Shown: positions 1 to 64,000 of the stretch, piece by piece
Numbering within the stretch: the first letter of the stretch is position 1
Layout of the letters: the number at the start of each line of letters is the position of its first letter
From: Lunularia cruciata
Taxonomy: Eukaryota; Streptophyta; Marchantiopsida; Lunulariales; Lunulariaceae
NCBI GenBank assembly: GCA_948567375.1
Contig: OX419762.1
Coordinates: 56,748,841 to 56,812,840 of the forward strand
Direction: 5' to 3'
Length of the DNA stretch: 64,000 bases
Program-made: the position numbers and the translations under genes
The notes under the pieces: generated by a model
The model's database searches: none
Told to the model about the DNA's origin: nothing
The model's input: only the letters and a program-made list of their open reading frames with translations

Positions 1-1
1 G

Positions 2-2245
2 GCCCAGCGGAGTCGGTTTTTCAAGAAGTACAAGGATGCGTCACAGGAGACTGTGCAAATGGTTGTGAAAGTGCTGTGTAAAAGCGATGAGTCTGCGGAG
101 GTGACGCTCAATAAGCACGGGCGATGGCTGAAACCTCCTGACTGGTTCAATATACTTGACGGAATTGGGAAGCGTCGGAAATGGCAGCTTGCACTTGAGG
201 TCAGTGAAATTGAGAAGTTTTAGTTCTGCATTTAAATTCTCGCAAGTGTGGATTATCAACGTACTGTATCGCTTTTATTAAATATGAGAAGCACATAACG
301 GTAGCTTCTAGAGTATATCACTCTCTCTTTCTTTCCTATATTTAACGTATGGAATGCTATGGTGCCTCGGAAGGTGGTTGCAATGGATGTAATTTACTTC
401 AAGGTTGCATTTCTACAAACAGAAACAAATTGTACACGGGTGAAACACGGGTAATCACGGATTTCATTGTTGGCGGGCTACACTATAGCTTAGATTTACT
501 CTGTAGTTCCTTTTCCTCGGATTTATGGTACAGAGGCAACAGACAGATTCAGTCACTTGCAGATGAGTTACGACGTTTCTCGAATTAACAGATCAGGACT
601 TCTGTGTCAAGGTTGCGCAATACATTTGTAGAATTCAAGTGGATCCTGACTACTGAATTCAGATATAAGCTCCTTCTTGCGCTTGACTTTTCATGGCCTC
701 CGGCTAGTCTGTAGAACTTCTAAACAGTTGCGGCGGCGTTACTTGCACTAGTTTGTGCATGATTTCAACATCTTCTGATTAAGACTAGGTCAGCAATTTT
801 TGAATCCTAGAAGATATTCTCGCATGGTATATTCAGAGAAGGTCGCAAAGTGTTGCGCACATTTTTTCGACAGCAAGTGTTTAGTGAGACTTCCGCAGTC
901 AATGATCTACTATTTGTCATCTACTATTGAGTGGTTCAGTCAGTATGACAGCATTTCTTTAGATGATCCAAATTCATGGTATGCTATAAAATGGTTCATT
1001 ATACTCATGCTCACATCTTGTGGATGACAGGTTTTTAGGTGGATTCAGATGCAAAAGTGGTATAAACCAGACAATGGTTACTACTCCAAGCTCATCTCAA
1101 TTATGGGGAAGGAGCGTCAGTATCGTCTCGCTATGTGGTTGTTTGCGGAGATGAAGAAGCACGGTTGTCGTCCGGACACCTCCTTATACAACTCTGTAAT
1201 GGGAGTGTACCTGCGCAGTGATGACAAGGAGAAGGGGTTTGAGAAAGCAGTCGGTTTACTGGAAGAAATGAAAGGGAAGCGTTCGTGTCTGCCAAATGTT
1301 GTAACATATAACATAGTCATCAGAGCTGCTGCTCAGCTAGGTCAAGGTCAGAAAGTGGACGCTTTCTTCAAAGAGATGTTCGATCGAGACTTAACCCCGG
1401 ATTCGTACACGTACAACGGTCTCATAGATGCGTATGGGAAAGCGGGAGAGATTGTGAAAATGGAGGAGGTTTTCAAGAAAATGAGGGAGGATAGTCTGAA
1501 GCCAGATATTGTAACCTTCAATACTATGATAGATTCATATGGCAAGGCTGAGGAGTTTGCGAAAATGGAGGCAGTTCTGTCAAGCATGTCTCTACCCAGG
1601 AGAGGACCAATTCTACATCCAGGCGTTAAGACTTACAACTCTATGATTACAAATTATGGGAATGCAGGTATGTGGGAGAAGTCTGAATGGATCTTCCAGG
1701 AGATGCAGAAAGCGGAAGTCACTCCCTCGTTTATAACTTACGAAGCACTAATAGGTGCTTATGGCAAGTCAGGCCTGTTTATCAAAATGAAGGAGGTAGT
1801 GAATACGATGAAGATGTGGGGTTTGAAACCTGAATCTTGTACGTTGAATCGGATGGTTGAATCCTACTGCTTCAACGATTTGCCAGATGAGGCAGAGTCT
1901 CTTCTGAGGAATTCCGAGGAGTCAGTTGGTGTGTATCCTACGTCCTTCTCTCATGGCATACTTATTCGTTATTATAAAAAGGTAGGTAAGGTGGCAAGGA
2001 TACAACCGGTGTTGGACCAGATGAAAAGTCTGGGGCTCAAACCAACCAAGCAAATTTATTTGGACGTGCTGGAGGCCATTGGAGTTGAAGTGGACTACAC
2101 TTTGGAAGAACAAAGTGGGAGTCAATGGTCAGATTTTGATGATAACGACAATGTGGAGCTGCCAGTCTCACTATCTTTGGAAAGTGATGATGAACCTGAT
2201 GTCGATACCAAATACGTGGGAGTGATGGCTGGGATTTCAGTATGA
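2..2245 (+). CDS. P-class PPR protein, EMB2453/PPR5-like (5' end outside window)
   Basis: Two exons are visible: 2-199 (66 codons, open at the window edge) and 1031-2245 (stop TGA). The 831-nt phase-0 intron has GTCAGT at its donor and GACAG at its acceptor. The product is a tandem array of about nine 35-residue pentatricopeptide repeats with the typical signatures VVTYNIVIRA, DSYTYNGLIDAYGKAGE and DIVTFNTMIDSYGKAEE, followed by an acidic C-terminal tail of about 40 residues. There is no DYW or E domain, so it is P-class. The junction LE/VFRW followed by PDNGYYSKLISIMGK is, from my memory of the family, the pattern of Arabidopsis EMB2453 (At4g39620) and maize PPR5, a chloroplast protein that binds and stabilises the unspliced trnG-UCC precursor. 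The transit peptide would lie upstream of the window. PPR identity is certain; orthology is inferred and should be tested by a tree. Confidence 0.9.
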
Positions 2246-4690
2246 CTGCTGGTGGAGGGACACACGACAGATCTTGTTTAATACGCACGGATCTTCACAT
2301 AATTGAGACACAGCGCTAGCCTTCAACGCTCTCACTTACGCCGAGAACTACGGACAACATCGATATGGAATACATGTGCATGAGCAACCACCACCTGTCG
2401 ACAACTTGATTCTCTTCAGCACTACATCAAGACTATGAAAGGTTCAGGCATTTACCAGTGTGAACTTTTGATGGTTTAAGCAATTACAACGACCACTGAA
2501 GAGGGTCCTAGTTTCCTAGCTCATCTGAAGCCATATATCGTTATCTGATCTCCCGAGGAAGGTCGTTGTGCATAGCAAGTGGACGTCGTCAGAAACTACA
2601 CCGGTTGGTGTGTCTACGACGTCGAATCACTAGTTTTGTTGGAGAAGCCATCTATGAGTTGTGAGACCACAGGCCCCGTCGGTAAGAGCGTCTCTTAGAG
2701 GACTGTTTACATTACATTCCTTCTGCAATTTCTCAACTCTGAAAGACCTTGACTACCATATCAAGAACTGCAGCTAGTTACAGCAGTTATGGTATGAATC
2801 AGCTTTTCCTTGACAAGTTGGGTATCAGGCGAAAGTTCATTCAGCACTCTCCAGCGAACGAATTACAGTCTAGTCTAGATTAAACTATCCTAAAATAGCT
2901 TAATATAATTTGATACTCAGGTACACAACCGCATAGAACCCTATTTGCAAGAGAAAGAACAGGAAACCTGTTTCTCAATTTTCTCAGATTCATCTGTGCA
3001 TTTGCGCAGCCCTGTAAAATGTTCATATTCAAATTCTGTCATTCCAAGCACTTATGTCCATTCCACTTTTGGACTGAAATGCCTGGTGTTCAAATGGTAC
3101 AAATATTACAAACATGGTGACGGAGTGCGCTGAACACGTGCTCATAACGTCTCCTGAAGCTGGCTGGAAGCTGGAATGCCAACAGTGAAAATTTGCTTAC
3201 TTTTTGTACGGTTCCACATCCCTCAAGTCTCTGGTGTTTGTGAGTTTCTATACACGCTTGTCTTCTTTATACTAGGACTCCACGAGTAGAATCGCCATAG
3301 CATTGCTAGCGTAGAGCCGCCCTGGATTAGTTGTGCAAGCGGCCAATAGCTCCGACTGATGAGAGAGCAAAATTTGCTTACACACAGACGGACTGTGCTT
3401 CAGGCTTTCAGCATGATTGATCCCCTTCCACTTTATCCGTAATCATTCAAAGTATTTGCGCGGTACTGTGGATGCTTTATTTTCACACATGGAACCTTGT
3501 GTAAGGAGACCAAAGACATGAAAAGACGTAAGCATCCCATTTGAAATTTGCACTATCCTACTTAGTTGTGAGGAGACTGCAAATAATTGGAAAAAGCATG
3601 CGAAGAGGAGGTTTGCATCGTGGCGTGATCGACCTCGTACATCCGACAGATAAATGTATTACCAGCAGTTAGGGAAGATCAACGAACACCCTACGATCAG
3701 ATGATCAATGACCATTAGTCTGAAATAAGAGATTCAAGGGAAACATCTCTCCAAACAAATCATTTCCCTATTCAACCGAATTTGTAGTCTGGCAGGCAGA
3801 TATTACTCTACACGATCCACCTTAGAATCAAGTGCACGGGTGTAGTAACGCTTACACTTGATATACCATTAAAGTGACGTGAGGTTCATGACATCTCGCC
3901 AGGAACATCGTTACATAGCCTGTGAGTAGTCCCCACCTGAGCCACACGAGCCGATATCATTCCACCGGGCAATGTACCATCCACGACAGCACCTTAAGTG
4001 ATTACCAAAATGCGATCTTAATGAACAAATATCTAATACCTTGAACTAAAGCCTCCGTATCTCAATGGGAAACTACAGAGGAAGTAAGCCTCGAGTTTTC
4101 TCCGGGTAAGATTTGGTAAGATAATTCATGAAGGCTTCCATCTCGTGCTTTACCGTATCGATGGATGATGAGAGTTGTCACACTCTACGAAAGTGCCTTG
4201 ATGGACTAGACCACCACCGGATTGCGGTAAAACTGAACCACGTTGGAATCGGCTTGAAATCCACTGAGCAAGTAGTCCATGGAAGCAGAGATCGCGGAGA
4301 GCGTAACCATATCGGTTGAAGTCTAACCAAATGTGGAATCTCTAACTCGCTTATTCCTTAGGAAACAATCCTAGAATCCACTGGCTTCTAGGAGAGTATA
4401 TTCTAGAGTGTTAGAGAGCTCGTATGCGAATAGCAGATTCTGTTCATTTTACAATTTTGGTTCCATTGGTATCTAGATCGAAGGCTATAGAGAATTGAAT
4501 AAAAATTTATGAATACTTTTAGATTTTTTAGGGTTTAGAGTGACTACTTCACATTGAGAGCGATGAGTCAGGAATTTTCATTTTTATATTTATTGGTATT
4601 CATGTTTGGGTTCCATCTGAATTTAGTTTAAAAAAATTTGAGATGGAAATTGAAAGTTATGAGAATTTATAGTTTGTAGGGTACACAGAG
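2246..4690. other. 3' UTR of the PPR gene and intergenic DNA
   Basis: No reading frame here resembles a known protein. The first several hundred bases probably hold the PPR 3' UTR, but no clear polyadenylation point can be fixed. Short open frames at 2945-3133 and 4128-4319 lack a codon pattern or relatives I know. Composition becomes more AT-rich after about 4440. Confidence 0.5.
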
Positions 4691-4692
4691 TG

Positions 4693-4752
4693 TATTTAGT
4701 CATGTGGGTTGAAGAGAGATGGTATTTAGTCATGTGGGTTGAATAATAAGGG
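4693..4752. repeat. Short tandem duplication, period 30
   Basis: The motif TATTTAGTCATGTGGGTTGA occurs at 4693 and again at 4723. The units are separated by slightly different purine-rich spacers. It lies just upstream of the decayed retroelement and has no visible function. Confidence 0.8.
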
Positions 4753-5469
4753 GTTGTGATTTGCAGGTATGGGGAGATATGCAAAGGAGCATAGTGTGTT
4801 ACGATCATTATACTTGTGCTAGCCATGACTAAACTTCTTCAAGTGAGATCATCTAGAGTGGCTCGAGATACACCATACCTGGTGTGTCATCAACGCTTTA
4901 CCTCACTAGGGGTAAATACCCATGTGAGAAGGATGCACAAGGACTATGATTGAACCACTTGGGATACTCATGTGAGGCAAACTACCACATCAACAACGGT
5001 GATACTCAAGATTATAAACGCTTCCTCTATCCCTTTGTTGACCATTCCAAGGATGCCAATCAAGTCATGGGAGTGGTTAGCATCTCAAGCAAGTTGTATT
5101 TTGGGGTTATTTGAGACTAGTTTTCCATGTTCATGTCTATTCCATAGGCTACCTCGTATAACCATGATGAGGTTAGATAGGCTTTTTGCCTACAACTTGA
5201 TCGTTTTGCACGTAATCACTTTGATGAGTTACCATTTTTCTTATTCCTCTTACTCCCTTGATGGTGCCTTGTTATGCTAGAGAGAGACGTGTGGGGCATA
5301 GAGAGGTGGCTGGTAGATTTCATTAATTCCGAGTGGGAGATTTGGCTGCCCTACAAGAGGAGTAAATGAGGGCTACATGTTTTAGGAGACATATTCCACT
5401 AGAAGATACCACATAGTCTACTCAATTATGACTATGTAGGTCATTGGGTCAAGCAAGAGAGTTTAGTAG

Positions 5470-6830
5470 AGCAACACGAGCATTGCACACTTTGTCTATG
5501 GCTAGTCCCACTGATGAGACTATCTCTTCCTTACACTCACTACATCCTATGGTAGGAGAGGGAATAACAATAGAGGTCTTAGATGATCAGCCTGAGCAAC
5601 TTTAATGTCTTCATAGGTCACTTTTTGCACAAGCATTGTGCAATGCCCATCACCTCTTCTCACAAAGCTTTTCAAGGATGGTATATGATCATCTTAGAGA
5701 TTGCTTTCAGGCTAATGATCCTTCTAATGGATTTATTGAGTTGATTTAAGTGGTTGTAGCAAGAGCAAGGGGAGATATTCCTGTGTTAGTTAGTGAGTTG
5801 TGAGGGGCTAGTCAACTTCTTGCAATGGAGAAGTGCATGAGGAGCATTTGACCAATTGTTATTGGGGAGATCTTTTTGTGCTTGGTTAGCCGTACCATTG
5901 TCCTTGATCATCAATCTCACTTCCAAGAGCACCTCAGTCCACATCTGTTTGGAGTAGTTACACTTGGAGGTTGCGAGGTTATTTTTCTAGGCATCAAGGC
6001 ACTCCTAGATATCCATCCGGAGTGTGTTGTCCTATTGGTGGATGTTGAGAACGCTTTTAATAGTGTCTCTTGAGGACCCATCTTTAGAGAGCTTAGGGAA
6101 GCTGGTGGATCCTTGGTGAGTCTCATTCCCTTGTGTGCTCATGCTATGGCTCTCTTGCTTCCCTTTACTACCAACATGGGTGGTCATAGGAGGGAGTCAC
6201 AGTCTTGGAGTCAATTATCAATACAAGATAGGGAGAGCTTTGTTTGCCATGGCTCACTTCAGAGCTCTCTTATCTACTACTTTGGCCATGCTAGGTTGTG
6301 TATTCCTCTCCTTGGTAAACGGTACATATATTATGTGCTCTATAGATTAGATTAGGCATGCCTTTGATCACTTGACTACCAAGCTACATCTTGTAGACAT
6401 GAGAGTCAAGGTGTAAAAGTACAGAGCATGGTCCCTTAAGGTATCCTTCCCCACCTTGAGCTTCCAAAGGGGTGTGTTGCCTCTATAAATGGACTATGTA
6501 TTCTTGGAGTGCCAATCAAATCCAAGGATTTTTTCACATACTTCTTAGACATTGCCTTTGTAGAGGATATTCTCCATGTGGATGACCTTCCTCTACTAAA
6601 AGATCTGCATGTGGCATTGGGTATACTCTCCTCTAGTATTTCTTGTAAACAGATTTACCTACTTTGTATTGTTCTCCCTTCCTTGACTTTTTGATCACGT
6701 CTGAAAGCTTATAGGAGGATTTATAAGATAGGAGGATTATGGGAGTCTTTTGTGATATTATCAGACCAAGGACATTTGATTGTGTGACAAGGGATTTTGG
6801 CATGTAGAGAGATATCTCCATTGATCTCAT
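5470..6830 (+). pseudogene. Reverse transcriptase of the non-LTR element, broken
   Basis: Consecutive blocks in one approximate frame give recognisable RT core pieces. Near 5690-5760 there is a FQANDPSNGFIEL segment; at 5876-6073 HLFGVVTLGGCEVI, then LLVDVENAFNSVS, the motif-A region whose catalytic Asp is the D of LVDVENAF; at 6509-6694 there is a degraded motif-C region reading EDILHVDDLPLLKD. In-frame stops (for example directly after FNSVS) and frame changes between 6100 and 6500 show it is not functional. Related RTs occur in several early-diverging plant and algal genomes, from memory of the sequence style. There is no sign of recent activity. Confidence 0.75.
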
Positions 6831-7511
6831 GCAGAGGGGTGGGCTTATTATTTATGGAAGAGATGGCATCTATAGCATTTTTAGGTAGTTGGGCTCTCTC
6901 AACACCCTACTTTCCTCCCATTTTGTGGTTGCTAATAGGCCAATTTTAAGGACTTATGTGACCAAGGTGACAAAACGATCCTTTTCTCTTTAGGTATTAT
7001 TGTGGCAAATGAGAGATGGTCTATCTCCATGTGCACGGGAGTACCTTCCATCCTTTGCTTCACTATCATCAGATTGGACCAGAGGTTGTAGTTGTCCTTG
7101 ATGGAGCATTAGTGTCAGCATATGCTACATTCTCTCTTACTTGACTCATCTACTCCTTGGGCCACTAGAGCACATCTTTGCTCTTGCTCTAGCAAGGGTG
7201 CAAGCTCTTGGATCCTAAGCTTGACCGTGCATTAGGGCATTTTGACTCACACCATCCACTTTCTCTACAATGATGAGGTTTTGCTTAAATTTGGTCCACC
7301 CATCTACATCTTTGTTACTCACTTGTGAGTATGGTTCTACACTAGATGCCTCAATGATCATGTGACATGGTGTTGTTATGGATGATAGAGGACATCTACC
7401 CATGATGTCACTAAGGATATAGTGTTTGTTATGGCACAAGAGGATGGATACCTTGCTTGGATGGAGCGTTCATATTTGTTGCAGACGATACATGTCAAAG
7501 CATACTGATAC

Positions 7512-7990
7512 TTGGTCCTAGATGATCAGGTGATAGTGGTAGATGTTGTGGTTATGGACCTTATGTGTGATGCAGTTTTGGAGGGAGTGATTACTCATCC
7601 TCTTGGATGGGTGGTGGTGAGCGGAGCAGCAGCAAGACCCAAGGTCTCCAAGTATAGGGCTACGCAGCGAGGTCACCTCTTTGTTCCTCTAGCCTAGGAG
7701 TTATATGGAGCAATGGACATGGCGTTTGACACTCCTTGGCATATTTGTCAAGGAGTGCATGAGAGCTTATCATATTATATGCCAAGAGGTACCACTCTCA
7801 CTCGCATACTTTGTAGTATATGTTAGATAATGTATGGCCATTGCTCTACAGAGAGCATTGGCTGGTCCAATCCATAAGAGAGCAACCACTCTAGGTGATG
7901 CTTCTTTGGATGCTCCAGTAGTTTGTAGACCTTAAGATTTGCATAGCTCGGATATCTTATGGGTGATAGGGCAAATTTCTCATATCTATA
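7512..7990 (+). pseudogene. C-terminal remnant of the non-LTR polyprotein
   Basis: An open stretch at 7512-7697 contains THPLGWVVVSGAAARPKVSKYRATQRGHLFVPLA and then a stop. It is followed by further decayed sequence (7700-7990) that is repeated in diverged form at 8245-8760. I read it as the C-terminal end and 3' UTR of the same element; no specific endonuclease motif survives that I can point to. Confidence 0.45.
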
Positions 7991-8398
7991 CTATTGGGGC
8001 CTAGCCCCATTCTACCTCTTTTGTCTCTCCCTTGTAGGGCTTGATGTACCCTTGTCTCTCTCTTAGTCCTCATTGTGTGCTATGATACTCATCCCTTGAT
8101 GGGGCCGAGCCTAGCAACAGCAAGAAAATCCCCGAGTATAGTATAGTATATGCAACAAATCATATGAATTGATGGATGCAGCATTTCGTATGTTTATCAA
8201 AGAGTGTGCCAGAGTTTTTAGTTTTAGATATCAAGGCATGGGCAATGGATATGACATTCTATATTTATTAAAGAGAGTGTGAGTGCTTACCATATTAAAT
8301 ATCAAAAGTATCATACTTCATGTTGTATTTTAAAATTGCGTGTATTCAATGTTCTACACAGAACCATGATTGATACAATTCATAGGAGAATAATCACG

Positions 8399-8504
8399 CT
8401 AAATGGAACTTCTTAGGATATTGTAGAACCTTACTATTCACATGACTTGGGCTAAATGAAACTTCTTAGGATATTGTAGAACCTTACTATTCGCATGACT
8501 TGGA
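8399..8504. repeat. Tandem duplication, 53-bp unit, two copies
   Basis: The unit beginning CTAAATG-AACTTCTTAGG and ending CATGACTTGG occurs at 8399-8451 and 8452-8504 with only a few differences. It lies inside the second 3' copy of the non-LTR element. Confidence 0.85.
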
Positions 8505-8678
8505 TATAAACTAATCCAAGTCATGACTTGGATTAGTTTATAGACCTTACTACTTGCATAACTTTGATATCTTAGATGCAATACTCGCATGACTTGGATA
8601 TAAACTAATCCAAGTCATGACTTGGATTAGTTTATAGACCTTACTACTTGCATAACTTTGATATCTTAGATGCAATAC
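8491..8678. repeat. Tandem duplication, 94-bp unit, each with a 38-bp perfect palindrome
   Basis: Two essentially identical units occupy 8491-8584 and 8585-8678. Each contains a perfect palindrome centred on CCAAGTCATGACTTGG, spanning 8505-8542 and 8599-8636. Near identity of the units indicates a recent duplication compared with the surrounding decayed element. Each palindrome could extrude as a cruciform or form an RNA hairpin if transcribed. Confidence 0.9.
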
Positions 8679-9848
8679 TGTAATTTCTCATTTCGATACC
8701 ATGCGATTTTATACTTAGCTCCATTTTATCTCTTTTGGCTTAATAGAGTCTTTCCATCCTTTGTGTTTTCTACTACGGTCGGTAGCCTTTCCTTCTATGA
8801 AGCTTTCGGCAGAAGAGACAACACCTTGCCGAAAGAGCTGAACAGAAGGGTTGGTGTACAGCACAGCACACTGCATCGACATTGCTATTGCTGCCAGTGA
8901 CGATTGACGATAAGATATCCGGAGCACCGGAGCCCTACGTTACTTTCTAGATTCTTGGAAGGCTTTTCAGGGAGCAGGGATCGAACAACAGGCTCGAAAA
9001 CACCATGTCAGTAAATAAACACTTAGCGTACCGCTTTTGAGAGTAGGGTAGGGTGTACTAGAATGTCCAGTTGACGCTCTAAAAGTTAGTTTTATAAATC
9101 GTTAATTTCTTTAAATGTTGCAAATTTCAGCGTCGGGACAAAGGAAAATCCTTTACAGATTATGCTTTTGAGAATATTTTACCGTGATGAATTTTGAGAT
9201 GATTTACTAAGTCACAACAGGGAGTTCCGTAAGTATTAGAACCCCCAAGTGGGTTACTTTCATCCTTATCCTTATATGTAGAAGATTTTCTCGTAACCAT
9301 AGATGAGATTACCGTGCAGCCAAGTTGATGTAAGAGAAAAAGGTGAACGTGCTTTGACCCAATTTCTTATATGAACCAAGAAGTAAGGAAATACTGCTTT
9401 CATCAATTTGTAATGGATTATAAAATATTTATCATTCAGTAAATTTTATCTAATTGAGAATGAGTTAAATTAGAAGATGGTTTAATTAACTTGATAGTTC
9501 AAATTTGTATCTAATAACATGGATTTTCCTTACTTTGACTTTTGACTAGATAGCTCATTACCAGATCCCATGTCAAATGATAATTGAAACTGTACATCCT
9601 AAAAGTACATCTTTTATATGAAAATAGAAAAGATGTACTTTTATTCTACATATCATCCTACCCATCTGTCCATGAGAAAACTTTAAGTTATATATTATAT
9701 GGACAGCAGTCAAATTAAATGTTAATTTATTATTTTAAGATATTACAGTTTTGAAATTGCAATCAAATTTTGTAATATGATAACCCAAAATACCTAGATT
9801 AGATGATTCATTTCTTGGTTGATACACATTTTAAATATTAAATTATTA

Positions 9849-9996
9849 ATGTTTTTCTCTAAACCTGTTTTTCTTTTTTAATAAGCAGTGAGATTATATT
9901 CTATTGAACAGTTTTATGATTGATGTTTTGCTCTAAACCTGTTTTTCTTCTTTTAATAAGGAGTGAGATTATATTCTATTGAAACAGTTTTATGTG
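9849..9996. repeat. Imperfect tandem duplication of about 74 bp
   Basis: The segment starting ATGTTTT-CTCTAAACCTG and ending ATTCTATTGAA-CAGTTTTATG occurs twice in direct succession, from 9849 and from 9923. It has a few substitutions and single-base indels. Confidence 0.85.
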
Positions 9997-10309
9997 TTAA
10001 TAAAAACTAGACAAAAGAGAGAAGCTAATATTGTCTTATATAGTGAATATTTAGTGCTTTTTGTCAATAAATTTGAAAAATACTCAAGTGCTAACAAGCA
10101 AATGTAAGAAGAAATAGAATAACAAGCAAAAATTCTTCAATTATCTTGTACTATTTTCCTTTTCCAACAAACATCTACGAATACTACTCAGATGTGTCAT
10201 GCAAATATACATCAATGCACAACATACATTGTAGTCAACATCATACACTATAGAAGCACAACTCACACATAAGTCTTACATGAATTCTAAAGTGCCACAC
10301 TAATCAATT

Positions 10310-10755
10310 TTTTCTCAACTTAAATCACACTCAATCAATCAAATCAGTATTTGACCTCTCACACAACAATTTACAAACAGCTAGACATTAATTACAATCA
10401 AACCACATCCACTCCAACTAAGAGATTCCAGGTGACGCTCGCTGGCCTTTGTCCACCATAGCCAGGAACTTGAAGGCTCAACATCAGAGACCTAGGCTCT
10501 CTGGAGCTGCGCTTTGAAAGTATACCTCTGATCTTGACCTAAGTCTCTAACCTTAAACGGTCCCATAGATGGCACACCTGACGGTGCATATTATGCAAGT
10601 GACGGTGCGCTCCACCATGTAGTCAATACCTTGAACATGAAATCTGACCATCAAAAAGTAGTCTCTGAGTAATTGCCAAAATACCTCTAACCACCCACAC
10701 TACTACTAGTTCAACATCCGAGCAATCTAGGTGCAACGCTACAAATGACGTGACA
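10310..10755 (-). mobile_element. Fragment of a gypsy LTR, inverted relative to the element at 34 kb
   Basis: Read on the minus strand, 10755 downward begins TGTCACGTCATTTGTAG and continues in parallel with 34224 onward. Shared landmarks in order are CTCAGAGACTACTTT, AGATTTCATGTTC, ACCGTCA, GGGACCGTT, TCTCTGATGTTGAGCCTTC, AAGTTCCTGGCTATGGTGGA and GCGAGCGTCACCTGGA. The match starts at exactly the same TG dinucleotide in both places, which supports that point as an LTR terminus, and fades after about 450 bp. The rest of the LTR and all internal regions are absent, so this is an old truncated LTR. Confidence 0.8.
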
Positions 10756-13700
10756 TATGAAAGCTCTATGAGAGTGATGAATACTTGGCAATTACTTTTT
10801 GCTAAATGTCAATTTTAGACTAGCTTTGAAGATTTGAGCTATAACATCTTTTAATAAATTAATATTTCATCTGAGGTTTTGAGCCGATAATTATTCTAAT
10901 ACAATATAGATTCTATGCTCTATTTTTCATACATAATTTTTTTATTGAAGTTTTACCAATCATTCGAGGTAAGAGGACGTATTTGAGCATAATAGATGTT
11001 TTCTTGGATCAAATTTAGCATTTGCTACCCTTGTCTTAGAAATATTTCTACATTCAATTTTTTTAAATAAAGTAATTATTTTATGATGTATCTTTGAGTG
11101 CAAAGAAGTGTGATAAAATTCAATTATTATCTTCTTCAAGTAATCCTCGACTAGACTAGATGACTTAATCTGAAATTATCATCCTCACTCTTCTCACTCT
11201 CTTCTTTATCTCAATAAAATTTCTTTTAATCCTTTTTTTTGAAAATCTTGAAAGGTTTTCAATATTTTATAATTGTAAAAAATACTTCATTAATTTTGGG
11301 TAATTATAAGTAGAAGTCTTATTAGTAAATTATTCTTCTTGAGCTTTGAAGTTCAATGAAGAAGAGGTAGAAAGTAAAGGAGGAAAAGGTGAAGTTACAC
11401 AAGTTTTAAGCACAAGGATATATATACATAAGATCATTTCTCTTAATTCACAATGTTACCTATTTTATATATCATCAAGAACTTTGTTTCATATTCAACC
11501 TAAATTCAAATTCAAATTTCATTTTCTGCAAATTCTAAACTTGGAGAGCATAATAATAAGTTAAGAAAGTATGATAATTTATTGAAAATATCAAATATTC
11601 CTTAAATCAATATAAAATTTTATTTTATTTCATAACGGAGAAGAACTACTTGGTTAGTGAACTTATCTTAAAGGAGATTACAAAATGTTCTCAATTTGAA
11701 GGGCTAATCTAATACTGATGGAGAGAGAAAGTATTTTATATATACAATTTTACTTACTTACTTGTTAAAATGTATTATAAACTAGCAAACATGTTATATT
11801 TTCCCATTAATTTATTCCTTGAGTTATGGAAAGCATGGAAGACATATAATATATAATAAGAGCGTTCATGAAACAAGCTCTAAGAAGATGCACTAAAAGC
11901 CTCGACTACCTAAAGTACTATTTGTACATTTTTCACTTCTTTGATTGAGTATATTTAAAAATAGATTATAATTTATTTTCATTAATATATTGATTTAATG
12001 TAGAAGTCTAGAGAAAGAGAGAGATATAGATATATATTTTTCAAGAAATTACTCTTTAGATTATAGCTTAATGTAGAGAATTAGTTTTAGAGTAAAATTT
12101 ATTTTATTTAATCTTTGTCATTTTGAATATGCTCACTTTAATACTATTTTATTCCTTTTATACCCTCATTAATTATATATAGTACTCTTTAATCATTCTA
12201 AATATTATTAATCATAAAATTAATATCTCCTGATAATTCTTGTAGACTAGAATATTCCATTATGAATATTCTAAGTATCATTGAGGAAAATTCATTTCTT
12301 CAGACACTAAAAGTAATTATAAAAGAATCTTCTTTTATGTGGAGTTGATGATATGATATATAGCACAAAATTAATTATAAAAATTAACTAAAATATCAAT
12401 AAAAAGTCTATGAATAAATACATCATTTACAGATCATGATGAAAATCAAGTTCTTCTTTGAATAATCTTTTATAATTTTATTCCCAATTAAGTCTACTAG
12501 CAATAAAACTCTAAAAATAAGTCTTGCTTTCCTGGTTTTATTATATTTAATTGAAAGGGAACTGGAACAACCTGAATTGTGGCTAACCAACAACAGTTAC
12601 AAATTGTTAAATATAAATATAAAAATGAATAAATGAAGATAATATAATGGATGTGATATAATATTTTATTGGTTTAATAGGACATACAAAATTATATGTA
12701 ATAGTCAGGAAATTTAAACAATATTTAGGTAGAATTCAACCATATAAATTATTAGAATTTCTATAGATGTTGTGTAAAATGTATAGGAATTTTCATAAAG
12801 GAGAATTCAGAGAATATCTAGGAATCTTATTAGAACCCATCCATCTAGGACAGTATTGATATTCAAGAATTTCCTTATAGAGTTGGTTTGAATAAATTAA
12901 GGTTTTAAACATTCTATTTTTGGACAAAGTAATTTGGCTAGAAAGTGAATGATTCACATCTTTGTGAAGAAACCCATACTTATCTTGATTATAAATAACA
13001 AACTCCATGACATTTTACGTATATTCATTTAGCTTTAAATCTTCTTTTCTCTTCTTTCATTGTTTTTATTCAGTTCCTTGACTTATGGTCTTCTATACTA
13101 GTAATATAGCAAGAATGAGATGGTGGACTGTTTTCTTCTTACTAAATAGTGTTTGGCTCCCATATTACACTTATACTTATGTGACATTTTATCAATTTAT
13201 ATGTCTTTTTTTTCCAACTTTGTTAGAATTTTTCATTTTATCAAATAAACTTAGTGCTTTCCATTATCATTTATGTGAAAAATTTAACATATTTATTTAC
13301 ATTTGATGTAGAATCTACTTTCTCTTAATATAACAGTTAATAAGTTTCTTAAAATGTAATAATAGCATTCAGCATCTCGCTCACCACCAATGCTCAACCG
13401 ATGTCACAACCAATAGAATGAGTTGCATATTAAGAAGTACAAAATCATACCAACTTTCCCAAGCCAAAAACATTTAGTGGAAAACTAGTGGAGAGTTCTC
13501 TATTCCATTATGAGTAATATTTGCAACACCAACATATAAAATATTGACTCACCAAAACTTGTTTGGTGCGAATTAACTCAAAGGTATTCCAAAATCGTGA
13601 TAGAATTGGGGCGTTTCTTGGCAGAAGTTTTGAGAGAACTTTAACATCTAGATTCGGCTTATAAATACAATAAGAATAGCACATCTTATAGATATGAAAC

Positions 13701-15016
13701 TAATTCAAAATACTCTCCAAAGGACGAGTAGAAGAGACTGGAAACAATACATCCAGTAGCAGCAGTAGCAACAAGAGAAGCAGAGAGTAAGAGATCGGAA
13801 AAAGAATTAAAAAGGAGGAAAAATTTCTCTTCAAGAGAAATATCTTTCTCTTCAAGATATATTAGATTTCTACATATTTTCTTCTATAAATAATTTTTAA
13901 CATGAAACAAGAATCAAATTACCATCTAGTCGACTAAAAGAATGAAATTTGTATATAAATGGAAAAAATTCGGACCCATATCCATCTAAATTGCGTTAAA
14001 AAATTGTGTCCACTTTATGCCATTACTTTAAACAAGTTTTAGTATGCGTATGCCCCATTAGTGGCCTCTACTAGGTTAGGCATCGGACCAGAAATGATTC
14101 CACTATGAACGGTGGCTCGAGAACATCTGACTGCATAGTTGACCTCTATAATCTTGCTTTTTCTGCAGGCGAAACGTGTCACTCTGTATGCACTCCAAAA
14201 CGAAATTAGAGTTTACTGAACCTTTGCTCTCAACTGCGAGAACAAAGCAAATAGAAAATGGAAAGAAAGTAACCTTGAGTCAAACATACAACATACAAGA
14301 TGCTTCTGTCTGTTGCGATCAGATATATACACCATCAATATTCATATCTCTTCCAGGCCACAAGCGAGTTTCAAACAAATCAAAAGCTTTCAAACGGAAA
14401 CTGAAGAATGCATCCTCGTCCTTCCTGTAAAGACATAATAATAAGCTATGACAAAAGGTTAAGCACATTGCCACAGATCTGCATGTGAATGACTATGTTA
14501 TTGTAACATGAAATACGTTCTGGAGCGCAATACCACTCAACCATGCAGTGAACTATAGTTAAACCTTGGGTGCGACGAAAAAAGCAACCGGGTTAGGTAC
14601 TGTACTGTAAAAAGGAACGAAGCCCACAGATGCTGGGGTTGGGTGACTCGGCATGAGCAGAACTTCCGGTTCCGTTACACTACGTCCATTTAAGTGGATA
14701 CCTGACACAATTGTGTGGGGACACATGTTCAGGCACGGACGGAGGTCCGGTCTCCGCGAATGCACAGTGGCATGTAAATACGAAGCCCGTGAAGGTTGCC
14801 CTGTAGCTCTACAGTACCCGAGAGCTTTCAGAGCAGCGCAGAGCACGAGACGGTGATGGTGTTTTGCCAGGATTGCGAGAAGGATTGTACTATATAGTGA
14901 CAGACTGGGTCGATAGAAAGTAATTTCATTTGTGGAATTGAGAACAGTCGTTAGGGATCGTTGGATTTTGGTGAGAAGGAAGGCCAATTTGGAGAAATTT
15001 TACTCGGAGTGGGCGA

Positions 15017-18000
15017 ATGGCCGGGGATCCGATTGGTAGGGAGTATGAGCTTGATCATCAGCACGGGAAAGCTCGTGTTCGGGTCGCGCGAGTATGGCAT
15101 GAGGGGAGTACTCACGTGATGGTGGAGTGGTCTGTATCTGTCTCGCTGAGGTCAAAGTGTTTGAACGCTTTCACGGAAGGGGATAATTCTGCTATTGTCG
15201 CAACGGACACTATCAAGAACACGGTTTGTTCTCTTATCTCATGGCACTTATCTCACCTGAGAAGTTGCATGATATGGCACCGTCGTACTTTACGTACTTA
15301 GCCTGTCAGTTCGTAACGATCTGACTATTGTGTTGGGGAATTCTTGCAGGTCTATGTACTGGCGAAGAGGTGTAGCAAGACTCTATCACTGGAAGACTTT
15401 GGGTGCCTACTGGGAAAGCACTACGTATCAATGTATCCCGAGGTATATCAACAGTTCACGACCTAAATTCTCGTCCCCTGTTTTTGACCGTCCAGGCTAT
15501 GCATCGATTGTATATCTGTTAGGAATTGGCGTGAGTTTCTGCAAGCAGAAGGTTTCCGAAGATGTATATAATTTCTGCCGAAGATTTACTGGAATGAAAC
15601 CACTCGTTTCGGAAACGACTAGCTCATGACAGACGTTACGAGGGAGTGCCGAATTTATGTCGGAATCTTCTTGTGCAGAAATTTGAAGGTAGCGTATCTT
15701 AGTGCCAAGTTGCCGGAGAAACTGTTCAAAGTTTGCTGATGTCGAGGCTCTGTTGTAATGCAGGTGACAGCCGCCCAGATTTCCCTCACACAGAAGCCAT
15801 GGGAGCGAGTGGTTATTGATCAGATACCACATGAGCACGGTACGCCCGGTCGAGTTCTCCTTTCACAGGACAAAATCAACCTGGTCGAACGGTGTCCTGT
15901 AGTTGTCTTTTCCTGATCAGTATGACTGAAGGTCTGCGCGTTGAGGCCACATTAGAACGACATGAATCTACCTTTACGAAATGAACTGCATCCTTCTGCA
16001 ACGTGGTGCGATCCAAACCATGGTCTTGCGACCCGGATACCATATAATTTTCTGCCCACAGATCTGAGTCAGCTTGTCCTGCATGTAGGGATAGTCTAAC
16101 TGGTGAAGCCTGCCAGCTTGGACCAGCATTGATTTACCATCGTCGTTTTACAATAAGAGATAACCCGTCGTCTCTTGTCTGATCTACGACACGGTTGGAT
16201 GATAGACAGCCTGACCTGCGCGTGTCGGCAGCAGATTGGCATTTATCATATTTGCACTAACATATGAACTTCGACCAGCATTCATGTTGCCTGCAAATGT
16301 GCATTCATGATTGTAAGCGTTTGCTGGAACAGGATACAAATTGGGCTCCGAAAACCGCACGGCCGAGATTTCTGTCACCAAAGACGGAAAGGTTCAAGTC
16401 GTGGCTGGCATTTCAGAATTAAGTCTTCTCAAGACAACGAAGGTAAACCATGAATACAAGTTTAGGGTATAATTCAAGGTCAAACTTGACTAGAAATTAT
16501 CATGGGTTTACTTGCAGCGCAAGCATCGATACAAAAACTTTGACTTAATGGCAATTTATCATTTATACTACATTGTAAAGCAAGGAACAGGGTTGACTTA
16601 TTTAAACTTTGACTTACTCCAGTCCGGATTCGAAGGCTTTATACGAGATAAGTACACGCTCCTCCCGGAAGTGAGAGAGCGGATGATGGCATCATCAGTG
16701 CGTTCTACCTGGAGGTAATTGTTGAAATCTGGCCTTCACTTTATCATTGTTTAATCAGCACTGTAGTGCAAACGTTCATGTCAAACTTTTGGTGGTGCTA
16801 TACAGCGGTATTATTGACCAGATATTTTGTAGGATGGGTTGTACGAGCATGTTAAAGTTCGAAGCAGTTGGCTCTTAGGATACAGGCTGTGTGGTGACAT
16901 TGTTTGTCGCCAGAGAGCCTCAAATAAGTCGCCATGTAAACACACTCGTTTCTCTCACCGAATGAAACTCACAAACCTACAAAAATGGAGAAAACATTAG
17001 CCACGCCATGGCACCTTACAGATTTAGGGGATTTTGAACTATTTGAAAGTCTGCCTTGTACATTTGGATAAACATAAAATGAAGTTGGAAGCGGATAAAG
17101 ATCCTTACCAAGCTGAACTGAAGAATACAGTTTGACGCAAAATGATCTGATAGCCGTAGTCCACAACTCGTTTGCAACTTACGTGTAAGGAACTACTGCG
17201 CGTCAGATGATATGCTGGAATGTGCTATTAAATGTTTGTTGTATGCTTAATAACTCGTTAAGTGATTGTTGCGTCATTGAATTGGAATCAATTTTGTCAT
17301 AAAATATACATGCACCACAGAGTTCTGTTTCGTTTCATGGCGGTACACTAAAGGGGAACAGACTGGAAAAAGTAGTTGAATGAAAGGTGTTACAGCTACT
17401 TCAAGTTTCTGTTACCCCGCTCATACAGGTACTCAACCAAGCCTTCAAACTACAATGAAACTCATGCAACTGTGAAGAATATTTTGCTCAATACTTTCTA
17501 TGGACCACCTCGAGGTGGAGTGTACAGCCCGTCCGTGCAGGCTACCTTATATCTTATGGCCAAAGAAGTGCTATTGAGGTTGGTTCCCAAAGTTCCCAGT
17601 GTCAATTAGGTTTTCTGAGTCTGCTAGGATCTGAGATTTGGCGTGTATCTGCCATTCGTTGACTCATCCCGCCAAGTTTGTTTTCTTCTACGTCAGTAGT
17701 GATAAGTTACTCTGTGCTATATTCTGGATTCAGAGGATCTCAAGATTCTTGCTCTGCACTTATAGCACAAGTAGTTTTGAAGGTCTTTCCAACATTTGTT
17801 CAGTCGAGATATACACGAGCAAGCTATACTAATCCTCGAAGTTGTGTTTCTCCAGAATCCCAGAGATTGAGTCTGTGTACTTGAATATGCCGAACATTCA
17901 CTTTATGCCCGTAAACTTGACTTCTTTAGGAGTTGAGGTAAGCTTCTGCCGTTATAGTTGCGACTACATCTTTCCTCATAGCTCTCCCATATTGTGTGAC

Positions 18001-18445
18001 GGTATGATCAAACCATAGCAAATTGCTTTCCATGGCTCCTCCATATGTGTATGGATTGGATTCACAATCAAGTGGACCTCTGTTGACGAACAACATGACC
18101 CTCAATGTGTACCTAGGAGCGTTTCGATGTAAATCGGACCCAACTTGTCGGATATTGCTACTCCCTTCTCCTGATAGTATTGATGAACGTGCTTAGATAT
18201 CTTTCTATCGAGCTGAGGTTGAAAGGCGCTTACAGCCTAGATTCAGCTGTCAGCTCATTTCCTGCTACTGGAGGGTGAATTGATCACAACCCCACTTAAG
18301 ACCGTTGACAAGTCTACGACTTCACGAACTTACCCAAGGCGTGCTTTTGCAGTTTAAGGATGACGTATATTTACCAACGGACGAGCCTCATGGGTCAATC
18401 GAGGCAACCTTAACAAGAAGAGGGTTATCTTCATCCAAGTTATGA
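15017..18445 (+). CDS. UOX: Urate oxidase (uricase), complete, eight exons, peroxisomal
   Basis: Oxidises urate to 5-hydroxyisourate in purine degradation. Exons by frame, phase and GT-AG sites: 15017-15223, 15350-15442, 15764-15839, 16333-16442, 16623-16714, 17429-17578, 17856-17937, 18353-18445, giving about 300 residues, the normal length. Family marks: HGKARVRVARVW near the N-terminus; VATDTIKNT with the active-site threonine; LLGKHYVSMYPE; SGFEGFIRDKYTLLPE; FYGPPRGGVYSPSVQ; MPNIHFMPVNL; and PTDEPHGSIEATL near the C-terminus. It ends in SSSKL, a canonical PTS1 signal, so the product should be peroxisomal. The start ATG (GCGAATGG) precedes MAGDPIGREYEL and keeps the frame of exon 1. No stop or frame break occurs in any exon. 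Introns are about 125 to 990 nt. Confidence 0.95.
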
Positions 18446-19489
18446 TAGAAGTCAGATGTCTGACCCGCCTGTTGTTTGAGAGACGCATGATGGAAGTCTT
18501 CTACGAAGACCAGTTATGGGAGTCTTCCTGACTCACGCCATTTTTTGTCCTGATCACGTGAAGTATGTAGAAAACGACTCATGTACAAATAACTCTGAAA
18601 CCATTATGTCCAGCAGAAGTTTAGCGATACATCATTGTCTACATCTCTTGCTCTCTGGGAATAATATGTACATCTCAGGTTCATGTATAGTGCAATCTAG
18701 ATTGAGTATATATATGTAGTGTGAGCTAGCTCACTTGTCTATAAATTGCCACAAATTTACCACATTTTATGTTTAAATGAAAAGTTTGTACAAATCAATA
18801 CAAAAGGCGTTCCCTGGCTTTCAATGTCTGATCTGGAGGTTTGGAACTGAAAGTTTTTCTGAAAGTCGTAGCTGCATGTCAGGAGAGAGCTTTATGATCA
18901 ATCAGTGCAGTTCGGACCACGCTGACTGACTAGTCGCCCCTGTCAATCTGCGTTTCCTTCTCGCTTTTATAGTGTCATAAGCGATTAGCGGGCTATCATA
19001 GCACACGAAGAGTATGAACAACCGATTGGACGTGTAGTCCCGAGAGAATTGTAGATCTTGTAGATAATTTATTTCAAAGATCTGGGACCGAGATGTGATA
19101 CAGAAAAGAACCTCACCAAAAACTGAGCACAGTTCGTGAACTTGGAAAATCATTTCTCTGAAGTGGACTTCTTATTGGTTGCCGTTTCCACCGGACGTGA
19201 GCCTAGCTCATATCAGGTTTCCAGCCATGGCCGATACAACTGCCATGTATACTACCGTGAGACCGAGACCTTTTACTCCGGTACCAAACAGCAGTGGTAT
19301 TAAGTAGTTCGCAGAGCCTTTCTTTGCTGCATTTACACAGCATGTGAAGGAATTTGTTATTCTGCTTAGCACTAACTTTTGAACCTTAATCTACTGGCAG
19401 GAGGTTCACATGCACTTGGTATCTTATGCGGCATCAATGAACAAAGCCAACTATCAATCTGGCCTTAAGGATCTGCGTCAACATACACC
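18446..19489. other. Interval between UOX and the minus-strand glycoprotein gene
   Basis: The first part is presumably the UOX 3' UTR. A minus-strand open frame at 18902-19153 might be a further 3' exon of the next gene, since it contains a basic segment KARRKRRL, but no splice phase could be confirmed. Nothing else is recognised. Confidence 0.4.
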
Positions 19490-21004
19490 TATAACTTGAT
19501 ATACGAAGATCATGATGTTGATGGGTTCACCTTTCACGGCTTGAAATGGGATTGGTGAGTTGAGGATCATTGTGGTGTTAACCCCAACTTTGGCAAGATA
19601 ATTGCCAACCTTGGTTGGAGATACATTCGCTGTATAAAAACCGAAATCACCTCTGGTATCTACTGTTGCCGGTTGCGACAGCGTGACTTTACTTCCATCA
19701 TCTGGATTCCAAGTAATCTGGCCACTCTCACCACACGATAGAAAATCGGTTTGTAAACCGGTGCAGAATCCGTGAATTTGAGGCGTGTGTCACTGGATCC
19801 ATCACCTTCCTCTCCAACTCTAGGTCCAATTTTTTTCTTTTTAGTGAATTGTGTTTGATTGAGTGCATCACGTTCCTCTCTTCACTCTAGTTCCATGGTT
19901 TCCTCTTTTGAATTTTGAACGGAGACACTCAGGTTCCATGAGCATCAAACGTTTCAAATTTAAGTTTTGTACAACTTTGAAATTGATAGGGTGCCAGCAC
20001 TGTGTGCATGGGGCATTGTTAGAAAGAGTACCGTCACGGTGAAGGGTACGGGAGTCACGCCAAGGCGACCAGTGTTCGCACCAACCGTGTTGTTCCAGTC
20101 GTCCATCAAGTTGATCATGAGCATATTGTCGTAGCCTAAATAAACTTTTGCCGTCCCATTCTCGAAAGTTCCAATGCACTTCGGTATCATTATGTCGCCT
20201 GCGAAATCGGAGGAATAGACTAAACATATTCAGTATTTCCCGGGATATCTTAGCAAACAACAGCTACCAGTTTGGAAGCGTTTAGAAGCTTTATTGGAGA
20301 TTCACCGTCAGTCAATGAGCCAAGGTCTGTTGAATGAGGAAAATATGTTGTCAAAGTTATGATCTCCGAAACGTATAGGATATTAGCAAAGTGGAAGGGG
20401 AGAGTGAGGCTGCCAGAAGGATGAAAAAAATAATTGGAGAGTAAAAATTGTTCTAGGACGTACCTGCAATTAACGTAAGGTTGTGTAACTTTGTGCCGAT
20501 TGTTGTATTTGTAGTTGTATTGATCATGTCCAAAACAAGGGAGAGACCGGTGTGTCCTGCAAGAGAGTTTGTGGCCAGACATGAAGCTATCCATTTGCCT
20601 GAGTCGGAGCTATCCATAATGGAGCATGTCAGGCCCCCGATAATACTGTTATTCGTTGCCACTCCGTACAGCTGATAGCAAATTACGTCCAGTTAGTTAG
20701 TTCCTGAAGCCTAAGTACATATACACATGACGAGAGAAATGCAACAAGTAAAGTTTGACATAGCTCTGTGTTTCTTATAAAACTTTCTATTGCGTGAAGT
20801 TCTTACATTCATGGCTGAATCGCCGTCATATAAAACGCATCCTGTACACGCGGCAGTGCAAGATTTGTTCGCGGCGACGCATGCATCAGCTTCGCATTCC
20901 TTTGACCATGCGGTGATGGTGAGATTGGTTTGCTCTCCTTCTTTTAGAGTAACTACACTGGAGTTATCGATGCCGGTGCAAAGTGTACTAATCGTTGGTG
21001 CTGC
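19490..21004 (-). CDS. Secreted or surface glycoprotein, multi-exon, unnamed; possible filamin-like module
   Basis: Visible exons on the minus strand: 20807-21004 (66 codons, phase 0), 20464-20671 (phase 0 to 1) and about 19960-20198 (entry phase 1), with matching phases and good splice sites. A further exon-like stretch lies at about 19490-19760. The first three exons hold at least nine Asn-X-Ser/Thr sequons in some 215 residues and a cysteine-rich patch (KECEADACVAANKSCTAACTGC), which indicates a secretory-pathway protein. The 3'-most stretch contains GFYTANVSPTKVGNYLAKVG and SPIPF, resembling the end of filamin-type Ig repeats. The motif LCTGIDN / FCTGLQT starts both the first and last blocks, suggesting a repeated module. 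The 5' exon is unresolved; a hydrophobic MTLFVLLYTLDVV starts at 21241. Function unknown; a GEX2-like gamete protein is only a guess from the filamin-like pattern. Confidence 0.5.
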
Positions 21005-21259
21005 CTGGAGACCGGCACAAAAGTAGAGGAGAAGAAACAGACCTGATTTCCATACAAAATGGTCAAGTTATGAAACCGAGTAGGTTTCTGCGAAGCAAGT
21101 GGGTTTGGTGCAGCCTAAAGGTGATGACCGAATACTGAATGTTATGAAGTTTGTTTGGAGAATGGAAGAGATGAAAGAAGTACCAAAAATATATCGGTTT
21201 CTGACGACATCCAAAGTGTAGAGTAAGACGAAGAGTGTCATCGTCTCATCTCCTCTCAA

Positions 21260-22933
21260 TGTCGCTTAGCAGCTTGATGATTTCTACATGAGGATTCTAA
21301 TGGAAGTGATGTTTGGACGTTCATCAATAGTCACACTTCAGCGCCATCTTTACCATGCGAGAGTGGTAGAGTGCATTGTAAACCCCGAACTTGATCGAAA
21401 CAGCTGCAATTATGCAAGTACGCACTGTAAGCACTTGGATTCGAGCGGTGATTGATTATACAGATCTATATACTGATCCAGGACTCTGAGATCCGCCTGG
21501 TAATTCGTCCTACTGTAGTTGTAGGTTTCAAAACACAGTAGTCGCGTTTGTAGCTTCAGAGATTCCCTACCGTGCGGATGTGCCTTCAATTAGTTGTCAT
21601 GGTGAACATTTCGACAGTCCAATTCTAAGTTTACTGAGCTCAGATTTGTAGACTAATAAGATTCAAAGACGGCTCCGATACACTTGTCTGCCTTCAGGGA
21701 TTTCAGCGTCATCAGCGATTCAATGCTTGGTTTTACATGACATATCTTTGTACATATGCTTGCATTGAGACCGAGAATGCGTGACAGGACACCTTGAACA
21801 GTGATTCAATCCGAATATTTGGGCAGATCTAGCATTGATAATGGTGTGACTATGACTGAGGATTAAACTACATGGTTTTATCCTTCTTCACTGGTATTTC
21901 CCTCTATGATCCCGAAGATCAAGCCTCCATCAAATGCTTGGCAGTCTCACTGGCGACTATTCAGCTGTGAAGTATGCGTAGAGAAAGCGAGGCGAGATTT
22001 GTTTCGGACCTGAAATTTCGCGCAGATATGAAAGAAAGCTCGTCAAAAATTCGTTATTCCAGACAAGGAAACCGCCATGGCAATCTGCTAATTGAGTTTG
22101 AAGATGGAATGTTGGAAGTCCAAACTTTGAAGCTGAGAAAGGTGGTCGCGAATTCGAGGTCGCAAACTTGGGACCAAATGAACGGCTGGTCAAAATTATG
22201 TGGAAATTGAGATCGCAATAGAGGTTGCAACCTGATTCGGCGGTTCACGAGGAACCCGGGTTGTAATCCATCCTCCTCCCGGGGCCCGCCTAGCTAAACT
22301 GTCAGTCAGTTTAGTTCTCCTTCAGCAGTACTACTACATGACTACAAAGATCCTTGCTCCCCACGGTTAGCAGGGCATGACACCAAATGTACAAGACCTC
22401 TGTTATTGATGTCTTCCGGTTTGGTTTGTCTTGGGAACAAAGACAACAGGGACGAGAAGTTGGAACGAAAGGTTGGGTTAAGTCACACTGAATTTGCATA
22501 TGTAGAATGGCAAAAGTGTGAACGGAGGCTGATGGAATTGAATCCACAACAGGTTCAATTTCTCCTCCCGCATCCCCGACACGTGCATATTGCATGCAAC
22601 TGCTTGAAGAGTCAGCTGAGTTGAAGCTGTGGATGTGCTGAAAGCCTGAAAGGCAATCACAACAGGGGTTCTGGAACGACGGTTAAGAAGTGGCCGAGGC
22701 CAGATCTGTGTTCCCTTCGCTGTAATCGTAAGGACTTCCTGTACCGTCCAATTAGATGTTGTACAATTACATTGTTTGCGATGAACGAAATCCATCGGCG
22801 CTTCATGTGACCTCTGAGAGGTTTGCTTCCTTACATCGCTATCCAGAAAGGTTGACGACAGGAACTTCTGTATGCTTGGAGTGCTCCGCTGACGTTCATA
22901 TCCTCGTGTTCAGAACTCCACAGTGACGCTTCG
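21260..22933. other. Intergenic region between two divergent glycoprotein genes
   Basis: This is the likely shared promoter region of the minus-strand gene (19.5-21.2 kb) and the plus-strand gene starting at 22934. Open frames on both strands (for example 22478-22795 minus and 22406-22624 plus) overlap each other and none can be joined to a neighbouring exon by phase. An unrecognised exon here cannot be excluded. Confidence 0.35.
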
Positions 22934-25900
22934 ATGCCACTGTCAGCAGTCTCACCTTATCCCATGGCGCCAAGGGTGTCGGAAGATGTGAAGTTCTACT
23001 CGTTAGCACGGCTCAAATTGTTGATTTTGTGGAGCATGGCAGCATTGATTCTTTGCCTAATCTCGGCCCGCTACTCCTCAATAGGTACTTCTTAACTTAA
23101 CTCCAGCAGAAGAGCAAATCTCTGCTTGGGGCATGCCAGGAAAGGTCGTTTGCCGTTGTTTTGAACAATGCTGGAGGAGTTTAGTTGCCTTTCTGCCTCC
23201 TTCCTAGACAGAGTCTGACCTCAAGGCTCTCGGTAATTTGACAGTAGATATTCAAGACAATGAAGGCTACAGACATATCATACACTTATTTTGCACCATG
23301 GACGAAGCGATCACTGTCGTGGTGGAGGATCATTCAAACGACTTGATCACGGCCCTACATCAGAGGAAATGCCAGCATATTCTGCAGATGACTAGCCGCC
23401 CCGAACTGATCAAATCTTGCAGGAAAGGTGGCTGACTATCTATACTAGTTTGAATTGATGATCGTGAGCGACAGTGCAATTTTGCATCTGCATGTTACTG
23501 TTCTCCATAACATGATTCAAGCTTCAGACAACTCGATCTGCTCTGGGAAAAGGATGGTGAATGTTCTCGGAAGATCAGCTCAGCATAATAAGGTGTTGAT
23601 GCTTTCCAATGGCGTTGCAAATCAGTATGTCAAGAGATTCTATGTGCCGTGTTGCAGGGTCTCTGGTGTGCACTGCCTGTGTTTGGAAGAACGAGACAAC
23701 TACGGAAAGTCAGGAGATGCGGGAAGGATCAGTAAACCCCATATACCGTAAGAAGAGTCACAGAGAAGTGTTCACTTTTAAAGGTGGTGGTGCTATTCAT
23801 GTGCTGTGGAAAGCTAATCTGGACCACGCTGTAGGAGTTAGAAAGCACGAAAGTGATTCTGAAGATGGTAAGGCGCTTTGCCTTCGAATTGACAACGTGC
23901 TGAATGCCGGAACGAATCTACCCGTCGTTGCACATGACCACAAAGGCAAGAATATCACTTTCACATAAGTCGTGCGTTGGCTTGCTGAGGAGTTCAAAGA
24001 AGTAAGCCTTCTGTAGAGTTACCGCCAAGTTCTTACGATCTTCGAGGACGAGTAAGTGAAGCCTACGCCGCAAAATTATACAGTAAATAAACCTGAGAAC
24101 TGGACCTGAACTGCAGACGTATGGCCTGTAACAAGCGGCGAGGCTGCTAGGGTGAAAGTTGACAAGCTGCAAACTGGCAATACCGCACCAAGGATCATTG
24201 GACGTAGTCAGGTTTACTAGCATACCTTCCTTAGACTTCTTCTGCTCGACAAATAGCACGGACATTATAACATGCGAGGTGCAATTATCTCTTCAACTTT
24301 CGCCTATGAAATCGTCCAAACCTTATCCTCCTTGGTACGAGCAACTTGAACACACTTATCTATAACGGTCATCACAGGTACCGGTGACAAAGCATCGCTC
24401 GTTATAGCTCAAGGTCAATACCAGAAGGCTTTTCTTGAATGAAATAGATTGAAGTGACTACGAACTATGTCTCAGCCAGGCTCATGCGTAGATTCCAATT
24501 TCTTCATCAAGACAGACTTTTATCTTCCAGTATGTGCATGTTATGAGGCCCTAAAGTGCAGTATGCCAGATTGCAGGCCAAAGGTTCGGGTGCCTTATCC
24601 AGCTCGGAGAGCCGGGCCTAAAAGATATCTCTCTGAAGGAATCTGCTGTACTTCTGACGTTTCTTATGGCCTCGTTGGCTACAGGCTCCTCGACGAGGTC
24701 TAGGTCAAATCCAGGGATCACTGCAGTTGCTGTTCTCTTCTAGAAGCGTTGTCGGACTCAGGAGAGATTCTCTCAGTAGAAGCGTAGAAACAGGCATTCA
24801 GGGATTAATTGGTGCGGAATTCGCACTAACTCCCTTCACCGGTAATGGCGAAATTCCACCTCGTAAAACAAGGTATCAGTACTTCATGACATCTAGCGAG
24901 TTAGACGCTTGATGCACTTCAAACATCCTAAGTTAGAACCATAGCTAGTTCTGATATTTGAGTTTTGATGCAGGATCCTGAGTCGTCAGTTGATGCAATA
25001 TCCTCCTCCACCGGATGATGATGGGAGGGATCCTGATTACATTGTGCCGCCTCCACCTCCACCTGACCCACCTCCTCCTCCGGATTTAGGTTCACCTGAT
25101 TGGGGCATTAACGGGAATGTACTCGCCGGCGGTGTAAATCAGTCTGCTGATGATTCTAATCTCACTTACGATCGGGCTCTTCAACCTGAGATTATTGCCC
25201 CTGGTGTTATTGACATCTTAAATGTCTCCGTCTTCCTTTCTGGAGTGCGACTGCCTGGATTTAGTATTAATGCTCCTGCATCAACGCCTGCTGTTGCTAA
25301 TTTTTCAGGTATCATTTGTCTTAGTTGAGCTATAGCACTTCAGCTAGAGGTGGGTTCAACTTTTTAAGACTTTTACCCCCTTCCCCGGATCTGATTCATT
25401 TTAAGCCATGGCTCTCTCTGGATCCACGTGGAAGTTAAGAAGCACTAGTTTCGCACTGTGCTTGGCATTCTGCTGTTCTTGTGGTTTCACCTCACTGCCA
25501 GTTATTTGGATCCTTTCCCGCTTGGTTTTGTGACTACAGGTTATGAAGTTGTGCTCCAAGTAGACAGTGGATCACTCATGGTGACAATTCCTGAAAGCTT
25601 GCTCGGTAGAGCAAGGCACCAGTCGGGAGTGGGGAACTACTGGATTAGCCTAGAAGGGAATCCCGTGGACGGCTTGGAACAAGTACCCGGGGCAGGTATA
25701 CAATTTCAAGGGACACTATCAGAGGTCAACGCTGCTTTAGCTACTCTTAATTTTGGCAAGGGTCTTGGCAACGTAAGTCAATTTTGTCCCTCAATTGCTT
25801 TTCAGAACCTTGTGCAGTTTGGAATCGGGTTTAGGTGTCGAGCTTCGAAAACCTGGGATGATCAAAATAGTGACAATAGTTAATCCAGGAATACCCAAAG

Positions 25901-27623
25901 ATGGTACCACTACAATTCTGATTATTCACGGGTGAAGGGTGCCAAGTAAGATCTTGAGCAGGGGTTGTTTGCACGACGAGAAGAATTGACGCAATTGATA
26001 GTCCTCTGCAGGGAAAGAAGAGCGTGAGTATCATATCGATGCTGGCTTACCCGACTGAATCTGATAATGAGCCAATAACCACCTCAAAGGCCACCAGAGA
26101 GATCACCTTGAACGTAGCGGCAGCAGGCATTTGGTTCACAATTTTCCGTGAGAATTTATCCAAGCTCCTGTTTTGTTCTAATCTCTGTTCTGGTCAGTCA
26201 GCAGAAATTTAGTTGCTCTGATCTTTTTAATCGGGGGAATTTTCAGAGTACACAAAAGAATTTTACAGCAGCTCCCTCGGGATTCTAAGCTTGGGATTGA
26301 CTGCGTTGATCATCCTCTTCTGCGTCCTCGGCGGGTGTGTCTGCTATCAAAACAAAAAGGAACGAAAATTTTGCAAGCAGCAAGTCGTCACAAAAGTCGA
26401 GGATGCACATTACGATGAGACTAGAGTGAGTTGCCCAAAAGCGTAGCACAAACATATCACAGTCTTGAAAATTCAACTAGAGGAGCGCTAATGCTAGAAT
26501 CAATTTCCATTTCGTAATTTTGCATTTCGTAATTTGCATTTCCTTTGAAAAGTTTCAAGGTAGAGCAGAGCCTTTTCCCATGAATCGCTTGTGGGGCAGT
26601 TAACCAGCATGAGAAAAACTAGGTATATGTGATGGGTTCCAGTCCCCATCTATGAAATGTATCCAAAACCGCTTTGCTGCGATTTGATTGGGAGAACGTT
26701 ATGTTTCCTGCCTACGGTTGCGAGAGGCCATATATAGTCGAACGTTCATAGTTATTCGCTTTCCTAACTCCTTATTGAAATACTCACAAGCCCCCACATA
26801 TCCTCCTGGGTATGAGGTTGTTATCTGGTCTCTTCTTACGTAGCACACAATGACTACCGAAAGATCGACCACTGTTAAGGAATAACGCAGGCAACCAAAC
26901 ACTGATTAAATCACGCTTTGAAAATACTTGAAATTCGGGCTCAGGATATCAAGTTTAGAGTTCAGCAGACAAAATATCATTGACCCTGCCAAATTTCGGC
27001 AATGTCGAGATTTGGATTCTACTTTGTACGGGGTTCAACTTTCAAGACTAATGGCGAGTGATTTATAAGAGCATCTTATGTTACAGGTTTTTAATCCTTT
27101 CTGGATACCAAGTACCGCTAGGATAACGAGAGACGAGACATTTGTCATCACCCCGAACCCAAAGTATCTTCAACAGCTTCAGTCAGAACACCTTACAAGG
27201 TGATCAATCTTGTATCTTGGATAGGAGAGAATAGTAATCATGTACTTACTTTCAGTCTAAGTTAAATGCTCCAACCGCACTAGTTGGACGGAAGATGAGA
27301 TTTCAGTCTTCTGTTCGTACAGATTACAAGGGATCGGGGTAGAAAGAGGATTGGACAAATTTCTCGCTGCGGCTGCTGCTGCCTCTGCGAATCCAGATTA
27401 CACTACAAGCGATGGTGGAGAAGATTCATCAACAGCAGCAACAGGGTCGACACAAAGCACTGGTACAGGTGGGTCGAGTTTGGGGTCTCCTGAGTCACCA
27501 GGATCTACCTCGAGCGGTACAAGTGATATCTATAGCTCAACTTCAAAGTCCAGTGGATATTCCATAGAAGACGAAGTTGATCCATCACTTGATGCATCTG
27601 ATAGTGATTCTGACTCACGATGA
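22934..27623 (+). CDS. Type I-like membrane glycoprotein with Pro-rich stretch and Ser-rich tail, unnamed
   Basis: Exons supported by splice sites and phase: 22934-23084 (MPLSAVSPYPMAPRV, then hydrophobic LKLLILWSMAALILCLIS, a signal peptide or anchor), 23212-23427, one from 23658, about 24730-24879, 24974-25309, 25540-25772, 26247-26425, 27087-27199 and 27323-27623. Exon 24974 carries PPPPPPDPPPPP and sequons NQS, NLT, NVS, NFS. Exon 25540 reads like one strand-rich repeat (IQFQGTLSEVNAALATLNF), a pattern I associate with cadherin-like/tandem-95 modules. Exon 26247 holds the transmembrane helix (LGLTALIILFCVLGGCVCY) followed by basic NKKERK. The cytoplasmic tail ends in an Ala run, Gly/Ser repeats and DASDSDSDSR. 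Joins between 23.9-24.7 kb and 25.8-26.25 kb are unresolved. I do not recognise the family. Confidence 0.55.
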
Positions 27624-28430
27624 TGCGAATCCCAGCCTGGAAATGATAAATGAAGTGAGATAATCAGCCACGAGAACGTGCCTTAAACTACTTACAGGAA
27701 ACCCACTCCAGGGAGACAAGAAGGACAGTCCATACCGTCATCCACAGTTTTCACCACAACCTCCGCTACCACGATCTGGTGTCAGGAAAAGGGAAAGAGA
27801 TGGAGAGAACTTGCAGCACATGCGCAAAAGAACCTGGTGCTGGACCCTCATTACCTGGGACATCTTGAACTTGGCATATGTCAATCTGTGGAGATAGTTC
27901 TACGCCCACATTCCCAGTGTGTAAGTTAATTGCTTCAAGCACTAGAAGAGCAACCAACGAGTCGTTCTGGAAAAACAAGCTGTGAAATGTGTATTTCGAG
28001 CCAATCAGAGAATAGCATCTTGAACCCAAAAATCCTCAAGCATGGTAGGAATTGCTCACGTTGCATTATAGCAACACTCTTGGTAACCCCCGCATGAAAC
28101 ACGAATTGTATTCGTTCACAAATATTCTTCTCGTCTCAGCTCAAGATCAAGCGCGAACAAAACTAGTCTCCTAGCCTACCGACTTCCCTTTCCTGACAAT
28201 CATTCCACCTTTGCCCTTTGTTATCCCCTTTAGCGTTTTACAGTCCTTACCTGAACAACGATATACAAGCAGCTATCAAACAAGATATATGAAGGTCTAC
28301 GAAACGAACTCTGCACAGCAGATGCGAGAGTATCTTTTTCTCTACAATGCTGTTTTTTAAACTTCGTTTACAACTGCATTCCATTTCTGAGTAGCTGCTC
28401 AATAGCCTTCACGAAGCTCACCGTGAATTA
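27624..28430. other. Interval between the membrane glycoprotein gene and minus-strand exons
   Basis: Probable 3' UTRs of convergent genes. A minus-strand open frame at 27766-28029 (contains LHTGNVGVELSPQIDICQVQDVP) could be a 3' exon of the gene described next, but no junction was confirmed. Confidence 0.35.
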
Positions 28431-28580
28431 GCTATGGTTTAAAGCTTGTGACCCGATTACTTGTCATCGTGAAAATTCGAATCACTTCGAAGAAAGAGAC
28501 AGCTGATGTACATGTGCGCACAAGCCGCTTATGGTAGCAGAACACTACCACCTTTGGGGCAAAAGGTCGGCTCAGGTACT

Positions 28581-29711
28581 TCAGTACTTCAGTTGTAACT
28601 CGTCCGAAAGGTTTCTCTCCTCTACAGCTTGACACAGATTCTCACATGGTGTATCTATCCATTTCTTCACGCTACCATTGACAAAGAACAAGAAAGCTTG
28701 AGGACCATAGACAACCCAGATCTCTTTCACATTCTCTTGGACAAAGTTTAGGCTTGGTTTAGAACTGTTCAATTCAAATCTGAGAAAACGTTGGGTACCG
28801 TTTATGAGAGAAGAAAGATGTGCGTGAAGAGAAAGGGCCCTTCATTAGATCTTGACCACCTACAGCTACTCTAGGTTTCAAACCGGAATATTTAGCTTAA
28901 AACATTCAGGTTAAAACAGTTGATCATTTAGCAGTTCAATCTTGAACACTGAGTGCCTTCTTCTAGAGTTTGAAGTATCCTCATGTTTCCCGTTATCAGG
29001 AATCAGAACATACTCATGAAATTCGAGTTCACATCCATGTCGAGTAAGCATACCTGGACATTTGGAGATAACTCTCTGAATTCCCATCCGACAAGATGGC
29101 TAGCGAGGATCCTTTTTAGCTCCTGGCTCTCGGCTTTCCTACCCATAAGGTATCAAACCCGTTCCTCCCCGGCTCCCGCAAATTTGGGTGGTGATCAGAT
29201 AATTGAGTTTATACGCCGGCTGCAGCTCGGGTGATTCAGGCATACGTGTAATTATGGGCATAACTACGTCCTCTATGATAGTCTACTCCCAAACATGATC
29301 AAGAATTATGAGTAAGCTAGTGCATAATTATAGTTTACGTCTAAGTCTATGTGGTAGATCGACCCAACCTGCAAAGTGCGTTGATGCTCTTCTTCAGATT
29401 CTTGCCCCAAATGCTCTTTTGGTAACTCCTGTTGAGGGGAATTCGCATCAACCATCTTGATGCCCAGTTTCCCTCCCAATGCAACCAGCACGGATCTTGA
29501 ATCTGCATCTTCCCCACGAGAGAAGAAATGAACACCGCCCTCGGAATTCGATTCTCTTTTGTATATCTCGGCCAAGTGCTTCACCATCGTAGACTGTCTC
29601 TGGCCGAATTCACAACGTAAGATGGGGCCATAGTATACTTCAAGATCTAGAGCAATTGGAACTTTGTTCATGGTATTCCGTAGTGCCCCATATCTCTCAT
29701 ATCGGAAAAGC
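28581..29711 (-). CDS. Unidentified minus-strand gene, exon-like pieces
   Basis: Three open stretches on the minus strand look like exons. The first is 29369-29711, preceded by an acceptor-like CCCCTTAG and including MNKVPIALDLEVYYGPILR. The second is about 29055-29140 (LASHLVGWEFRELSPNVQ, followed by GTATGC). The third is 28581-28785 (NVKEIWVVYGPQAFLFFVNG, stop at 28581). The phases I read do not join cleanly, so an exon is missing or the gene is decayed. The 5' side lies about 150 bp from a copia LTR, so the upstream part may have been separated by that insertion or may be lost. I do not recognise the protein. Confidence 0.35.
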
Positions 29712-29747
29712 TAAGGGGCGATTTGCTTTGTTTGTAAAAGTTTTAAT

Positions 29748-29871
29748 GATTTCCTCCCTCTCAATTCTATCTTGTCAATAGGGTACCACAAGTTCCTAGT
29801 TGCTAGTGTGATTTCCTCCTTCTCCCGTCTATCTTGATGATAGAGTATCGGAAGTTAGTATTGTTATGTGT
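29748..29871. repeat. Imperfect 62-bp direct repeat abutting the copia 5' LTR
   Basis: GATTTCCTCC-TCTC...TCTATCTTG-ATAG-GTA at 29748 recurs at 29810 with about a quarter of positions changed. The second copy runs into the first bases of the LTR at 29862. Confidence 0.6.
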
Positions 29872-29980
29872 GGTTTGTTATCAGTGACGACTGATCAAGA
29901 GCAAACGTAACTAATGAAACTCCTTCTTGTTACATGCTGTTTGGGACATTCACTTGTCTAGAAATTCAAGTGTACAGGCA

Positions 29981-30036
<56 letters not shown>

Positions 30037-30171
30037 CATTTGAAGGTTGGTGTGAGTCTGTTTCAGCTGTGGATTCAGGTAATTTATGGGACAAGAAGTG
30101 AACAATGATTTTTGTTTAATGTGATTGTGATGTGCTATTGTGAGAGGTCATGGGGACTATGTTTTCTAACA
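29862..30171 (+). repeat. 5' LTR of the copia element
   Basis: It begins TGTTATGTGTGG and ends TTTTCTAACA, so it has TG...CA ends and is about 310 bp. The start is fixed by its match to 34093 onward (TGTTATGTTTGGCTTGTTATCAGTGAC) and the end by the primer-binding site two bases later. It contains a (TA)n microsatellite. Confidence 0.85.
29983..30034. repeat. (TA)n microsatellite
   Basis: About 26 uninterrupted TA units inside the 5' LTR. The truncated 3' LTR ends before the corresponding position, so the two LTRs cannot be compared here. Confidence 0.95.
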
Positions 30172-30172
30172 A

Positions 30173-30185
30173 TTGATATCAGAGC
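30173..30185 (+). promoter_or_regulatory. tRNA primer-binding site of the copia element
   Basis: TTGATATCAGAGC directly after the LTR differs slightly from the usual plant site TGGTATCAGAGC, which pairs with the 3' end of initiator tRNA-Met and primes minus-strand cDNA. Confidence 0.8.
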
Positions 30186-30260
30186 ATAGTTGGTCTTGAA
30201 GAGTGACTTGAGATCTGAGGGTGCAGTGAAGAGGGTCAAGAAGCAGTCCATAGCAAAGCA

Positions 30261-30994
<734 letters not shown>

Positions 30995-31194
30995 NNNNNN
31001 NNNNNNNNNNNNNNNNNNNNNNNNNNNNNNNNNNNNNNNNNNNNNNNNNNNNNNNNNNNNNNNNNNNNNNNNNNNNNNNNNNNNNNNNNNNNNNNNNNNN
31101 NNNNNNNNNNNNNNNNNNNNNNNNNNNNNNNNNNNNNNNNNNNNNNNNNNNNNNNNNNNNNNNNNNNNNNNNNNNNNNNNNNNNNNNNNNNNNN
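30995..31194. other. Assembly gap, 200 N
   Basis: Exactly 200 N, a placeholder length. It replaces the end of gag and the protease region of the copia element. Long open frames drawn across it on either strand are artefacts. Confidence 1.
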
Positions 31195-31960
31195 GGAAGA
31201 ATTTGATATCAATAGGCACTTTGGACTCAAATGGTTGGAGGTGGGGAGCAGAAAATGGAACACTCAAGGTATCAAAAGAAGCATTGGTTGTAATGAAGAG
31301 CAAGAAGATATGAAATTTTTATGAGCTTGTTGGAGAGACCATTACTGGAGGAGTGGCAAGTACTATTTCTAAAATGAAGATCCCAAAGATCTTACTCAGT
31401 TATGGTACCCTACGTTTGGGTCATATGAGTGAAAGAGGTCTAAGTGAATTGTCCAAGCAACAACTTCTTAAGGGCCTTAAAAGTTGTAAGTTAAGATTCT
31501 GTGAGCATTGTGTAATATGAAAGCAACAAAGGGTAAGCTTTTCCACAAGATTTCATTGCACAAAGGGAATTTTAGACAGTGCATTTTGATGTTTGGGGCT
31601 CTACACCTGTAGCTTCAAAATCTAGAGCATTATATTTTGTATCTTTGGTTGATGATTACTCTAGAAGAGTATGGATCTACACCATGAAGCAAAAATGAGA
31701 GGTCTTCTCTATCTTTGAACAATGGAAGGTGATGATGCAGAAACAAACTGGAAGGAAAGTGAAGTGTTTGAGATTTGATAATGGTAGAGAATAAAAATCT
31801 GGAGAGTTTGATAGAGTGAAGGGAAGGGAGAAGGGATAATTCAACACTTTACCATTCTGGTTACTATACTGTGGCAGAGCAGATAAATTATACACTCTTG
31901 CAGAAAGCAAGAAGTATGTTAAGCAATGCTAAATTGGAAAAGAGTTTTTAGGCAGAAGCT
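31195..31960 (+). pseudogene. Copia GAG-pre-integrase and integrase, broken
   Basis: After the gap the frame reads NLISIGTLDSNGWRW, then past a stop LYELVGETITGG, LRLGHMSERGLSELSKQ (the His of the HHCC zinc site), LRFCEHCV (the CxxC part), and YFVSLVDDYSRRVWIY (the first catalytic Asp of the DDE integrase core), then RFDNG with the second Asp. Stops after KSKKI, CEHCV and MKQK and loss of frame after 31800 show inactivation. Confidence 0.85.
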
Positions 31961-32469
31961 ATAAATACAGCTTGTCATTTGACATTTCTCCCTCTACTAC
32001 TATTGAGTGTAAGACACCGATGGAAAAATGACAGGTTAGCATGTTTGTTACTCTTCACTTAGAGTTTTTGGATGCATAGCTTATATTCATATTCAACAAG
32101 AAAAAACAACAAAGTTAGATCACAAATCTAGAAAATATATATTCTTGGGATATGAGAAGGATACAAAGGGATATAGATTATGGGATCCGGAAAGGTGTTG
32201 TCTTGTTGTGAGTAGGGATGTAATTTTTTGATGAGACTAGTACAATGGACACTATTACTGTAGTAGAAGAAAAGAAAAGAAAATATAGTCAAATTTTGTT
32301 AAAATAGATATTGATCTTGAAAATGAAGACATTTCACCTCTTGTAGATCTACCACATGAACCATAGAAGAGCAAAGTCCAAAAGTGATTCATGAACGGAG
32401 GTATCCAAATAGGGATAGAAGGCCTCCAAGAAGATTTGATGATTAATTTGTAGCTAATGCTCTTCTTAC

Positions 32470-33371
32470 AGAGAATGGTGAGCCTTCTTCATATGAAGAG
32501 GCAATGCAAGATCAAGAGTGTCAAAAGTGTGATTGTGCAATGGAAGAGGAGATGAAGTCTTTGGCCAAAAACCAAACATAGAGACTTGAAAAATTGCCTA
32601 TGGGAAAGAAGGCAATTGGTTGTAGATGGATATTCTGGAGGAAGGAAGGACTTCCAAAATCTGGTGGAGATCAATACAAAGCAAGGCTTGTAGCAAAGGG
32701 TTATAGCTAAAAATAAGGTATTGAATTCAATGAGAATTTTTCACCAAGGGTAAAAATCTCTTCAATTCATGCACTATTGGCAAAAGTTGCATTGCATAAC
32801 TTGGAGTTTGGAGCAACTAGATGTTAAAATTGATTTTTTACATGGAGAATTGGAGGAGGAGATTTACATGCATCAACCTAAAGGTTTTGTGATACCAAGG
32901 AACCATAACCTGGTTTACAGGTTACAAAAGTCTTTATATGGACTAAAGCTAAGTCCAAGACTTTGGTACATGAAATTTGATGCTTTCATATTGAAGCATG
33001 GATATAACAAAAGTGAATCAGATTGTTGTGTGTACCTCAAGAAGCTACATAGACCTAGAGTATTTGATTTAATCATCTTGGTACTATATGTAGATGATAT
33101 GTTGATTGCTGCGGAGGATATGGTTGAGGTGGAGAAATTGAAAGCACAACTTGGTAAGGAGTTTGATATGAAGGACTTGGGTTCTTCAAAGAGGGTGCTT
33201 GGGATTGAAATCCACCGAGACAAGAGCAAGGGAAAGTTATGGATATCTCAAAGAAGAAATTTGGAAAAATTACTTGCTCGATTTGGCATGGAGAATGCAA
33301 AACCAATGAGCATTCCAATGGCAAGTCATTTCAAGATATCATTAGAGAAATGTCCATCAAATGAAGAGTAG
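32470..33371 (+). pseudogene. Copia reverse transcriptase (RVT_2), frameshifted
   Basis: The frame begins ENGEPSSYEEAMQDQE and shows MGKKAIGCRWIF and YKARLVAKGYS, interrupted by several stops. A one-base insertion near 32808 (GGAGTTTGGAG) shifts the frame. It then continues open as LEQLDVKIDFLHGELEEEIYM, LQKSLYGLKLSPRLWY and LVLYVDDMLIAAED, with the YVDD catalytic motif intact, up to a stop at 33369. This is the best preserved part of the element. Confidence 0.92.
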
Positions 33372-33399
33372 AGTTTAGAGTTTGCTATTACAATATTCC

Positions 33400-34092
33400 T
33401 TTTGCTAATGCTATTGGGAGTTTAATGTATGCTTTGTCTGCACTAGACCAGATATCTCATATGTTGTGAGTATGGTGAGTAGATACATGGCAAATGCAAG
33501 GAAACAACATTGGGAAGTTGTGAAGTAGATACTTTGTTACTTGAAAGGGACTATAAATATTGACATTACCTTTAATATGGAGAAGGACCAAGGAGGAATT
33601 ACATGGTACGTAGATTTTGATTTAGCCGGAGACTTGGATAAGAGAAGGCCTACAACACGGATTTTTTTTTTACACTTGTTGGTGGTGCAGTAAGTTAGAA
33701 GTCTATTCTCCAATCTATTATTGCTCTTTCTACTATAGAGGCAGAATATATGGCAAAAATTGAGTGTGCCAAAGAGGCAATATGACTACAAAGATTAGCC
33801 AAGGATGTTGGATTCCCTAACATGAAGTCCATACTTTTTTTGTGATAGCCAAAGTGCTATTCACTTGTCCAAAAATCAAGTATATCATTCAAGGACAAAG
33901 CATATTGATGTGAGACATCATTTTATTAGGGAAGTTGTGATAAATTGTGAGATCAATTTGCAAAAGATTGGTATAGAGGTAACTGCAGCTGATATGTTGT
34001 CTAAACTTGTTCCTGTTGAGAAGTTCCAGTTTTGCATGAACTTGCTCAATGTTGTTGGGATGATATGGTGGATACAAGCAAAAGATGGACAT
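33400..34092 (+). pseudogene. Copia RNase H and C-terminus
   Basis: Decayed up to about 33840, with LMYALSALDQISHM-like and STIEAEYMA-like fragments. It is open again at 33865-34125 with SKNQVYHSRTKHIDVRHHFIRE and ADMLSKLVPVEKFQFCMNLL, the typical C-terminus of copia polyproteins. The open frame runs into the 3' LTR. Confidence 0.85.
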
Positions 34093-34203
34093 TGTTATGT
34101 TTGGCTTGTTATCAGTGACAACTGATCAAGAGCAAGAGCAAACGTAACTGATGAAACACCTTGCTGCTACATGTAGTGTGGGACAGTCACTTGTCTACAA
34201 GTG
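34093..34203 (+). repeat. Truncated 3' LTR of the copia element
   Basis: It begins TGTTATGTTTGGCTTG and matches the 5' LTR to about CACTTGTCTA-CAAGTG, then stops matching. About 200 bp of LTR are missing. Twenty bases later the gypsy LTR starts. Confidence 0.85.
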
Positions 34204-34223
34204 GATGACAATGATGTACCTAC

Positions 34224-35600
34224 TGTCACGCCATTTGTAGTTCCGCATCTAGATGCTTGAACATTGGAGTTCCAGTGATAGAAGTTAGAGTTATTTTAGC
34301 AATTTCTCAGAGACTACTTTCCGACGGTTAGATTTCATGTTCGGGGTATTGATTTCACGGTGGGGCCCACCGTCACTTTGCACCATTTGCACCATCGAGT
34401 GTGCCGTCAGCGGGACCGTTAGGGTTTCAGTGCTAGCTCGAGTCCAAGGGGTATAGTTTTGAAGTGAGCTCCAAAGAGCTCACTTCTCTGATGTTGAGCC
34501 TTCAAGTTCCTGGCTATGGTGGACAGAGGCCGGCGAGCGTCACCTGGATTCTCTATGCTTGAATGGGTGTGGCTTGACTGTAATCAGTGCCTAGTTGTTG
34601 GTAGTTTATAGAGTGACAGATCAAGTATTGATCTGAGTTGAGTTGAGTTGAGAGTGGTAAGCAATCTGATTACATCAAAGAAGTGAAGTCAGGGGGAAAT
34701 CGGGTGCAAGAATTGTGAGTGTTGGTGGTATCTCCAAGCTCGGTGGATCGTGGTAGCTCGATTCAAGTTCTGTGTTTCCCTAGTGTGTAGAAGCTCAATT
34801 GATTGATGCAAATTTGGCAGTTAGGCGGACAGTGTGCAAAAGCGCTGGCCAAATTTTGAGCAAAGAAGGAGCAATTTTTGAGCAATGTTGTGATTTTGAG
34901 CTCAGTAGGTGAAGGCAGGACCAATTTGCTACGAGTTGGGCTCAGAAAGTCAAATTGAAGGTGGAGTTGGGAAGCTCTTCTCATGAAATTGTGATTTGGA
35001 AAAACCCGTTTTGTCAATTTGGCTCAAGTGGAAAGTTAGCGGAGGATTTGGCGGACAGCCATCTTTAGGGTTTACGTCAGATTTTACGTCAGATTTATTT
35101 CAGATTTTGGCCAGAATTGGAGGAGTTTTCGCTGTTTGGCCAGAATTGGAGGAGTTTCGCTAGTTTGGAGGACTTTTGTAGATTTGGAGAAGTTTTGCCA
35201 ATTTTGGATGAGGTTCGAAGTGGCAACAAGAAAGGCCTCATTTGGCTGAATTTCGGCGTTTCGAGGCTTCGAGGCATAGGGCTGTGGCCTATGAGAGGCT
35301 ACGAAGACCTAGAAGGGCCAGCTTGCTGGCATGAGGCTAGCTAGTTTAGAGTAGATCTTGGTCATTGGTTGGCAAAATCTGCCTTTCATGCTAGATTGTG
35401 CACAATAGGGTTTGACCCCTAGATCTCTTGTTCCTAGACTGGTGCCCTAGCCAATTGGTCCACCCTCACTTGTTGTCATAGTGAATGTGCCCAGTTATCT
35501 ATACACATGTAGCTTTGGCTAGGAGAGGCAGTTTGATCTCATTCTTGGTGATCCTGGTAGCTTAAGACTTAAATCCGAACTGCTCTTATGTCAAATGCCA
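34224..35600 (+). repeat. Probable gypsy LTR
   Basis: The left end is TGTCACGCC at 34224, confirmed by the independent copy at 10755 that starts at the same base. The right end is inferred as TCAAATGCCA at 35600, because a primer-site-like TGGTGGCAGAGTC starts at 35603. That gives TG...CA ends and about 1.38 kb. No second LTR is present, so the right boundary is not proven. Confidence 0.55.
35399..35470 (-). other. tRNA-like sequence inside the gypsy LTR
   Basis: On the minus strand the order is GGTGGACCAATTGGCTAGGGC (A-box-like), CCAGTCTAGG...AGATC (an anticodon-arm-like region), then TAGGGGTCAAACCCTA (a B-box-like T arm: a 5-bp stem TAGGG/CCCTA with a six-base loop). The acceptor stem does not pair well and the T loop is one base short. 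It is therefore not a functional tRNA gene but could be tRNA-derived or a Pol III promoter relic. Confidence 0.4.
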
Positions 35601-35602
35601 AA

Positions 35603-35615
35603 TGGTGGCAGAGTC
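35603..35615 (+). promoter_or_regulatory. Candidate primer-binding site of the gypsy element
   Basis: TGGTGGCAGAGTC resembles the initiator-Met primer site TGGTATCAGAGC with changes. It lies two bases after a possible LTR end. Confidence 0.5.
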
Positions 35616-36016
35616 AGTCCCGTGTTGTGTTATGAGATGAAGGGTTTTCATTTAGATTTCTTGTGATTGGATCCCCTCCATTCTCTACTTCTTGTTTGTG
35701 CACCACGTTTGTGTGAGGTGCCTTGACTTTTGAGCGTTGGTGCTCTAGTGTGTTCTCGGTGGTGAGGCTGGAGTGATGACCAATCAGATTACCTTTGTTT
35801 CTCTCTGGTGAGGCAGGAAGTGATGACCTGCAGACCGTGAGAGTGCGTGTTATGATGGCAGGTCACAGGTTGCCCTTTCCCCTAGTGTAGTTATCTTGGT
35901 TAGACTTACATTAGTGGGTGGTGCTTGGTGGTGTTGGCACTTGGTGGGGTACTTGCGGTTGCAACTTGTGGTTGCAGTTGGTGGTTTGGGTTTGCTGTTG
36001 TGGTTACTTTGTCACG

Positions 36017-38470
36017 ATGGAGTTTTTTGGAGATTCCAAAGGAGTTAGCCCTGTAGTACGCATTGGGTTTACTCGGGGTGGTGTTCAGTATCAGCCTGTA
36101 TCTCAGGTCCCAATGAGGGAGGAGATTGACTCTAAGTTGGAGTTCGACATAGTAGTTGATTCAGTTGAGAGTGCACTTGGTGTGTCCACACCGTTGTTGT
36201 GGGACATGGACAAGATTTATGGGGCCTCCAAAGGCCCTAGGCATTACTCTGGTATAGTGGGTACCATTGAGTTGGATGACTTCATCCAAGAGTTCGATAG
36301 TTGGTGTGATCTGCAGCAGATGCGGAACCCAACTTTGTTCACACCCTTCATGGCATGGAAGAGGTTGTTTCAACATCTGGAGGGTCCGCCGATGGATGAC
36401 TACCATGAGTTCAGGAGAGCTCATTTGGAGGAGATCGAGTTATGGAGACAGTAGTGGTCTCCACACTATGTCTCCATCACTTCAGGCTCGATGGCCAGGA
36501 GTAGATCGGCTGTACCTACGAGTTCTAGCTCGAGTAGTGTTGGTGGAGCTAGTGGAGGTGCACTAGCTGGAGATAGTGCTACTACGAGTGGAGGTACCGC
36601 TACAGGAGGTAGTGTGGTACCGGGGTTTAACCCCATGGTGGAGTTCTTCCTATGTTTGAGGTAGAACTACCAGGGAGTGCGGACTGACAAGCTGAGGAGC
36701 TTGCATGAGTTCCAGCGGAAGGCTGGAGAGAGCCTACGCGAGGCATACACTCGCATGAGGCGGCTGATTAGTTTCACTCAGGGAGTTACTGAGGCCCAGG
36801 CAGTCCAATTTTGGTATGGGATACTGGACAGGGAGTTGCGACGTAGAGTTCGTGATGCTACGTTGTTGCAGGCTACTTTGCCCACTTTGGCAGTAGACTT
36901 TGGTTTGGCTGAGCGTATTGAGCTCAATATGGTGGAGGAGAGAGTAGTGACATCTGGATTTGGTAGGAAGACCTCATCCACGGCTATGACTTCTTCTAGA
37001 GTGCAGCAAAGTACACCATGCCTAGTTGGTTTTCAAGGACAGGGTGGATAGCCCAGATCCTATAGAGCGAGTGGAGGGCCTAGTGGAGTTAGACCCTTAC
37101 CCTCATTTTTGGGTCAACAGCAACCAGTGAGTGGTGGTGTTGCTTGTTGGACTTGTGGTGGACCTCACCATCGGAGAGAGTGTACTCAAGGCAGCGGACC
37201 TGATACCTTTGGTGCATCACAGCCATCACAAAGTCAGTGTGAGCACTGCCACAGATTTGGTCACACTAGTGACCGGTGTTTTGACCTACACCCGGAGTTA
37301 CGGAGTGGTAGGGCTGCTATGGCAGGTAGTAGAGGAGCTCCAGTTCATGGAGGACGAGGTGGTAGAGGTGGTGGTAGAGGATCCACACCTAGTAGGGGTG
37401 CAGTACCTGCCCTTACTTCTGACATAGCTATGGCTACTCGGATTGAGCAGTTGGAGCAGAGATTAGCTAGTATGGCTATTGCTCAGAGGAGATCAAATTC
37501 GGGTGCTGAGGCTTCCACCTCATATGCTGGTGATAGAGATGCTTTGGACTTCATGTGCGGAGCAGCCCAGGTGGATGCATCTGCAACAGTGACTAGGAGT
37601 GCAGTATGTGCTCCAGAGCCTAGAGGAGCATCAGTGGAGTTGGATCCATAGAGAGGAGAGGTTGGGAGACAGGTCAGACTTCCCCAGTCTTTCACGCTAT
37701 CAGAGGCATTGTAGACAACATCCATGGTTCCGAGACATCCCAGTGCAGGTCTGGTAGGTGGTGATGGAGTACCTGATGGACTACCTGCTAGTCAGCCACC
37801 TACTACTACACAGACTGAGTCTAGCATGATGTTGGGAGCGGCTCAGCTGATTATGCAACATCCTTTGTTTTCAGCCAGTGACATGTTTACATTGGGAGTT
37901 GACCCAGCCCCAGTGTTCCGGTTGGCTGCCACGTTGTGTGAGAGTAGGGATGGTGCAGTTTTTACTACTAGAGCAGAGGTGGTTGGTAGTAAAGCTGACT
38001 TGGTTGAGGAGCATGGGATCCATTCAGCGACCAGTGGTTTATGGCAGGCAGTAGCGGCTAGACTGGAGGAGTTGCCAGCTAGACCGGCCTTTGAGAGAGC
38101 GCGGTTTACACCTGGTGTTGTTCTATTGGATAACCAGAGGGGGATTTTTTGTTTGGTGGGACCTTCAGGGAAGGTCTATACACCACAAAGAGTCTTGTTA
38201 GACTCTGGTGCGCAGCCCCTTATGTTGGGGAAGGCTGCAGTTGTCGGTCTGGAGTTACGGAAGACGGATGTGGAGAGGTGTCCATTTCAGATCCAGACAT
38301 CTCTTGGTGGCGGTTCGACACAGTACATCACACGTGGAGAGCTTGTTGTCCAGGTTCAGCCTAGTCATTCGACTGATAGCTCGGTGGTGAGAGCTCAGGC
38401 TATTGCGACGATAGCTGAGTCATATGATGTGCTATCAAGTTCTCTAGTTGTAAATTTGTTGTGTACGTAG
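36017..38470 (+). pseudogene. Gypsy gag-protease frame with TAG stops
   Basis: One reading frame runs from the ATG at 36017 to 38470 without a frameshift. It is cut by stops at about 36452, 36662, 37049, 37649 and 37712, all TAG. In order: a Gag N-terminal part (FTPFMAWKRLFQHLEGPPMDDY), a Gag core (SLREAYTRMRRLISFTQGVT), two zinc knuckles at 37150-37290 (CWTCGGPHHRREC and CEHCHRFGHTSDRC, both CX2CX4HX4C), a Gly/Arg-rich linker (GGRGGRGGGRG), and a retropepsin region near 38160-38410 with LLDSGAQPLMLG holding the catalytic Asp (DSGA in place of DTGA). It ends at AESYDVL, where RT would normally follow. The downstream polyprotein is missing. Confidence 0.85.
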
Positions 38471-38479
38471 GTCATTGTA

Positions 38480-38960
38480 CCTTAAGCTTCAGCCCATAAT
38501 GCTTTTTCAACATTCTGTCTATAAAGCATTGATCTTGCCCCTTCAAATAGTGTGTGGTTTGCTGGCTTTGCACCACCATTTTGCTCCGGAGAATAAGGAT
38601 TCAGACTTTGATGTATGACACTATTAGCATCCTCAACATCTCAATCTTTTTCCATGATTGATCTTGAGTGAAAGACTTGAATTCCTGAAACATCAAAGGC
38701 GCAGATTCTCTAGTCTATACATCCAAATTCTACTAGTGTAATCATCATCGAAGGTAAGGATATCCCTTGAGTTCACAAGCGAAGGAATGTTTGTCGGACC
38801 ACATATATCATAGTGTACTAGTTATAAAGATGATGGGAAGTGATCATCCAATCAGGAATGGTTCTCTATGTTGTTTGCCTCGGATGATCTTTACCAGCGT
38901 ACAACTTTATTTCAAGATGGTTTTGATCCGCTAATTCAAAGGTAGTATTTAGCATAAGTT
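38480..38960 (-). pseudogene. Antisense copia integrase fragment
   Basis: Read on the minus strand from about 38960 to 38480: a GKDHPRQ-like zinc-region end, VHYDICGPTNIPSL, LTFDDDYTSRIWMY (integrase core with its first Asp), then YSPEQNGGAKPANHTLFEGARSM and VEKALWAEA. The last block corresponds to the conserved TPQQNGVAER region with its catalytic Glu replaced. Frames are broken between blocks. No LTR is visible. It abuts the point where the gypsy protease stops. Confidence 0.8.
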
Positions 38961-39280
38961 AGTGTCTTGATAAGGCTCAGGGGTCATCTCTGAATAAGGA
39001 TTCATTTTATATCAGAAACAACTGATTCCATCTTACTAGAGAATCAAAATGATAAGGATTGAATGGAAGTCATGTGAGCCCATAATCTTTTGAATTCGAG
39101 CAGATGTGAAAATATGTGCATCCATGTAAAGACTTAGCAGACGGATCTCGGACATTCAATAGTGTTTCCTTAGTGATGAATGAATACAATCCACAGGGAC
39201 AAGATCCAATATAAATGAACAATGCATGCAAGCTTGGGATCCAATGGATGTAATCAGAAACGAGAAATTGATGTAATAAG

Positions 39281-39320
39281 GAACGAGTAGCTGACTGAAA
39301 GAACGAGTAACTAACTGAAA
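39281..39320. repeat. 20-bp tandem duplication in a Bet v 1-like intron remnant
   Basis: GAACGAGTAGCTGACTGAAA at 39281 is followed directly by GAACGAGTAACTAACTGAAA at 39301. Confidence 0.85.
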
Positions 39321-39431
39321 GAACCAGGAAATCACTTGTAACGGCCGCGATCAAGAAGAACTGGCAAGTCACAAGATCAACGAGAATTGGGGAATATCTA
39401 CTGAGCAAGAAAGGACCAGATGAAGCCTTAC

Positions 39432-39606
39432 TTGGTCCGAACTTGATCAAGAGAACTGAGCCTGGCCCTCGTTCACCTTCGAGAACCTCAACACTGGACA
39501 CGGCCTCAGGCATAAGCTTGGGGAAAAGTGTATTCTGATCCTTCATTGCTAACCACATCGCTGATACAGAAACTCCCAACTGAACTTCATGCTGGAAGTT
39601 AGGCAT
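39432..39606 (-). pseudogene. Bet v 1/PR-10-like gene copy A, exon 1 only
   Basis: The minus-strand exon starts at MPNFQHEVQLGVSVSAMWLAM and runs to LLIKFGP, with a donor GTAAGG in phase 1, the same as in copies B and C. In the family this N-terminal half forms the first beta strand, the helix V and the glycine-rich loop region (EGERGPGS here). No second exon is found downstream: the sequence down to 39000 is intron-like and then becomes antisense copia integrase. The copy has therefore lost its C-terminal half, probably through the rearrangement that brought the transposon block. Exon 1 has no stop, so loss may be fairly recent. Confidence 0.8.
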
Positions 39607-41313
39607 TTTCGATTGGGAAGAATTCGAGAGAGCAGCAGTGAAACTTGTTGTATTCGAACAGTAGACAGGCTAATTCGTAAGGAAGTTTTTGTGTGCTTTG
39701 CTGGGAGTGCACAGGATCCTTGTATGAGTAATAGATCGCTGCTTTAATACTGGAGCAGGGATCAAAAGCCGGCTACAGTTACCATAAGTACTAATAAGTC
39801 TCTCATGTCTGGTTAACGAGGAGACGAAATGAGAAGCTCCAGCTTCACGTGCGATGTTTGACCGAATGGTCTCCGAACCTTTTCATCCTTCCAACTCTTG
39901 TTTCTTGCCCCAGACCCTTGTGTACTGATTGGCCCGCTATTCCAGGAAGTCATAAACGATAAGATTCTCTAGCGTCTAGCAAAATCGAGTCAGAGTCTTC
40001 GGCAGTCAACTGAAATCAGAAGAAACTCCCCAATTCTGAGCAGTCCTCGAGAGTCTTCGAGTTCTGGGGGTTGTCACTTGAAGGAATTTCATGACCGAAT
40101 AATTTGACTGGATCCACAAACTGCTTGCCACAGTAATTTGAGCTGCAACTTGGAGTACGTGAGTTTTCACCGACTTCACAGGAATCTCGGCAGTTTCGCA
40201 TTCGAGTGTTTACGATGAGTCACGAGTGCACTGGAATACCGAGCCAGATAATAATCTAATAGGAATGGGATTGGAGGATTACTTTCAGCTGTATAGTCGC
40301 TTGGTCAATTTTCTTCTTGAGTTGCCAGTGAAACTATAATCTAGCTAGTAAATTCGATTGAGTCCTACTCCGAGTGGAACAACTCCACATTTCGGAAAGA
40401 CACTACGGAAGAGTACATCTCAACAGAACACAACGGAACTCGTCAACGTGAAGATAAAGAAGAGTTTGATCGATTGTTACATGCACCTAAGCATAGAATC
40501 TCAACCCAGCAACAGAAACATATCGATCGGACAAAGTATCTGTAGAAACTAGAAGATGGCCGTGGCTTCAAGCATGGGCCCCACAGGCGAGCAAGTTGAT
40601 TGACGGGAAACATCTAATCTAAAGTCTAACAACGGACCCAGAGTTTATGTTTTACTGCAGAATACTCTAATACTACACATCCAGGTAGTATGTGGTCACA
40701 CAGACTTACAACCTCATCTGAATGTTTTGTGATCCGAAATTCATCTTCTTTTACGAACTACCCATCAAACCATGGGAATTGGTTTTACCCGAAGCAGCCG
40801 ACCAAGGATCACCCATTACTCGGGGTGTTAGAATCAGAAATTACATCCGGATACGAACTCAAGAGTACATAGACGAGTTTCTGTTCGGAGTTCGCATTGT
40901 GATAGATTTTAGTTACTTTCGCCACCTGCATAGGATTACCACTTCGGCTGACAGCGTCGATACTTAGATCTTGATTCATTGGTTCAACATAATAGGAGCC
41001 AAGCACAGATGACAGTTCTGAAGCTGCACCTTTAGAACACTCATTGACTTGCATAATTGCATTTTATTTACAGATTGCTCGTATACATGCACATGGTACC
41101 GACCATCTACATCATTTTCCCCGATTGTCCGAGGAAATGCACACAGAATAAGCAGAAGAATGGATCAAGCAATTTAGAAATAGTAACCGGGGCCTACGGT
41201 CACTTATCGGCACGAATTCGATCATCTTGAGGACCCAGCTTAAATAACACCAAAATCTTGTAAGCCTGTTATATTAGGGTCGTGGATACCAAGGAGATTC
41301 GGAAAGAACCGAT
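39607..41313. other. Interval between Bet v 1-like copies A and B
   Basis: Probable promoter of copy A and 3' flank of copy B. A minus-strand open frame at 40809-41054 (contains SSVLGSYYVEPMNQDLSIDAVSR) is the only one with some protein-like composition, but I cannot assign it or link it to exons. Confidence 0.35.
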
Positions 41314-42047
41314 TTAAGCCTTCTTCACGTGCTCCTCCAGTGCCTTGAAGGTGTGAGTGACTCCTCCCTTCGTCTGTGCAATTGCCTCAGTGGCATCCTT
41401 CTCAGATCCGCCCTCGTATTCCCCTTTAAATTCAAGTTTGGATTTGTCGTCACCGAGTGGAGTAAGCTTAATGGTGGTCACCCACTTGGTGAAGCCGAAT
41501 TGAGCCTTATGTCCTCCCTCTAATTCCTCTGATACAACGGTGAAGCTTGCATGGTCGATACTCACGAGCTTCTCTTTCACGAATGATCCCTCAGGAGCCT
41601 CTGCAGGACCACAAACACACGATTCAGCACATTGTAGCGCAGGTTGATCTAAGACTGTTCTTTCTACGTCCATTTCTCCATGAATGTCATCCTTTTGGCA
41701 TTTAGATTAGAAGCAGATTGCATTGCTACCACATTTACGACCACGTGTACAGATCTTGGAATTTGGAATGAGAGAATTCAGTCATTTGCGAATAGATTAG
41801 AACGGACACACATGTCATCCCAGTTACGAGAAATCTAGAACAAGGAAAGGAACCATGAAATTAAATCCATACTTGATCCGAACTTGATCAAGCGAACTGA
41901 GCCTGGCTGTCCTTCTCCTTCGAGATTCTCAATGCTGGAAATCGCCTCGGGTATCAGCTTGGGGAAGAGTGTGTTCTGGTCCTTCATTGCCAACCAGAGG
42001 GAGGATGCAGAAACTCCCAATTCAACCTCATGCTGGAATGAAGGCAT
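41314..42047 (-). CDS. Bet v 1/PR-10-like (SRPBCC fold) protein, copy B
   Basis: Two exons: 41873-42047 and 41314-41600, with a phase-1 intron after IKFGS (donor GTATGG, acceptor CTGCAG). The product is about 153 residues, normal for PR-10. Exon 1 reads MPSFQHEVELGVSASSLWLAM and has ENLEGEGQPGSVRLIKFG, the glycine-rich loop and third strand. Exon 2 has VKEKLVSIDHASFTVV, KLTPLGDDKSKLEFKGEYEGG and the C-terminal helix QTKGGVTHTFKALEEHVKK. These small cytosolic proteins bind hydrophobic ligands in a central cavity; the ligand here is unknown. The frame is open upstream to 42209, but the start at 42047 matches the other two copies, so I take the extension to be 5' UTR. Confidence 0.9.
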
Positions 42048-45000
42048 TGTCGATTTAGAAGATTTCGAACGAAAGAATGTGGAGAGTGGGGGATCCTTGG
42101 GAGAGAAAACGAATTTAGCAAGTGCTTGCTTGTACTGCAGTGGATGGATGCTTGAACTGGTGCTGGATCGCCGCTTAAATACTGGACGCAGAGACCAAAA
42201 GGCGCTCACAGGTACTGTAGTTATTATCTAAGCAGTGAAACACGGACTTGATCTCTGCTGTCTGACGAACCAGTACAGTAGAAAAAAAAGAAAAGCTTGG
42301 ACTTCACGTGGGATGTTTGACTGGATGGTTTTAGAACCTTCTGATTCTTTTGGATCTTCCATTATAGCGAGATAATACTGGGGACTACTTTGACGCAGCG
42401 TGGCACATATTGTCTTAGCACAGAACTTATAATCACCCAGCTGAGTTTAATGTCAAGGAAGGCACAAGATCTTTACACGTTCATGACTTGGAACTTCTTC
42501 TTCTTGAAACAGATGTTCATTGTCGGGTGGCTAGCCCTTTGTTGGAAGAACAGAGGCGACGGATAATGCTAAGGAGCCTGCACTTCACTTGCGATCTGAA
42601 ACTTAAAGCCAATCACATAAACCTTTTGGTCCATTAAGAAGTAGTAGATGGTAAAAGCTTCCGGGAGGAATGAGACGAGTTTCGTCACGGGGAAAGACAG
42701 AAGTCTGAGCTTGAAGTTACACGCGGACTCTCCACTGACAGACTTTTCAACATTAAAGAAAGGGTCCCATTCAGAGTTGTTTGACAATTTGTGTCCTGAC
42801 CAGATGCATGAGGAGGATAATTCTAACGCATATTGTGGAATATGTCAACTCAGCAATGCTCATACTTCTTTTGTAGCTCACATATGATCTCCAGCTAACG
42901 TAAGTGCATCTGACAACGAATGAGAAAAATGGCTACTGGACCACCAACCATGAGTAGCTTGCGTCATCGGCACTCCTCACTGGATCGAAGGAAGGAGCAG
43001 TTGACCGAACCGGTCCAGATGGATCAGGTGGCCTTCTACACTTTGTCGAAATTTCGGCCCACGATAAGAGTTTGAGTCATCGGTCGCCATCACCTGCGTT
43101 TTGACCAGTGTCTTGTGTAGTGCACGGAAGAAGATAAAAATATCAATAGTTGAAGGTACAAACAGATTTTATAAGCAAATGACACAGACTAGCCGTCAAC
43201 GCATAGCATCGAGTTGATGGAATTGTTTGGGTTAATGTTGATCGTTTGAAACTGCATTTGAGATGGTAGTATATCGAGTTGATGGGATTGTCTCTCTTAA
43301 ATCTGTTGAAATTACATGTCAGATGGTAACATAAATGGTAGTTGAGGTTGGTATAGCTATTGCCGTATAGTAATAGAAGTTAGGATTTGCACACCGCACC
43401 CGGTCCGTGACTGCGCTCGTTAAAGTTTGCACAAAGTATCGATTCTTTATATATAGGGTCTTACCTTTCCAATGTACTTATTCCATATGATATGCTGGCA
43501 GTAGAGTCTAGGGAGGTTGAGCACCCAGGATGTGAGAGTCTCAGTCGGGAAAGGCAGCCCAACACGTCCAAAGCGTTTTATGAATTTACAACTTATATAC
43601 CCATTTATAACTAATCTATTCCTCATTCTAACCTCCAAGTAATCTATTCATCATTCCTCACCTTATGTCTAATCTGTAGTCAATAGAAGTCAACAAAAGT
43701 CAATGAAACTACTTTGAGTAACTTTTTAGTTTATTCTGTTTTCTGCAAATGATATGTGTTGTACAATTAATGTGTAGATTTCCTTCAGTTTCACATAATA
43801 ATAATCACGGACACGCGTCTCCTTGGACATCCAATAAGGACACGTGTCTGTTTGCAGTGACAGAAGTGACAGATTATTGTTGGTCTTTCTGCCCATCGGG
43901 TCGAGTGACAGATTATTTTTGGCGGTTTAATATAGATTGAAAGACTAGAAAAGATCGAGACATAGACAGAGATAATGTAAACAAGAATCAATTGTGAGAA
44001 ATGTCATTGCATTAACAGATTCAACAGGAGATTTTGCTTATTTTTAAATTTCAAATGATTGTTGTCTTCACAGCATTGAACAATGAGGAGAATTCACTAA
44101 TTTGGAAATCTAAGATGGTGGTCAATTTTAAGTCAAAGAGGCATACAGCGAAGGTTGTGACTGTGCGAGAAGATAGAATCTCGTTCTGATTGATTTCCAC
44201 CGACTTAGCTTCTTTGTATCTAGACGATATTAAGTGCGCTTGGAGGTAACTTCCTGTTTACGCTGTCAGATCTTCTTCTCGGAATCTCCCGACTCGAGAC
44301 TCTAAGGATTCGATGCTTTCTGAAACATTCCGGCGCAATCATGCGTGCAATTTTCAGCGTACGGGACCTGCTGCTGGAATCTGCGATTGTCGGGTCATGT
44401 TGCCAAAACCTCGCAGAGATATCCTGCTGTCGCGTCCTCTTTATACGAAAGACATTAATAGCGAAACAGGAGAGATGTGGGAAACCGATTGACACAAGAA
44501 ACAAGAAGGAACGCCTTCCAACATCACTACTCATCTCTTCTCGCATTTCGTCTGAAGGCTAGAGACTTTGGTCACCGTACCTCACATGTCAACATATGCC
44601 GAGCCCATTCTAAGATGCAAGCGTAGCCACAATCAGCTCCACAAGTTCTGAGTCCAGGGTACTGTACATCCATCGTATACTCATGTTTAAAGAAGTCGTT
44701 GAAAAGAAAGCGTCTTTGAAAGTTGAAGCAATGTCAATGCTACTGTTACGTACAGTAGGAGAGCATTATGAGATTTTGCAGTTAATGAGTTCAGTACCGT
44801 CCATCAATCTGCCAAATGTTGGAAATATAGCGAACTTCTTGTGCTTCTAACAGCTCTCTCTCTCTCCAGAAATTCGTCTCCAGATCGTACAGATGCTGAC
44901 CGGATCTCTACATCTCGGCACTCAAGATGTTTCCGCAATCCAGTTCTCGTGACCGTAATTGGTGACCGTGTTCGAGATTAATACAGTTCTTAATTAGCTG

Positions 45001-45602
45001 AACCCTACAGTCCCAGCTACAACCCAGGACCAATTCGATTATCTAGGACGAAAACTGATAACTGGCTAGGCCAATTTTAAAGCAGTGGATAAGCAGTAAC
45101 CTCTTCATATATAGTACCCGGAGTGAGAAGTTGGTTGCATACTGGTGAATTGCTGCTTTAAACGCAACGCGATGGTTTAAACGCAACGTGAGCTGAAAGG
45201 AACTGGTACAATGACCATTGATAAAATGAATTGACAACTCGTGCTATTAAGCTCGGGATGACCCACACCTTCCATTCTCAATCGCTTAGAATACGACCTT
45301 CTGTTCGACAATCGACCTTATCCTGAACAAATCGGCACATTTCATCACGAAAGTGGCAGCCCCATACATTGAATCGACAGTTCCCGGAGAATCTTCATGA
45401 ACAAAAGCATTTTTCTCATGGCTGAATATACACTGTAACATAGTCAAAGAATATAATGCAAGGATCAAGAAGGTCCAGAAGGGATCCTTCTTAGAAAACA
45501 AAACACAATGTAAACTAAAAATTCCAGGATAGAAGGAGAATGCTGAGGGAGACAGTCATTGAGGTATTTTGTACATAACACCTTAAAAGGCAAAGCACTC
45601 GA
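42048..45602. other. Interval between Bet v 1-like copies B and C
   Basis: Mostly unassigned. A minus-strand stretch at 42569-42800, after an acceptor-like GGTCAG, reads NNSEWDPFFNVEKSVSGES and ends with a stop at 42569; it could be the last exon of another gene but no partner exon was found. 43208-43337 holds a 65-bp imperfect duplication. The open frame 44220-44546 (minus) has no recognisable content. Confidence 0.4.
43208..43337. repeat. Imperfect tandem duplication, period about 65
   Basis: ATCGAGTTGATGG-ATTGT begins at 43208 and again at 43273. Both units end with AGATGGTA. Confidence 0.7.
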
Positions 45603-46340
45603 CTAGCCATTGCAAGTGACTTTCAGATATTCTTCCAGCTCTTTGAAAGCTTTCATGCCTGCCTCCTTGGCCTTCTCAACGGCCCTTGAAACCTCGCTCT
45701 TCTTGCTACCGCCCTCGTAGAATGTGGCAAAGTTCAATCTGGATCTGTCAGGACCTACCGGAATCACCCTCGTGGTGTGGACCCACCGGCTGAAACCCTG
45801 ATCAAGGTGCCCTCCTTCAACCTCTTCACCAGTAGCCGTGTATCCTGGGTCGTAAAGCGTCACAAGCTTCTCTTTCACAAAGGTTCCTTCAACAGCGACT
45901 TTGGAACGAGAAAAGAACGATTTTTTCTTTTCTGTTTTCGATCACCACACATGGACACTAAGAGTTCTTAACTCAAGCCAATTTGAGTAAGACAATGCAT
46001 TCTGAGGCAGAATATCTGCCCTAATCCATATGACAGAGCTTTGATTTCATACCGAATGGCCATAGTTCACGCTATTTAGTGTTTACTGCTCGAATTTTAT
46101 GCTACTAACTTGGTGACAGTAAGATTGCCTGATGGACTAGAGATTGGAGAGTGCAAACTTACTCGGGCCAAACTTGATGAGGCGGATTGAGCCGGGCTGT
46201 CCTTCAACACCTTCGAGGTGCTCAATACTGACGATGCACTCGGGTAAGATTTTGGGGAAAATCGTGTCCTGCTCCTTCAGAGCCGCCCAGACCGAAGGTG
46301 CAGATACCTCCAATTCAACCTCACACTCGAACGTAGGCAT
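45603..46340 (-). CDS. Bet v 1/PR-10-like (SRPBCC fold) protein, copy C
   Basis: Two exons: 46163-46340 and 45603-45898, with a phase-1 intron of 264 nt (donor GTAAGT) at the same place as in copies A and B. The protein is about 157 residues: MPTFECEVELEVSAPSVW, SIEHLEGVEGQPGSIRLIKFG, then VKEKLVTLYDPGYTATGEEVEGG, a strand-rich middle part ending in FATFYEGGS, and the C-terminal helix AKEAGMKAFKELEEYLK. It is clearly more diverged from A and B than they are from each other. The single intron near codon 60 in phase 1 is the conserved position in angiosperm PR-10 genes, which supports common descent. Confidence 0.9.
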
Positions 46341-49300
46341 TTCCGACACGTAGTTCTCGAACCTCGGCAGGATCAACGGATTCTGTAGTGCACTGAACAG
46401 GCGGATGATTGCAACATTAAGATGCGACTGAGAGAGAAAAGGTTGGTTTCTCAAACATGTGTTATGGTGAGTTGTAGTGGTTGTTTCGTGTGCCGTGGGC
46501 CCATGAAGTCCAAGAGTTACGTAACAGCTCACGCTACTTGACTGTACTGTCAGGGTTTTGAAACACTAAATCCGTAACCTGCTAAGTTTTGTAGTTGCCA
46601 GAAAACCAGTCACCTTTTGCCACATCCAAAACCGTACAAAACTTCGCAGGCCTCCTACTGAGAGCATACAGCAGAGGATGCCAACTGTACAGCAATTTCT
46701 ACCTGTAGAACTCAAATATGACGAATACGTCAAAACCTTCACATTTCTCAATGTTATAAGTTATGAGTGTGTTTTGTTTTACACCATAACTCGATAATGT
46801 CGTTAACAGATGTGTCCAGGAGGAGGGTGATGCTAGTGCTAGTCATGACTGATGCAAGTTCACAAATCAGATTCTGGCTGTAGAGGAACAGAATGATGCG
46901 AGGCTTTACAGCCAAAGCCAGGGGATGTAATGAAAGGACTTGATCGACAATCATGGAGTTGCAGTACAGATTGATGAGTTTACTGGAGCTTCCGAAGATT
47001 GAGCCTGCCAATCTCGTGTTAGCATCATCAACCGTGTCGCGCAAATAGCGAATCGAGCTGTGTTTATTGTTTCCAATTGCAGAAAAACGAATGAACACTT
47101 ACAGCTATGCCATTGCGAGGTCCACCAACTGGAACTAGGCACTGGCCATAGCTGGAAGACCTCATGTTGCTGCAAATAATTTGCACTTTGCTGATGTACG
47201 TTCTTCTATCGGATGTGCAATTGCTGCGAACTGGAAACTGTGACTAGGATACGACATGCGTTCTTCTGGTGTTCAGTTCTGAGTCCTGTGGTGGTATCGG
47301 AGTGGTGGTACAATTCCACGCCGAGTAGACGATAGGGAGTGTTTTATTGCTCTGGAATGCACTGAAAGTGATAGAGGTATATGTTAGAAAGTGAATATGG
47401 TTGCCATTGCTTGCAATTACAGGGTCATAGGTTCGATAGTGTAAGATTTTGTAGACTTCTCCCTCAAGAGTTGACGCGACGCTCAGAATCTGACTGATCC
47501 TGAGATGATGCTCGATTCCGTCGACGATTTGAGCACGGAACTTGAAAGGTCAGAAGGGCCCTTTGTCAGAACGTTTTACCAGAACTTCTCACGCAGAGGC
47601 TGAGGGATGACACAAAATTCCATGTGGAAGTCGAGTATCGCCACCAGGAAATCAAGTCAAAAAGATGACCTAAGCAGCATGGAGGGAACTTGAATGGATA
47701 TAACGATCAACAGCAGCGGGAAAAGAAATTTTGAAAGTCAGTCAGGAACAAAGGATAGAGGTTGTAGAAGTCATTCTCTACGCTAAGATATGCTCTCCGC
47801 GACAACAGAGAAGCTATCGTGTGGAGATCCAACAGCCTTGGTGCTGCACAAAAGACGGTCGTCACAATATGGAAGCGCAACGTTTGGCTTCGGTTTAGCA
47901 ATATGCCACGGACTGGCCACAATCAACCGGTGACCGACAACACAGGACAAGAAGCAATTTGTAGACTCACGGATCACTCGATTCAACCGGGACAATCATA
48001 CAACAGTTGAGGCTGAACCTCCTGATCTGGTCGTGATTCTCTTCTCTTGATTGTTAGGGAGAAACCCTAGACCACTTGAATGACTGATGTGATTCGGAAG
48101 ACATGAAGGAAGTGGATGCATGTTGAGGGACATGACTTCACCATAAGGACGCACACTGTCAAGACACGGTGTGGGAGGTGACTTACAGCAGACCTTGATG
48201 TTGCTCGACAACCACAGATCCACTCATCCGATAGAACTCAATACTAGCTTCCAGGGTCCTTGACAACCCTCTGCGTGATGATAGGACCTGTATTTAAAGA
48301 CAGCAATTTTTACGTCGACATGTGATTGATTACACTATACAAACGAAAAGTCTTATACTCGGGTCACCATCGCACCAACTAACGATTAAGAGAGGGCAAT
48401 CTTGCGCAGAACCTTGCTCGTTATCAAGTCTTCGGTTGAAGACAACGAAAACCGATTTGAAGATGAGAACGTCGACTGGATTATCAGGTGAGAAGTAAGC
48501 AAACATCATGCAGTGGTGCTTCCCGCCTGACAGAGCATGTATGAACGTCAAATGTGTTGGTTCAAACTCTTGTGTTGCTGAGATGAATCTGGCTACCAAT
48601 GGCTAGTTTAGATATAGTCGTTAAACTCTCTGGTGACGAATCTCGTCACATTTAGCAAATAGATGCATTTAGTTAGAGTCAGGCAATCAAAAGTTTTGGA
48701 AGCACTGAGATTCTAAGGATTGCAGCTCTAGTCTCTCTAGTTCCGGATTGTTTTGTTCTTGACCTTGTTCAGAGATTACTGCTGTTGTAGTGAGGCACAA
48801 AATAGAGTGAAAGGAAATACACACCACTCGTGCCAACCATAAGCAGCAGCAAGACAACGAAATCTCGACAGACAGAGTTTGGCAAAGGGTGACAGCTCTT
48901 CGCGGTGTGCTTTCTAGAATCTCAGAATTTATATGTCGAAGAAAAATCAGAAACAACACAATTATTCCCCTGTTTGATAAAAGACATCAGTATATCAACA
49001 CGGCAAAAGCCGTCATGCTTTTTACAAATATAGTCAGAACGAAAGCACTAGGGACGATACAGTAAACGAAACTCCCATAAACTTGCCAGCAAGTGAGAAA
49101 CAAAAGTAATGCAACTGCAATTTACTACAGTAGTTGAACGACTCATAAGATTACGGAACTTAGATGGTAATGTTAGGCATATGTCTACTAATGATCGGAT
49201 GAAGTCTCCAGGAAATCAATGCAAATTATAGATCGGCTGGTCGTTCTGAACACATCGCGAGCCCATACCATTATTACCTTCTTCGGTTCAGTGCTGTTGA

Positions 49301-49664
49301 AGCCTATGAGATCGGTTGTGTCAACCGACCTTATAGGCTTCTGAGACAGTATATTCTGAGAAATTTATTTCCAAACCATGATTGGCTTGTGCGCAATCCC
49401 AATCAAGGACCTGATACACTTATCTTGTTCTGATCCCAAGTTTTAGCTCTACAATGTCGGCTTTGAAAAATGTTAAATTTTATCTTGATTGCTGTACTTG
49501 TTCACTTGCCATCCTCTACTTCGATCTTCGGTTCCTGGCTTTCTCAGTTTCTCTGGAGAGTAAGTTGATAACGATCTTGACAGTTTTAAGATTTATCCCT
49601 CGATACACTTTTGCCAAAGTTTGAGACTTGTTCTTTGCGGCAGCTGTTCTTCAACATCCTCGTA
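46341..49664. other. Interval between Bet v 1-like copy C and the ARM-repeat gene
   Basis: Contains scattered minus-strand open stretches but no gene I can assemble. 46754-47098 includes RLAGSIFGSSSKLINLYCN and ILFLYSQNLICEL, which resemble degraded plant leucine-rich repeats. 48330-48599 (minus) encodes a protein-like segment with SATQEFEPTHLTFIHALSGG, unassigned. Around 48690-48785 a minus-strand piece NNPELERLELQSLESQ follows an acceptor-like ACAACAG. Confidence 0.35.
46754..47098 (-). pseudogene. Possible leucine-rich-repeat remnant
   Basis: A 114-codon open frame contains NTRLAGSIFGSSSKLINLYC and LFLYSQNLICELASV, which partly fit the plant LRR consensus (LxGSIPxxxxxxxxLxxLxLxxN). Only two weak repeats are visible and the conserved Pro is missing. 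It is a degraded LRR-receptor fragment at best, or a chance likeness. Confidence 0.25.
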
Positions 49665-50558
49665 TTACTTCTTTTTGTGGGATGGTACTGACCACTTGAG
49701 TGGTGGCACCTGAAGATCACTAAATCTCCTCTCGTCCGTCAGAAAGGATAACGCTGCGGCCGCATAGTACCCAATTTCATAGAGAATCTCCTGTCTAGGA
49801 GGGTATGTTGTGTACCTATACGTCGCAGCAGACAGATGCGCCAACTCGCGAAGCACCCCAGGAATAGATGTCATGCTAACCCTGTTTCTCTCATATTGCG
49901 CCAAGTATGCGAAGATTGCAGCTGCATGAAGTCTGTTCACTAATTCACCATTGAAAAACAGCGCCACGAGAGCTTTTGTGGCCTCAGGTGGGCAAACATG
50001 TTCCGGAAGACTTTCAGTTCTGATGTTCAAAATCAAGTACGCTGCGTGTACTGCTTTGCATTGAAGCGCTTCAGGTCTCTCTTCACTCAGCAGATCTATC
50101 AGACTGGGAAGAATTCCAGGTGTGGAACCCAATTCACACGCTATTTCTTCACGTTTAGCGAGGATTATGAAAGCACTCAAAGCTAGATCTCGAATTTCAA
50201 GTTTCGTAGCTCTTGAGAAGAGATTTACCAACCCCTGAACTGCTCCCGGAGCGGAAGCCATTCGTCTGATGTTCTCACAACTGACAGCGAGATAGGTGAA
50301 AGCTTGCAAAGCAACCCATTGACGGATTGTACATGTGTTCAATGAGAACAGATCAACGAGCCCCTCGAGAACTTCTGGTCGTGATGCTATGTCCTGCAGA
50401 ACAGGTCTTGACAGTGACTTTCCTCGAGAATACGCTGCAAGAATTGCTGCACCTTCGCTCCTCGCTGAAGACGACGTTCCTCGAGCCAACTTGAACATTA
50501 ACTCTTTCACTTTTCTTCTACGCGCGGCCGTCATTCCTTTCCTTCTCCACAGTACCAT
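49665..50558 (-). CDS. Armadillo-repeat protein, intronless
   Basis: A single 297-codon frame. After a basic N-terminus (MVLWRRKGMTAARRRKVKELMFKL) it consists of about five or six ARM/HEAT-type helical repeats: LEGLVDLFSLNTCTIRQWVALQAFTYLA, VQGLVNLFSRATKLEIRDLALSAFIILA, LPSLIDLLSEERPEALQCKAVHAAYLIL, TKALVALFFNGELVNRLHAAAIFAYLA and a divergent C-terminal one. It ends in a basic VPSHKKK. Such repeats form a protein-binding superhelix, as in plant U-box ligases and importin-alpha. No U-box is present here and none is seen upstream, so the partner is unknown. The start could also be the Met at codon 9. Confidence 0.85.
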   Translation of the reverse strand: MVLWRRKGMTAARRRKVKELMFKLARGTSSSARSEGAAILAAYSRGKSLSRPVLQDIASRPEVLEGLVDLFSLNTCTIRQWVALQAFTYLAVSCENIRRMASAPGAVQGLVNLFSRATKLEIRDLALSAFIILAKREEIACELGSTPGILPSLIDLLSEERPEALQCKAVHAAYLILNIRTESLPEHVCPPEATKALVALFFNGELVNRLHAAAIFAYLAQYERNRVSMTSIPGVLRELAHLSAATYRYTTYPPRQEILYEIGYYAAAALSFLTDERRFSDLQVPPLKWSVPSHKKK

Positions 50559-53500
50559 ATCTTCACTGTCCGCAACGCGTGCAATCGCAAAGGCGACTTT
50601 CGCCTGATGTGGATCTTATATCAAGTAAATCGATGAATCAATATCACCCTCCGAAAATCTGAAAAGACAAAGACAATCTCCCATCCTAGAAATCGGTATA
50701 TCACAAGCAAAACTACACACTTCGCAAGACGAGGAAACTCCAAGTCGACCTTCCCTTGGTGCGGGATCTTAGCCAGTGCTTTAAATCGATGAACCAATAT
50801 CTCATTCTGCAAATCTATGAACACACGGGGAACCTTCCACCTCAGAAACTCGTCTAACACACGCTTGAACTAGTACGAAGTTAAGACGAATCATACACAT
50901 TCTATCCTGCTGATGGCTTTCACTTTCCAAACACAAACAACACAGCATTCAAATTAGCAGGACCTTCTCCATCTTAACAGAATGCTCCCTCCGCAAGGCG
51001 TTGAAGCGACAGCGTCAGGAATGCGTCTCAATTCGCCGCAGAAAGGCTCTCTTCGATCAAATCTAAGCTTCTGGTCTTGATCTCATCGAAAACTGTCACT
51101 GATGTCTCACGTTCATCACAAGCTTACTCCAAAGGGACCTGTCTGAGAAAAGAAGGCTGCAATCTTTGATTAATTTGGACCTCAAGGACCTGTCACACAT
51201 AGCAAATATCAAAATTGTTTACAACATCCGAGTTCATATGAAGCTGTTAAAACACAAAGAGAAGCTGCCTCCTTCTTCTTACTCCGACTGGCTATAACGA
51301 GTGATTATGAGTGAGTGCAATCACAGTGTATGGTAGAATTCGTAGTCTTAAAGTTGAGTATTTTAAGGTTCGGACCCAGTTACCATGACTGATAAATAAC
51401 TTGCAGTCATTAACGTAACGTATCCGGGAAATGGGGGATTTAGTGTTTCACGAGAGATATATGCAGATTCTGCTCAGTTTGTCAAAGATTAAAAGATATT
51501 TTTCCCGTAGCTAAAGGTATTTGTTCATTTTGCATAACTGTTAAAATAGTATCCAAGAAGTTCACAGAATGTTGTAGTCATGCCCTTTTCTTTGCTATGG
51601 ACTCTTATATTTGTTTGTGTCTTTATTTGGTTTTCTTGATCACAGTTTTTACACGATTGCAATTTCGGTTTAGTTTCGTCCAATCCTCGTACCTGTTAAA
51701 GGATCTTGTGTAAATTGGAACAATTTCAGAGAAGAAAATTGTGCTAATAATTAATAGGATTTCCTTGTTGCTATAGAGGTCATATATTCAAAGTAATGTC
51801 AGATTGAAGTTGTCTTTTGATGTTCTCCATCAGAGATTTTAGGAACATGTCAACAGTTTCGATCTAATTCTTCAGTCTTTCTCTCCATCTTGATGTTTTT
51901 CTTAATGAAAATTAATTGATTGGTTAATAAGCATTAACTGATTATTTAATCAAAATTAAAACGTGCATTAATGGCCTCAATTGTAGATGGGTGACCAAGA
52001 GAATAAGCATAGTAATCAGATCACCTTCATCCAAATTGCCACTCCCCGGCTCCCCCGCCCCAAAACATAAGATGTCATCAACTGCAGCCCGATACAAGGA
52101 ATTTCCGGAACTGGAAACACTTTGATGAAATAACACTGAAGATTTTAGCGGAAATAGGGTGTAACCCAGATCCGAGTGAAATACAGAACTTAGATCCCCA
52201 GCCGTTGGTGGAGCCACTTCATATGATAACCCGATTTGGAGAAAGCGCAGGGAAGAAAACTCGTTTCACGAATGGCCCAACGCTCGATATCTCTCTGGAT
52301 GATCAGTTACCATCTCTAAACTCTCTTAATATTTGCCTCGGTCTCAAATATCAATTCTACCAGCCCATCGTCCAAGTTCCTCTGCGTTTCGATGTACCAA
52401 CTTTTCCGGTTGGTGTGCTGTGTCGAGTATACAATGACATCATTACTTCCTTTAGTAAAGGGTTTCGCCACTCGTTTACGCCCCTGGTGTTCGAGATTTC
52501 TCGTTGGTGGGAAGTTATTCAGCACACGGATGGAGAATGATCCTCTTCATTCCTCATTTTGTCATTTTTCGAGGTCAACAGGCTTAAGCTGTCTTTCAAC
52601 GCCTGTTTGTTTGACGTGCGAGTCGACATGTACCATCTCCGCGCGAATTCATCTTGGCAATGAATGCCGCTGTGCGGCACGGTTCTTTTTCTAATTTTGC
52701 ACTGAAAAACATACTTCTCAGATGCATGTAGTTTGTACTCTTAATCCTCCAACGACAGATCAGCTCCTTCGACGGGAACTCCACATAGGAAATGCGAATC
52801 AGCTTCTTTTGAGGGTGCCCTCATACATTCTCAGGTAGTGGAATCATTTCTCGCACTACCATGATAAAAAGCAAAGATAAAGGTGAAACTACGTCTGAAG
52901 CACAACAGATCTAAAGCCCGACGGGAAGGAAGCTCATTAACACAGGATAAACATGCTTCGTATTCTACTACACAAATTGAAGGACTAGTCCATGCAGCAG
53001 ACATTGAGTGCGGAGAAAATCACTCAGGCATGCTATCCATCTAGATTGCAACCTCGCTGATTGAAATATTTTACTCAAGATTCAGAACTTGATTGCCAAG
53101 TAATAATCGTCTCACAAACAAGGTCCAACCACTTTACTTGAGAAATTGAGTAACTACATGAGCATTAAGAGCTCCTCAGCTTCGTTTATCAAAAATATCA
53201 CTCTGGATGGTCAGAAATCACTAAACTGCTCCGAATTTAAGGAGGTAATTGCTCCACTGCAGAGCTCCAAAGAATGAACTAGGTGCTAACAGAAAGTAAA
53301 GCCCACCCAAACCATGTGATCCACCAGCTCCCAAGCTTCCCGCCCGATACAACCTAGGCTTTTGAATCAGCTTTGGCCAGACCCATACAAATTTACAAGA
53401 ACAACGAGCACTTGCAACAACAGTGATTGCTCCTAAGGATCCAAGATCCGGGATTTTATTGGGCTCCAGCAGTGAACACTCTATTATGGTGGGTATTTGC

Positions 53501-53687
53501 ACCCATGAACATTCGATAATCTCAATAGAAATAGAATCTAGGGCAGAGAAGAACCCTAACTGCACATCTGCAGACTCAAGTTAACCTCTACATTAAATTC
53601 ACAAATACTGCGAAAAGACCACCCTGAACTCTCAAACGGCTCCCGCTCTTCAACTTCCGTCCCATAAATAACATATACTACAAAGTT
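50559..53687. other. Interval between the ARM-repeat gene and the acidic nuclear protein gene
   Basis: 50626-50853 holds a duplicated segment just upstream of the ARM gene. The plus-strand open frame 52205-52540 and the minus-strand frame 51942-52217 have some protein-like composition but no known motif. 53221-53565 (minus) probably lies in the 3' UTR of the gene ending at 53688. Nothing else is recognised. Confidence 0.4.
50626..50853. repeat. Diverged direct repeat of about 70 bp upstream of the ARM gene
   Basis: AAATCGATGAA-CAATATC at 50626 and 50784 begin two related segments that both end near AGAAA-TCG. In one minus-strand frame they encode related peptides (WKVPRVFIDLQNEILVHRF and WEIVFVFSDFRRVILIHRF). 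Confidence 0.6.
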
Positions 53688-56600
53688 TCACCTGACAGGC
53701 TGTTGATTGTAGTGATTCTTCTCCTTCTTCTTAGCAGCTGCCAGTTTAGCGGCCCTTGCGGCTGCCTCAGAGGCCGCTGCTTTAGCTGCAGCATCACTTT
53801 CCTTCATCGACTTCTTCTTCTTGAGCGAGGCCAGTTTCTTTAGTACTTCTTTGGGATCTGCAGGAGGACCATTAGCGTCTCCTTCTTCCGCAGTGGTTTC
53901 CTCCACTGTTCTAACTGAATCGGCATCAGGAGTGGGAGGAACTTCTCCATCTTTCCCCTCCTTGAATGACTTTTCCTTCTTCGCTTTTCTCCTTTTCGTG
54001 CTCTTGCTTTCCGTCAGGATGGGACCACTTCTAGACTCACCTTCCTCTATTTGTTCTCCCACATCCTCCACCTTCTTTTCAACCTCATCGACAATAGGAA
54101 GAGGAGTTCCTGAGTAGTCATGCAATCGGACGGTTAGATTATGCAATTCAATAAAATGTCGAGGGAAAAACCGAACCGAAGGTATGTGTACTACTGCATT
54201 GCTAGAATGCCCATTACCAAAATGGTGCTTCCGCAGAAGAGCCCAATGATACGATGAAATGGAAAGATCATAGGTACAACCCTTACACGTAATTTACTCA
54301 AGGTAGACAGACGATTTCCTAACACCACCCCATTGCACACAGGAGGAACATCAATGAAACAGGAACACTACATAATTTTCCTCTAAAACATCAACACAAC
54401 AGACTCAGATTGGAGGAGTGTATAGGATGGATGCACAACCATTTTCCTCCTTGGGAGTGAGGCCAAGTTCTAGAAGCACAGCATCAAGCTCTGCCAACTC
54501 CTTCTTCTTCAGCTCCTTCTTAGACAATTGCCGTTCTGGCTCCCGTGACACAAGAAGAGGTGGAAGAGCTGATCTCATGGGAGTCTCGCTAGAGGCTCCT
54601 GTGGAATCATTTTCGTGTTGTTCCTCATCTGCATCATCTTCGATTTCTTCCTCTCCTTCATCTTCACCTTCCGACTCCTGAAGCCACAGTAATTGTCGTT
54701 AACTAAGTAAGTCAATGAGATCATACAGACAAGAGAATGTGCAACGTATCTACTGAGCTGACTCACGACTTAGTCAACTTCTCAACACCTCAGAGACTAC
54801 TGTTGTCCTATAACTGATCGTGCATCTCAACGGAAATAGATGCGAAGAACAAGGACCGTTCTCTATACTAAATGTCTCAATTGATTCATCACGTTACAAA
54901 GACTACATTACTTTTCTGAAATAACGTTGAAATTCGACGAGTCCCCATAGTCATAAGTGCAGCCTTTAGATTGTCAAGCGAACATCAGCATCAAGACCCG
55001 ATATCGTGCGAAAAGTTCCCGTGGGCCAAAGGATGGCCACCTGAAGGCCACTAGAATCTAAGGTTGGAACGGCAGTCGCAAGATTGGAAGAGTAAATCTG
55101 CCAGCCAAACACAACTGATGACTAACACTATCCTCAACCTAATGGAGGCTGTGTTGATGAGGGATGAAGGTGCGCCTGTCTGCTGCAATGTGAATTTGAG
55201 ATTCAAGGCTTTGATCTAATGCAGAGCATGCTTTCTTGTCAGGATGCCGAGTCATTACTAGGCGATAGAGGTGAACCGAAGTCCTATGACCACAGTGATA
55301 TAGATAACTTCCACACGCTCGACTACATACAGAACTACTGTCTACATAATTCAGAATGGTCAAACTTGAATTGCTAATGATCTTGACTTCAATATTTGTA
55401 CGTTAGCACCCTATATCGCGCGCTAGCACCTTATTCAGCTCCCATAGCTAGCGTTACACGTGACACGGAGCTACTGCGACTACCCCATATCTGTCACCGT
55501 TCACAACAAGAACCAGGGCTCATTGTGCCTCCAAAGGAAAACCCGGCAAACCTGCAGGCCGAATTTCTAACCCGGGCTGGCGCGTACTACGAGCATAAGG
55601 TAAGCCGCTATTATAGACTTGAGAACGGTAATAGGCAGATACGCCCAGGCGCCTGAAAAAGAAACTCGACTTCAAACATAAAATCTGACCAGGGATCTAT
55701 CGAGATCAGAAGAATGACGCTTTGAATGAGGCCATAAAAAGACAGTATACCAAGAAAGTCCTCTGGAGACATGGACTGTTCCCTGATATACACAAGTGAC
55801 GGCCACCGTAAAACGCGCCAAGCTCTCGTGTATGAATTGCTCGCAATGCTCATGAAACATATCAAGGCATCATAAGGTCATCTGGCCTGGAAAGGGTCTG
55901 CCAAAACAAGAGAAGATGCAAACTGGCTGTGGATAATCATCAGCGTACAAAGTCTTGCCAATGTAGCACAAGAGCTCACCTGAGATCCGATGAGCTGTAC
56001 AGCCACTGACATGCGCATGTCTTTTTATCCTAAAAATATGGGGGTTGGGCACAGGGAACGAGGGTCGGGAAGCAAGATAACAGATCTAATCTTCCTGAAT
56101 GAAGATGCCCTAGAAAACACCACATGGGCAATAGGTATTCATGTATAAACTGCGACACGGCAGGACTCCTGATTGATGAATCCTCCGTATGTCGTCTTGT
56201 ATGCAGGGATGGCAACTTGCAGCTCTCTCGAGGAAAACCCTAACATCTGCACCACGCTTAGGAGCTTCCAAGGATCATACGAATTTTTCCACATCGGAAA
56301 AGAGCAGAAAGCAACCGATGACGTGCTCTCCCAGGTTTCCCCACCTCAGACTGTAGGAGCTCGAAGTACTAGAATTGACTTGTCATGATGTTGTGAGAAG
56401 GACCTTAGGTTTCCTTTCCCTACCCTGCCTTCAGAGGACAACCATAAGGACTGCTGTCCATGGAGGTGGTATGTTTAGCGTTAACAAAAACTGACGGCAC
56501 CGAACCTACTCCGCTCTTCACTGGGAAAACCTAACAGCAATGTTCAGGGAAGTTTTAAGTCACAAAGAATACACGCTTCGGTAGAGATCGCGAGCTCGAC

Positions 56601-57031
56601 ACTCTAGTAGGAGTTAGGTTTCCCGACGAGATCTGGGCGTGAACGTAACGGGAGAAGAGGCAAATGAGAAAGCAGCTGTAGTGTAGGGTAGTTACCTCGC
56701 CCTGACTCAAGCCACCATCCTTCACAGCCGATGCAGCTTCCGAGACCTGATCGGGCGCCCAAGGAGCGGGTGGTGGAACAGTCGTGGCGTAGTAATCGTC
56801 ATCGTCATCACAATCAGCCCAAGATTTAACGGTGACCTGACTCGGTGCCCAGAATTGCTCAGGCTCATCGTCCTTCTTATCGCCCTTGGAGTCCTTGCTC
56901 TTGCTGGAAGCCTTATCCTTGTCCGACAACTTCTTCTTGTTAGATTTGCGGCGTTTTTTCTCGAGTGCAGAAAAAATGTTCGTACTGCTTATCGCCGCCA
57001 ATCCATCGTCCTTCTTGATTCCTCCGACCAT
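53688..57031 (-). CDS. Acidic, lysine-rich nuclear-type protein conserved in plants
   Basis: Three exons joined by phase: 56696-57031 (phase 0, donor GAG/GTAACT), 54440-54677 (phase 0 to 1) and 53688-54109, giving 331 residues. Exon 1 begins MVGGIKKDDGLAAISSTNIFSALEK, continues with Lys/Ser-rich sequence, then FWAPSQVTVKSWADCDDDDDYYATT. Exon 2 is acidic (ESEGEDEGEEEIEDDADEE) and contains REPERQLSKKELKKKELAEL. Exon 3 is charged with a Lys/Ala-rich coiled-coil-like end (LKKLASLKKKKSMKESDAAAKAAAS). The WAP..KSWAD-(D)n-YYAT block and the ERQLSKKE(L/R)KKKELAEL block occur, from memory, in a plant-wide family sometimes labelled rRNA-processing-like; I cannot confirm the name. Function is unknown, and nuclear or nucleolar location is an inference from composition. 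Confidence 0.85.
55416..55606 (+). other. Exon-like GC-rich stretch on the opposite strand of an intron
   Basis: Inside the 2.0-kb intron 1 of the acidic protein gene, the plus strand is open from 55396 and encodes ASVTRDTELLRLPHICHRSQ and PPKENPANLQAEFLTRAGAYYEHK. At CATAAG/GTAAGC there is a strong donor-like site. No acceptor or partner exon is found. It may be a captured gene fragment, an antisense transcript exon, or chance. Confidence 0.25.
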
Positions 57032-58480
57032 CCTAGCTAGTCGTTGCCTGTATTACTTCCTCACAGATCACTCTATTGAGTTCCTACTCAATCAAATCTG
57101 TCACCAGCCTATCCGTAACACGACCAGTCCGAGACCCTAAATCGAGCCCAGGGCGAGGGAGAGATCAGTCGGGCCCCGCCCTCGCGATCTCAACTGCGAA
57201 GTTGGCCAGATTCGGCCCCTGTTCGACTTCCTAATAGTCTTGAACCTACGTATCTCTATCTATCCACTTCTTCTCTTCTTTCTATCTATTCACTTTGGTC
57301 CGGGGACTCGTCCCTCCTGTCTTCTTCTCTCCCGTCTTTCCTCCTCTCCTATACTGTCTATCTGCGTGTGCACTGCGGCAGCACGCGATGCAACAAAAGG
57401 CAGCAGCGGACGGGATGGCCGAAATGGATGAAGGAATATGGAGAAGAAGAAACGGCAGAAGCAGCCGTGCCACTGCAGTGCTCCAAACCCAGGGAAGAGA
57501 ACAACAGAGAGAGGCGATTACCCCCGATAGGGAGAGAAAGAGAGAGAGAAGAGAAAGGGGAAGTGGTGGAGGTGGAGAGGAGGTGTTCCTTCCTTCCTGT
57601 GTAAGGTGGAAGAAGAGGGGTTGGATGGGAAGAGGAGGATGGAGAAAAAAGAGCCTCCGGACTCCGTGAGGGGCTAATAAGGGAGAAGGACGAGGAGGAT
57701 GGAAGGAGGAGGACAGGAGGGATGGGAGGAAACGTTGGAGGGGAGGAGGAGCGGATGAGGAGGTCAGGCGTTCGAGACGAAATGCGGATTGGCGGATTGG
57801 TGTGTAGTAGAAGAGAGGAGGCGGCCGTCATGAAGCAGAGCCCTCCCTCTCCTGCCTTCGCTCCCGTTTTCCCCTTCCCTTTCCTTCCTCTCCACTGCCT
57901 CTTCTCCACCCACAACAAAACGCGAAGTAGCAGACGAGACCCTGCTTACCTGCGCCTGTCACCACTCAAATCACTTCTACTCTAATTCGCTCACCCCTTC
58001 TTCTTCTCCCTCTAAGCGTTGTAACAACTAATCAAAGAACAGCTGCGGCAGCAAAATCAATCCCCTAATGGAAACGGCAAAGCAGGGCAGGGTTCCTTCC
58101 CGTCCCTTCCCTGTCACCTCCTTGCTTGCTTGTCTCTCTCCTCTTCGCCACACGCAGCAGGGACAAAACCAACGAGAGAGCCGAGTACGCGTGTTGGTGT
58201 CTGCCCGGAAGAGAGAGAATGGAACCTAAGTCCGAGGGCTCTAATGGAGCGGACGCGCTAATGCGTACCTCCGCGGAGGACGGGCCCGTGTTGCGGGACG
58301 GCAGGCAAGACGAGGAGAGCTTCATCCACTGCGAACCGCGCGCGAGACCGGGAAAGGAGGCATCCCTGTCATCCCATCCATCCGCTCGTCTGCTTCTTAT
58401 CCACGCGCCGCGCATTCCCACCTCACCCCACCGCCTATCTAATTGCCCGCGCTCAATGTCTGACGTTTCCACTCGATACT
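57032..58480. promoter_or_regulatory. GC-rich upstream region with polypurine/polypyrimidine tracts
   Basis: Upstream of the acidic protein gene, GC content is visibly higher than in the AT-rich block beyond. There are long one-strand purine tracts, for example around 57500-57610 and 57620-57780 on the plus strand, and CT-rich tracts around 57260-57360 and 57840-57905. Open frames exist on both strands (57358-57918 minus; 57295-57669, 57722-57985 and 58126-58482 plus), but they are low-complexity Arg/Glu/Gly or Ser/Pro peptides with no family likeness. The region most likely contains the 5' UTR and promoter. Confidence 0.45.
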
Positions 58481-60240
58481 AATAGGGGTAGACTTAAGGG
58501 TAGGGCTACCTGTTCCTACCCTCCTCCATCCACTATAGCTAAAGCAGCATCTTAAGATTAGCAACTATGTTAGCTTTTGTCTATCCTTCTCGATCACAAT
58601 GTTTAATCGTTATCAAACATATCTTGTAATCACTCATTCTTTATCAATCCTTCTGAATCACAAGCTTTAATCGCTGTCAATCACAAACATATCTTTTTTA
58701 CTCACAAGCTTCAATCATTGTCAATCATATCTTTTAATCTCTTATTCTTTGTTAACCCTTCTGAATCACAAGCTTTAACATAGCATTCATTAAACATAGC
58801 ATTCATTCAATTATTTACTTTCCAACGAGAGCTTCATCTAGGTATTATTAAAGAAACCAAAATTTTATTTTTCTCTTATCCCTCAGCATGTCTTTTGAAC
58901 CTTCCTCTTCTCTTGATGGGAAAGTTTTATTTTTCCGTATCCTTTGAATAAATAAATGAAATAAATCCTTTGAATCTCTGAATGTAAAGGTTTCACTTTC
59001 CGAAATCAAAAACAAATAGAGGCAATGTTTTCTCTTTTACCTTTTCTAAAAAAAAAGAACTATAGACCTCATGGCAAGGGTATGACTTTGTAGATCACAT
59101 CACCTCTATTATTTTCAAAGTTCATTTGTACACTTCGAGGCCATCCATAGTTTTATTATTCCCAATAGTATTGTTTTGGTTTCTTAGTTATTAAACCAAG
59201 TCTTGAGCCATCTTCATCTATCATATCCTAGACTAGACTACAGACAATTATTCTTATTAAACAAACCACGTCGTATTAAGCCATCATCTTTGCACTTTCA
59301 TCATTAGCTTTTTCCACTTCTTAGCTTCCTTGTAAGGGAATCCAAAATGAATCACCTTAGTCAACAAAAAGGATATCTCCACTTAATTATGGCAGTGAAT
59401 ATGTCTAATAGAATGTGATAACGGGATTTCAAGTTCTGTTTTTTTTTTTTTTTAAGTCTTATTTGCAAGTCGGTGCCTTACAAATAAGACTGTAGTCCTC
59501 GAAGAATGTCAGATCAAATGGCACCATCCTAATAATTAATAATTAACGATATCAAGTTGAATGGATTAAGGAATACACAGGAAGTTTCCTTTAACTGTAC
59601 TCACACACAAGTTATGAATAAATGTCTACGTTTGACTTATTTTATCTTGACTTCTTTGCTTGTCCTACATATACTGTAGTATTAGAATCTCCTTCTGTTT
59701 ATGAGTTTCTTCCTTTCTGTCTTTTAATTTCCTGATCCCTGTAACTATCATCTCAACAATAGTTGCAAAGATGATATTGATGGGTGATCTGATGTGGTGG
59801 AAAATTGTTAACTGAAGAATATGCATAAAATCTCAACCTTTGGAAAATATCTAGAATTGTCTCTAGCACAAAATATTATAAATTCAAAATTCATTGATAT
59901 TCATTTTCTTATGGAACTGACATACGTCAATGATAGATTATGGATTATTGCTTCCAGCTCTTTGAGTGCTTGTTATATCGAAAGAACTGTCTTGAATACT
60001 GGAAAATTACTTTCAAAGACTTTTTCGAATAGTTATGTTAGACTTGGAATGATTAGTCGTTAGAAATTCTGCAAATGTATAACCTAACTTAAGCGTATGA
60101 TAACATGAAGATCTGTTTCTACGAGAAACACAAACGTCTAATTGATGGGTTTAACTAAAGTGATGAACAATAATCAAGAAAAAATATCAATTTGGATTAT
60201 GGACCCCATGTTTGTAGACCAAAGAGATTCCATATTCTTG

Positions 60241-60282
60241 TATGTTAACTTTCATTCAAAGTATGTTAACTTTCATTCAAAG
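60241..60282. repeat. Perfect 21-bp tandem duplication
   Basis: TATGTTAACTTTCATTCAAAG occurs twice in direct succession at 60241 and 60262. Confidence 0.95.
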
Positions 60283-61544
60283 TCTTTCGTCTGATTTGAA
60301 TTTTATCTGTCAATAACTGAATATACATACAAATCCCTGCAAAAGTATAAGAGAACAAGGTGATTGTTCCAACCGTACCAATAATGATCATCTTTCTTAA
60401 TAGCTTGAAAAAGAATAACGACAATGCTATTAAGAATACAACGTAATAATATTATTTCACTGTCTATCTTTGGTTTTTAGATTATTGATATTTTGCAAAA
60501 GATTGTGTCATAGCATTTAGTACTTCCTCGCTCTCTTTAAAATGCAAGAAGTATGAGTTTACTGCGTATTAATGCTGCCACTAAAAAGTTCAATCGAGGT
60601 TTAATTCGTGAATTCGAGGAATTACTGTCGGAGGAACTCGGTGAGTGAATAAAAATTAATGGAATACTTTATTGAGACTATACGTTCTCAAAATGAACAT
60701 ATTTATAAATTTTAGAAGGCCAAATTTGTTTTATATAAGTTGTTAATATTTGAAGAAAGAGACCCTGAAAAATTTAGTAGTCATATCCTAATACACCTCA
60801 TAAATTTAATATAAAAACCCAAAGAAAAGGTTTGAGTGGATCAATATCAATTTTATAATAATATATTTATAAATTTTTGATGCTTTAATAAAGGGGAAAT
60901 GTATAGTCACCTCAGTTTCTAGGAAAGACTTCATTTCTTTCAGATATCGTATAGTATATTTTTACATAGAATAACTTGAAATTTCTTTTAAATTTTTTAT
61001 TTTGAGCTCACTTTCTTTTCATGCCTTTGATGAATTTTGAGCATGTTCGTTGAAAAAATATCATGCAACTCAGAGAATCAGAAAACTGCTCACATAAAAC
61101 ATCATATAAAATAATAACAATAAAAATTTGTATTTCTTAGGATCATCATATATCTTTTAAGAAAAAATTTAGAAATATGTTCTAAATTACAATAAAATGT
61201 ATCTGAATAACCTGCAAAACCTAGGTGGAAAAACATACCTCGTACACCCCTAGGTCAATGCTAGATCTTATAGTTTTTTTAACTGTTCTCTCCTTTATAC
61301 CAAGATGCTAAAACAGAACCTCTAAAAATAAACTAGGTTGGCGTCCATTAGCATCTACATTACCAAAGTCAATGAATCTCCATTCCCCAAAGTCCAAAGT
61401 GGTTGACATCCATAGAAACTTCTATATATGTGAGGATAATAGATATTAAAATGAGTTATGGATCGTAGTGAGGTACCAAAAGTAACTTGGAGCTCTAGTC
61501 ACAACAAAATACTTCATATGATCATTCATAAGATCCGACGTAGT

Positions 61545-61683
61545 AATTATTCATCCTTGTTCTTTTGCAACTTTCTCCATTACCAAACAAAATCTATTTC
61601 TACTCTTCAAGTATTTCACAAGGAATTATTAATCCTTGTTCTTTGCAACTTTCTCGATTCCAAACAATATCTATTTGGATCTC
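61545..61683. repeat. Imperfect direct repeat of about 60 bp
   Basis: AATTATTCATCCTTGTTC...CAACTTTCTC-ATT-CCAAACAA at 61545 recurs from 61624 with small indels, separated by about 17 bp. Confidence 0.75.
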
Positions 61684-63680
61684 AAGCACAAAGTGTGCTT
61701 ATTAAAGCTCTTCCTTATTAAAGCTGCTAGTGGAAGGACCAATATATTAACTCGCATGAAGGGAGATATAGGATCACGGTTTAATCTCAGAGCCATAATC
61801 AAAGTTAATAAATGAACTCAGAGTAGAGGGGAGTAAACCCCTTATTTCTTTACGGAGCATTAGTTGTGTATCGATTTCATAAGTAGAAAATAAACGAGTT
61901 AACTTAGAGGGCAGTCTGCTTTTGCTTCGAAGAAATATCTCTATTTTATGTCCTTTATATATTTTATTTGATATCATAAAGATTACTTTCTTTTTACTTT
62001 TCTACTTGTTTTCAATGACTAGGTTAATCTTTGAATTTCTCGTTTCTTTTCTCCACAAATAGTAGGAAAGATCATCTGAGACGGTATTTATTTAAAACAT
62101 CATCTGAGACGTCTCAGTTGGGTAATCTTTTATGTATAATAAAATCTCTAAAATCATAATTTTTCATAGAATAAAGATATTAGAAAATTAACATTATCCA
62201 ACTGATAGCCTTTATTTGTCGATGAATCTTCTTCTATTGCATGCAATTTATTACAAGATGGAAACTTTTTTTATAAAGTAATATTGGATGCATATTTTGG
62301 ATAGATGTGAAATATCATACCATATCCAAGAATATTGTGAGAGTGTCACGATGGAAATGACATGAATGATTAAACATCACGTCCACAAATACATATTTAT
62401 AATGATTAGAACCTTTAAAATTGACCCTTAACTTAAGATTTTGCTATCGAGTGCTTGTAAGGAATGGATAAATTGTCTAAAGCGGTCAAACTGAAGCTCT
62501 AAATACAATGATGGACTATTACTGACAAATAAATCTATTTAATCATGAAGAGATTGATTTATGCAACCCATCTACTCAAATTAGGTCTTGGTGTTATGTC
62601 TTTTTATATTATTTCTGTAAGCGTATTTTTTGTTAAGGCTATTCCCAGACTATGGCCAGAGGGATAAATGAGTACGGGATACCGTTAGATACGAGTATCG
62701 GGTCGTGGACTGGCCCAAAATTCTCATATTTCACAAAATGGGGTTAGTTTAAGTCTTATTAATTAACAAATCTTATGAGAATTGATTAAAATATGTGCAC
62801 ATGTTTGTACAATAAACCTTTTATGAATTCAGATAACAGTATGATCAATATATTCGTGTGTACCCACTCGTAATTTAATAAAACATATCAATAATTAATC
62901 AGATAAGTTTTGTATGGACCTTTACTTCATGGGGCTTGTAAAATCTCGACCAATAGTATTTGCATAAATTTATTTTTAAAAATTAATATAATTTTTAGGA
63001 TGTAAATTTTCTTTTTACGGTTCCTCACTTCACGATTAGAGATATGATATTACTCAAATTTATATCTAAATGATTATGTGTACCAAGATAAAAATATTGA
63101 AAGATGATATAAGGTAAAGGTAACCTTAGATAAAAGTCAAAAGTAAATAAAGTATAAATCTAATCCCCTAAGTAATTCAAACCTCTACTGAATGACAAGT
63201 GAATAATCACATGTCTTTCTGTATTATGACAAAAATCAATGTCATCATATCTTTTCTAAACATCTTCCCAATTCTTTTTCTTTTTTCTCTTTGTAGCAAA
63301 GTGTATCTAATGTAGTTAGATACATCTCTTTGCACCCAAACATATGATAGTATGATATAGTTACTCAAGAACTTTGAGGGTTAAATATCTTCCACACATA
63401 ATTTGACTATTCAAAAAAGTATATATACATGTATTGATCTGAATATATCTGATTAAAAATTTAAAAATACCTCAACAAATCATTACATAGTTTATTATCA
63501 TCTGCAAATAATATTATGTCGGATGAATTCATATAAGATCAAAATATAATACACCAATTTTATAAACCAGAAGGGGGATATTATATTATTTAATATTCTA
63601 CCATCCAATAAAGAGAATGTAAAATGATTCTCGATAGAATGTTAGAAATCTGGATGAAGTTTGCATTTTCTACTCATGAC

Positions 63681-64000
63681 CTAAAAGTAAAAGATGACTA
63701 CATTTGACTTATGAGATGCATAATGATGATGAATTTGAAATATGCATCTGACTGAATTCAAAATTCGATCTGATTTCGAGCTCCAACCCCACTTTAGGCA
63801 ATGGCCAATCTCCATCTCCAGATGGAATTGGAGAGCGGGGATTACACGATGAAAGATTTCCTGCTGGGGAAGCATAGAGGGCGATTTCTGGATCTGATCT
63901 TACCCAGCTTTGTAATCTCACTTCCTCAAGGCGCTAGCTGTGCGGAGCCGACTTAAGCTGAGTTGATAAGTTGTTGTGCTCCGATCATTGATATGGTCAG
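63681..64000. other. Less AT-rich right edge, possible start of another gene region
   Basis: From about 63760 composition rises toward that of the genic parts. Short minus-strand frames (63681-63875 and 63709-63921) overlap and carry no motif; nothing can be named. Confidence 0.3.

Follow-up and report, generated by a model that had tools for sequence, protein, structure and literature searches.

Our analysis of the window, a stretch of 64,000 nucleotides from Lunularia cruciata, suggests that the left of two head-to-head genes encodes a compact surface adhesion protein of the GEX2/FUS1 superfamily, and that the right one encodes an independent single-pass membrane protein. We assign this reading a probability of about 0.6. 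Judged by its sequence, the left protein is a compact relative rather than a standard GEX2.

A GEX2-type domain in the left gene

The spliced left protein matches the Pfam profile PF23616, the GEX2 N-terminal Ig-like domain (Ig_GEX2_N), with 35.1 bits (E 1.6e-8; cutoff 27). When a tentative first exon is included, the score is 35.0 bits (E 1.7e-8), and in both versions the match covers positions 1-104 of the 105 in the profile; the domain taken alone, with a read-through end, reaches 37.2 bits against the cutoff of 27. Without splicing the match stays below this cutoff, at 22.4 bits for the single-exon open reading frame and 16.5 bits for the read-through frame, and it passes only when the exons 20198-20032 and 19717-19531 are joined, the domain spanning their splice junction. 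Moving the acceptor three codons upstream lowers the score to 29.8 bits, and the junction 20032/19717 is thus favoured by the domain itself. This part of the protein had been taken for a filamin-like end in the preliminary description. It is an Ig_GEX2_N domain instead: Filamin (PF00630) scores 14.0 bits on the isolated domain, under its cutoff of 26.9, and is not listed for the whole left protein. Searches with the left protein gave no match in NCBIfam and a best E of 0.46 among PDB sequences, and none of 17 stretches of viral contigs found with the left domain was confirmed.

The gene is located on the minus strand between about 21356 and 19208 and was spliced by hand. Five exons, 21042-20807, 20671-20464, 20198-20032, 19717-19531 and 19326-19208, join to a single frame of 304 amino acids without an internal stop. 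The first of these, exon 2 of the gene, encodes the end of a leader and the first half of a first module with a cysteine-rich stretch, and its acceptor and donor each rank in the top 2.8%; exon 3, with the second half of this module, has a donor in the top 0.2% and an acceptor in the top 6.8%. Exons 4 and 5 carry the first and second half of the Ig_GEX2_N domain, with a donor only in the top 11.6% and an acceptor only in the top 27.3%, respectively, and exon 6 encodes a hydrophobic C-terminal tail (hydropathy 1.83, residues 281-312) and the stop. The splice sites vary in quality, some being mediocre, and none of the left exons passes a filter for exon-like segments that combines splice sites with a long open frame. 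The tentative first coding exon (21335-21356, minus strand) would, together with exon 2, supply the leader MVKMALKCLFLLLYFCAGLQA and extend the protein to 312 amino acids from six coding exons. For the acceptor of exon 2 there are nine candidates, and this 22-base exon, one of them, has a weak donor (score -1.4); a home-made exon-chain program also used the donor at 21335, in a longer exon, 21403-21335. The program recovered the left exons identically or as close variants and favoured splicing onward at 19256 over an exon 6 that reads to its stop. Since its codon table was partly trained on these exons and its chains crossed neighbouring genes, its runs serve as a guide and not as independent support. 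Codon usage was compared with a table trained on 1474 codons from other genes. Only two of 16 segments from both genes fell below a fraction of 0.05, namely the short first exon (7 codons) and exon 6, both of the left gene, while left exons 2 and 3 reached 0.40 and 0.57; the test thus lends no support to most exons of either gene.

About 135 amino acids precede the Ig_GEX2_N domain, and no Pfam family was recognised in them. By hydropathy, the protein has a leader (1.87; the first exon is weak) and a hydrophobic tail that follows the domain and runs to the C-terminus. The roughly 250 amino acids in between leave room for about two Ig-like domains, one of which is recognised by Pfam. The intron phases of the gene are 1-0-1-0-1, so that each of the two stretches consists of two exons with phase-1 borders. 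This phasing fits two Ig-like modules; as the modules lack sequence similarity (score 27, where shuffles average 30.8 and 1535 of 2000 score as high), the Ig-like fold of the first is one that we infer. For the same reason, with only the intron phases in agreement, a recent tandem duplication of the modules was rejected. The first module contains five cysteines within 20 residues (CEADACVAANKSCTAACTGC; 20837-20896, minus strand), possibly a disulphide-bonded loop. Both proteins had been described as rich in Asn-X-Ser/Thr sequons, which is borne out by the left one, with 11 sequons in 312 amino acids against 4.1 in shuffled sequences (11 reached in 3 of 5000 shuffles). The right protein is not clearly enriched: it has 6 in 590 amino acids, a number that 307 of 5000 shuffles also attained (mean 3.0), and 4 in the 300 amino acids of its core part, attained by 451 of 5000.

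Only two modules where GEX2 has seven, a weak start exon, some mediocre splice sites and a codon usage of exons 2, 3 and 5 that is indistinct from background would also be expected if the left gene had arisen as an incomplete copy of a full-length GEX2 at another place in the genome and were turning into a pseudogene. We regard this as unlikely, as the spliced frame of 304 codons has no internal stop, sequons, leader and tail are retained, and no second copy of the left gene lies within the window.

The right gene

The right gene is located on the plus strand, with its best exons at 23658-26446. On both strands of 14001-29500, six exon-like segments were found against 0.94 in shuffles (at least six in 2 of 200), at thresholds that had been chosen after the right exons had been seen; four of the six fall at 23658-26192 on the plus strand, in the right gene. 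Together with the open left frame, this agrees with the head-to-head, multi-exon genes proposed for this stretch. The exon 23658-23867 has strong splice sites and is backed by the exon-like-segment test, and the exons 24480-24583, which encodes cysteines, and 24685-24872 have moderate support. A proline-rich stretch and the start of a perhaps beta-rich region are encoded by 24974-25308 and the core of this region by 25540-25772, both with good splice sites and backed by the same test, and its end by 26012-26147. The donor at 26147 ranks only in the top 31.4%, with an alternative at 26192, and the segment 25962-26192 overlaps this exon in the same frame and has good splice sites. A further candidate exon, 25871-25930, was rejected as it brings stops into the frame. 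The exon 26247-26446, read to its in-frame stop, encodes a transmembrane helix and a basic tail; a donor also lies at 26425 and, if used, would make the gene longer. The 3' end is either the stop at 26446 or lies further on, two runs of the exon-chain program joining the gene to 27087-27199 and 27323-27468, the latter part of an open reading frame at 27261-27623 that has no Pfam match; one direct join to this frame leads into another frame with an early stop. At the 5' end, two doubtful exons were placed at 22934-23084 (hand-spliced, encoding a hydrophobic leader, donor in the top 6%) and 23212-23427 (frame-compatible), the codon test being not significant for both.

The transmembrane helix is strong, with a Kyte-Doolittle value of 2.56, and corresponds to the clear helix that had been noted in one of the two products. 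The doubtful leader is hydrophobic as well, and so is one stretch inside the ectodomain. Probably exposed at the cell surface, the right product is best read as an independent protein that crosses the membrane once, carries a proline-rich stretch and has an ectodomain of no recognised family. None of its spliced versions matched a Pfam family above cutoff, so that of the statement that neither product matches a family, which fails for the left protein with its Ig_GEX2_N domain, the part on the right protein stands. Within the perhaps beta-rich region, the phrase GTLSEVNAALATLNF resembles, as we take it, bacterial tandem-95-type repeats, and a cadherin-like/tandem-95-like repeat had been proposed on the right; Pfam returned no match for such a repeat, cadherin-like and Big_9 profiles being absent at E up to 10 in the spliced versions. 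The three read-through frames of 22501-28200 gave no Pfam match at E up to 1. Over the helix, DUF2627 (12.4 against 22.4 bits, E 0.23) and DUF6163 (11.9 against 27 bits, E 0.22) stayed under their cutoffs, and sub-cutoff matches to OppC_N and ETRAMP on the right single-exon open reading frame were set aside. With the right domain, NCBIfam gave no match, the best E was 0.28 in PHROGs and 0.18 among PDB sequences, and none of 82 stretches found in prokaryote genomes was confirmed.

The head-to-head layout observed here is exactly what would result if the N-terminal part of a gene on the plus strand were inverted, and both genes might accordingly be the N- and C-terminal parts of one GEX2-like gene that was split by inversion or misassembly. 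The left gene holds the N-type domain and the right one an ectodomain and a helix, and in the excerpts on seed-plant GEX2 that protein ends in a C-terminal helix; moreover, the exon at 19531 ends in phase 1, as would be needed for a join to the exon at 23658, which starts in phase 1. However, the left gene has a hydrophobic tail and a stop of its own, and the right gene has no match to Filamin, Big_9 or Ig_GEX2_N. Strong inverted repeats are missing around the left gene, where the best pair (18178-18203 and 21304-21329) spans 26 nt at 77% and may be due to chance. We therefore consider a split gene improbable and treat the two genes as independent. That they are duplicates of each other was rejected, as their proteins are unrelated (best blastp E 2.2), and no second copy of either protein was found within the window.

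The gap between the genes

The two genes are separated by a gap of 1577 bp (21357-22933), the right border of which depends on the doubtful exon at 22934. It contains the sequence RRCSGTT, the DUO1 consensus as given in an excerpt of PMC6290024 and the only motif tried in the gap, at 22070, 22181, 22239 and 22678. The window as a whole holds 19 such sites, fewer than the 29.6 expected (at least 19 in 97 of 100 shuffles). For the four in the gap, dinucleotide shuffles of the gap gave a mean of 0.87, and at least four in 19 of 2000. Sliding windows of 1577 bp contained at least four sites in 19 of 1249 cases, by the listed positions all including the gap cluster. At least four hits in the gap were also obtained with 96 of 1259 permuted motifs; none of these 96 had a share of at least 4/19, which is harder to reach for permuted motifs because they are commoner in the window (mean 43.8). 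The cluster is suggestive only. The right gene might possibly be under upstream control that is common with the left gene. According to the excerpt of PMC6290024, the GEX2 orthologue of Marchantia is not under the control of MpDUO1.

The adjacency of the genes and the clustered DUO1-type sites in their common gap would also suit two products that work as receptor and ligand or as co-receptors, such as a GEX2-type adhesin with a proline-rich partner in a role like that of Chlamydomonas MAR1. In the literature excerpts, MAR1 is a single-pass protein that has a proline-rich ectodomain region and binds FUS1, and the right protein resembles it in crossing the membrane once and in having an ectodomain that is proline-rich in part. 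In the same excerpts, however, MAR1 is lineage-specific, its orthologues being confined to a few close algal relatives, and has 1018 amino acids, a long cytoplasmic tail and PPSPX motifs, whereas the right protein, inspected by eye, has proline runs without PPSP and a tail of about 32 amino acids if the gene ends at 26446. In addition, two proteins that meet in a single adhesion event would be expected to sit on opposite gametes, an arrangement not favoured by a shared promoter. We consider a pair of direct partners very unlikely.

Genomic neighbourhood

A uricase gene of several exons (15017-17937, plus strand, possibly to about 18.3 kb; PF01014 187.3 bits when spliced by the exon chain) converges on the left gene, and a PPR gene was chained at 59-2245 (PPR_2 203.3 bits on 1028-2242). 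Downstream of the right gene, a 134-codon open reading frame at 29309-29710 on the minus strand is the start of a possible multi-exon gene, whose chained protein has no Pfam match. It is followed by a Copia-type element at 30219-33368 (plus strand; RVT_2 151.7 bits in 32754-33368) with a long (GA)n run and 200 unknown bases, the upstream open reading frame of which we take to be gag-like. Open reading frames at 35915-38467 (plus strand) encode zinc-knuckle-like motifs such as CWTCGGPHHRREC and presumably belong to a second retroelement; 37715-38467, the sole piece searched, has no Pfam match. Several similar exons at 39073-46565 on the minus strand, e.g. FQHEV.LGVSAS.LWLAMKDQNTLFPKL, apparently form a tandem cluster, which we assume to consist of PR10-like genes; one piece matches Polyketide_cyc2 at 19.6 bits, below the cutoff of 27.4. 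An Armadillo-like protein is encoded at 49668-50615 (minus strand; ARM_PUB 20.7 bits, below the cutoff of 33).

Discussion

Our comparison of the pair with GEX2, FUS1 and MAR1 is drawn from excerpts of PMC12069490, PMC6290024, PMC8777248, PMC9777546, PMC9187738, PMC4160995 and PMC10246275. There, GEX2 and FUS1 are described as surface proteins by which gametes adhere, each having seven Ig-like domains and a single transmembrane segment (PMC12069490, PMC8777248); GEX2 attaches plant sperm to female gametes, and the adhesion of gex2 mutant sperm is reduced (PMC4160995). The earlier suggestion of surface adhesion between gametes accordingly fits the left gene, as far as its Ig_GEX2_N domain and the described role of GEX2 and FUS1 go. 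The left protein shares with GEX2 this domain, above cutoff, and, judged by hydropathy, would also share a leader and a C-terminal tail. In the passages at hand, cotton GEX2 genes have 14-16 exons, which for seven domains amounts to about two exons per Ig-like domain, and two exons per module in the left gene would agree with this. The left protein differs from GEX2 in having about two modules instead of seven, six coding exons and no cytoplasmic tail. Seed-plant GEX2 is described there with filamin domains and a Big-9 bacterial-Ig domain in addition to its C-terminal helix, whereas in the left protein Filamin remains under cutoff and Big_9 has no match. FUS1 of Chlamydomonas, compared by description only, belongs to one family with GEX2, with an Ig-like ectodomain and one helix (PMC8777248, PMC12069490); in the wording of PMC9187738, Chlamydomonas has no GEX2 orthologue, yet FUS1 has a filamin-like domain. 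With 823 amino acids and seven Ig-like domains (PMC8777248), FUS1 is longer than the left protein. Among the matches listed in the literature on GEX2, gametes, Ig-like/filamin, homologs and Marchantia/Physcomitrella, none had a short GEX2 as its title subject.

Based on the GEX2 domain type, the leader, the many glycosylation sites and the anchoring tail, the left protein most likely binds at the cell surface. A signal peptide would direct the product there, and its ectodomain would consist of two Ig-like modules, each from two exons and probably N-glycosylated. The hydrophobic C-terminal tail would act as a membrane anchor, either as a GPI signal or as a tail-less transmembrane helix. By family, the likeliest job of such a protein would be membrane adhesion between gametes or between cells of the sexual organs, and from the family alone it might be speculated that the gene is expressed in gametes.

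The most far-reaching reading, which we consider highly improbable as a whole, would combine a two-Ig GEX2-type adhesin with a proline-rich single-pass protein of a new family, both driven by one divergent DUO1-type germline promoter and acting jointly in gamete recognition. The literature passages on GEX2 at hand name no female partner for it, and the excerpt of PMC9187738 states that the missing partner molecules need study. If this reading were true, the pair would make up an adhesion module of land-plant gametes that had so far been known from its GEX2 side only. A short natural relative would indicate a minimal adhesion unit, and, if it is co-regulated with the left gene, the right gene would become a candidate for the same pathway that can be tested directly.
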